Origin: a virus
Virus record (IMG/VR): IMGVR_UViG_3300049491_000197
Coordinates: 1-38,084 of that record
Strand: one strand, 5' to 3'
Length of the DNA: 38,084 nucleotides
A model generated the notes under the pieces. It saw nothing but the letters and a program-made list of their open reading frames with translations. It was not told where the DNA came from and made no database searches. Positions 1 through 38,084 of this stretch are shown here, piece by piece. Position numbers and translations under genes: made by a program. Positions within the stretch are counted from its first letter, which is position 1; each line of letters begins with the position of its first letter.

Positions 1-102
1 ACCGTCCGGAAGTGGACATGCGACGACCGGCAAATCACTGACCACGCCCTTCGCCTCCTGCAGATCCTCGCGGATCGCGAGCGCGAGGCGGTGGGCGTGT
101 GA
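1..102 (+). CDS. C-terminal end of an unknown protein (partial)
   Basis: An open frame enters from the left edge and ends with TGA at 100-102. Only the last 33 residues are visible. They are charged and probably helical near the end (LRLLQILADREREAVGV). The stop overlaps the GTG start of the primase-helicase as GTGA, so the two genes are probably translated together and this is likely a replication-block gene. No family can be assigned from so short a piece. Confidence 0.6.
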   Translation, partial: TVRKWTCDDRQITDHALRLLQILADREREAVGV

Positions 103-2459
103 ATGTCGAGATCATCGACTGGAAACTCGAAGGCCGGCGCTATCTCGGGGTCATCTACGAGATCTGCCAGTATCTTCACCCTGGCGGCTACCTCGAGGGC
201 AATGAGTACGATGCCATTTCGCCGCGACCAAGCGATGAAACGACAGGGTCGTTTCGAATCAACATCAAGACGGGCAAGTGGAACGACTTCGCCGATTCAT
301 CGCGACCGGGTGGGTACGATGTCGTCAGCTACTGGAAGCACTCTCGGCAGCTCGGCACTCAAGCCGCGGCGCTCCGAGAGTTGCGCGACGCATTTGGCAA
401 GGATCGACCCGTGGATACCAGCGCAACAATCATCGATCAGCCAGTGGCCACCATCATTCCCGTTCCCATGGAAGCTGGCTTGCCACCGACGGGCAAGAAG
501 TCCAAGGAGCCACCGACCTACGTCTTTCGTTACCTCAATGAAAAATCCGAACTCTTGTTTGTTGTGTGCCGATGGGACTTGCCAAACGGCAAGAAAACCT
601 TTCGGCAAATGTCGTACTGTCAATATCCTGACGGCAGCACGAAGTGGGACTGGAAGGGGCCTGGCGTCCGCTCACTCTATGGCCTCGAGCGACTTGCCAA
701 CTGCGAAGAGGTGGTGCTTGTCGAGGGTGAGAAGAAGTGCGATCGCGCGCATTTCTACATGGACAATCCTAGCATCGCATGGCTATCGATTTTAGGCGGT
801 GCAGACTCAGCCCTGAAGAATAGCTTCGAGCCCCTTCGTAACCGCAAGGTCACGCTCTGGCCGGATCGCGATCTCAACGGCATCGAGTGCATGCGCAAGG
901 TCGCAAAGCGCCTGCTCGAACTGGACTGTCAGGTCACGATCGTGGACCACGGGGACATCGCCAGGTGCGGCAAGCTCTCGGAGTGCACGGGCTTACGGAT
1001 GTGCGTCTCGCCAACGGAGCACGGCGCGGGCAATCCAAATGGCGACAAGTGGGATGTCCAAAATGCGATCGACGACGACCGATTTGAGCCTTCGGAGATT
1101 CGCGACATCCTGCGCCGAGCCAAGCCAGCCGACGGCGCACCCTCCAATGACCAGCCTGCAATCTTCGAGCTGGACTACCGGCCGGCCAAGTCCGAGCGCT
1201 ATAAAATCCCCTACGTCTACGTTGCCCGCCACATCAAGGACGAGAACGGTGATCCCTGCCCTGTCCCTGAGAACGACCCGAAGAACTTCGAGGCGCTGAT
1301 CAAGGCCTTTGGCATCCAGTGCCGCCGCAACCTGATGGACCAGCAGGCTGAGCTGATTTTCCCCGACACGTACCAGTTTCCCCAGCTCGCCGAGGTAGAC
1401 ACTCGCGAGTCGATTCGAAACGGCCTCATGAAAACGATCCGCATGCGCTGCGGATTCCCGGAGAAGGAGTTCGACACCTGGCGCGCACTAACCGCGGATC
1501 ACAACTGCTACCACCCCTTCGTCGAATGGATCGGCTACGAGCCCGTCCATGGCACGGCGGGCTTCGAGAAGCTAGTCGATGCCATCGGCGGCCCGACTCC
1601 ACGCGAGGAGCGCAGGTTCAAGCTCCTGCGGTGGATGATCTCCGGCCTCGCCATCACTTACCGTAAGCGACGCGATCCCAACGGCGGTCCGCCTCGCACC
1701 CATGGCATCCTGGCCCTGGTGGGCCCGCAGGGCAACGGCAAGTCGACCTTCATCAGCTCCCTTGCCCCTCCGAGCATGGTCCTTGACGGCGCGCACTACA
1801 ACGCTGGTCAAAAAGACTCATTGATCGAGAACACGATGCGATTCATCGTCGAATGGGCCGAGGCGGGTAATACCCTGTCGCGATCTTCGAGCGAAGAGAT
1901 CAAGGCATTCTCGAGCCGCAAGTCGGACACTTACAGGCGGCCCTATGACTCCAGGTCGATGGAAGTCCCTCGGCGCACAATTTTCGCGGCAAGCGTAAAT
2001 AACAGCGAGTTCCTGAAGGATGATGAAAACCGTCGCTGGTGGATCATCGTCACGGATGGCTCGCTCAACGGGTTTCACGGCCTCGACATGCGTCAGGTGT
2101 GGCGCGAGGTGCTTGGCCTCTACCTTCAGGGGGAACCGTGGTGGCTCACGAAGCCCGAAACCTACGCCAACGCGGACACAAACCTCGGCCATAGCGAGGC
2201 ATCTTCGGTCCGGGAGATGATCCTCGGGTCATTCGATTGGGCCATTCAGCGCGCCAGGGTCGAACTCAACGCGTCGCAGATCCTGGCCAAGCTCGTGCTG
2301 CCCATCACCAAGCCAAACCGCAACGAGGCGGCCCAGGCGATGCGTTTACTCGAGCTTCGCGGCTTGTCAAAGGGTCGAGTGAAAGATGGCACTCGCATCT
2401 GGACAGTGCCGAATATACTACTTGCGCCTACAGTGTGCGACCAGTTCACTATACTCTAA
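99..2459 (+). CDS. Phage primase-helicase, TOPRIM plus VapE/VirE-type P-loop ATPase
   Basis: A 786-residue protein expected to prime and unwind phage DNA at replication forks. The first ~90 residues carry a pattern seen in phage primases (GSFRINIKTGKWNDFAD, then GGYDVVSYW). A TOPRIM-like segment follows at about residues 203-270, with VEGEKK and then LWPDRDLNG. The C-terminal half has a Walker A motif, GPQGNGKST, near residue 541, and the VirE/VapE-type block VEWAEAG...FAASVN...RRWWII. A separate zinc-binding domain is not evident. The start is GTG at 99, overlapping the upstream stop; no in-frame ATG lies near it. In phages this architecture often stands alone as the replication gene, and no DNA polymerase is visible here. 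The primase-helicase call is firm; the exact subfamily is inferred. Confidence 0.9.
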   Translation: MNVEIIDWKLEGRRYLGVIYEICQYLHPGGYLEGNEYDAISPRPSDETTGSFRINIKTGKWNDFADSSRPGGYDVVSYWKHSRQLGTQAAALRELRDAFGKDRPVDTSATIIDQPVATIIPVPMEAGLPPTGKKSKEPPTYVFRYLNEKSELLFVVCRWDLPNGKKTFRQMSYCQYPDGSTKWDWKGPGVRSLYGLERLANCEEVVLVEGEKKCDRAHFYMDNPSIAWLSILGGADSALKNSFEPLRNRKVTLWPDRDLNGIECMRKVAKRLLELDCQVTIVDHGDIARCGKLSECTGLRMCVSPTEHGAGNPNGDKWDVQNAIDDDRFEPSEIRDILRRAKPADGAPSNDQPAIFELDYRPAKSERYKIPYVYVARHIKDENGDPCPVPENDPKNFEALIKAFGIQCRRNLMDQQAELIFPDTYQFPQLAEVDTRESIRNGLMKTIRMRCGFPEKEFDTWRALTADHNCYHPFVEWIGYEPVHGTAGFEKLVDAIGGPTPREERRFKLLRWMISGLAITYRKRRDPNGGPPRTHGILALVGPQGNGKSTFISSLAPPSMVLDGAHYNAGQKDSLIENTMRFIVEWAEAGNTLSRSSSEEIKAFSSRKSDTYRRPYDSRSMEVPRRTIFAASVNNSEFLKDDENRRWWIIVTDGSLNGFHGLDMRQVWREVLGLYLQGEPWWLTKPETYANADTNLGHSEASSVREMILGSFDWAIQRARVELNASQILAKLVLPITKPNRNEAAQAMRLLELRGLSKGRVKDGTRIWTVPNILLAPTVCDQFTIL

Positions 2460-2461
2460 AG

Positions 2462-2494
2462 AGTTACCCCTTACCACTGAGATAAGGGGTAACT
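2462..2494. repeat. 12-bp perfect inverted repeat (hairpin) just after the primase-helicase
   Basis: AGTTACCCCTTA at 2462-2473 pairs with TAAGGGGTAACT at 2483-2494 across a 9-base loop. It starts three bases after the primase-helicase stop. It resembles a transcription terminator stem but lacks a T-run on either side: GATA repeats follow it. It may act as a terminator, an mRNA-stabilising hairpin or a protein-binding palindrome. The left arm and loop also contain one copy of the TTRCCACT motif. Confidence 0.6.
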
Positions 2495-2763
2495 TAGATA
2501 GATAGATAGATGGGGGTAAACATTGTTCCGTGAGGTATTCAGTGGCAAGTGACAAAGGTATGGGGGTAAGACTTACTTTCAATATCGTATATTACATATA
2601 CATACTATATCCCACCTATCCTACATAACCTACATGACCCATAGTATCTCTTAAGAAAACACCCTTGCCACTTCCGGTATACAGTACAATTTGCCACTTT
2701 TGCCTATGTATCTTCCAAGGAACAGCGTTTAAAAAAAGTGGTAACACAAAAACTATGCCACTT
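2471..2763. repeat. Iterated motif TTRCCACT (at least six copies, both orientations)
   Basis: Copies read TTACCACT at 2471, TTGCCACT at 2665 and 2691, and ATGCCACT at 2756 (one mismatch, first base at 2755) on the plus strand. On the minus strand they lie at 2541-2548 (AGTGGCAA) and 2737-2744 (AGTGGTAA). The last minus copy and the plus copy at 2756 sit inside an inverted repeat: AAAAAGTGG at 2733-2741 and CCACTTTTT at 2758-2766, with a 16-base spacer. The repeats are confined to the AT-rich gap. Iterons for an initiator, or operators for a repressor, are the obvious readings. Confidence 0.5.
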
Positions 2764-2770
2764 TTTGGCA

Positions 2771-2965
2771 ATGGCTATCATTGTGACTGCGAATTCATAC
2801 CCCGTCGTTGACACTTTTAGGGCTAGTCACCACTGCGCGAATTGCGAAATGATCGATATCGAGCGGCATGTGGTTGATGTGAATACATTTACATACGTTC
2901 ATTTACGCCCCATGGTAAAATATGAGTTGCGCGATCGAATATCGCGGGATATACTGCACCAGTGA
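2771..2965 (+). CDS. Doubtful small protein with an HxxC-like cluster
   Basis: A 64-codon frame from ATG 2771 (it can extend to GTG 2738) ends at TGA 2963-2965. It overlaps the GTG of the next small gene as GTGA, the junction type used elsewhere in this genome. The peptide contains HHCANCEMID, a possible metal-binding CxxC, and a basic C-terminus. Against it: base composition is unlike the other genes, there is no good ribosome-binding site, and part of the extended frame lies in the repeat region. It is recorded as possible only. Confidence 0.3.
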   Translation: MAIIVTANSYPVVDTFRASHHCANCEMIDIERHVVDVNTFTYVHLRPMVKYELRDRISRDILHQ

Positions 2966-3126
2966 CCACTCGAGTCGAAATCTCCGAATTCATCTCGGCC
3001 CTCATCTACCGCGGCAAGGGTCGCACCTGGGTCCGCGCACTGGTGCGGAACTCTGATGGTCCGCAAGCCATCCCATTTGCGCACAGCCTGCACATCTCCA
3101 AGCGGGAAGCCCTAGGTCCCGCCTAG
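2962..3126 (+). CDS. Small hypothetical protein (54 aa)
   Basis: GTG 2962 to TAG 3126 encodes 54 residues beginning VTTRVEISEFIS and ending HISKREALGPA. The composition is G+C-rich and protein-like (VEISEFISALIYRGKGRTW), matching the neighbouring phage genes better than the AT-rich frame before it. There is no clear Shine-Dalgarno, but the start overlaps the preceding frame's stop. No family is recognised. It precedes the fibre gene by 56 bases, a stretch in which nothing else was found. Confidence 0.45.
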   Translation: MTTRVEISEFISALIYRGKGRTWVRALVRNSDGPQAIPFAHSLHISKREALGPA

Positions 3127-3182
3127 GCGCCGTCGGGCGAAATCCGTAGCGCACCGCCCGCAATCGTGGTACGCCCGAGGGA

Positions 3183-5384
3183 GTGGCAGATCGCCGGCCC
3201 CTCACGACGCTCGGGAAAATCGATGAAATCCCGTCCCTGGACCGCCTGCAGGTCGAGGGGATTGTCCGCGCACTCGCTGGCGATCTGACGTTTACCGATG
3301 CGGTTACCGGGACCAAGACGCTCGCGGAGCTGGCGGCTGCGAGCGGCGGGACCATCCTCGGCACCACGCCAGCAACCGCGAACCGATTTGTCACGTCGAC
3401 CGGAACTCTCAACACGGTGGCCGCGACAGCCACCGCGACGATAGACAGTTCAAGTAATGTCGCGGGGCTTGGCACGGTATCCTGCGGTGCCCTTACGGTC
3501 ACTGGTGGCATCACTGCGACCACGACGATCGCTGCTACTGGGGCGATTACCGGGTCAAATCTGAGTGGCACCAACACTGGTAACCAGACCATTACCCTCA
3601 CCGGCGATGTGACTGGTAGTGGCACTGGGTCATTCGCGGCGACGATCGCAGCAGACGCGGTGACCTACGCGAAGATGCAGAATGCATCTGCAGCGAGCAT
3701 CTTGCTGGGTCGTGGTGCTGGTGCTGGTGCTGGTGATCTGCAGGAGGTCACGCTTGGCACAAACCTGTCGATGACCGGCGCGGTGCTCAATGCCGCGACT
3801 GGTGGCAGTGGCGAGGCGAACACCTCTTCGAACGCTGGCGCGTCCGGTACCGGCATCGCGCTAGCAAAATCAGGTGTCGATCTACCGTTTGCGAAAATAC
3901 TTGGCACCAATGGCATTGCTGAGTCGCTAGCAGCCAGCGTCCTGTCGGTGAGTGGCGTGGCGCTGCTGCCTCGTGACGGCTCGCGTGCAATGACAGGGGC
4001 GCTCGACATGAGCACCCAGCCCATGACGGCGTTGGGATACCGTGTCATCTCCGACACTATCGCAGCCCAGCAGGATAACTATGCGCCCACGAGTTGGAAC
4101 ACATCGGACACGCTGCGGATCACCCTGACGGGCACGCAGACAGTCACAGGATTCACTGCGCCAACAGCTGGCGGCACGACTCGCAAGATCATCGAGAACA
4201 TCGACAGTGCCGATGCTCTGACAATCGCACACGAATCAGTATCGTCGACAGCGGCCAATCGCGTCACATGTCCAGGCGGTGCAAGTCTTACAGTTCCGTT
4301 CGGTGCCTCCGTCATACTGGATTACGATTCCACGTCATCTCGTTGGCGGCCAGCATCTTTAGGAACGCCAAGTGGCGAGGCGAACACTGCCTCAAACCTC
4401 GGAGCGACCGGCACCGGCCTGTTCTCATCGAAATCTGGAGTTGACCTTCAATTTTTCAAAATTGACGGCGTAAATGGTCTGAGTGAGTCCGTCATCTCAA
4501 ACGTGCTCACGCTTGACGCAACGCTGCTGCTGCCGCGCGATGGCTCACGCGCGATGACGGCCGCGCTGGACATGGGGGGATTTGGGCTTGTATCGCTGGG
4601 GTACAACACGATCTCGCCCACTGCCATCGCCGCGGGCCAAAATGATTACTCACCCACGAGCTGGTCGGGCGCTGACATCGTTCGCCTGACGTTCACGGGC
4701 TCGCAGACGATCACCGGATTTAGTGCCACTGCGACCGCCGTTGCGAAAATCATCGAGAACATCGACACCGTTGACACGCTGACGATTGCGCATGAGTCCG
4801 CATCGTCGAGCGCTGCCAATCGCGTCACGTGCCCAAATGCCGTCGCGCTGGTGATTCCACCTGGCGGTTCCGTGCGGCTGGTGTACGATATAACGAGCAC
4901 ACGGTGGCGTCCGACAGTCGTGAATAACGGCGCCGTCTATGCGCCGCCATTCATCCTGCACAAAGTACGCCGCAGCGCGCAGCTCACCAACGTAACAGGA
5001 ACGGTATTTCCCGGTTACGACACGACACTGCTCGCATTGAACGCGACCTACTGGAGCTACTCCTCAGGCTCATGGACATGCGTCAAGGCCCACACGGCCG
5101 AGATTCGCACGTCGATGAGCTACAAGGTGAACAGCGGCGCAGTCTCAGCCATCGCTGGGTCAGACATCGTGCAGGGCTCTGGAGGTTCCTACACGAACAA
5201 CCTCCAGTCGCACAAGGACTCGTCGTACTCCACAACCGACACCAACGGCCACCTCACGAACAACGCTATCCGAGCGTGGGCCGTCAACGAGCAGTTCCGG
5301 GTCTACTACTACGCCGACGCGGGTGCGATCGATATCCTGGCTGCGATGAACGACTGCACCGTCTACTGGGTGAGTGACACATGA
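3183..5384 (+). CDS. Putative tail fibre / virion adhesin with an internal tandem duplication
   Basis: A 733-residue, Ser/Thr/Gly/Ala-rich protein of the kind that forms extended trimeric fibres. Residues ~130-170 carry GTNTGNQTITLTGDVTGSGT, a sequence style common in phage fibre shafts, followed by Gly-rich GAGAGAG. Two ~180-residue repeats follow (residues 210-390 and 398-577), each containing LLPRDGSRAMT.ALDM, a motif typical of phage fibre proteins, and ending in SRWRP or TRWRP. A distinct C-terminal domain of ~150 residues, aromatic-rich, would be the likely receptor-binding tip. The GTG at 3183 is the only start near the N-terminus, but the purine-rich GAGGGA lies immediately before it, too close for a normal ribosome-binding site, so the start is uncertain. 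It overlaps the next gene by ATGA. Its position before the head genes is unusual. Host-receptor binding is inferred. Confidence 0.75.
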   Translation: MADRRPLTTLGKIDEIPSLDRLQVEGIVRALAGDLTFTDAVTGTKTLAELAAASGGTILGTTPATANRFVTSTGTLNTVAATATATIDSSSNVAGLGTVSCGALTVTGGITATTTIAATGAITGSNLSGTNTGNQTITLTGDVTGSGTGSFAATIAADAVTYAKMQNASAASILLGRGAGAGAGDLQEVTLGTNLSMTGAVLNAATGGSGEANTSSNAGASGTGIALAKSGVDLPFAKILGTNGIAESLAASVLSVSGVALLPRDGSRAMTGALDMSTQPMTALGYRVISDTIAAQQDNYAPTSWNTSDTLRITLTGTQTVTGFTAPTAGGTTRKIIENIDSADALTIAHESVSSTAANRVTCPGGASLTVPFGASVILDYDSTSSRWRPASLGTPSGEANTASNLGATGTGLFSSKSGVDLQFFKIDGVNGLSESVISNVLTLDATLLLPRDGSRAMTAALDMGGFGLVSLGYNTISPTAIAAGQNDYSPTSWSGADIVRLTFTGSQTITGFSATATAVAKIIENIDTVDTLTIAHESASSSAANRVTCPNAVALVIPPGGSVRLVYDITSTRWRPTVVNNGAVYAPPFILHKVRRSAQLTNVTGTVFPGYDTTLLALNATYWSYSSGSWTCVKAHTAEIRTSMSYKVNSGAVSAIAGSDIVQGSGGSYTNNLQSHKDSSYSTTDTNGHLTNNAIRAWAVNEQFRVYYYADAGAIDILAAMNDCTVYWVSDT
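3810..4913 (+). repeat. Tandem ~180-codon duplication inside the fibre gene
   Basis: Codons 210-390 (3810-4352) and 398-577 (4374-4913) encode aligned repeats. Shared landmarks in the same order are GEANT.SN, GTG, KSGVDL, LLPRDGSRAMT, ALDM, YAPTSW/YSPTSW, TGTQTVTGF/TGSQTITGF, KIIENID, LTIAHES, AANRVTCP and RWRP. The DNA has diverged to roughly family-level identity, so the duplication is old rather than an assembly artefact. Confidence 0.85.
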
Positions 5385-6805
5385 GCTTTCGAAAGATCTA
5401 CGCAGAGACGGCATTCGTCGCACTTGGAGCGAATCATGTCCGCCGCGAGACTCTGCGCAAGGCGATCCTCGCTGATGCCACGCTCACCCCGGCAGAGACT
5501 CTGGAGGGGATTGGTGTCGCGGATGCTGGCGTCCAGTCACCCGAAAACCCCGTGGCGACAGGCAGGACGTGGGGCTTTCAGTTCGCTGGCGCTGGGCCAC
5601 TCACGGGTCCCGAGACGACTGCACTCGATGCGATCGTTGCTGCTCATACGGGCGTGTGGGTTGAACCCGTTACGCCTGCGGTTGGCGGCACAAACGGCAA
5701 GGTGTGGGGCTGGTCAGGTGGAGTCCCTGGCTGGGTCGACCCACCTGCGGGCGGGCTCTCTGGCCTCGGCGCCGTCGACAAGGCAATCGTCATCACCAAC
5801 GGCACCGATGGCACGGCCGCTCAAGGTTCGCTCGGCCGCATCTCCGCGACCGGTACACTGCAGCTCCTCGGCACCGACACGGGCGCTTCGCAGTACGCTG
5901 CACTCATCGGTCACAACGGCGGCCAGAACGAGCGCCTCGCGATCTACGGCCTCGACTCCACACCGCAGACGTTCGTCACCCATGACCCTGCCGCTGGCAT
6001 GGGCGTTGCGTTCGACAAGGTCAACGGCATCTGGCAAGCCTTCGGCGCATCCTCGGGTAACGCCGAGTGGTACCAAGTTTCAACGCCGCTCGAGATCGAC
6101 GGATTCGTCCTCACGTGGTCATCAGTCACGCTGCTGTCAGTTTCTGCCGGATTCCTAACGGACTCTACAGGCAAGTTGCACCGCAAGGCGTCGCCTACCG
6201 CCCTGAATGCAGCGACGCTCGCCGCTCCTGCCGGTCTCGACACTGGCACGATGACGGTTAATCGTTGGTACTACGTTTGGATGATCCGGAACAACGCCGG
6301 CACGTACTCATTCGTGTTTTCGTTATCCGCATCGGCTCCGACACTGTCAGCTGCATCGTTCACGGCGACCGGGTATGTCGCCATCGCTCGCGTCGGGTCG
6401 TTCCGCACGGAATCGGCAGCGACCGACATCACCCGATTTTTCCAGGTTGGGCGCAAGGGAACGCGAAGATTCGTCAACGACTCTGCCGGCGGCACTGGAT
6501 TCATTGCGGTGTCAAACGGAACCGCGACATCTGCTACGGCGCTCGGCCACGCCGCAGGTGCTGGATCATTGCCATCGACAGCAATCGCCTGCAAGGTCCG
6601 CGTAACGACCAATGTCAATGCGTCATGCGCACTACTCTACTCAACGGCCATGACCAATGCGAAACTTGGCCGAGTGCCCATTAGCTCGACAGATTTCCAG
6701 GTCGATGTGCCGTGTTCAGCCGGCGCGTTCGCCTACATTAACTCTGCATTGTCGGGCGCATCGACGATCAACATTGTCGAATACACTGAGGAGGCGCCAG
6801 GATGA
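5381..6805 (+). CDS. Putative tail fibre or fibre-associated virion protein
   Basis: A 474-residue Ala/Gly/Ser/Thr-rich protein that starts with ATGA overlap on the preceding fibre gene. The N-terminus (MSFRKIYAETAFVALGANHVRRETLR) differs from the rest and may be a virion-attachment segment. The middle (GTDGTAAQGSLGRISATGTLQLLG) looks like a fibre shaft, and the C-terminal ~200 residues are beta-rich with a mid-protein segment NRWYYVWMIRNN. No enzymatic motif is seen. Its position directly after another fibre gene suggests the two form one fibre, as distal and proximal subunits or as a fibre with an accessory protein. This is inference; the family is not recognised. It overlaps the DUF2213 gene by ATGA. 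Confidence 0.6.
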   Translation: MSFRKIYAETAFVALGANHVRRETLRKAILADATLTPAETLEGIGVADAGVQSPENPVATGRTWGFQFAGAGPLTGPETTALDAIVAAHTGVWVEPVTPAVGGTNGKVWGWSGGVPGWVDPPAGGLSGLGAVDKAIVITNGTDGTAAQGSLGRISATGTLQLLGTDTGASQYAALIGHNGGQNERLAIYGLDSTPQTFVTHDPAAGMGVAFDKVNGIWQAFGASSGNAEWYQVSTPLEIDGFVLTWSSVTLLSVSAGFLTDSTGKLHRKASPTALNAATLAAPAGLDTGTMTVNRWYYVWMIRNNAGTYSFVFSLSASAPTLSAASFTATGYVAIARVGSFRTESAATDITRFFQVGRKGTRRFVNDSAGGTGFIAVSNGTATSATALGHAAGAGSLPSTAIACKVRVTTNVNASCALLYSTAMTNAKLGRVPISSTDFQVDVPCSAGAFAYINSALSGASTINIVEYTEEAPG

Positions 6806-7956
6806 TCGCCACTCGTATCGACCACTGGCGCCTTGACGCATCCACGATGCAGGTCGATCCCGAGACGGGCTGGCTCACCATGGATGGTACCGCCGCGCTC
6901 GTCGGCGTCATGGACTACGGCGAGCAGATGGAGTTTGTGCCGGAGTCGACGCTCGCCGATTCCGAATCGCTCCTCGCTGCACCCCTGACGGTCCAGCATC
7001 CGCCGAAAAATCTCGACCTTGAGACGACGCGCAAATATCAGGTCGGCACAGTTCTCTCAGCTGGCCTTGATGGTGAAAAGCTTCGCGTCCGCATCCGCGT
7101 GACCGATTCTGAGGCCGTTGCCGCAATCCAATCGGGCACTCGTGAGCTCTCACCAGGCTATCAGGTCGAGCTCGATCCGAGCCCTGGAGTCTGGGCGGGG
7201 CAGAAATACGATGCTATTCAAACGAAACGCCGCTACAATCATCTTGCGCTGGTGGACGCAGCGCGCGGCGGCAGGCAAGCAAGACTCGACTCATGGCGCG
7301 CCGATGGTGCGCTGATCCAAAGGACCGACAGCATGGAAACAGTCACCATCGACGGAGTAGAATTTCAGGTGCCGCCCGAAGTCGCGGCCATCGTTACAGC
7401 CTGGCAGGCTTCGCAGGCACCTGCCGCCGACGCCGAGGAGTCAGCCGTTGATGCGGCCGGAGCCACCGCGCCTGCATCTGCCGCACCACCCGCCCACGCA
7501 GCCCCGGCTGCCGGCAAAACACCATCGAGCATTACCGTGAAAATGGACGAAGATTCTATCGCTGCGAAAGTCGAGGCGCGCATGATGAAGGCGCTCAGGC
7601 AGGACCGTGAACTCGAGCGCCGTGATGCTGCGGTACTTGGCGAAACCATCGCCATGGTCCGCCCCCTGTTGCCGCAGTCGTACCGCGTGGATGGCAAGGA
7701 TGCCGGCACGCTGATCGCCGACGCGCTGGTGGCAAAAAAGCCCGAGCTCGCTGGCTGGGTGAAGAAAAACCGCACCGACGGGTCGATGCTCCGCGGTGCC
7801 CTGGACATGCTCCTCACCGGCGAGAAGCCGATCGAGAGCGGCGGCGATGAATCCCATACCGACAGCGAAGACCCCGTTTCTGCAGCGCAGGGCAAGCAAA
7901 CTGCTCGCATGACGACCAGAGCTCCCCTCGCAGCGGTTGATGGAGGCAAGAAGTAA
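6802..7956 (+). CDS. DUF2213 protein, probable prohead protease with scaffold-like C-terminus
   Basis: The 384-residue product matches DUF2213 in its first ~160 residues: GWLTMDGT.ALVGVMDYG, then LTVQHPP, TRELSPGYQVEL and RRYNHLALV. DUF2213 proteins are found just upstream of capsid genes and are thought to be capsid maturation proteases of the assemblin-like fold. H66 (in QHPP), S117 (in ELSPGY) and H147 (in YNHLAL) are candidate catalytic residues; this assignment is inferred. Residues ~190-240 form an Ala/Pro-rich linker, and the charged, helical remainder would suit a scaffold that is cut away during head maturation. It overlaps the upstream gene by ATGA and the next by TAATG. Confidence 0.85.
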   Translation: MIATRIDHWRLDASTMQVDPETGWLTMDGTAALVGVMDYGEQMEFVPESTLADSESLLAAPLTVQHPPKNLDLETTRKYQVGTVLSAGLDGEKLRVRIRVTDSEAVAAIQSGTRELSPGYQVELDPSPGVWAGQKYDAIQTKRRYNHLALVDAARGGRQARLDSWRADGALIQRTDSMETVTIDGVEFQVPPEVAAIVTAWQASQAPAADAEESAVDAAGATAPASAAPPAHAAPAAGKTPSSITVKMDEDSIAAKVEARMMKALRQDRELERRDAAVLGETIAMVRPLLPQSYRVDGKDAGTLIADALVAKKPELAGWVKKNRTDGSMLRGALDMLLTGEKPIESGGDESHTDSEDPVSAAQGKQTARMTTRAPLAAVDGGKK

Positions 7957-8807
7957 TGCCCGTTCAACTCAACTACAGCTACCTTCAAACGGCCGCGCTT
8001 GTCGGTAACATCGTCGACTCAGCATGGGCCGATCGGTTTTCGTACGTCAACCCCATGCTGCCGCAAGTCGGCACGCTCACGGTGGGCGGCACTGCGGCTG
8101 ATGGTAACTACACGGTTACCATCACGCCGAACGATGGGGGAACCCCCGTCACCATCACCACGGTTCGGGCGACCACACCCGCAACGAATGCTCTGATTGC
8201 TGCTGATCTCAACACGAAGCTAAACGCTTCGAATGCGCTGCTGGGCGTCTTGAGCTCGGCAAATGCGTCAGCTGTCAACACGCTTACGTTTCGCCGCTCG
8301 GGCCAGGCCTACACGATCACGACCTCGGCCCCATCTGGAGCGACGCTCGTCTGGGCGCAGACTCAGGCGCCTGGCGGCTCGTATGCCCAGGTTGGTCGTT
8401 GGGCTCGCAAGTCGACGGCCGCTGGCGCTGATCGCCTGCTCACTCCTATCATCGATGGCACCACCATCGCGCAGATCGTCGGCGTGGTCGAGCGCACCTT
8501 CTCCTGCATCGATGGTTCGTTCTATGGTCAAACCGGCGAGGTCTATCCTGCCGGTTATGATGTGCCGATTCTCCGCGGAGGTCGAATCTGGATGGTCGCC
8601 TATGAGGCCATGACTCCCGCGGATACCATGTACATTTGGATCGATCCAGCGGCCACCGCTGTCCCTGTTGGCGGCGTGGTGAAGTCTACTGATGGAGGTG
8701 GCCTTGGTGCCTCTGGCGATGCGATCGACGGCTCAACTAAGGGTCGCATCCTCTCAACCGCAGCAGCCGGCCAGCTCGTCGTGATCGAGCCGTTCTTCGG
8801 AGTCTAA
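7956..8807 (+). CDS. DUF2190-like structural cement protein with an inserted beta domain
   Basis: A 283-residue protein between the prohead protease and the major capsid protein, the usual place for a capsid-stabilising cement or decoration protein. The ends fit that family: MPVQLNYSYL at the N-terminus and the PADTMYIWIDP, GRILSTAAAGQLVVIEPFFGV pattern at the C-terminus. Residues ~37-140 do not: they form a separate unit (DGNYTVTITPNDGG...ALIAADLNTKLNA...) that recurs in the neck terminator, sheath and baseplate J proteins. It starts by TAATG overlap. The cement call rests on position and sequence style and is inferred. Confidence 0.7.
   Translation: MPVQLNYSYLQTAALVGNIVDSAWADRFSYVNPMLPQVGTLTVGGTAADGNYTVTITPNDGGTPVTITTVRATTPATNALIAADLNTKLNASNALLGVLSSANASAVNTLTFRRSGQAYTITTSAPSGATLVWAQTQAPGGSYAQVGRWARKSTAAGADRLLTPIIDGTTIAQIVGVVERTFSCIDGSFYGQTGEVYPAGYDVPILRGGRIWMVAYEAMTPADTMYIWIDPAATAVPVGGVVKSTDGGGLGASGDAIDGSTKGRILSTAAAGQLVVIEPFFGV
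8064..8375 (+). repeat. Virion insert domain, copy 1 (in the cement protein)
   Basis: Residues ~37-140 follow the pattern G.Y.VTI, a second strand rich in T and V, a helix beginning ALIAADLNTKLNA, and two or three further beta strands ending near TLVWAQ. The flanking sequence reads as a normal cement protein without it. The same order of elements appears four more times in this window. Confidence 0.6.
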
Positions 8808-8811
8808 GACC

Positions 8812-9834
8812 ATGAGTGCACTCAAATTCAACTACACTCAGGCCATCCGCAAGTCGTTGCGAAATAAGCCCGCTGAGGCTTCAGGTGCCATCCGAAACGA
8901 CGCCGATGCGGCTGTCTTCGAACGTCAGGTCGTGCAGGTTCTTGCGGAGAATTACACCCGCGAGTTCCCCGATCTGACGATGGCCAATGGCGAGGTGATC
9001 CCGATCAACCGATCGATTCGCCCCGGCGTTCTGTCGTACGAGTATTACGTCTACGAACCGGTTGGGTTCGCGAAGATCATGAACTCCTATGCCGACACTG
9101 ACATCCCGAAGGTTGGCGTCAAGGGTTCATTGTCGACGGGCACGATCAAGGAGACTGCGACCTACTACGGTTGGTCCATCAGCGAGATGGAGACCGCGAA
9201 TGAGAGCGGGTTTGCCTTAGAGTCTGCAAGCGCAGAGGCCAATAAGCGCGCGCATCAGCAGCTTTGGAACAAGGTCGGATGGTTCGGCGATGAGGATCAT
9301 GGCCTGAAGGGTCTGCTTACTCATCCGAACATCACACGAGTGCTCGCACCTCTCAACGGCGGCGCAACCTCGCGGCTCTGGTCGGCCAAAACGTTTGACG
9401 AGATCGCAGCGGACTTCGCCACGCTGATCAACACGTCAAAAAACATCACGAACGGCATCGAGCGAGTCACCGATATCTACCTGCCTGGAGATATCTGGGA
9501 CGCCCTTAGTTGGCGCGTACTCTCGACATCCAACGGCTCGAACTACACGATCGGCAACTGGCTGCAGGAGAATGCTCAGCGCCAGGGCGTGACGCTGCAC
9601 TTCGACTACATCCTTTCGGCAGCTAACCATGCCGACGTGGCCGAGTTCGTGGGCCTGAACGTCGCCGTTGCATATAACCGCAACCCATCCAAGGCCGAAC
9701 TCGTAGTGCCGCTGGATTACACGCAATACCCACCCGAGTGGGAGAAGCTCCACTACAACACCTACACGCGCTCGAAGTGCGGCGGTGCACTCGTGCGCTT
9801 CCCCCTCTCGATCGTCGTCATGACGGGAATCTAA
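8812..9834 (+). CDS. Major capsid protein, DUF2184 family
   Basis: The 340-residue product has the DUF2184 layout: an N-terminal helical arm, then PINRSIRPGVLSYEYYVYEPVG, then a spine-helix region around GWSISEMETANESGFALESA and EANKRAHQQLWNKVGWFG, and a C-terminus of VPLDYTQYPPEW. DUF2184 proteins are HK97-fold shell proteins of myoviruses, and this one would be the most abundant virion protein. It has an ATG start four bases after the cement protein stop. The length is normal for the family. No separate maturation site could be fixed by eye. Confidence 0.85.
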   Translation: MSALKFNYTQAIRKSLRNKPAEASGAIRNDADAAVFERQVVQVLAENYTREFPDLTMANGEVIPINRSIRPGVLSYEYYVYEPVGFAKIMNSYADTDIPKVGVKGSLSTGTIKETATYYGWSISEMETANESGFALESASAEANKRAHQQLWNKVGWFGDEDHGLKGLLTHPNITRVLAPLNGGATSRLWSAKTFDEIAADFATLINTSKNITNGIERVTDIYLPGDIWDALSWRVLSTSNGSNYTIGNWLQENAQRQGVTLHFDYILSAANHADVAEFVGLNVAVAYNRNPSKAELVVPLDYTQYPPEWEKLHYNTYTRSKCGGALVRFPLSIVVMTGI

Positions 9835-9835
9835 A

Positions 9836-10267
9836 ATGGCAGAACAAGCGGCAGCAACGGCAGAACGACGAGCCTCGCCAGTAGTGGTGATCAGCTCGCG
9901 CAAAGGAATTTCTCAGTACATTCTCGCCACTCGAGGTAAGCTCGAGGACGGTAGCGAAGGTACAGTCCATGACCCGATTCGACTCATGCCCGGTGCAAAC
10001 CGCATTGAAGCCGATCGATGGAAGGCATTCGCGAAGGAGGTCAAGCCCGACCTGGAGCGCGGCACACTTCGCGTGATGAATAAGGCCTTGAGCGGCTACG
10101 AGGAGCAGGATGCAGTCCAGATCGTGAAGTCGACGATCGACCGTTCGCTGTTAAATGCGTTCCGATCCGTCGATTCGCGCAAAGACGTCCGCAAGGCCAT
10201 CGATCGGCAACTCAAGGATATCGCTGGCAAGGCCACCGAGAACGAGGACGCGGAGCTCGACAACTGA
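9836..10267 (+). CDS. Hypothetical head-region protein (143 aa)
   Basis: A 143-residue charged protein between the capsid and DUF4054 genes, with ATG one base after the capsid stop. A short beta-like N-terminal part (PVVVISSRKGISQYI) is followed by DPIRLMPGANRIEADRWKAF and a lysine/aspartate-rich helical C-terminus. No family is recognised. Its site in the head-tail connector cluster suggests a structural or assembly role. It overlaps the next gene as TGATG. Confidence 0.6.
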   Translation: MAEQAAATAERRASPVVVISSRKGISQYILATRGKLEDGSEGTVHDPIRLMPGANRIEADRWKAFAKEVKPDLERGTLRVMNKALSGYEEQDAVQIVKSTIDRSLLNAFRSVDSRKDVRKAIDRQLKDIAGKATENEDAELDN

Positions 10268-10674
10268 TGCCATTCGCCACCGATGTCGACCTCTTGCTCG
10301 TGTTCCCTGGTCTCTCGACCACGGACCCGGCCTTGCGCGCGCTGATGCTTGAGCAGGCTCAATGCCAGTTCAACGCGTGCGCGTGGGGTTGCTCGCTGTT
10401 GCTCGGGCATGTGTACCTGACGGCTCACATGCTATCGGTTGTAGCGGGCGGCGCGAGCAATGGCGCCGGTGGTGATATCACAAGCAAAACGATGGGACCG
10501 GTGTCGATTGGCTACTCGGCACCCGCGGCTCTGACGAATGGCGGGGCCTTCGGCGATACGGCAGCGGGGCGGCAATACCTCGCGCTTCGCGATGCACTTG
10601 GCCCCATGCCTATGGGCCCCAACGGATTCGACTGCGGTGATTTTTTCGCTGCTGCGGGGTGTGGATGCCCGTGA
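10267..10674 (+). CDS. DUF4054 head-tail adaptor protein
   Basis: The 135-residue product shows the DUF4054 pattern: VFPGLSTTDPALRALMLEQAQ, a central AHMLSVVAGG, then ITSKTMGPVSIGYS, and a C-terminal segment YLALRDALGP. This family gives small helical adaptors that sit under the portal in the neck. The C-terminus is unusually rich in cysteine (CGDFFAAAGCGCP). Its stop overlaps the GTG start of the next gene as GTGA. Confidence 0.75.
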   Translation: MPFATDVDLLLVFPGLSTTDPALRALMLEQAQCQFNACAWGCSLLLGHVYLTAHMLSVVAGGASNGAGGDITSKTMGPVSIGYSAPAALTNGGAFGDTAAGRQYLALRDALGPMPMGPNGFDCGDFFAAAGCGCP

Positions 10675-11168
10675 CGATTCGCGTGAAAAAAAACAATGCG
10701 ATCGAAGCCGAGCTGGCCTACCTGCAGGCACATGAGGTCCGCGTCGGCGTGCTTATGGGTGGTCAGCTGCCTGGCGGTGCCTCTGATGCAACGGCTCCGC
10801 ATGTGGACTCCGGCGGCCTGACGGTGGCCGATGTGTTCTCGTTCCACGAGCTTGGCCGTGGCCACAACCCGAAGCGGAGCTCGATCGTGTGGGTCATGGA
10901 TTTCAAGACTGCCGAAATCGCAGCGATCTCCGACAAGGCGATGCTGGCCGTGATCGACGGCAAGATCTCAGCCAAGCAAGCACTCGGGCTCGTCGGCGAG
11001 AAAATCCTCTCACTGGCTAAGCGCCGCATTAAATCGAAGATCGCCCCGCCGTTGTCCAAATCGCGACTGCGCCAGAAAATGCGCGCGGGCAAGAGCGGCG
11101 AAGTGCCTCTGATTCACACCGGTCAAATGATCAACTCGCTGCGCTGGAACATCATAGGATCGATCTGA
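10671..11168 (+). CDS. Head-tail connector / tail-completion protein of the HK97 gp10-like type
   Basis: The chosen GTG at 10671 overlaps the upstream stop and gives 165 residues; ATG at 10665 or GTG at 10659 would add two to four. The C-terminal part contains LSKSRLRQKMRAG...EVPLIHTGQMINSLRWNII, matching the LIDTG..R.SI pattern of gp10-like connector proteins. The middle holds VRVGVL and FHELGRGHNPKRS, also typical. The family closes the neck between head and tail. It overlaps the next gene as TGATG. Confidence 0.7.
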   Translation: MTIRVKKNNAIEAELAYLQAHEVRVGVLMGGQLPGGASDATAPHVDSGGLTVADVFSFHELGRGHNPKRSSIVWVMDFKTAEIAAISDKAMLAVIDGKISAKQALGLVGEKILSLAKRRIKSKIAPPLSKSRLRQKMRAGKSGEVPLIHTGQMINSLRWNIIGSI

Positions 11169-12244
11169 TGGCAGACCCAGGGCAACCAGACCTCATCGAA
11201 AACGGCTACGTTCTCGGATTCATCACCGAGGCGCAGTTCCGTGCGATGCGGGAGTTTCAGACGTACCAGAACCGTGTCGGTGTTCCCGACACGAAGTCGG
11301 ACGTCAAGACGCGAGCCAACGCCGCCTATCCGCGAGCGGTGCTCGAGGTTCTGGTGCAGCTCAATGAGATCATGGCCGGGAACATCATCGTCCCTGGCAT
11401 TGCGAACGTCTCGGGCAAATCCTGGCGCGATGGCGACGACGGATCGAACATCGTAGAGTCGCTGGACATTGCCGGCTATGGCATCCAGGCGCCCTCGCAG
11501 ATGTGGCTCTTAAATGGCACGACGGGTGCGTACCTTGGCGGCAACGCATTGGTCAGCACCGACCCAGCACGTGACCTGTACGCGATCGTCAACGCTCGCG
11601 GCGGAATCAACGGTGAGAGCAGATTCGTCTATGGCGGTCGATCGATCTACGGCTTGCAGTACCACTCGGCAGCGAACATCTCTGGCATCGGCCAAACGAT
11701 GGCATTCGCGGCATTCGTTCACGTCAGCGAGTGGAATGAGTCACCTGATGGTATCATTATCGCTAGCCATCGCGCTTATGATCGCGCCGATGAGACGGGT
11801 GCATCGTACCGTTTGGGGTTCGAGCTCGGACTAGGCTACACCAGCGTAACCGCAACGCCAGACGAGCTGGCTTTGTACTACCGCCATTATAATGGCACCG
11901 ACGTCGAAGTTGTTAGGTTCCCCGTCACTGGCGGTTCTGGTCACATTGCCCTGCCGATGGGCCGCGAGATGTTCGTCGCATTCACGCGCACGGCATCAAC
12001 GCTAAATTTCTATGTCAACGGCCTCCTGCTGGGCTCGGCCACGTTTAGCGCGGGCAATGAGCCTTCGCCTGGTACCGCCCCCGAAATGCGCCTAATGCTC
12101 GGCGGTCAGTGGGACGGCTCGCGCTACCTCCACGGGAGCATGCGCAACGTCGCGGTCTGGACAGGCGTCCAGCCCAGCGCGGCACACTTGCTGAATTACT
12201 ATCGCATCGGTGCGGGATTCTTGCCGAAGGCGATCCCCGCATGA
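11168..12244 (+). CDS. LamG-like (concanavalin A fold) lectin domain protein in the connector cluster
   Basis: A 358-residue protein. The C-terminal ~200 residues fit a LamG/concanavalin-type jelly roll: TMAFAAFVHVSEW, IIIASHRA, REMFVAFTRTASTLNFYVNG, then MLGGQWDGSRYLHGSMRNVAVW and a closing helix PSAAHLLNYYRIG. The N-terminal ~100 residues are mostly helical and unrecognised and may anchor it to the virion. Such domains bind carbohydrate. It is flanked on both sides by neck genes, with TGATG upstream and ATGA downstream, so it is co-expressed with head-tail proteins. A head or neck whisker that binds cell surface or mucus glycans is a reasonable inference. Confidence 0.7.
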   Translation: MADPGQPDLIENGYVLGFITEAQFRAMREFQTYQNRVGVPDTKSDVKTRANAAYPRAVLEVLVQLNEIMAGNIIVPGIANVSGKSWRDGDDGSNIVESLDIAGYGIQAPSQMWLLNGTTGAYLGGNALVSTDPARDLYAIVNARGGINGESRFVYGGRSIYGLQYHSAANISGIGQTMAFAAFVHVSEWNESPDGIIIASHRAYDRADETGASYRLGFELGLGYTSVTATPDELALYYRHYNGTDVEVVRFPVTGGSGHIALPMGREMFVAFTRTASTLNFYVNGLLLGSATFSAGNEPSPGTAPEMRLMLGGQWDGSRYLHGSMRNVAVWTGVQPSAAHLLNYYRIGAGFLPKAIPA

Positions 12245-12624
12245 TCGATTTTTCAGATCTGCAGGGCGTGGTCAATGATTTCGCCGAGAGCGTTCCACTG
12301 GTCGTGAATCGACCTGGGCTCGTGACCGTTCCGTCAGGGTCAACCCGGCCAGTGAGTGGCGACCTGGTGCCCGTCACGGGCGTTGTGGGTTCCTGCTGGC
12401 CTGTCTCTGGCAAATCCCTGGAACTTCTCGACGGGATTGGCCAGCGCCTCACCGAGGCGATCGACGTATTCACGCCGTTCGACGAGCTCATGCTTGCCGA
12501 TGACGAAACCAAGCAGCCCGGCGATCAGATCACCTGGCACGACAAAATCTACGAGGTCATCGTGCGGCACGATTGGATTCGCGGCCCGCTTTGGCATTAC
12601 ATCGCGCGGAAGGTGCGGTCATGA
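12241..12624 (+). CDS. Head-tail joining / neck protein (127 aa)
   Basis: ATG 12241 overlaps the lectin stop as ATGA; the longer upstream reading is a shadow of the lectin gene. The product begins MIDFSDLQGVVNDFAESVPL and ends GPLWHYIARKVRS. Its place between a gp10-like connector and the neck terminator, its length and its beta-rich middle (GDQITWHDKIYEVI) fit small head-completion proteins. A specific family is not certain. It overlaps the next gene by ATGA. Confidence 0.6.
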   Translation: MIDFSDLQGVVNDFAESVPLVVNRPGLVTVPSGSTRPVSGDLVPVTGVVGSCWPVSGKSLELLDGIGQRLTEAIDVFTPFDELMLADDETKQPGDQITWHDKIYEVIVRHDWIRGPLWHYIARKVRS

Positions 12625-13424
12625 GACGCGGGATTAACCGTCCGCAGATCGAGGCGCTCTTGCGTGAGGCAGTCATTCGCCTGACGGGGTTCCCATCGGA
12701 CAACGTGTTTTTCAGCGAGCACGCTGTCGACACTGCAGCCTGCTCTCGACCCTGCGTCTCGATGACGCTGATGCCGTACGAGACCCAGCAGAAAAACGGC
12801 ACGACCGAATGGCTGCCCTCACTGGAGCTCTGGTACCTCGAAATCACCAGCGACGTGGACGGCACGTACTCCGCGACCATCGACGGCACCACGTTCTCGT
12901 TCGTCGCCCTGGCGAACACGATTGCCGAGATCCGCGACGGCCTACTGGCAGAGATTGTCGGTGGCGCGGATCCAGACTACATTGCGACGAGCGGCGGGGT
13001 TGCGACGATCATCATCGATTCGGAAACACCGGGCCGCATGTTGATCGTCTCGGGTAGCGCTGGCGTGTCCGCGTCGCTCATGCGCAGCAACGCGCTCAAG
13101 CTTTCGTCCCGCCCGACCGAGCTACGCCTGCGCATTGAATGCGTTGGGTTTTTTGAATCGCCGGCGACAACCGAGATGACCGGGGTCGATATCGCCGAGC
13201 GCCTGCAGGTCTCTCTGCTGGACGTCGACGAGACGCTCGAGCTTCGCGATGCAAACGCCTACATCACGCTTGTCCGCACCACGGATGAGCGCCAGATCGT
13301 CGCCGGGCGGCAAGAGACAATCGGCGTGATCGATGCTATTTTGGGGACCTCAAGTCTGCACGTCGGCACGCGCGTCGGCTCAGGTCGCTCCGCCACCGTA
13401 ACACTCACCGAGAGGACTCCATGA
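12621..13424 (+). CDS. Neck/tail terminator protein (gp12-like, LIC_12616 type) with an inserted beta domain
   Basis: The start ATG at 12621 overlaps the preceding stop as ATGA and gives 267 residues. The N-terminus (INRPQIEALLREAVIRLTG) and C-terminus (LRIECVGF, DIAERLQVSLL, IGVIDAILGTS) match phage neck-terminator proteins that cap the tail tube before it joins the head. Residues ~77-156 are an extra unit starting DVDGTYSATIDGTTFSFVA and resembling the inserts in the cement, sheath and J proteins. The stop is one base before the sheath start. Confidence 0.65.
   Translation: MRRGINRPQIEALLREAVIRLTGFPSDNVFFSEHAVDTAACSRPCVSMTLMPYETQQKNGTTEWLPSLELWYLEITSDVDGTYSATIDGTTFSFVALANTIAEIRDGLLAEIVGGADPDYIATSGGVATIIIDSETPGRMLIVSGSAGVSASLMRSNALKLSSRPTELRLRIECVGFFESPATTEMTGVDIAERLQVSLLDVDETLELRDANAYITLVRTTDERQIVAGRQETIGVIDAILGTSSLHVGTRVGSGRSATVTLTERTP
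12849..13088 (+). repeat. Virion insert domain, copy 2 (in the neck terminator)
   Basis: Residues ~77-156: GTYSATIDGTTFSFVALANT, a helix IAEIRDGLLAEI, then VATIIIDSETPGRMLIVSGS. The order of strand, strand, helix, strands matches the other copies, and the conserved start is D/G-G-x-Y followed by alternating hydrophobics. Confidence 0.6.
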
Positions 13425-13425
13425 C

Positions 13426-15087
13426 ATGCCGCAAAGCGATCTAGTTACCGTCAACGTAGCGCTACGACCGGCCAATGCGGCACGCCCAGCATTCGGCACG
13501 TCGTTGCTCCTCCACAACCTCACCGACGCGCAAGATGCCCTGATGGGATCGAGTCGGACGTCGCTGCTCACTGCCGCGACCTGGCCAGCAGATCTCGCCG
13601 CACTCAGCATCACCGACGGCGAGGCAGCCTATGAGTCGGTGCAGTCGCATTTCTCGCAGCCACGCAAGCCGACTAAGGCGTACCTTGGCCGACGCGGGAA
13701 AAACATCCAGCAGGTCTGGACAGTCGTCGTTCCCACGGTGCCGGCTGATGGTGTCTATGCGATTTCGGTCACGGGAGCGACCGGGACTCCCTACTCTTTC
13801 ACCGCCAGCACAAGCACTCAGGCCGCGGTTCGAACGGCCCTCTTGGCTGCGCTGGCTGCCGGCTCAGCGACCTTCACCGCCGCGTCTGGTGTCGGCGCGG
13901 GCGACATCAAGCTCACGGCCGTCACCTCTGGCGTGCCGCTCGTCGTGCAGGTCTCATCGCCAGCAGCGAGCATGACCGCATCCGTCACGACGGGCACTTC
14001 GGTGCTCACCGTCGCGCAGGTATGGGACATGCACATCGTGACCGCGGCCCTTGGCGTTTACACGCTGACGGTCCAAACGACCACGGGCCAGAAAACCTAC
14101 ACGCACATCGCCACGACCGGCGCGACGGTGACGACGATCCGAAATGCCATCAAGGCGCTCTACGATGCAGATTCTTCGGATCTGTTCACTGCAACGATGG
14201 CCTCGGTGTCAACCGATCACGGCACGCTGACCGCTTCGCTCGCGGGTCGATCCGGCAGCGTGACGATCACCTCGCCGGCCAGCGATGCAACGGCCACCGT
14301 GACGACTGCGAACTACGGGGTCGCCGACGATTGGGCCGTGATGGCAACTTCGAACACCGATTGGTACCACGGCGTGCTCGGCTCGAAGGTCGCCGCAGAA
14401 CTCCTGTTGTCCGAAGAATGGTTTCGCGGCGACGACCGCCACATGCTTGGGCTGCAGTCCAGCGACGCGGACATTCTCACCACCGTCACGACCGACGTGT
14501 TCTCGAAGCTTAAGGCTCGCGCATCGTATCGCGTCTACGGCGTGCAGCATCACATCGATGCTGAGGGCATCGTCGAGGCATGGGCTGGCGACGTGCTCAC
14601 CGACCCTGCTGGCTCCGTATCCTGGCCCTGGAAACAGCTGACTGGCTTTACCGATCGCGTCCTAGAGGCCGACGAGGCCGCAGCTCTGCGCTCAAAAGAA
14701 GGATCGTTCCTCGAAGACTTCGCCGCCCGCGATCAGTCGATCATGAACGGCGGCTACTCGTTCGCCGGTCGACCCATCGACATCGCACGCGCCTTGGACA
14801 CCCTGCGATCGAACATGGAGGTCGCGGTAGCGGACTTGTTCATCGGATCCCGCATTGTCCCGTACTCAAAGCAAGGACAGTCGGCGATCGAGGGTGTCCT
14901 CTGGAAGGAGATCGCCGGCGGCGTTGAGGCTGGATACGCCATCGATGGCTCGTTCACGATCGAGTTCGACGACATCACACCAGGCACCAACGATGCAGTT
15001 CGTGGGATTTACCCTGACTTCGATGTGACTGGCGTCATCCAAGCCGGCGGCTACAAGGTCATCGTCAACATGGAGCTCTCGCAATAA
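13426..15087 (+). CDS. Contractile tail sheath protein, DUF3383 type
   Basis: The 553-residue product matches the DUF3383 sheath family at both ends. The N-terminus has VTVNVALRP, GTSLLLHNL and a segment EAAYESVQSHFSQPRKPTKA. The C-terminal half has FRGDDRHMLGLQSSDADILTT, WAGDVLTDPAGSVSWPWKQL, IMNGGYSFAGRPIDIARALD, and the ending YPDFDVTGVIQAGGYKVIVN. The sheath contracts to drive the tube into the cell, so its presence defines a myovirus. Two consecutive beta units (residues ~106-188 and ~203-298) are inserted between the N-terminal and core domains and would face outward. It overlaps the tube gene as TAATG. Confidence 0.9.
   Translation: MPQSDLVTVNVALRPANAARPAFGTSLLLHNLTDAQDALMGSSRTSLLTAATWPADLAALSITDGEAAYESVQSHFSQPRKPTKAYLGRRGKNIQQVWTVVVPTVPADGVYAISVTGATGTPYSFTASTSTQAAVRTALLAALAAGSATFTAASGVGAGDIKLTAVTSGVPLVVQVSSPAASMTASVTTGTSVLTVAQVWDMHIVTAALGVYTLTVQTTTGQKTYTHIATTGATVTTIRNAIKALYDADSSDLFTATMASVSTDHGTLTASLAGRSGSVTITSPASDATATVTTANYGVADDWAVMATSNTDWYHGVLGSKVAAELLLSEEWFRGDDRHMLGLQSSDADILTTVTTDVFSKLKARASYRVYGVQHHIDAEGIVEAWAGDVLTDPAGSVSWPWKQLTGFTDRVLEADEAAALRSKEGSFLEDFAARDQSIMNGGYSFAGRPIDIARALDTLRSNMEVAVADLFIGSRIVPYSKQGQSAIEGVLWKEIAGGVEAGYAIDGSFTIEFDDITPGTNDAVRGIYPDFDVTGVIQAGGYKVIVNMELSQ
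13741..14319 (+). repeat. Virion insert domain, copies 3 and 4 (tandem, in the tail sheath)
   Basis: Copy 3 (13741-13989): ADGVYAISVTGATGTPYSFT, helix AAVRTALLAALAAG, then IKLTAVTSGVPLVVQV. Copy 4 (14032-14319): ALGVYTLTVQTTTGQKTYTH, helix TTIRNAIKALYDA, then GTLTASLAGRSGSVTITSP. Both have the G-x-Y entry, two strands, one helix and two further strands. They lie side by side, so a duplication within the sheath followed an insertion, or two insertions occurred. Confidence 0.7.
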
Positions 15088-15587
15088 TGTCCAATCAAGC
15101 AACTGTTGACCCAGGCCTCTGCACGATCAACATCGCGGGCCATACCCTGACGGGGTTTGCTGATGGCGTCGGCTATCAGTCGTCGTTCGACGTCGATCGC
15201 TACGGCAAGGTCGTGGGCAATCGGGGCCTCGGCGCATTCTCGAAGACGATCAGCGCGGCCGCAACGATCACACTGACGCTTCTGAACACCTCGTCCGACA
15301 ACGATATCCTATCCGAGATCGCCCTGGCTGATAACGTCGGCGGCGGTGTCCTCGTGCCACTGGCGAAAATCACCGCGAACGCTCGCATCGTTGAGACTGG
15401 CGCCGTACGAATCGTGAAAATACCGGACACGCAAGACGGTGCAGGTCCCTACCCTGTTGTCTGGACGCTCGCGTCATTGAACTTCGTGAAGTTCGTCGGC
15501 GGTTACGAAGAGACACCGACCTTCACGAACATGGACGACCTGCGCGAGCTCATCAGCCAGGCTCCGCCCGTCCGCGCCCCCGTCTAA
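15087..15587 (+). CDS. Tail tube protein, DUF3277 type
   Basis: The 166-residue product fits DUF3277: DPGLCTINIAGHTLTGFADG, then DVDRYGKVVGNRGLGAFSKTIS, ITLTLLNTSSDNDIL and FVKFVGGYEETPTFTN. These proteins stack into the inner tube within the sheath. It directly follows the sheath gene with a TAATG overlap, the usual sheath-tube order. The length is normal. Confidence 0.85.
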   Translation: MSNQATVDPGLCTINIAGHTLTGFADGVGYQSSFDVDRYGKVVGNRGLGAFSKTISAAATITLTLLNTSSDNDILSEIALADNVGGGVLVPLAKITANARIVETGAVRIVKIPDTQDGAGPYPVVWTLASLNFVKFVGGYEETPTFTNMDDLRELISQAPPVRAPV

Positions 15588-15611
15588 CCGTTACCGTGGC
15601 AGGCAAGCACC

Positions 15612-16211
15612 ATGACCCCGAAAAAACTCATCCCCAAATTCTCCACACCAACCGAGCAGACGCGAGAGATCGACGGCCAACTAGTCACGGTTCGCCGCTT
15701 GCCTGCCAGTCTAGCGCCTGATGTGCTGTCGCGTTTGCTCGGTGATGCTGGGGCCGTTGTCGTTGAGATGCTATCCAGTCCGGATCGTGAGCTTGATCCT
15801 GCAGTCGAGGGCGTCATTCGCTCGATGGTTGCAGGCAAGACCGATGCCGGCAGTGGCATTGACATGACGGTGACGATCATCAAGTCGATCGTGTTTTCGA
15901 ATGCGATCTCTAAGGTGAAGGATTTCGATTTCGCGTGGTACGTGCTTCGCATGCTCCCGGGATGCATGTCGATCGGCGGGGTTTCGATCGAAACGATGGC
16001 CGAGCTTGACGAGTCAGGAATCTCCCCGCGGACGATTTTCGAAGTGTTCAGGTTCGCCTGCGAGGTGAATTTTTTCCCTACTTCCGCCGACCGCGTTATC
16101 AACGGTGGATCCACCGACAAGACGCGGCCGGCAATGACCGCAAACCCGATCCGCGGCAAATCGAGCTTGCGCGGCGCAACCAGCAAGGCTGGCCCGTCGG
16201 CCCAAATATAA
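15612..16211 (+). CDS. Tail assembly chaperone, short (unshifted) form
   Basis: This 199-residue product sits between tube and tape measure, the place of the gpG-type tail chaperone that coats the tape measure during tail assembly. The first ~155 residues are well-formed (EIDGQLVTVRRLPASLAPDVLSRLL, FDFAWYVLRMLPG). After codon 155 the zero frame continues for only 44 residues of low-complexity Ser/Thr/Lys sequence. A -1 shift at 16070-16076 gives a longer and more protein-like end (see the extended form). No strong Shine-Dalgarno is seen before ATG 15612; the gap from the tube gene is 24 bases. Confidence 0.75.
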   Translation: MTPKKLIPKFSTPTEQTREIDGQLVTVRRLPASLAPDVLSRLLGDAGAVVVEMLSSPDRELDPAVEGVIRSMVAGKTDAGSGIDMTVTIIKSIVFSNAISKVKDFDFAWYVLRMLPGCMSIGGVSIETMAELDESGISPRTIFEVFRFACEVNFFPTSADRVINGGSTDKTRPAMTANPIRGKSSLRGATSKAGPSAQI

Positions 16212-16390
16212 CCTGGTTGGTCTGGCGGCCAATCATGGAGCAGAAGGCAACGCACGACGATATGGATAAGCGGGATCTCTATTGGCTGCTCGACCTGAAC
16301 GAGGCGATCGATGTCTGGCAGGACACGAACGACCTTGATTCAACCGCGCCAATCCCTGCTGGATACACTGGCACTTCGTTCGTGAGGTAA
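15612..16390 (+). CDS. Tail assembly chaperone, predicted -1 frameshift (extended) form
   Basis: If ribosomes slip back one base on TTTTTTC at 16070-16076, translation continues in the -1 frame to TAA 16388-16390 and gives 259 residues. The -1 extension (104 codons) is open throughout and reads as real protein: RQIELARRNQQGWPVGPN, WLVWRPIMEQKATHDDM, DLYWLLDLNEAIDVWQDTN. It ends one base before the tape-measure start. This copies the G/GT arrangement known in lambda and many other tailed phages, where the T part binds the tape measure. The alternative is an independent 51-residue gene from ATG 16235 without a good ribosome-binding site. Confidence 0.7.
16070..16127 (+). promoter_or_regulatory. 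Predicted -1 ribosomal frameshift signal (slippery site plus stem-loop)
   Basis: In the zero frame the codons are AAT TTT TTC, so the heptamer T TTT TTC (16070-16076) has the canonical X XXY YYZ form. Fourteen bases after it, CCGCGT (16091-16096) can pair with ACGCGG (16122-16127), enclosing the inner hairpin CGGTG GATC CACCG (16103-16116). Such a structure could pause the ribosome. The 14-base spacing is longer than the common 5-9, so the role of the stem-loop is less certain than the slip site. Confidence 0.7.
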
Positions 16391-16391
16391 C

Positions 16392-18257
16392 ATGAGTACC
16401 CTGCGCGAAGTCTTCGTCAACTGGCAGATCAAGAGCAATCTCGCGGCCGAGATGAAAAAACTCGACGCCGCCATTGAGGAGACGTCGGATGAGTTCAAGG
16501 ACCTTGCTGACGAAGCTGAGAAGTCCGCCAAAGAGACGGCCGACCAATGGGGCAAGGTCGGCGACAAGGCCAAGGACGTCGGCGGAAAGATAGCCGCAGG
16601 CATAGGAATCGGCGTCGCCGCCCTGGTGGGGGCCGGCGTTGCTGCCGGCGCATTCGTGACGCAATGGGCTCAGGGGGCGACTGAGATTGAATCCACGGCT
16701 AAGCGCATCGGCATCTCAGCGCAGTCCCTGCAGGAGTGGGAATACGCCGCGAGGGCCACGGGTGGCGAAGCTGAGGGTATCGCAGGGATCTTCAAGGAGC
16801 TGAACAACCGACTTGCCGAGGTTGGTGAGACAGGCACCGGATCGGCCGCGGATGCACTGACGCTCCTGAAGCTTCGCGTTGAAGACCTGCGACGGCTCAA
16901 GCCAGAGCAGCAGATGGAGGCGATCGCCGACAGATTGTCGATGATCTCTGACGTGGGCGCGCGAACGTTCATCAAGGACTCGTTGTTCGGTGGCGAGTAC
17001 GAGAAAATCGGCTCGCTGCTCGAGCAAGGCTCGGCCGGCATCGCAACGCTTCGGCAAGAGGCGCAGTCGCTTGGCGGGGTCCTTGATGGCAAGGCACTCG
17101 AAGGCGCGAAGAATTTCAACCGTGAGCTCGTCAAGACCGACGCGATCCTCGAGGGCGTAAAATCAACTGTCGGTCAGGCAGTCGTGCCAGTCTTCGGCGA
17201 TCTCGTGCGTCGGTTTGGTGAGCTCGTCAGCCGTAATCGCGAGCTGATTGCCACCAGGGCGGAGGAGTGGGCGCAGCGGTTGTCGCGGTGGATCGAGCAG
17301 CTCGCCCCGCTGATCGGCAAAGTTGTCGATGCCACGGCAAAGTTTGTCGACGAGCTCGGCGGCATTGAGCCCGCACTCAAGATCGCTGCGGGAGGTTGGC
17401 TGGTGTGGCAGGCCGCTGGCCTGGCTGCGATTGGTACTGTTGGCGCAGCACTGGCGGTGTTTACGGCCACATTCGCGGCAGGTATGGCGATCGCTGGTGC
17501 CTTGAAGCCCGAGGACAGCCCCGAGCTGCAGCGCATGAAGGCGGGACAGGCGAAAATCCGCCAGTACTCGCAGCACGTTGACGAGTTCGCTAACGACACG
17601 TCTCTGAATGGCCAGATCGCGCGCAAGAACTTCGAGCTCGGGATGATGCGGCTCGAGCAAAATCCATTCGATTCGAAGGCCGAGTCGCAGGTAAAGGCTG
17701 CGATCGGCGAGTTTGAGCGGATAAAATTCGCTCGCGCCAATGCGCCGGCTGGCGAAGTCGGGAACTTGGACCTCGGCAAGATCGCCAAGCCAGGCGCCGA
17801 GAAACCGCTGACGACCGAATTGCTCCTCAAAGAGCAACGCAAGCAAGACGCGGAGCTCGACAAGCTTCGCAAGATTCGCACCGACCTCGAGGCGCGTCGC
17901 ATGAACGCGCAGGGTACCGATCGGCTCACGATCGAGCGAACACTTGCGGACGTGAACAAGCGCCTCACTGGCCAGGATGTGCAGACGCCAGAGCAGCTGA
18001 TCGCTGGCCTGATGGGACAAGGAACGAATCTCGGCGCCGGCGCACTGCGGCCTGCGGGGCTCGGCACGTCGATCAACCAGATCGATGCGCGAGTGATTTT
18101 CAACGTGGGCGGTATCGACGTCGAGATCCCAGCGTCGGCGATTTCAGCTGGCGACCCACGGGCTTCAGGCCAGGGCTTTGGCGAGGGCATCGCTTCGCAA
18201 CTCAGCGCCTGGATAGGCCAAGCATTCCAGCTCCAGAGGGCGCAAATCAATGGCTGA
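16392..18257 (+). CDS. Tail tape measure protein
   Basis: A 621-residue protein immediately after the tail chaperone, with GAGG just before the ATG. Residues ~15-55 are strongly coiled-coil (MKKLDAAIEETSDEFKDLAD). A hydrophobic segment at ~72-90 (AAGIGIGVAALVGAGVAAGA) and a larger one at ~330-375 are the membrane-active segments usual in this family. The region around GISAQSLQEWEYAARATGG is a common tape-measure pattern. Helical, charged repeats fill the C-terminal half. The protein sets tail length and later helps DNA enter the cell. At this length the tail should be short to medium. It overlaps the next gene by 8 bases. Confidence 0.9.
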   Translation: MSTLREVFVNWQIKSNLAAEMKKLDAAIEETSDEFKDLADEAEKSAKETADQWGKVGDKAKDVGGKIAAGIGIGVAALVGAGVAAGAFVTQWAQGATEIESTAKRIGISAQSLQEWEYAARATGGEAEGIAGIFKELNNRLAEVGETGTGSAADALTLLKLRVEDLRRLKPEQQMEAIADRLSMISDVGARTFIKDSLFGGEYEKIGSLLEQGSAGIATLRQEAQSLGGVLDGKALEGAKNFNRELVKTDAILEGVKSTVGQAVVPVFGDLVRRFGELVSRNRELIATRAEEWAQRLSRWIEQLAPLIGKVVDATAKFVDELGGIEPALKIAAGGWLVWQAAGLAAIGTVGAALAVFTATFAAGMAIAGALKPEDSPELQRMKAGQAKIRQYSQHVDEFANDTSLNGQIARKNFELGMMRLEQNPFDSKAESQVKAAIGEFERIKFARANAPAGEVGNLDLGKIAKPGAEKPLTTELLLKEQRKQDAELDKLRKIRTDLEARRMNAQGTDRLTIERTLADVNKRLTGQDVQTPEQLIAGLMGQGTNLGAGALRPAGLGTSINQIDARVIFNVGGIDVEIPASAISAGDPRASGQGFGEGIASQLSAWIGQAFQLQRAQING

Positions 18258-18783
18258 TGCGGTCCAGTCCATCCTGCGGTTCACCGCCGCCCGTCCGAAA
18301 ATCGGCGATATCGTGCTGAACTGCACGACACGCGAGGTTCATGGCGCAGAGTTTGAGATCGCAAGCTCACCGATCGAAGACGGCGCACGGCTGTCTGACC
18401 ATCGCATTGAGCTGCAGCGGACGCTGGACATGGAGGCGATTATTTCGCCGTTCCCGGATAACATCGTTGACCAGTTCCGCGGCGAAGGGCTGAGCCTGAA
18501 GCTCAACGGCGAGGACTACTACCGCGTCGCATGGGCCCGCATCCGCTCGCTCGCATCGTCGAATGAAACGTTTGAGGTCATCACGGACCGCGAGGTCTAT
18601 CCGTCGATGACGTTCGAGTCGTACCTTCAGACCGAACAGAACGAAGGGATGATTCGCCTGCAAGCACGGCTAAAGCAGGTCCAGTTTGCGACCACGATGC
18701 GCGAGCGCTTCCTTGCGCCGAACTTCGCCGATGTCGGCGGCGCGTCGGCAGACGTTGGCCTGCAAGGGTTGGCCCCGCTATGA
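18250..18783 (+). CDS. Dit-like / baseplate-proximal tail protein (177 aa)
   Basis: Product of 177 residues following the tape measure. The opening SILRFTAARPKIGDIVLNC and the segment VSxH-like LSDHRIELQRTLDMEAIISPFP resemble the N-terminal domain of Dit-like tail proteins in KPP10-like phages, which form a ring at the tube tip. The C-terminus is short and Gly-rich. It overlaps the next gene by ATGA. The family call is from memory of the pattern and is moderate. Confidence 0.6.
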   Translation: MADAVQSILRFTAARPKIGDIVLNCTTREVHGAEFEIASSPIEDGARLSDHRIELQRTLDMEAIISPFPDNIVDQFRGEGLSLKLNGEDYYRVAWARIRSLASSNETFEVITDREVYPSMTFESYLQTEQNEGMIRLQARLKQVQFATTMRERFLAPNFADVGGASADVGLQGLAPL

Positions 18784-19160
18784 GCGCCTGGCGGCTCAAG
18801 GGCCCCGAGCAGTCGCTTGCCCCGGTCGTATCCTGGCGCTCGCGGCTCGAAGGCGTCGTTTATCGATTCAAGCTTTCGTATCGCAAGCGTTACGACTGTT
18901 GGGATCTGCAGGTGGCCACCGCAACCGGCGAAATCGTGATCGATGGCATCCGCGTCACTGAGGGTTACCCGCTGTTGGCAGCCTGGACTGATGCCCGACT
19001 TCCGCCAGGAACGCTCACTTGCATCGACTCGCAAAACCTTGGCGCCGAGCCGACTCGCAACGACTGGCGCGAGCGTCACTACCTTCGCTATGACGATTTC
19101 GTAGCGACTACCGTCGACAACGAGCTTTCGGTCGTGCCCGAGGAGCCACCGCCCGCATGA
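18780..19160 (+). CDS. Baseplate plug-like protein (126 aa)
   Basis: The 126-residue product has the pattern of a small beta barrel: LEGVVYRFKLSYRKRYDCWDLQVATATGEIVIDGIRVTEG in sense order, i.e. a strand, an aromatic W and a G-I-V turn, followed by PGTLTCIDSQN. This resembles the plug protein of the cyanophage Pam3 baseplate and the related small proteins of other myoviruses. It lies between the Dit-like and hub genes with ATGA overlaps on both sides, so a baseplate role is well supported; the exact family is inferred. Confidence 0.6.
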   Translation: MSAWRLKGPEQSLAPVVSWRSRLEGVVYRFKLSYRKRYDCWDLQVATATGEIVIDGIRVTEGYPLLAAWTDARLPPGTLTCIDSQNLGAEPTRNDWRERHYLRYDDFVATTVDNELSVVPEEPPPA

Positions 19161-20125
19161 GGATTGGCCAGCGTCGAATCGCGGTCCGGCTGCTCACTGA
19201 GGGCAATGAGACGATTTCGATCAACGAGCCAGGCGCCGACATCGGCAACACCCAGCTCGAAGTCGATATTTCGGTGAACATGAGCGTGAACCCGCAGGCC
19301 AATTCGGCGGCAGTGCGCATCATGAATCTCTCGAGATCGACGCGGCAATCGATCGCCGGGAGAATCAAGCGCAACCTCGACATCTCGCAAGCTGTCATCG
19401 ACCTACCTGTTGACTACACGTCGGTGATCGAAAACTCGATCGTGCAGCAGACGGTGACGCGGCGGGGCGATTGCTATGTCGAAGTCGATGCGGGATACGA
19501 CAGCGCTGTCCCGCGAGTATTCGAGGGGTCGTCGCAATATGCTCGCCACACGAAGATCGGCCCGACATGGGTCACTGAGCTGCAAGTCGGCGACGGGTTG
19601 TCGACCATGATGGCCGGCGTCGCGAAGCGGACATTTCCACCAGGCTCGCTATTTCTCGACGTGTTGCGCCATGTCGTGCGATCGATGGCTCTGGACGATT
19701 CCGTGCTACGGACGCCATTACAGCTCACGGATGCGATCGGCCGCGGAAACACCACCTTCGCGTATGGGGTGACGGCGTTTGGCGACGCGCGATGGTTCGT
19801 CTCGAATATGCTCGAGCCGTTCGGAGCCGAGTGGTTCGTCGATAGGGGGCAGTTTTTCGTGGTCCGCAAGGGCCACGCTTTGCCAGAGCCCGCCGTGACG
19901 ACCGATTTTGCCTCTGGGCTGCTCCACACCCCCGAGCCCATCGAGGATGGTGGGGTTCGGATTCGGTCGATGTTCCGCAGTGACATCCGCATCGGTCGAC
20001 CAATCATCGTTTCCGGTGTAGATTATGAAGGCGAGTACCGAGCAGACAGCGTGATGCACCGCATGAACAACCGCTACGGCGAGGCCATCACTGAAGCGAT
20101 CCTCATGCCCATCGAGGTGACCTGA
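19157..20125 (+). CDS. Baseplate hub protein (gp27/gpD-like)
   Basis: The 322-residue product sits just upstream of the spike gene, where the hub normally lies. It begins with a beta domain (RIAVRLLTEGNETISINEP, TQLEVDISVNMSVNPQANSAAVRIMNLS), continues with VFEGSSQYARHTKIGPTWVTELQVGDG, and has FGAEWFVDRGQFFVVRKG in the second half. That order (NxxxVxIxNLS, then a second barrel with W...DGxFxVxxxG) is usual for hub proteins that carry the spike. It overlaps both neighbours. Confidence 0.75.
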   Translation: MRIGQRRIAVRLLTEGNETISINEPGADIGNTQLEVDISVNMSVNPQANSAAVRIMNLSRSTRQSIAGRIKRNLDISQAVIDLPVDYTSVIENSIVQQTVTRRGDCYVEVDAGYDSAVPRVFEGSSQYARHTKIGPTWVTELQVGDGLSTMMAGVAKRTFPPGSLFLDVLRHVVRSMALDDSVLRTPLQLTDAIGRGNTTFAYGVTAFGDARWFVSNMLEPFGAEWFVDRGQFFVVRKGHALPEPAVTTDFASGLLHTPEPIEDGGVRIRSMFRSDIRIGRPIIVSGVDYEGEYRADSVMHRMNNRYGEAITEAILMPIEVT

Positions 20126-20889
20126 TGGATCCGTCGCAGATGTCACCCGACCAGGCATTGTCGGCCCTGCTCGATGAGACCGCGCGGCGCATCGCCGTGG
20201 AGATCCGCACGCATGTCCCGGGTACGATCGTCTCGTACTCAAGGGCGACTGGCCGCGCCGAGGCGAGCGTGCGGGTCGACATGAAAGCACGCATGCGCAA
20301 TGGCCAGACGTTCCCGATCGGCCAGGTCGACCGCTGCCCCGTGCTCTGGCCGGCTGGCGGCGGCTGGTGCCACGACGCCGATCTTTCGCCGGGCGATGAA
20401 GTATGCGTCGTTGTTTTCGATCGCGACATCTCGGAGTGGCTCGAGAGTGGCGGCGAGGCCGATCCGCTGTCGGGAAACCTGCACTCGATTTCGAATGCTG
20501 CAGTACTCGCGGTTTCCCTGCGGTCGAAACCGAAAGTTGGCGGCGCCGATCCGGGGGCAGGCGCATTTTACCTTGGTCGCGAAGACGGCTCGGCGCCCTG
20601 GATGCGGCTCAAGACGTTGCCAACACCGAGTGCGGTCCTGGAGGCCCCGGCGATTTCGCTGGGAGATGGGGCGACGCTTGGGATCGCGCGGATCACCGAC
20701 GCCGTCTCTGCGGCCGCGAATGGAGCCACTCTGCTCACTGCCATCACCGCAGCACTCACGGCCATCACGGCCATCCCAGCCAATGCAGCCGCAGCAGCCG
20801 CCGCGGCAACGGCTGCAACTGCTCTATCCGCTGGCCTGACGGGTCTCGGCGTTATCTCTGGAGCATCCACGGTGAGCAAATCCCTATGA
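20125..20889 (+). CDS. Gp138-like membrane-puncturing spike protein
   Basis: A 254-residue protein whose first ~145 residues match the Gp138 N-terminal OB-fold domain: IAVEIRTHVPGTIVSYSRATGRAEASV, PVLWPAGGGWCHDADLSPGDEVCVVVFDRDI and W.E.GG. Next comes a beta-strand-rich part (AVLEAPAISLGDG) that may build the needle, and then an Ala-rich helical C-terminus around residues 215-245. Spike proteins trimerise at the baseplate centre and pierce the outer membrane, which points to a Gram-negative host. The Ala-rich tail is unusual for a spike tip. It overlaps the gp25-like gene by ATGA. Confidence 0.85.
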   Translation: MDPSQMSPDQALSALLDETARRIAVEIRTHVPGTIVSYSRATGRAEASVRVDMKARMRNGQTFPIGQVDRCPVLWPAGGGWCHDADLSPGDEVCVVVFDRDISEWLESGGEADPLSGNLHSISNAAVLAVSLRSKPKVGGADPGAGAFYLGREDGSAPWMRLKTLPTPSAVLEAPAISLGDGATLGIARITDAVSAAANGATLLTAITAALTAITAIPANAAAAAAAATAATALSAGLTGLGVISGASTVSKSL

Positions 20890-21284
20890 GCGTGTTCCGC
20901 CTCACCGCCGACAGCGACCTCTATCGTCCTGCGGGAGCATCGACGTTCGAGCGAGTCTCTGATGCTGACCAAGGTTCCCAGCATCTACGCACGCGTCTGC
21001 GCCTATTCACCCGCGAGGTTTTTCGCGATCAACGCATCGGCGTGCAGTTCTTCGAAATCGTTGCGCAGCCCGGTTTTTCGCCGGCAGCGGTGGCCAATCA
21101 CATCGCCAGCGTTGCACTTGGAACCCCCGGCGTCGTCGACTGTCAACTGACCTACTCGTTCGAGCCGGTGCGCGCCGTTGTCACGATTGACGCAACTGCA
21201 GTGTTCCAGCTTGAAGACCAGAAGACTCGAGTGCCGATCCACGAGACTCTGCAGATTTCACTTGGCGGGAGCATCCAAACCTGA
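20886..21284 (+). CDS. Baseplate wedge protein, gp25/GpW-like
   Basis: ATG 20886 overlaps the spike stop as ATGA and gives 132 residues; the longer frame upstream is a shadow of the spike gene. The sequence QGSQHLRTRLRLFTREVFRDQRIGVQFFEIV, then SFEPVRAVVTIDATAVFQLED, resembles gp25-like proteins (loading of the first baseplate wedge and sheath start). It is followed immediately by the J-like gene, the normal order. It overlaps that gene as TGATG. Confidence 0.75.
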   Translation: MSVFRLTADSDLYRPAGASTFERVSDADQGSQHLRTRLRLFTREVFRDQRIGVQFFEIVAQPGFSPAAVANHIASVALGTPGVVDCQLTYSFEPVRAVVTIDATAVFQLEDQKTRVPIHETLQISLGGSIQT

Positions 21285-22714
21285 TGGCCACCGGATACAC
21301 ACCACCACGCTACGAGGACATCCGCGCGGCCGTCGTGGCCAAATGGAAATTGAAGTATGGCGCCAACGCGGACACATCGAGCGACATTGTCGATGGGATG
21401 TTCATCGACATCCAAGGTGAGATGGCGCAGACGGGCTACGATGGCACGGCTGAATTTTATAATCAGCACAACATCGGCACTGCGACGGGGTTGAATGTCG
21501 ATGCTATCCTCGCGCCGTTATTCGGGATCACCCGGCTCGCTGCCACGAAATCAAACTGCGAGGTTTGGCTCTACGGCACGGTGGGAACGATCATACCCGC
21601 CCTATCACCCGTCTCAACGGTCGATACCGGTGCCGCCTTCGAAACGCGCGATCTGGTCACGATCGCAGCGAGCACGAGAGCCGTCTTCACGTTCCCGACT
21701 CTGAATACACCGACGACCATCAACGTGACGATCGGCGCGGGCACGACGACCGTAGTCGGGGTGTCTGGCACGCCCGCTGAAGTCGCGGCCGATGTTGCGG
21801 CCGCACTGTTTGCGAACGCGAATGTGGTGGTCGCCTACGATGCTGGTGTCCAGCCTGATGGCCAGGGTATTGTGCTCGTCGAGATGAGCGCGCTGTGGAC
21901 GTTCTCGACGGATGTTGGTAGCTCCTGGGATGTGACGTCGGGATTCGCAATCGCCGTCGATACCGGGCCGATTCGGGCATCCTATGGGACGCTGACTCGC
22001 GCGGGCGTTGTCCTGGCCGGGTGGGCTGGGCTCGTGAACGTTATCGATGCCACCCTTGGCACCCGTGAGGAGACGACAGGCGCATATAAAACCCGCCATG
22101 CCGCCGCGGTGAACGGCCGGGCATTCGCTACGCCGCGAGGCCTGGCGCAGCGGCTGGTCGCCCTGGGGGTTAGCGCAGTGAAAATCTACCAGAACACCTC
22201 AGGCGTGGAGGTCGATGGCCGCCCATCGCATTCGTTCGAGGCTGTTGTCGATGGCGGCGATCAAGATGAAATCGTCGAGACGATCTGGCTCTGCCACACA
22301 ACTGGCACTCCATCATTTGGCACCGAATCGCTGACCGTCGTGGATGATCAAGGCTTGGTCGTTCAGCCGCGCACGATTCGATTTTCGCGGCCGAACTATC
22401 GCTACATCCACATGCAAGTAACTATCGTCCGGGGCGAAGGGTTCCCGCTGCTGCCCTTGACGGACATTCAGGCCTTAGTGTCGCAGGCTCTGGAGACCTG
22501 GGGCAACGCGCTTGGCATCGGGCGAGACGTTTACATTTTCGAAATCGGTGCGAAGATTGGCTCGGTTCTCACCGGGATCGCATCGCTCGCCATCCTCCTC
22601 GCATCAACACCTACGCCCACCGGAAGTCCGTCCTACGGGGCGGTTGACTTGATCATGGATGACCTTGACTATTCTCGCTGGGCGGCCACCAGGATTTCGG
22701 TGAGTATCGTATGA
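21284..22714 (+). CDS. Baseplate J-like wedge protein with an inserted beta domain
   Basis: A 476-residue protein with the baseplate J layout: YEDIRAAVVAKWKLKYGANADTSSDIVDG, a long helix, LDAILAPLFGITRLAATKS-like sequence near residue 75-90, ETTGAYKTRHAAAVNG, and a C-terminal beta domain. These proteins form the wedges that open on contraction. Residues ~136-220 (TFPTLNTPTTINVTIGAG..., helix AEVAADVAAALFANANVVV) are extra relative to a plain J protein and have the shape of the inserts in the sheath and cement proteins. It overlaps the next gene by ATGA. Confidence 0.85.
   Translation: MATGYTPPRYEDIRAAVVAKWKLKYGANADTSSDIVDGMFIDIQGEMAQTGYDGTAEFYNQHNIGTATGLNVDAILAPLFGITRLAATKSNCEVWLYGTVGTIIPALSPVSTVDTGAAFETRDLVTIAASTRAVFTFPTLNTPTTINVTIGAGTTTVVGVSGTPAEVAADVAAALFANANVVVAYDAGVQPDGQGIVLVEMSALWTFSTDVGSSWDVTSGFAIAVDTGPIRASYGTLTRAGVVLAGWAGLVNVIDATLGTREETTGAYKTRHAAAVNGRAFATPRGLAQRLVALGVSAVKIYQNTSGVEVDGRPSHSFEAVVDGGDQDEIVETIWLCHTTGTPSFGTESLTVVDDQGLVVQPRTIRFSRPNYRYIHMQVTIVRGEGFPLLPLTDIQALVSQALETWGNALGIGRDVYIFEIGAKIGSVLTGIASLAILLASTPTPTGSPSYGAVDLIMDDLDYSRWAATRISVSIV
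21689..21943 (+). repeat. Virion insert domain, copy 5 (in the baseplate J protein)
   Basis: Residues ~136-220: INVTIGAGTTTVVGVSGT, helix AEVAADVAAALFAN, then VVVAYDAGVQ and IVLVEMSALWTFST. The entry is less conserved than in copies 1-4 (no G-x-Y), so this is the weakest member. The rest of the strand-strand-helix-strand order agrees. Confidence 0.4.
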
Positions 22715-23364
22715 GTGACATCGGATGGGGCGAGGAATGGGGGTTTCTTTGGCCGGGAGGCGAGAGCTCGTTCGACTTCGAAGCACTCGGAATCTCCCGA
22801 CTCTGGAAACAACTCGACTACGCCACTCAAGTCCGCGCGTTCGTGTCCATCATGGCGCAGACATGGTCCGACGTGGACGGTGCGACGATGGGCGAGCTCG
22901 CGCGGGTTGGCATCGATGCCGCGACCGGCGACGAGCTGGACGACTGGGGGGCGCGGATCGGCCCGACTTTGCGCAACGGCATGGGTGACGATCTCTACCG
23001 GCGCGTGATCAAGGTCAGCGCGCGCAAGGCTATCAACCAGGCCGACCCGCAGACGATCTACGACATCGTGCGGATTTTCTCTGACGGCAACGCCAAAATC
23101 ACCCTGGCCGAATCGTTCCCGGCAAACTGGGTCATTTGGCTGCATTTTCTGACGCTCGAGGAGCAGGCGCAGGTAACCGCGCTCATGGATGGCGTGCCAG
23201 GTTTGGGAATAGGCGCGCAGGCCATCGTTGTTGACCCTGATGGAGTTTTCCAATGGGGCAGCACAACTGGCAGCGTAACCGTCACCCGTCACTGGTCATC
23301 AACAACTGGGTCCGTTCCATCATCGGAATCTGCGGGCTTTGCATCGGTGCGTGTGATCCAATAG
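22711..23364 (+). CDS. DUF2612-like baseplate/tail protein (gpI-position)
   Basis: The 217-residue product follows the J-like gene, the site of gpI in P2 and of DUF2612 proteins in KPP10-like phages. It has a helical first part (ELARVGIDAATGDELDDWGARIG), then GDDLYRRVIKVSARKAINQADPQTIYDIVRIF and ITLAESFPANWVIWL, matching DUF2612. This class closes the baseplate wedge and anchors the fibre. The last ~40 residues are Ser/Thr-rich and may bind the fibre. It ends 8 bases before the next gene. Confidence 0.75.
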   Translation: MSDIGWGEEWGFLWPGGESSFDFEALGISRLWKQLDYATQVRAFVSIMAQTWSDVDGATMGELARVGIDAATGDELDDWGARIGPTLRNGMGDDLYRRVIKVSARKAINQADPQTIYDIVRIFSDGNAKITLAESFPANWVIWLHFLTLEEQAQVTALMDGVPGLGIGAQAIVVDPDGVFQWGSTTGSVTVTRHWSSTTGSVPSSESAGFASVRVIQ

Positions 23365-23372
23365 AGGAAGAG

Positions 23373-24401
23373 ATGGCAACGAAACCAGTTACAACCGTTC
23401 CTCAATGGGCTGCGACGACCAACTACACGATCGGCCCTGACATCGGCACGCCGACGAAGGTCGATAGCACTGCAGTCGCGCCCGAAGGGCACGTTGCCGG
23501 CGTTTCAAATCCGACAGCAGCCCAGAATCAAAACGACTGGCAGTTCAAGGTCTCCAAGGACTGCGCGTGGGTCGAGGCCGGGTCTTCACTCGGCGCCGCA
23601 GATGCGCACATTATCGAGACGGATTCGCAGGGTAAAACCAGCGTCAGAAAACTCACCGTCATCGGCGACTCGGGAATCTCTGGTGCCTCGCTCGATGTGA
23701 CGCGCGGAGCTTCGCTGACGCCGGCGGCGAAGTTTACCGATACAACATTCAGCGTGACCGATATCGGCGGCCCATCAGCGGCCATTGAGATCGATAACAG
23801 CGGGCGCACGGGGATCATCGTCAATACCACTGGCAATCACGTTGCCATGCAGATGGTCCCGCAGTTGACGCGACCGACGACGTTCGTCAGCAAAGACGGG
23901 TCGATCGGCTTCGAGGCGGTCGCGCAGTCCGGTACCGATGCGACGGCGTTCTATGCCGTCGTCGACAACGCAAAATGCGGCGTGCCCTATTACGTCCAGC
24001 AATGGGTCTACCAGCTCGGTGATTCGCCTGGTGGGGCAACATTCAACGGCGACTCGACTTCGCCGACGTCGATCATCTCGACCTTCGATTTCGCGCAGTT
24101 CAAGGCGCCGCTCGATGCCGGGATCTCGATGCTCTACGAAATCACGTTCGAAGCGTCATCCGTTGGCGGCCTCGATTTCTGGGTGCGATTTCGCAATAAT
24201 GGCACCACAGTTCGCGACTTCTACATCGACGGCGGTGGGACATCGACGATCAAGCAAATCTCGTTGCGTGGTGTCTACACCGGCGCAGGGGCACTCTTGA
24301 CGAACTCCTTCGATCTCGTCGGATTCAAGCTCACGGGCGCCGCCGGCGGCAACAATATCGTCGTCGATCATGCGCTCGTCACCATCCATACCGCACTCTG
24401 A
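23373..24401 (+). CDS. Putative tail fibre (342 aa)
   Basis: ATG 23373 is preceded by GAGGAAG, a good ribosome-binding site; the longer reading from 23253 is mostly the end of the DUF2612 gene in another frame. The product opens ATKPVTTVPQWAATTNYTIGPD, a start seen in many prophage fibre proteins, with QNDWQFKVSKDC near residue 60. A fibre-like middle (SGASLDVTRGASLTPAAKFTD) precedes a C-terminal domain rich in aromatic strands (FDFAQFKAPLDAGISMLYEITF, LDFWVRFRNNG) that looks like a carbohydrate-binding jelly roll. Its position after the baseplate genes is the classical fibre site. The stop overlaps the next start as TGATG. Confidence 0.7.
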   Translation: MATKPVTTVPQWAATTNYTIGPDIGTPTKVDSTAVAPEGHVAGVSNPTAAQNQNDWQFKVSKDCAWVEAGSSLGAADAHIIETDSQGKTSVRKLTVIGDSGISGASLDVTRGASLTPAAKFTDTTFSVTDIGGPSAAIEIDNSGRTGIIVNTTGNHVAMQMVPQLTRPTTFVSKDGSIGFEAVAQSGTDATAFYAVVDNAKCGVPYYVQQWVYQLGDSPGGATFNGDSTSPTSIISTFDFAQFKAPLDAGISMLYEITFEASSVGGLDFWVRFRNNGTTVRDFYIDGGGTSTIKQISLRGVYTGAGALLTNSFDLVGFKLTGAAGGNNIVVDHALVTIHTAL

Positions 24402-24676
24402 TGGCATTCCCAGCCAAATCCCAGCCAGAGCTACCGCAGTCCTTCCGCGATCTGCTGCGCAAGGCTGATATTTCGCTGGTCCACATGTCGCCGAGGAACC
24501 CCGCATCGCTCGGAGTTTCGATCGCAGCTGACACGGCTGATGTTTTGCGAGGTCTGGCAAAGGCCTACGAGGTCATGCCGCGCGATATCATTCGGGCGGC
24601 GATCGTCATTGGCCTCGAAGAACTGCTAGGATGCGCGGAGGAGCTCGGCCATGCCGCGCAAGAAACTCCCGACTGA
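24401..24676 (+). CDS. Small ribbon-helix-helix-like protein (91 aa)
   Basis: A 91-residue protein directly upstream of the terminase small subunit, overlapping it by 26 bases. Residues ~38-75, LGVSIAADTADVLRGLAKAYE followed by RDIIRAAIVIGLEELLG, follow the ribbon-helix-helix plan: a short beta strand, helix A, a turn, and helix B ending in GLEEL. That fold normally dimerises and binds DNA. A regulator of the late genes or a packaging accessory are both possible; neither can be shown here. Confidence 0.5.
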   Translation: MAFPAKSQPELPQSFRDLLRKADISLVHMSPRNPASLGVSIAADTADVLRGLAKAYEVMPRDIIRAAIVIGLEELLGCAEELGHAAQETPD

Positions 24677-25295
24677 ATACGAAGCGCCGATCGATCTCGA
24701 AGCAATCGGGAATCAGGTCCGCGCGGGTGAACGCCCCCTCGCATCCGCGCTTGGGATGCTCTACAGATCGACGAAAATCTCGCAAGAGATGATCGATGCA
24801 ATCGCCAGCGATGCGCTCAAGGGCTATCAGTGGGCGGCGATCGCCAGTCGAGTCGGTGTCTCAGCGCGGGCCCTGGCGGGATGGCTCCGGCGTGGGCAGG
24901 AGAGGCGCGAGCGTATTGATGACTGGTTCGACAAACGCCGCACGCTGCCGGATGACGCCAGCGACGAGCAGGTGCTAGCGGAGATCGGATCCCCACCCGA
25001 AGAGGATGACCTGTTGCTGCTCTATGACTCTTGCGCACGGGCACACGCGAACTCGGAGTGCAGGCTCGTCGACGTGATTCGCGACGACGCCGAGATCAAC
25101 GGGAATACCTCGTCGGCGAAGTGGCTCTTGCAAGCCAGATATGCAAACTGGAATGGAAATGGAGGTCGTTTGCCAAGACACGAAGACCAGCCAGATGCTG
25201 GACCTGTTGACGCGATCGAACAGCTCGCAGCTAAGATCGATGCTTTCGAGGCCCGGGCCAATGCGCTTGCGGCTGCTGCGGCAGATCGGTCCTGA
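24651..25295 (+). CDS. Terminase small subunit
   Basis: The 214-residue product lies just upstream of the large terminase. It contains a helix-turn-helix, YQWAAIASRVGVSARALAGWL, at about residues 62-82, then a charged helix RRGQERRERIDDWF, and EINGNTSSAKWLLQARYANWN, a phrase common in phage terminase small subunits. A C-terminal helical stretch (AIEQLAAKIDAFEARANALAA) could oligomerise. It recognises phage DNA and recruits the motor. It overlaps the 91-aa gene upstream and the large subunit downstream. Confidence 0.8.
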   Translation: MPRKKLPTEYEAPIDLEAIGNQVRAGERPLASALGMLYRSTKISQEMIDAIASDALKGYQWAAIASRVGVSARALAGWLRRGQERRERIDDWFDKRRTLPDDASDEQVLAEIGSPPEEDDLLLLYDSCARAHANSECRLVDVIRDDAEINGNTSSAKWLLQARYANWNGNGGRLPRHEDQPDAGPVDAIEQLAAKIDAFEARANALAAAAADRS

Positions 25296-26598
25296 GGGCT
25301 GCGAGCGGCTGCTCCACGACTGGCGGCTTTGGGGGCGCATCGAGCAACAGTGGTACCCTGAAAAACGCTTCACCGTAGTCACTGCTGGCCGAGGCTGGGG
25401 TAAGACAAGGTTTGCATCTGAGCAAGTCCATCTTATGGCTGGCGAGCGCATCGAGCTTTGCGGCGGCGAGATTGGCATTGCTGGGCGAACTCACGCCGAC
25501 GTGATGCGCGACTTGATTGGCGGGCCATCAGGCATCCTCAAGACGCAAAAGCCGTGGAATCCATGCACCATTGAAAAGGGTGTCGTCCGCTGGAAGTCCG
25601 GAGCGGTCGGCCATCTGCTGACTGGAGACAAGCCTGCGAAGTTTCGCGGCCCTAACTTTGGGTTTCTCTGGTGCGACGAGTTTGCGCACTGGAAGTATCC
25701 TAAGGCATGTTATGAAGCTTTTGAGTATTCCGTGCGTGGCGGAACAAGGCCATCAATCATCATTACCTCGACACCGCTCCCGCATGACACCTTTATCGCC
25801 ATCGCGAATGATCCAGATACGTTGCGCATTCGAGGGAAAACTCTCGACAACCGCATGAATCTCGATGCTGAGACGTTAAATAAATGGCTCTACAAATACG
25901 CAGGGACCGACCTGGGCTTGCAGGAGCTTGAAGGGGAGATCCTCGACGGATCAAAACACGCCAACTGGAAGCAAGGCGACTTCGGTCGCATCGAAGTTGA
26001 AGAGTGCCCGGGATTGTTGCGCACAGTTGTTTCGATCGACCCTGCCGGGTCAAGGCACAAAAAATCGGACCTTACCGGCATCAGCGTAGTCGCCATCGAT
26101 GACAACGATAACGACTATGTGCTGCACTCCGAGAGCATGAAGGCATCGCCTGAGGATTGGGCCGCGCAGGCGATTTACCTGGCGCGTCATCACGGCGCCG
26201 ATAAAATCCTAGGCGAGCGAAACTACGGCGGCGACATGGTCCTGGCCGTGCTTCGATTGCATCCCGACTGGCCCGCCGCCGCCAATGATGGCATCGCGCT
26301 GGACGATGTGGTCGCGGTCGACAGCAAGGGGAATCGTGCTGTGCCGTGCGCCCAGCACTACAAACATGGGCGTGCATTTCACGTCGGAGACCCTCGGAGA
26401 TTCGCGGTTCTCGAGCACGAGTGCACGCATTTCGACCCGACCTTGCCGCGCAGCCGCCAGTCGTCTCCGAACGAGATGGATGCCCGCGTGCACGCTTTCG
26501 CTGAGCTCCACCCCGACCGCGAGGGCCTGGGGGGTTCGAGCATGTGGGACGATGCGGCTACCGCGGATTTCGAAAAAATGCTAGCCTCGCTAGGATGA
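25261..26598 (+). CDS. Terminase large subunit (DNA packaging ATPase/nuclease)
   Basis: Start ATG 25261 gives 445 residues. In-frame ATGs at 25240, 25195, 25159, 25153 and 25141 would lengthen it, but those codons overlap the terminase small subunit and have no clear ribosome-binding site. Walker A is GRGWGKT (residues 43-49), Walker B FLWCDE (135-140), and motif III IIITSTP (166-172). The nuclease half has SIDPAGS (D260), GERNYGGDM (E319) and NEMDAR (D407), so all catalytic acids of the RNase H-like nuclease appear present. It packages DNA into the prohead and cuts it at the end. It overlaps the portal gene by ATGA. Confidence 0.9.
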   Translation: MRLRLLRQIGPEGCERLLHDWRLWGRIEQQWYPEKRFTVVTAGRGWGKTRFASEQVHLMAGERIELCGGEIGIAGRTHADVMRDLIGGPSGILKTQKPWNPCTIEKGVVRWKSGAVGHLLTGDKPAKFRGPNFGFLWCDEFAHWKYPKACYEAFEYSVRGGTRPSIIITSTPLPHDTFIAIANDPDTLRIRGKTLDNRMNLDAETLNKWLYKYAGTDLGLQELEGEILDGSKHANWKQGDFGRIEVEECPGLLRTVVSIDPAGSRHKKSDLTGISVVAIDDNDNDYVLHSESMKASPEDWAAQAIYLARHHGADKILGERNYGGDMVLAVLRLHPDWPAAANDGIALDDVVAVDSKGNRAVPCAQHYKHGRAFHVGDPRRFAVLEHECTHFDPTLPRSRQSSPNEMDARVHAFAELHPDREGLGGSSMWDDAATADFEKMLASLG

Positions 26599-27983
26599 GC
26601 CTGCTCGCCCGCATCGCCCAGCGATTTGCCCCGCGGCCCTTGCCCCTGGCGCTGCCACCGGTATCGGAGGGCCGGATCGATGGTTGGGCGAACTCAGCGA
26701 CCGGACTCGGCGGACGCAACGACAGGACGACCTGCAACACATTCCTGGGTCGCTATGGGCGATCGGATGAAGAGTTGCAGTCGGTCTATGAGCATTCAGC
26801 CCTGATGGCGCGGTTCATCGATCTTGAGCCGAACACCTGCATGGCTAAGGGATTTCAGATCTCAGAGCTTGCAGGTGATGACGTGACGGCATTCGAGCAT
26901 GAGATGCTTCGATTGAATGCATTTGCCCACATCGCCGACGGCCGCCGCTGGGCGCGGTTATATTGCGGCGCCCTGGTGTTCATGCTGATTCACGACGGGC
27001 GTAAGGCGAGCGAGCCCGTTGATGAAGCGAACATCGTGAATGTGCAGAGCCTGACAGTATTCGATCGTAGAGAGATTTCGGTGGTGAAGTGGTGCGACGA
27101 GTTCGGGTCGGACCACTTCGGATTCCCAGAAGTGTATCGCATCACGGCAATGGGCAAGATGTTCGAGGTTCACTATTCCAGAGTGCTTCGATTTGATGCG
27201 GTGAAGGTCAATCGATACTCGCTGCGCCATGGCACCGGTAACGGCTTTGGTCCGTCCATTGTCGATCAGGTGTGGGATGCATTCGAGCAGTACGGCACCA
27301 CGCATGCGTACTTGAACACGGCCGTGTCCAAGGTTACCCAGGGCGTGTTGAAGCTGAAGAATCTTAGCGTGGGGGCCGTTGGCAGTGGATGGCAGAAAAT
27401 CAGCAACAGATTAAAATCTTTGATGCGATCGATGTCTGTCATGGGAGACATCGTTCTCGACACCGATGGCGAAGATTACTCCATGGTAGAACGCCCCATG
27501 ACAGGCTTCTCGGAGGCAGCGGCGGTATCTGAGGCGCGGCTCGTTGGAGATATGGGCGTCCCGAAATCTTTGTTGATGATGCAGGCACCCGGTGGATTGG
27601 CGAACGGCGATAATGGCGGTGACTGGCAATACTGGTCCGTTCACTGCGGAAGCGAGCAGCAGCAGGTCTACGAGCCGCAATGCAAGAAACTCGTGCGGCT
27701 GATTTTTCTGTCGCGCAACTGTCCAGTGATCGACCCGCCGCAAACATTCACGATTACGTGGCCGCCGATCATGCAGATGACCGATCGGCAGAAGGCGGAG
27801 ATCTACCAGATGCGCGCAGCCGCTCGCGCTACCGACATTCCGCTGGGCGTCGTGAATGCCATCGAGGCCCGCAAGTCGGATGACGTGATCGAGAGTTACC
27901 ATCTCGACGCAGAGCCATCAGGAGATTACTCGCAGTCCGCAGATCCCGCTACGCCGCCCGAGCTTCGTGTCGTAGGGACGTGA
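26595..27983 (+). CDS. Portal protein, DUF1073 type
   Basis: ATG 26595 overlaps the terminase stop as ATGA and gives 462 residues; the longer frame reads into the terminase gene. The DUF1073 pattern is clear: LMARFIDLEPNTCMAKGFQI, then RRWARLYCGALVFMLIHDG, VHYSRVLRFDAVKV, GFGPSIVDQVWDAFEQY, and WQYWSVHCGSEQQQVYEPQ. It forms the dodecameric ring through which DNA passes. Databases sometimes label DUF1073 members as Acb1 anti-CBASS-family proteins because of a shared family name; nothing here argues for a role other than portal. Confidence 0.9.
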   Translation: MSLLARIAQRFAPRPLPLALPPVSEGRIDGWANSATGLGGRNDRTTCNTFLGRYGRSDEELQSVYEHSALMARFIDLEPNTCMAKGFQISELAGDDVTAFEHEMLRLNAFAHIADGRRWARLYCGALVFMLIHDGRKASEPVDEANIVNVQSLTVFDRREISVVKWCDEFGSDHFGFPEVYRITAMGKMFEVHYSRVLRFDAVKVNRYSLRHGTGNGFGPSIVDQVWDAFEQYGTTHAYLNTAVSKVTQGVLKLKNLSVGAVGSGWQKISNRLKSLMRSMSVMGDIVLDTDGEDYSMVERPMTGFSEAAAVSEARLVGDMGVPKSLLMMQAPGGLANGDNGGDWQYWSVHCGSEQQQVYEPQCKKLVRLIFLSRNCPVIDPPQTFTITWPPIMQMTDRQKAEIYQMRAAARATDIPLGVVNAIEARKSDDVIESYHLDAEPSGDYSQSADPATPPELRVVGT

Positions 27984-27986
27984 TCT

Positions 27987-28862
27987 ATGGTCTCGAAGTC
28001 GCAGCCTGAAGGCACTCCGATCGAGGTGAGTCCGGCTCACGAAGCGCAGCTGATTGCGCTAAATCGGCAGGCCGTGACCGAACTGCGGAAGTTCAACGCC
28101 CAGGTGATCCGTATATATCCATCCCTGCTCGCGGAGTACCGTACGGATGCGCAGCGGCGAATATCGCTGCGGCCAGTTGCTCAGATGATCGGCGGTTTCA
28201 AGGTCCAGTATGCGCGCGAGTTCGATGCGCGTGAGCCCGCGATCACGAGATTTCTCAGCGGCCTAAGCGATCAAATGGTCGCTTATAACAAACGACTCTG
28301 GAAGCAGAACATCATCGAGAAGGCCGTCTCTGCTGGTCGCACAGTCGCCGCACAAGCATTCGCCATCGCAGCGGAACCTGGCATCCCGCAGGCAGTGTCC
28401 ACCCGATGGACAAACACGCAGATCGGCCTCGTGAAAAACCTTGGCACCTCCAGAGTTCCGTCAATCCCTTACGAGCACTTCCAGCGTCTTGGCGCACTCG
28501 TGCAGGACGCGGTGCACTCGGGCCTGCGCGTGGAAGAGCTGCGCAAGCAACTGACCGAGCTTGATGGCGTATCGACGCGCCGCGCCGAGGTCATTGCCCG
28601 CGATCAGGCGGGGAAATACAACGGGAAAATGACCGAGATTCGCCACGCGGAGATTGGCGTGAAGGCGTATTTTTGGCGAGATTCCGGCGATGGCAGGGTG
28701 CGACCGCTGCATCGCCAGCGCGACCGAGAGTCCGCCAGGGGTAAGCGGTTCTATTACGCTAAGCCGCCGAAAGGCGGCAACCCTGGTCAGGATTATCAAT
28801 GCCGCTGTTGGGCAGACCCAGACCTTGACGCGGTCTTCAAAGATCTCGAGAAAGCGAGCTAA
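27987..28862 (+). CDS. MuF-like (SPP1 gp7-type) minor head protein
   Basis: The 291-residue product follows the portal, the usual place. Its C-terminal domain is characteristic: RRAEVIARDQAGKYNGKM, then YFWRDSGDGRVRPLHRQRDRE, and GGNPGQDYQCRCWADPD. The helical N-terminal half binds the portal in the family. A few copies enter the head and may be ejected with the DNA. No toxin domain is fused at the C-terminus, unlike some MuF proteins. The start is three bases after the portal stop. Confidence 0.85.
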   Translation: MVSKSQPEGTPIEVSPAHEAQLIALNRQAVTELRKFNAQVIRIYPSLLAEYRTDAQRRISLRPVAQMIGGFKVQYAREFDAREPAITRFLSGLSDQMVAYNKRLWKQNIIEKAVSAGRTVAAQAFAIAAEPGIPQAVSTRWTNTQIGLVKNLGTSRVPSIPYEHFQRLGALVQDAVHSGLRVEELRKQLTELDGVSTRRAEVIARDQAGKYNGKMTEIRHAEIGVKAYFWRDSGDGRVRPLHRQRDRESARGKRFYYAKPPKGGNPGQDYQCRCWADPDLDAVFKDLEKAS

Positions 28863-28864
28863 GT

Positions 28865-29269
28865 ATGGACATCAAGGACGAAACACTTAAGATCCTAGTC
28901 AAAGAGGCGAGCTCTTCTCAGCGCAAGCAGCTCAAGATGCTGATCGGCCTGATGCTCGCACTCGGTGGCGGGGGCATTGTCGGTGGCGGCGCGTGGATGC
29001 ATTCAGCCGGCCAGCAACTGGACGAGTCGTCTACTTCATCGGCGATGCGTGATGATCGACTTCAGCGAAATGAGGCGGCGATCGCTGAGACGGTTGAACG
29101 GGTCGAGACGATTGCAATCCTCTTAGTTTGGCAGGGTAGGCACTTTGAAGACATGGTAAGAAGTGTCGCACCTAGAGGCGCTCACCTGCCAGAGCGGCCG
29201 ACAGCACTTGACGAGATCGAGCAGCAAGTTTTGCGCCGAAGGACCGGAGTAGTTCGAAATCGACCATGA
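28865..29269 (+). CDS. Small single-span membrane protein (134 aa), possible holin or lysis factor
   Basis: ATG lies two bases after the MuF-like stop. Residues ~24-45 (MLIGLMLALGGGGIVGGGAW) form one strong membrane segment with a Lys/Arg-rich N-terminal flank (QRKQLK). The C-terminal part is helical and charged (RDDRLQRNEAAIAETVERVE). This topology is seen in some class III-like holins and in other phage membrane proteins, but no family is recognised and no endolysin gene stands next to it. The function is left open. Confidence 0.55.
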   Translation: MDIKDETLKILVKEASSSQRKQLKMLIGLMLALGGGGIVGGGAWMHSAGQQLDESSTSSAMRDDRLQRNEAAIAETVERVETIAILLVWQGRHFEDMVRSVAPRGAHLPERPTALDEIEQQVLRRRTGVVRNRP

Positions 29270-29318
29270 TCACCCATCGCGTATCGCACGCATAGCGGCT
29301 TTCGTGTAATATTTCAGC

Positions 29319-29576
29319 ATGCGCCACGCCATCCTCGCAATTACCGTCACGCTCTCGGCAGCCTGCAGCGCCTGCGCGTCCCTGCCGAGCATCCAGTCCC
29401 AGCAGGCCGCCTGCCAGCGAGCCAACACCACGACACTTACCGACCGCGTCGCCGACCCATGCGGATGGGCCGACGCGCTGGCCGAATGCGTCGGTCTGCC
29501 GACTGCAGAGCGCGACAGAATTCTGCAGCGATGCCGCGCCGAGAAGTCTGCCGCCTCGTCGATCTGCCCGGAATAG
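29319..29576 (+). CDS. Cys-rich putative lipoprotein or secreted protein (85 aa)
   Basis: An ORF of 85 residues with a hydrophobic start (MRHAILAITVTLSAACSACA). A lipobox-like LSAAC puts Cys16 at the cleavage site; Cys19 is an alternative. Cysteines at 32, 48, 57, 72 and 83 remain in the mature part, enough for disulfides. A short outer-membrane lipoprotein at the end of the late genes could be a spanin-type lysis protein, but the typical proline-rich composition is missing. No clear ribosome-binding site is seen. It is the last plus-strand gene before the convergent junction. Confidence 0.5.
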   Translation: MRHAILAITVTLSAACSACASLPSIQSQQAACQRANTTTLTDRVADPCGWADALAECVGLPTAERDRILQRCRAEKSAASSICPE

Positions 29577-29663
29577 CTACCAGGTGGTGCCGGTTTACCC
29601 CTAGCCTCGCGGCGACGGGCAAACAGTGGCGCAACCCTGGCCGTTGCCGTGGGGCGTTACCCG
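29577..29663. other. Convergent intergenic segment
   Basis: Plus-strand and minus-strand transcription units meet here. A short hairpin TACCC-GTCAG-GGGTA lies at about 29660-29674, overlapping the end of the minus-strand gene. It is too short (5 bp) and lacks a T-run, so it is not called as a terminator. Confidence 0.4.
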
Positions 29664-29948
29664 TCAGGGGTAGGCCCAGTCGGTATAGCCAGCCGATCCG
29701 ACGGCATCTCGCAGGGATGCGCTAATTGCCGCCTCGATGCCAAGGCATTCAGCGCCCGTCCCCGAGAACGAATAGGACTGGATCGTCGCGCCATTCGACA
29801 ACGTTCGCTTCAGGACCAACGTCGACCCAAGAAGCAGTCCATTATTTGTTACGACGATGTCGTAAAAATTGTCCATGTAGAACGTGGTCGAAACATTGTC
29901 GTCCGCGATCCTGACCAGTCGAGTAGTGCATTCGGCTGAGAGTGCCAT
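29664..29948 (-). CDS. Hypothetical protein (94 aa), last gene of the minus-strand unit
   Basis: ATG at 29948 is preceded by GAGGAAA with normal spacing, the best ribosome-binding site in this part of the operon, which supports this frame over the plus-strand readings. The 94-residue product is beta-rich (FYDIVVTNNGLLLGSTLVLKRT) with a short helix EAAISASLRDAVGS and ends YTDWAYP. It resembles no family I know. It lies 35 bases beyond the previous gene. Confidence 0.65.
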   Translation of the reverse strand: MALSAECTTRLVRIADDNVSTTFYMDNFYDIVVTNNGLLLGSTLVLKRTLSNGATIQSYSFSGTGAECLGIEAAISASLRDAVGSAGYTDWAYP

Positions 29949-29983
29949 GTTGATTTTTCCTCATGGCGCAACCCAGATGAATG

Positions 29984-30418
29984 CTAAGCCGATGTCGGCA
30001 AGAGTGCAAGTCTCGCCATCGATCGCATGTGCCGCCGAATGGATTTCTCGAATGACCTGATGGTCTCCCCATGCGGCCGAACGACGCAGGTAAGAATCGT
30101 TACCCCGGGATAGCGCTCCCACATCATGCGGATGTCCACGCCGTTGGTGATCGAATATCCTGACTGTCCATGCGTAAACTGCATTACATATCCATGCAGC
30201 CTATTGATGTGCTCGAGCATATGGCCCGGCCCGACGCTAATCGGCTCGCGCCCGTCAACGTGGACCATGAGCCCGACGTCTGGGTGGCGAACTGCCAGGT
30301 AGGTGAGTTTCTCCTGAATGTTTGCGTGCTTGCGGCCGACCATGAGTAAGGGTCTGATGGGTCGGTATGCAGGCAAGGGCGAGGAGCATGAGGAGCAGGA
30401 AGATGAATTGGGGTTCAT
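29984..30418 (-). CDS. Hypothetical protein (up to 144 aa)
   Basis: The ATG at 30418 overlaps the MazG-like gene's stop as ATGA and has GGAG ten bases upstream, so 144 residues is the supported length. An internal ATG at 30343 would give 119 residues and skips an odd Ser/Cys/Pro-rich start. The conserved-looking body begins VGRKHANIQEKLTYLAVRHP and includes GVDIRMMWERYPGVTILTCVVR and a basic C-terminus (IRRHMRSMARL). No family is recognised. Its first third overlaps the alternative 59-aa membrane ORF in another frame. Confidence 0.6.
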   Translation of the reverse strand: MNPNSSSCSSCSSPLPAYRPIRPLLMVGRKHANIQEKLTYLAVRHPDVGLMVHVDGREPISVGPGHMLEHINRLHGYVMQFTHGQSGYSITNGVDIRMMWERYPGVTILTCVVRPHGETIRSFEKSIRRHMRSMARLALLPTSA

Positions 30419-30434
30419 TGATGGACTTCTCCAT
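30255..30434 (-). CDS. Alternative small membrane/lipoprotein ORF nested in two genes (59 aa)
   Basis: ATG 30434 opens a frame encoding MEKSINEPQFIF followed by a strongly hydrophobic LLLMLLALAC, then a basic, proline-rich end. The N-terminus looks like a signal peptide or lipoprotein start, with a loose lipobox ending at the Cys (A at -3 is not ideal). It overlaps the MazG-like stop and the first part of the 144-aa gene in a different frame. Its ribosome-binding site is weak. Either it is a truly nested gene or the hydrophobic run is chance. Low confidence. Confidence 0.25.
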   Translation of the reverse strand: MEKSINEPQFIFLLLMLLALACIPTHQTLTHGRPQARKHSGETHLPGSSPPRRRAHGPR

Positions 30435-30975
30435 TGAGTTCCAGGATGGCTGACCTGGCCGCTGCATCGGTGGCAATTCGCTCATTCAGCCGCGAGAGTT
30501 TTTCCCTGATGGCCGACAGTACATCGTCAGGCGAGTCGGCATGGTTCAGCGCCATCTGCCAGGCCATAATGATCACGTCCGCGCATTCGAGCCGAACGTG
30601 GCCGCGGGAATATCCATGGGTGATCGCCACGGAGCACTCGCAAATCTCCTCGTGGAACTTCGCAAGCTGGGCGGTGGCGCCCCATTGCTTGAGGGCGGCG
30701 GTGCAGGTGGTGTTGAGTTGGTTGACGATATCGTTCGGCGTTTCCATTGATTTTTCCCATGGTGGAGGTCCAACTAACTTGCGAAGTGCTGCCACCGTTT
30801 TAGCGCACTTTGGATTGTCTATTTTCATTGGAAGGCCAAGCAGATCAATCCCGCCAGGCGTAGAGCTCGCGTAACGAATGCTGTCTGGTTCCCACCACGT
30901 GGCCATTATCTTGCATTCTGGTCTGTAGCCTTGCGTCTCAACGGCTCTGCCGTTATTAGCTATGGTCCAAGTCAC
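30415..30975 (-). CDS. MazG-like nucleotide pyrophosphohydrolase domain protein
   Basis: GTG 30975 overlaps the preceding stop as GTGA and gives 186 residues. The C-terminal ~90 residues fit the MazG-like all-alpha fold: FHEEICECS (E109, E110, E113), then LECADVIIMAWQ (E130, D133), and a final helix REKLSRLNERIA. The two acidic motifs (ExxE and ExxD) bind metal in this family, which hydrolyses nucleoside triphosphates. The first ~75 residues are unassigned. In phages such enzymes may adjust the nucleotide pool or interfere with (p)ppGpp signalling; which applies here is unknown. Confidence 0.65.
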   Translation of the reverse strand: MTWTIANNGRAVETQGYRPECKIMATWWEPDSIRYASSTPGGIDLLGLPMKIDNPKCAKTVAALRKLVGPPPWEKSMETPNDIVNQLNTTCTAALKQWGATAQLAKFHEEICECSVAITHGYSRGHVRLECADVIIMAWQMALNHADSPDDVLSAIREKLSRLNERIATDAAARSAILELNGEVHQ

Positions 30976-31172
30976 TCGGCCGCCTCCCCACGAGCCATCT
31001 TCCGGCGCCTATCAAGCTCATCTAGCGCCATACCTAGACTCGCATCATAGTCAATTCTCCACTCTCCATCATACCGGATATTGTCACGTTGCTTGCTCGC
31101 TGCGTGGTCTAGTCGAATGCCCGCTTCGATCATATCAAACGCGGCCTCTCTCATTGCCAGTTCCCTATTCAT
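30972..31172 (-). CDS. Small charged protein (66 aa)
   Basis: ATG 31172 overlaps the upstream stop as ATGA and has GAGG upstream, so this start is preferred to 31187. The product (MNRELAMREAAFDMIEAGIRLD...) is helical and strongly charged, with D/E and R/K alternating, and ends RRRKMARGEAAE. No family is recognised. It overlaps the MazG-like start as GTGA. Confidence 0.6.
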   Translation of the reverse strand: MNRELAMREAAFDMIEAGIRLDHAASKQRDNIRYDGEWRIDYDASLGMALDELDRRRKMARGEAAE

Positions 31173-31408
31173 TTCGCCGCCTCCCATGCCGCCAGGGCCG
31201 CTTCGAGCTTGGCAATGATCCGCTCGTGGTGCTTTTTGTCGAGCGGATCGACCTCATCAAAGGATCGGACATCGCGTATCAATGCACGCACTGCTTGCGG
31301 GGCATGACATTGCGCTGTGCCGAGCGGCACCGTGTGCTGGGGTGTAAACATCAACTCTCCCGCCAGCCTCGCCACACGCCGCCATAGCTTGGCTTTCGAA
31401 TTATCCAT
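31169..31408 (-). CDS. Small hypothetical protein (79 aa)
   Basis: Starts at ATG 31408 with GGAG upstream and overlaps the previous gene by 8 bases. The product begins MDNSKAKLWRRVARLAGELM and is mostly helical, with a charged C-terminus (HHERIIAKLEAALAAWEAAK). No family or motif is recognised. It overlaps the next gene by ATGA. Confidence 0.6.
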   Translation of the reverse strand: MDNSKAKLWRRVARLAGELMFTPQHTVPLGTAQCHAPQAVRALIRDVRSFDEVDPLDKKHHERIIAKLEAALAAWEAAK

Positions 31409-32138
31409 CGATTGGCATCTCCGGAATGCGCAGTGCGTCGCTAGCCTCGGAAATGGAAGCCTCCGTTATCTCGAAGTCATCGCACCGACCCCAGTCGATC
31501 GCATTTCTCCCAGCATCCCTGAGAGCCTTCAGCGACTCCCGCGAAATCGTGACCAAGTCCTTGCGCGGTGTTTCGGCCGGGCCCTTATCGCCAAGAGTCT
31601 CGGTCGCCAGATCGATCGCGTTGTCGACCGTGCACGCGCACATGCCCAGGTACCCGCAGGCCTGAAGTGCCTCGGCGATCCTGCGCAGCGTCCAGATATT
31701 TTCGCGGCGGGCGACAATGAACTCTGGCGGCTCGTCGGTGCAGGCGGCCAGCTTACCCGGCATCGCCAGGATAGAGCCGAGCTCGCGCAGGAGCTCTGCC
31801 ATCCGCGAGCAGACAATGTCCGCGTCCCGGTCGGGCCTGGCGGGGATGCTCATGTAGAGCTCGGTCCAGTCGCCCTTACTCATGGCTCTGGATATTTCGT
31901 CTAGGCGCTCTGAGATCGTATCGATGTTGAAGCCATGAATGATCGAGCGCGGGACAATCACGAACTCTGCATCGTACGCGGAGAGGGCTTCGCGGCCGGC
32001 GTCGGTCAGGTTAATTTCCCCATCGCTGTCGATAGTGACGAGGCCGCGATCCTTGAGCTCTTTATAGGCACTCCTTGAATCGCCATAGTCAAGGTCGAAT
32101 ATCCTTTGCAAATGCCTTGCGAATTCATGCGTGATCAT
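31401..32138 (-). CDS. Hypothetical protein with winged-helix-like N-terminus (245 aa)
   Basis: ATG 32138 overlaps the previous stop as ATGA. Residues ~20-55, RSAYKELKDRGLVTIDSDGEINLTDAGREAL, read like the wing of a winged helix (helix, then strand-turn-strand, then T-x-AGREAL), a pattern of DNA-binding regulators. The rest (MAELLRELGSILAMPGKLAAC, then WTLRRIAEALQACGYLGMCAC) is helical and contains several cysteines. A shared motif DAGREAL..YDA links it to its upstream neighbour. Function unknown. Confidence 0.6.
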   Translation of the reverse strand: MITHEFARHLQRIFDLDYGDSRSAYKELKDRGLVTIDSDGEINLTDAGREALSAYDAEFVIVPRSIIHGFNIDTISERLDEISRAMSKGDWTELYMSIPARPDRDADIVCSRMAELLRELGSILAMPGKLAACTDEPPEFIVARRENIWTLRRIAEALQACGYLGMCACTVDNAIDLATETLGDKGPAETPRKDLVTISRESLKALRDAGRNAIDWGRCDDFEITEASISEASDALRIPEMPIDG

Positions 32139-32476
32139 TTGGCCTCCAATGATTTCTTGGCGTTGCTTTCAGCCCATTCTTTGTCAATCACTTCGGCGTA
32201 TTCAGTATCAGCCATGTCTATGTATCCATTGCCACGCCGGAACCCCTCACGGTACGCCGCCTCAACCTCCGCCGCTCGCTTCGCTGCCTGATCGGCGTCA
32301 TATTGGGTGAGGGCCTCGCGGCCGGCATCCGAGAGGCCTTCTGGTTGGGCGTAACCATGGACGTCCTCCCATTCGAATGCCCATGGCACTAGGTTCACAT
32401 GTTCAGAGTCAAGAGTTGCCAGGTCAAGGCTGGCTACGCGCACGACCGCCGCTTGTTGGTCGGTTAGTTCACTCAT
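32135..32476 (-). CDS. Small hypothetical protein (113 aa) sharing the DAGREAL motif
   Basis: Starts at ATG 32476, overlapping the previous stop as ATGA. The product has GLSDAGREALTQYDADQAAKRAAEVEAAYREGF in its middle, almost the same as the wing-end of the downstream 245-aa protein, then a charged helical tail. No domain is recognised. The likeness suggests that a short helix-tail module was duplicated between neighbours. Confidence 0.55.
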   Translation of the reverse strand: MSELTDQQAAVVRVASLDLATLDSEHVNLVPWAFEWEDVHGYAQPEGLSDAGREALTQYDADQAAKRAAEVEAAYREGFRRGNGYIDMADTEYAEVIDKEWAESNAKKSLEAK

Positions 32477-32961
32477 ACCTTCGGCATCCCCAATCTCTCG
32501 CGCAATCTCGATACCGCGAATTCCATGGCATCCTTCGTGAACTGTTCGGTGACGAGAGCGTTGAAAGAGCGCTGAAAATCCTTCACTTGCACTCCAACCG
32601 TCTCTTCAACCGCACGAGTGAACGCGTTTTTATCATTATCGTAACGAGATGACTTATACTGCATTTGCTCTTTGATGGTGTTGACGAGCTCCTTGCGAAG
32701 CGTTGTTTCCCCTTTATTGGCACTCCCGTAGCGGTCTACAACGGTGTATTCCGAATCCAACAGATCCGCCATGAACACTGGAATTTTTTCGTCTATGGCC
32801 TTCTTGACCGAGTCTGCAAGCACCTCATTTATTCGATCCTTGACTCGGTCTTTTATCGACCGTGACAGGTGATCAGTGATTTGGCGGCAGACAGACTCCT
32901 TGATGGACTCCACTCCGCCTTCGTGCTCAAGAATTTCGTTCAGATCGATTTCTATTTTCAT
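32473..32961 (-). CDS. Helical, charged hypothetical protein (162 aa)
   Basis: ATG 32961 overlaps the previous stop as ATGA, with GGGGAG a few bases upstream; the longer frame from 33039 is rejected. The 162 residues are almost all helical and rich in K, E and D (KESVCRQITDHLSRSIKDRVKDRINEVL). A coiled-coil is likely, so oligomerisation is plausible. A middle segment, TVVDRYGSANKGETTLRKEL, breaks the helices. No family is recognised. Confidence 0.6.
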   Translation of the reverse strand: MKIEIDLNEILEHEGGVESIKESVCRQITDHLSRSIKDRVKDRINEVLADSVKKAIDEKIPVFMADLLDSEYTVVDRYGSANKGETTLRKELVNTIKEQMQYKSSRYDNDKNAFTRAVEETVGVQVKDFQRSFNALVTEQFTKDAMEFAVSRLRERLGMPKV

Positions 32962-33356
32962 GTCTCTCCCCTCACCATCTTCAACAAATGCGCCAGCGTC
33001 ATGCGGACCATCGCATTCGTTGCCGGCTGGCTGGCCCATGCCTCAATCGCGTCCATCTTGGATTTGAAGATTATCAGCGCATCCATGTCAGCCGCTCTAG
33101 CATCTCTAAGCTCCTGCAAGTCCTGCGACTGCTGGCTGATGGTCTCGCGCAGCTCACGGGCCTGCTGAGTTTTCAGGCCTTCGAACCCCGGCGCCGGAAT
33201 GAACCCCGCATCAGCAGTGAGGTTGCACCCCGCAACCGGAACGTGGTCGCCAGGCTGCGGCCCGCTGAGAATCACGCACGTTGGCGTGTTCAGGTAGTAG
33301 CCGATCTTGTCGACGCTATCGACCACCACGGTAAGTCGCTTCCATTCGAGTTTCAT
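32958..33356 (-). CDS. Small hypothetical protein (132 aa)
   Basis: ATG 33356 overlaps the 87-aa gene's stop as ATGA and has GGGAGG upstream. The product starts with a beta part (MKLEWKRLTVVVDSVDKIGYY, then VILSGPQPGDHVPVAGCNLTADAG), followed by a helical, coiled-coil-like second half (ARELRETISQQSQDLQELRD). No family is recognised. Confidence 0.6.
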   Translation of the reverse strand: MKLEWKRLTVVVDSVDKIGYYLNTPTCVILSGPQPGDHVPVAGCNLTADAGFIPAPGFEGLKTQQARELRETISQQSQDLQELRDARAADMDALIIFKSKMDAIEAWASQPATNAMVRMTLAHLLKMVRGET

Positions 33357-33616
33357 TCTAGTAGTCCTCCCATAATCCAGCCCGCCAATCGCTTGGCTCC
33401 GTCCTCCGAATGCTTCGAATCTAGGATTGCTTGGCAATGATCCGTGATGCTCTTCAATTTATTAAGAGCATCGTCTCGCTGATTCTCCGTCACTCTAATG
33501 GCGTCGATTGCCTCCTCTGCATCGCAACAATTTCCGCCTTCGTGAGGCTCTCGGATAGTGCTGACAAAGCCCAGACCCATACATAGTTCGACGTAAAATC
33601 GTTCTGGAATTTTCAT
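33353..33616 (-). CDS. Small hypothetical protein (87 aa)
   Basis: ATG 33616 is preceded by GGAGG with good spacing and overlaps the 35-aa gene's stop as ATGA. The product begins MKIPERFYVELCMGLGF and includes a Cys-rich turn (GGNCCDAEEAIDAI) and a charged helix. No family is recognised. Confidence 0.6.
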   Translation of the reverse strand: MKIPERFYVELCMGLGFVSTIREPHEGGNCCDAEEAIDAIRVTENQRDDALNKLKSITDHCQAILDSKHSEDGAKRLAGWIMGGLLE

Positions 33617-33720
33617 AAATCCTCCATCGGTGCCGAAGTGTGGTATCGAACCACGTCGCCGCTTCTTTTGTCACGTCGACTTACCATGGGACGGTTGCTA
33701 TCCATCCCTGCTTCGGCCAT
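33613..33720 (-). CDS. Microprotein (35 aa) between the vWA gene and the 87-aa gene
   Basis: ATG 33720 has GGAG upstream (33728-33731) and the TGA (33615-33613) overlaps the next ATG as ATGA, the junction used throughout this operon. The 35 residues (MAEAGMDSNRPMVSRRDKRS, then GDVVRYHTSAPMEDL) are strongly basic at first. Without it the operon would have an unexplained ATGA at this site. Function unknown. Confidence 0.55.
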   Translation of the reverse strand: MAEAGMDSNRPMVSRRDKRSGDVVRYHTSAPMEDL

Positions 33721-33744
33721 TTGCCCGTCTCCGGGCGGTATGAG

Positions 33745-34332
33745 TTAATCGTTCAGCGCACCGGCAACGGCCGCCATGAAATCGACATCCTCCAGGCGCT
33801 TCGTGTCGACGATGTCGTACTTCGCACCCTTCAGATCGTCGTCGAGACTGGCGAGGAATGCCGCAGCTGCAGCATCCTGCCCCACCTGAAGGAACGTAAT
33901 CCGGAATTCTTTCTCGTCTTTCACGTCGTGGGTGATTTCAATGATCACCTGTTTGACAGCCTTCGCGTCTGCAGGCGTGCCGTCAGTGACCACGATCACG
34001 AAGGTCTGCTCGTTCTTCGCGGCCTTATGCTCGGCGTAGGCTGCACGGACTGCACCTGCCGTATCCGTGCTCATTTCATTGGAGCCGCCGGCAAACACTG
34101 CATCGATCCTGTCCGATGTGATGTCCTTGAACTGGGTGATCGCGTGGCCGAATCGGTAGATAGAAATTCCGTCAGTGTCGTACTTGTCCGCGATGTTGCA
34201 AAATGCAATCGCCTTCTCCTTGGCGAATTCGTAGCGCGATTGCCCGGTGGGTGTGTCCTTCATGGCCATGGAGCCAGACACATCAATGAGGAAGATGAAG
34301 TCGTCGCCTTGATTGAGTTCGAGATTTGACAT
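33745..34332 (-). CDS. von Willebrand factor A domain protein with a complete MIDAS
   Basis: Start ATG 34332 gives 195 residues; an upstream ATG-like reading to 34368 adds 12 non-conserved residues. The protein is a single vWA domain: FIFLIDVSGSM (D17, S19, S21), GSNEMSTDTAGAV (T89 or T91) and VIVVTDGTP (D117) make up the metal-ion-dependent adhesion site. There is no signal peptide or membrane segment, so it is cytoplasmic or in the virion. vWA proteins bind partners through the metal, often with MoxR-type ATPases; none is visible nearby. It lies in the recombination operon, separated from the upstream gene by 124 bases, the longest gap there. Confidence 0.8.
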   Translation of the reverse strand: MSNLELNQGDDFIFLIDVSGSMAMKDTPTGQSRYEFAKEKAIAFCNIADKYDTDGISIYRFGHAITQFKDITSDRIDAVFAGGSNEMSTDTAGAVRAAYAEHKAAKNEQTFVIVVTDGTPADAKAVKQVIIEITHDVKDEKEFRITFLQVGQDAAAAAFLASLDDDLKGAKYDIVDTKRLEDVDFMAAVAGALND

Positions 34333-34347
34333 GCTTGCCTTGTGACT

Positions 34348-34365
34348 GCCCCGTTTCGCCGGGGC
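34348..34365. promoter_or_regulatory. 6-bp GC hairpin in the leader of the vWA gene
   Basis: GCCCCG at 34348-34353 pairs with CGGGGC at 34360-34365 around a 6-base loop, 16 bases before the vWA start on the minus strand. No T-run follows in either direction, so it is not a standard terminator. It may control translation or stabilise processed mRNA. The gap 34333-34456 otherwise holds nothing recognisable. Confidence 0.4.
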
Positions 34366-34456
34366 CACGCGTTCGGGGAGCTATCGTGCCCCTGCCGCTT
34401 GCCGAGTCAAGTGACCTGGTGGTCTACACGGTGTGAGTGTGTCGTAGCTGGGGAGA

Positions 34457-34717
34457 TTATTCGTTGAAGACCTGAACCGCCAGAAGCGAAAGTCGGGAGA
34501 AGGTGGATTGGAGCGCGATGACCTCATTTTCGCTCTCGCAACTTAGCGACAATCCTAAATCTCCGATCATCGTGGCGGCGCCGAATACTTGCAACGGAGC
34601 TGGATCGTCCCACATCACGCGGCCGTGGGCGCCAACCTTGCCGAAGTGGATCTGGAACGGATTGTCCATTGCCTGGCTGATCGCCCTAATCACCCGAATC
34701 TTTTCTTCGCTGGTCAT
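34457..34717 (-). CDS. Small hypothetical protein (86 aa)
   Basis: Starts at ATG 34717, overlapping the RecT stop as ATGA. The product begins MTSEEKIRVIRAISQAMDN, a helix, and then has beta-like stretches (FQIHFGKVGAHGRVMWDD, GDLGLSLSCESE). No family is recognised. Its coupling to recT suggests a recombination accessory, which is only a guess. Confidence 0.55.
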   Translation of the reverse strand: MTSEEKIRVIRAISQAMDNPFQIHFGKVGAHGRVMWDDPAPLQVFGAATMIGDLGLSLSCESENEVIALQSTFSRLSLLAVQVFNE

Positions 34718-35529
34718 TCCATTACCTCGCCCTCAGCCATCGCCGGCGGATCAAACACCACATCAGGCTCATCAGTCAGCCCTGCCGGTGCGCGGCGCTG
34801 CGGTGTGAGGTCGGTGTCTTGGTCCATGTGATTCATCAGGCGATCGATGTCGCTGTTGGACGGCAGCATTTTCATGAGCTTTCTGGCGACGGTCTTCAGC
34901 GCCATTTCATCGTACCAATCATGCCACGGACCTGACGGTCCGCTCTTTCCCTTGTATGACTTCGATACATCGCGGCGACGATCAACCTGCTCGAGCGTCA
35001 TGACCTCAAAAGCGTGCGAGCCATCCTTCAACGATGCAAACGCGTACACGCAAATCAACTCGCCGCGGTCGCCTTTGATGAGCGGCTTGTGTCGAAGGAA
35101 TGACTCGGTGCCATGGGAAAAATCGAAATCGTCGTGCTCGTAGACACACTGCGCGGTGAAGGCTGACACCTCGCCGCTCTGTCGCATTTTCTTCAGGATG
35201 CCCGCGACCATGGGCATGTATTGGACCTTTGAGATAAACTCGCCGTTTTCTTTGGTGGAGAATACGACGAGTGCCGCTTCACGTTTGTTTGGCAGCAGGC
35301 CATCGCTCGCCGCCTGCAGGCAAGAAGTGAATAGCGATGATTGGTCAGCCTTCAGGAGCTTTGGTTCGAGCGACAGCGCCGAGATCACGACGCTGCGAAA
35401 CCGGTCAAACGAAATGTGTGGCGGCAGTGCGGCAGCGAAGGTCGGTTGTTTCGCGTCAATCAGCGAACAGAACTTCTCGATCGGCTTTGGTGCCCGTTGC
35501 GGCGCTTGTGTTGCGATGTCGGTGGTCAT
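34714..35529 (-). CDS. recT: RecT-like single-strand annealing protein
   Basis: ATG 35529 overlaps the ATPase stop as ATGA and gives 271 residues. The sequence matches RecT: FRSVVISALSLEPKLLKADQSS-like opening, LFTSCLQAASDGLLPNKREAALV, VQYMPMVAGILKKMRQSG, LICVYAFASLKDGSHAFEVMT and WYDEMALKTVARKLMKMLP. It anneals complementary single strands in phage recombination and repair. It is encoded in the same operon as the nuclease and ATPase, the expected partners. Confidence 0.9.
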   Translation of the reverse strand: MTTDIATQAPQRAPKPIEKFCSLIDAKQPTFAAALPPHISFDRFRSVVISALSLEPKLLKADQSSLFTSCLQAASDGLLPNKREAALVVFSTKENGEFISKVQYMPMVAGILKKMRQSGEVSAFTAQCVYEHDDFDFSHGTESFLRHKPLIKGDRGELICVYAFASLKDGSHAFEVMTLEQVDRRRDVSKSYKGKSGPSGPWHDWYDEMALKTVARKLMKMLPSNSDIDRLMNHMDQDTDLTPQRRAPAGLTDEPDVVFDPPAMAEGEVME

Positions 35530-36815
35530 TTCAAAACACTCCCGTCGTGCATGACAATACTGCACTCTGCGCCCGTGCCGACTCGTTCCATGAGGATTTG
35601 CATGTCGTTATCGATGGCCCATTGCGTCATCGCAGTGAGCGCGTCATCGTCCAGCAGCATCCCGTCACGGATAAGCGCGCAACGAAGCTTGGGAGCCATT
35701 GCGGCCACGATGGCCATGGCGACACGGATGCGGACTGACGACGAGGCCTGTTCGAACGGAATGCCTCCGTATGTGATACCGGACGGCGAAAATCCAAGGC
35801 CATCGACCGGGAATTTAGCATCGGCAATCGCCTGGGCCTTTGCGGCTTTCGCCGCCTCGATTCGAGCCGCCAGTGCAGCAGACTCCTCGCGCAGGGCGTC
35901 TCGCTTCGCCACACGTTCGGCACGGGTGCGGGCGGCGGCATGGCGAGCATTGTGCTCGGTCACGCCGGAGAGCCGTGCAGTGACCGCTGCTGTATCGCCT
36001 ACTGGCATCTGCTCGGCCTTGGCATCGGCTGCCTGTGCTGCCTGCTCTGCCTCGTGCAGGGCATTCGTTTCTCGCGCCTCGGCCTGCTCTGCTGCTGCAA
36101 GCGCCTCCCTCGCCCGTATCACAGCAACGGATGTTTGGTCGCGCTTAGTTTTTGCGGCAGCCTCTGCGCGCCAAAAAGCCTTCGCCTGCTCCTCCGCACG
36201 CCACTTCGCATCGTTCTTCGCCTGCTCCGCCTGCAGCTCGGCCGCCAGCGCTGCGGTATCGAGTGGCTCGTTGGGCGCGTCCGGATCTACCGGCATGGCC
36301 TCGATCTGCGCCGAAAGCTCCTTGCCAGCACGATTGACGTCCGTGCGTCGGGCAAACGCCTCATCGTGCTCGGCATCGATCGCCGACGTGTCGAGCTTCA
36401 CGAGCGATGCAAGCAGCTCGCGTTGCTTCGCCGGACTCTCGCGCGAGAACGCAAGCGGGTCGAGGGCGAGCGTGCCAGCCATCGCCGAGAGCATCGCCTG
36501 CGGCGACTTGATTTCGCTGCGAACGCCATCGGCAGTGCGATGGAGTGTCGTGGTGACGCCCGTGGCCGTGTGGCGCTGACGGATGCGATATCCGTCATCG
36601 AGCTCGATGACGATCTCTCCATCGTCTGACCCGCTGCGAATCGGCTGCGGCGGCGCAGCCTTAGCCCCGCCAAATGCCATCTGGATGGCGTCTAGAAGCG
36701 AAGATTTACCCTGATCATTTTTCCCACCCACCACAAACAAGTGGGTCCCAGGCGTCACGTCGACGGTGCGCAGTCGCTTGATGTTTTCGATGTGGATCGA
36801 TTTTATTTTGCTCAT
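35526..36815 (-). CDS. SbcC/RecF-like AAA ATPase of the phage recombination module
   Basis: 429 residues. The N-terminus has IKSIHIENIKRLRTVDVTPG and Walker A GGKNDQGKSS, the form typical of SMC/SbcC-like ATPases. Residues ~150-335 are a long Ala/Glu/Arg-rich coiled coil. The C-terminal ATPase lobe has SSSVRIRVAMAI, which resembles the signature motif, and ALIRDGMLLDDDAL as the Walker B region. The protein is about half the length of host SbcC, as are other phage versions. It sits between the nuclease and RecT, overlapping both by ATGA, and probably helps load or regulate end processing. Confidence 0.75.
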   Translation of the reverse strand: MSKIKSIHIENIKRLRTVDVTPGTHLFVVGGKNDQGKSSLLDAIQMAFGGAKAAPPQPIRSGSDDGEIVIELDDGYRIRQRHTATGVTTTLHRTADGVRSEIKSPQAMLSAMAGTLALDPLAFSRESPAKQRELLASLVKLDTSAIDAEHDEAFARRTDVNRAGKELSAQIEAMPVDPDAPNEPLDTAALAAELQAEQAKNDAKWRAEEQAKAFWRAEAAAKTKRDQTSVAVIRAREALAAAEQAEARETNALHEAEQAAQAADAKAEQMPVGDTAAVTARLSGVTEHNARHAAARTRAERVAKRDALREESAALAARIEAAKAAKAQAIADAKFPVDGLGFSPSGITYGGIPFEQASSSVRIRVAMAIVAAMAPKLRCALIRDGMLLDDDALTAMTQWAIDNDMQILMERVGTGAECSIVMHDGSVLK

Positions 36816-37645
36816 ACAAATATCGGTTCTTTCATCCAGCGAGGTTGAAAGTTACCATTTTTAATACACTGCGCAAGCGCGATCATGCAATCGTCGTTGG
36901 CCTTCTGCGCGGCATCGAGCTTCAACGGATCAGCCTCAGCGACGAATGCCGCATAGGGCTCATCATTTTGCACTGCGATGAAAACGCATCGAATCTGGCT
37001 CGGGTCGATCCCTGTGATGACCGACATCGCATGGCGGTAAAACGCGAACCGCCGGTGATATTTATGGATGTCGCACTCTCGACGAAACTCTTTTGGCGTC
37101 GGCGCTCGAGTCGTTTTGAGGTCCTCACAGATCAGCGTGCCGTCAGGTGCGAGCCGCAAGCGATCAGGCTTGATCCTGATGGCCAGACCAGTGAGCGGGT
37201 CAGTTGCCAAATATGGCGTCTCCGTCGAGACGATCGTCGAATTCCTCCTCGCGTAGGACTGGGCGACGGACGATGCCAGAGCTGCATTGCGGATCCTCAA
37301 GACCTCCCCATGCTGTTTCTTAGTGATCTGGATTTTCCCTTGATTTTCGATGGCCCATGCCACGAACTCGGTCGTGTTGGATGCGACAGTCCTGCCGTTT
37401 TTTTCAGGGCGTATCGCGTACATTCCCGGGAAGCAATCGGGCTCGTAGTACGAGGCGTGTACGAGGGTCCCGACATCCATCGCATCGCTATGCTCGATCG
37501 GCGTCAGATAGTCGTGCGGCGTCCAGGATTCCTCGTCCTCGGTCCATGTGCCGCAGTTTTGCAGCTGCGAGAATGCGAGTGCATAGTGGCCGTGATAGTC
37601 GTCGGTGACGAGCTCGGCGGTCTGGAGTGATGCTATGATGCTCAT
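36812..37645 (-). CDS. RecE-like PD-(D/E)XK exonuclease (DUF3799 type)
   Basis: 277 residues. The motifs of a PD-(D/E)XK nuclease of the DUF3799/RecE type are visible: GTLVHASYYEPD (H63) near residue 60, IRIKPDRL (D161), LICEDLKTT (D175, K177), and a final helix YHRRFAFYRHAM. This enzyme resects double-stranded ends so that RecT can anneal the strands. It overlaps the upstream pentapeptide gene and the ATPase gene by ATGA. Length and motif spacing are normal for the family. Confidence 0.85.
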   Translation of the reverse strand: MSIIASLQTAELVTDDYHGHYALAFSQLQNCGTWTEDEESWTPHDYLTPIEHSDAMDVGTLVHASYYEPDCFPGMYAIRPEKNGRTVASNTTEFVAWAIENQGKIQITKKQHGEVLRIRNAALASSVAQSYARRNSTIVSTETPYLATDPLTGLAIRIKPDRLRLAPDGTLICEDLKTTRAPTPKEFRRECDIHKYHRRFAFYRHAMSVITGIDPSQIRCVFIAVQNDEPYAAFVAEADPLKLDAAQKANDDCMIALAQCIKNGNFQPRWMKEPIFV

Positions 37646-38084
37646 AGCCGAGCTCGCAGTGAAGTGAGGATATCCTCGCGGGTAGCAACCACGCTAAATG
37701 ACGGCAGCGGCAAGCCATCGACCCAGAGGAGCCTAATCGCGGCCGATGAAACCCCTTCGCCACGAGACCCACCACCAAAATGGCAGGCCCATCCGGCCAC
37801 GCAGCAGGGCGTGCCGCAAGCCGCATTCGCGCTGCCGTCTCCCCATGATTGTTGATCATGGAGCTCAGGATGGGCCTCGATGTGATCGGCGACCATCGCT
37901 CGCAGCGCAATGGGATCTGGGGCGTCATGGAATTTGAATCCAATTACCCCGCGGAGGTCCGCCCCGCCGAGGTTCGCCCCGCGGAGGTTCGCCCCGCGGA
38001 GGTTCGCCCCGACGAGGTTCGCCCTGCCGAGGTTCGCCTCGCGGAGGTTCGCCCCGCGGAGGTCCGCCCCGCCGAGGTTCGCCC
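37642..38084 (-). CDS. Pentapeptide-repeat protein with a Cys-rich C-terminal domain (partial, N-terminus missing)
   Basis: The frame is open from the right edge to TGA 37644-37642, so the N-terminus lies outside the window. It opens with nine A(N/D)LxX pentapeptides (ANLGG, ADLRG, ANLRE, ANLGR and so on), which form a right-handed quadrilateral beta helix. A C-terminal domain follows, with PDPIALRAMVADHIEAHPEL, ACGTPCCVAGWACHFGG and AAIRLLWVDG. The Cys-rich phrase recurs in many phage proteins of unknown role. An internal ATG at 37896 would give an 84-residue product without the repeats and is disfavoured. It overlaps the nuclease gene by ATGA and heads the visible part of the operon. Confidence 0.75.
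   Translation of the reverse strand, partial: ANLGGADLRGANLREANLGRANLVGANLRGANLRGANLGGADLRGVIGFKFHDAPDPIALRAMVADHIEAHPELHDQQSWGDGSANAACGTPCCVAGWACHFGGGSRGEGVSSAAIRLLWVDGLPLPSFSVVATREDILTSLRARL
37948..38084 (-). repeat. 15-nt tandem repeats encoding pentapeptides
   Basis: Nine units of 15 bases, close to GCGGAGGTTCGCCCC read on the plus strand, run to the window edge and may continue beyond it. Differences are mostly in the codons at pentapeptide positions 4 and 5 and in Asn/Asp at position 2. Such arrays expand and contract easily, and they are also places where assemblies go wrong. Confidence 0.9.

Follow-up and report, generated by a model that had tools for sequence, protein, structure and literature searches.

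The virion proteins of the phage analysed here contain four segments of a common plan, one in the capsid cement protein, one in the neck protein and two in tandem in the tail sheath protein, and we have high confidence in the identity and mutual kinship of these four. They probably all represent a single accessory virion domain, the extension domain of sheaths of the DUF3383 type, which is doubled in tandem in the sheath and has related copies in the cement and neck proteins. A fifth segment, in the J-like baseplate wedge protein, is a resident domain of the J family, and its kinship with the set is something that we infer.

Five units in the virion genes of one phage

The window, that is, the whole stretch of DNA analysed, is the virus record IMGVR_UViG_3300049491_000197 (38,084 bases), which carries in one run the genes for head, neck, tail and baseplate of a phage with a contractile tail. 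An earlier note had reported one recurring beta-rich unit in four of its virion proteins, and the translations place the five segments where that note had put them (cement, neck, sheath twice, J); these segments and their host genes lie on the + strand.

Copy 1 (8064..8375, residues 37-140), supported by AlphaFold2, VIA and hhalign, belongs to a protein of 283 aa (7956..8807) that is recognized as capsid cement by its match to PF22758 (Phage_cement, the family of E217 gp24/Pam3 gp6; 31.6 bits, curated cutoff 27), by a match to phrog_563 and by the gene order protease, cement, MCP; its counterpart in the relative G002, introduced below, matches PF22758 with 39.7 bits at the same cutoff of 27. 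Copy 2 (12837..13094, residues ~74-159), supported by an external-only HMM, hhalign and Smith-Waterman alignment, lies in a neck or tail-completion protein of 267 aa (12621..13424), which has no family match and is named so because its gene stands immediately upstream of the sheath gene, as in the comparator phages. The sheath protein itself (553 aa, 13426..15087) is of the DUF3383 type, matching phrog_205 (1.4e-40) and PF11863 (48.5 bits, cutoff 34.9), and houses both copy 3 (13711..14007, residues 96-194; hhalign, Smith-Waterman) and copy 4 (14014..14325, residues 197-300; hhalign, identity to the relative). Copy 5 (21674..21946, residues ~131-221) is part of a J-like wedge protein of 476 aa (21284..22714) that matches phrog_6 over residues 3-441 (5e-34). 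Inside the neck gene cluster, positions 11168-12244 encode a Laminin_G_3 or concanavalin-like protein (PF13385, 3.8e-8) with a homologue in G002 that is 52% identical.

Sequence kinship of the copies

Pairwise Smith-Waterman alignments, scored against composition-preserving shuffles, connect copies 2 and 3 (z 9.5), 3 and 4 (8.0), 1 and 3 (5.0) and 1 and 4 (3.3), and yield z of at most 1.8 for copy 5 against every other copy. With the sheath as the query, a translated search of the window finds the neck copy (E 2.9e-5). The strongest test is an HMM built of 21 non-redundant copies, all taken from sheath or J proteins of phages outside this lineage, and searched against the 651 ORFs obtained by six-frame translation of the window and of the colinear relative G002. 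At i-E < 5, seven proteins were retrieved, all of them the expected ones and all at the expected places: two necks, two sheaths, two cements and the J protein of the window. The E-values were 4.9e-5 for the neck, 0.02-0.1 for the sheath and 0.18-3.8 for the cement, so that, outside the neck, the individual values are modest and it is the ranking that carries the weight of this sequence-level test.

In profile-profile comparison by hhalign, copies 1, 2, 3 and 4 matched the external profile with probabilities of 82%, 92%, 77% and 65%, respectively. Among the copies themselves, the pairs 1-3, 2-3 and 3-4 reached 89-97% (93% for 3-4), and the remaining pairs of copies 1-4 gave 3-39%; since these remaining direct links are weak, the set is held together by copy 3. 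All 54 control comparisons, made with segments from elsewhere in these proteins, stayed at or below 1.8%, a range that includes copy 5 (1.2%). The common ancestry that the earlier note had extended to all five units is thus upheld by z-scores, external HMM and hhalign for copies 1-4, and finds no such backing for copy 5 (z ≤ 1.8, 1.2%). In a phylogenetic tree, copies 1-4 cluster with weak support (87/35), most copies pair with their G002 counterparts (support 99-100) with the exception of copy 3, the placement of which is not resolved, and copy 5 groups with a J domain.

The copies have in common an entry motif (QVWTVVVP / QVGTLTVG / LWYLEITS) and a richness in Ala, Thr and Ser. Profile searches revealed no further copies in other proteins of the window, and there are no long DNA repeats between the copies. 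No Pfam model spans the module, and a Pfam search with 15 copies at E 0.05 returned no model of the Ig superfamily or of a binding family; a match of copy 1 to PF05354 (Phage_attach; 5e-4, 21.1 bits against a curated cutoff of 26) was set aside as chance.

Inserted and resident units

Comparison with named phages, including phiEt88, AAM37, MII_001, Brigit and ctsHD2, indicates which of the units are additions to their host proteins. The matching comparator cements are of 165-177 aa and have no unit, as against 283 aa in the window, and removal of the module from the window cement raises its z against two module-free cements from 3.3 to 10.0 and from 2.4 to 6.4. The comparator sheaths are mostly of 427-447 aa with one unit each, which is the norm of the family, and the Brigit sheath (374 aa) has none, whereas the window sheath has two in tandem; removal of either one increases the score against the single-unit ctsHD2 sheath from 245 to 287 or 320. 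In comparison with insert-free homologues, the cement copy and the second sheath copy hence behave as insertions.

The neck proteins sampled from the comparators have no unit; six of the seven are of 179-192 aa (226 in Brigit), the window neck being some 85 aa longer than most. The empty-site test was pairwise here, with comparators too diverged for significant family kinship (the neck without its module shows a weak likeness to the ctsHD2 neck, hhalign E 0.017 over 107 columns), and it is gene order and length alone that make the neck copy likely to be an extra unit. For copies 1-4 as a set, insertion character is supported by the cuts in cement and sheath.

The J protein presents a different picture. 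In phiEt88, AAM37, MII_001 and Brigit, the J protein has the length of the window's J and contains a unit at the site of copy 5, with which the J domains of other phages align in register; because other J proteins of equal length have the unit there, copy 5 is to be regarded as a resident J-family domain. Accordingly, the description of the units as extra, put forward in the earlier note for all five, applies to the cement copy and to one of the two sheath copies, probably to the neck copy, and has to be withdrawn for copy 5, which aligns as an integral part of its own family, part of what the note itself had said would speak against its reading. Extra domains of J-like wedge proteins, perhaps at the place of copy 5, are known as the pin domain of E217 gp44 and Mu BW2 and as the insertion domain of A-1(L) gp31, where they contact the hub, the tail tip or a fibre; the gp31 domain lies at 81-180. 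In ctsHD2, the J protein (L005 18291-19640) seems to have a different small domain at the module site of other J proteins, and therefore the J site looks modular.

Predicted fold of the module

The cement protein was modelled with AlphaFold2 using the module rows as the alignment; because this alignment presupposed kinship, the model of copy 1 is not fully independent of it. Residues 37-140 were predicted with pLDDT mostly of 71-96 as three strands, a central helix of 14 residues (78-91) and four strands, and the cement core in the same model was poor (pLDDT below 50). In VIA-align comparisons, copy 1 was closest to the sheath of A-1(L) (8kee_C, 91-186; Z 12.9, rmsd 1.9, 94 residues), followed among sheaths by PhiTE (11.9), Mu (11.5), Milano (8foy 89-205; 11.0) and E217 (7.1), so that the fold is met, over most of the length of copy 1, in solved sheath outer domains. 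High scores were also obtained with the nozzles of P-SCSP1u (11.4) and Kp7 (10.9), with T4 gp11 (10.5) and with the Bas63 baseplate chain 133-228 (10.4), and lower ones (Z 7-10) with domains of flagellin, FliD and LPMO. As judged from this model, the fold of copy 1 is the known sheath extension fold, which faces outwards in solved phage sheaths.

A match to the T7 nozzle (residues 148-247) was first read as a fibre dock, a reading that was dropped as the description in the T7 paper fits the nozzle tip, a domain with one helix and a DALI match to T4 gp11 (PMC6702177). The T7-type nozzle tip and T4 gp11, the mutual likeness of which is already published (PMC6702177), have the same fold as copy 1 but are integral domains of other proteins; among these proteins, only the P-SCSP1u nozzle gave a weak sequence match (E 0.005).

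For copy 5, a low-confidence model computed from J-family rows only gave Z of 4-6.6 to the same kinds of fold, including J-like baseplate chains at the equivalent place; the Z to the PhiTE baseplate chain 137-240 was 6.2. Its membership in the fold family of the other copies is weakly shown by this prediction.

The module in other phages and the age of its spread

A search with the terminase led to the relative G002 (IMGVR_UViG_3300048837_000263), the virion genes of which are colinear with those of the window, mostly at 37-67% identity. This relative, about 50% identical, has all five units at the same places, and, as each copy is retained there, the spread of the module must be old. The identities between window and G002 inside and outside the unit are 54/50% for cement, 47/37% for neck, 71/48% for sheath and 37/48% for J. 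Copy 4 is the most conserved of the sheath stretches measured, being 81% identical to G002 in amino acids and only 57% identical at the third positions of conserved codons; this discrepancy indicates strong purifying selection rather than recent exchange and, as far as the sequences can tell, argues for a structural role of copy 4 in the sheath. Recent mobility or duplication at the DNA level is ruled out by the lack of long DNA repeats and by the presence of all copies in the relative.

Scans of genome contigs found no relatives, and the sheath alignment of seven distant phages offered no stretch conserved enough for a scan of the collection. The viral contig L020 is nearly identical to G002 (most virion proteins 97-100%), the tape measure proteins being 81% identical (L020 5511-7409, G002 20668-22554). 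A neck protein with the module was met in the window, G002 and L020 only, and single-sequence searches of phages, with the sheath tandem, the neck and the G002 cement as queries, gave no match.

When eleven whole records were searched with the module profile, each proved to have one or two copies. In those with genes inspected, the copies belong to the sheath, to J or to both; Planktothrix phage PaV-LD is the exception, with its copies in two other proteins. One of these, ORF072R (276 aa), resembles the window cement in family (phrog_563), in its place, with a protease-like gene on one side and the MCP (PF09950) on the other, and in the insertion site of its module. Aphanizomenon phage CL131 has a homologue, gp039, which is 32% identical over module and core and is encoded beside the annotated MCP. 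The cements of these two cyanophages, with the module at this site, form an independent case. The module of ORF072R is nearer to sheath copy 3 of the window (z 10.3) than to copy 1 in the cement (z 0.2), a pattern that suggests exchange between sheath and cement among phages; since the modules in the cements of the window and PaV-LD are not each other's closest, there may have been more than one gain of a cement copy. With a profile of the neck and sheath copies of the window lineage, the cements of PaV-LD, the window, G002 and CL131 rank next after the profile's own members. The word mobile, used in the earlier note, is thus apt for movement between virion proteins over evolutionary time, as seen in the z of 10.3, and not for anything recent, G002 having the complete set.

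The second module protein of PaV-LD, ORF056L (L067 2514-3170), is small and encoded on the other strand near the terminase, and it has a homologue in CL131 (MG209611 8119-8727). In Erwinia phage phiEa104, the likely sheath (L066 2848-4207) is annotated as two fragments, P104_00560 and P104_00570, with the module in the first.

Possible origin and role of the module

The most probable scenario is as follows. The accessory domain, of some 85-105 residues arranged as three strands, a helix and four strands, is doubled in tandem in the sheath of the window lineage, related copies reside in the neck protein and in the cement protein, there between the N-terminal arm and the first strand, and the J protein would retain an older copy of its own. 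Being passive and self-contained, the domain could be inserted into surface loops such that each host core was still able to assemble. The copies would then clothe sheath, neck and head in a further outer layer, in which they touch neighbouring subunits; in the sheath, where the module would form this layer, the conservation of copy 4 suggests contacts between subunits. The E217 cement forms trimers at the threefold and quasi-threefold axes of the capsid (PMC10329688), and therefore the head would present the cement module in many copies. Packing and contact may well be the main role, a suggestion for which we find nearly as much to say as against; weak contacts with cell-surface material might be added to it. 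More tentatively, one could imagine a non-Ig domain family that moves among sheath, cement and neck across kinds of phages and that makes up, in this lineage, a particle-wide layer of contact and adhesion.

Sheaths offer the closest precedents. Residues 91-203 of Milano gp20 are an external sheath extension domain (SED), linked to the neighbouring subunit by a disulfide that must break upon contraction (PMC10811340), and domain III of the Mu sheath extends outwards and diverges between phages (PMC11915804). These two domains and domain A of the E217 sheath have the same fold at the same place in the sheath chain, each sheath having one copy, whereas the window phage has the tandem pair along with the related cement and neck copies.

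The best-known promiscuous domains displayed by phages are Ig-like, reportedly from the work of Fraser et al. in 2006, and Ig-like domains are beta-sandwiches without a central helix of the module's kind. The Ig-like domains on the MCP and tail tube of phage Douge likewise represent one promiscuous domain type on several virion proteins; the module differs from them in the central helix of its model and in having no Ig-type family match. They also provide an argument for a rival view, in which the modules would form a particle-wide array of weak adhesins for cell-surface glycans or mucus, keeping the phage near cells by multivalency. The Douge domains, displayed on capsid and tail, bind mycobacterial glycans when expressed alone (PMC13033339), which makes the proposal of the earlier note, contact with cells or mucus, a fair rival; moreover, in related phages the proteins that house the copies are exposed on the particle (PMC10329688), and the lectin-like gene of LamG type belongs to the same cluster. 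Nevertheless, this view seems rather unlikely, as there is no match to a binding family, the solved homes of the fold are sheath outer domains, wedge domains of J and nozzle tips, the first two being mainly structural, and copy 4 is the most conserved of the parts measured where a host-facing adhesin might be the most variable.

A less probable view is that a common arrangement of strands round a helix was captured independently by each protein from different sources, the likeness then being one of fold and of Ala/Thr-rich composition. Such an arrangement is indeed widespread, as the flagellin, FliD and LPMO matches testify, the modules are rich in the residues in question, and the cement modules of the window and PaV-LD are not mutually closest; yet neither the composition-preserving shuffles nor the 54 control profile comparisons reproduce the likeness, and the entry motif is common to the copies. 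That all five segments are ordinary domains of the families in which they occur, with no spread at all, is very improbable and, for the cement and the second sheath copy, largely refuted: it holds for J and one sheath copy and could appeal to the module-bearing cements of PaV-LD and CL131, but module-free cements and a module-free sheath exist, and alignments of both proteins improve when the module is removed.

Under the preferred reading, in which one accessory domain recurs in several virion proteins, the fold itself is a known one, and the novelty lies in a set that is related by sequence and distributed over head, neck and tail of a single phage. A survey of the open-access literature, which was not exhaustive, yielded no account of one sequence family common to cement, neck and sheath. 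Here, a non-Ig fold that is common in sheaths and baseplates recurs, as the sequences show, in three virion proteins of a single phage (cement, neck and sheath) and in cyanophage cements. This provides a defined family for tracing the transfer of a domain from one virion protein to another, as well as natural insertion sites that tolerate a domain of 100 residues, one of them in a capsid cement and seen in two lineages. Should the copies bind cell-surface material, this would explain a particle-wide contact layer.

Elsewhere in the window, positions 5381-6805 encode a protein that weakly resembles the second domain of the major tropism determinant Mtd (23.0 bits against a cutoff of 24.6), adjoined by a protein with DUF5907 repeats (3183-5384). 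A protein that resembles von Willebrand A by eye (FIFLIDVSGSMA) is encoded at 33745-34368 on the - strand, amid genes of replication/recombination type.
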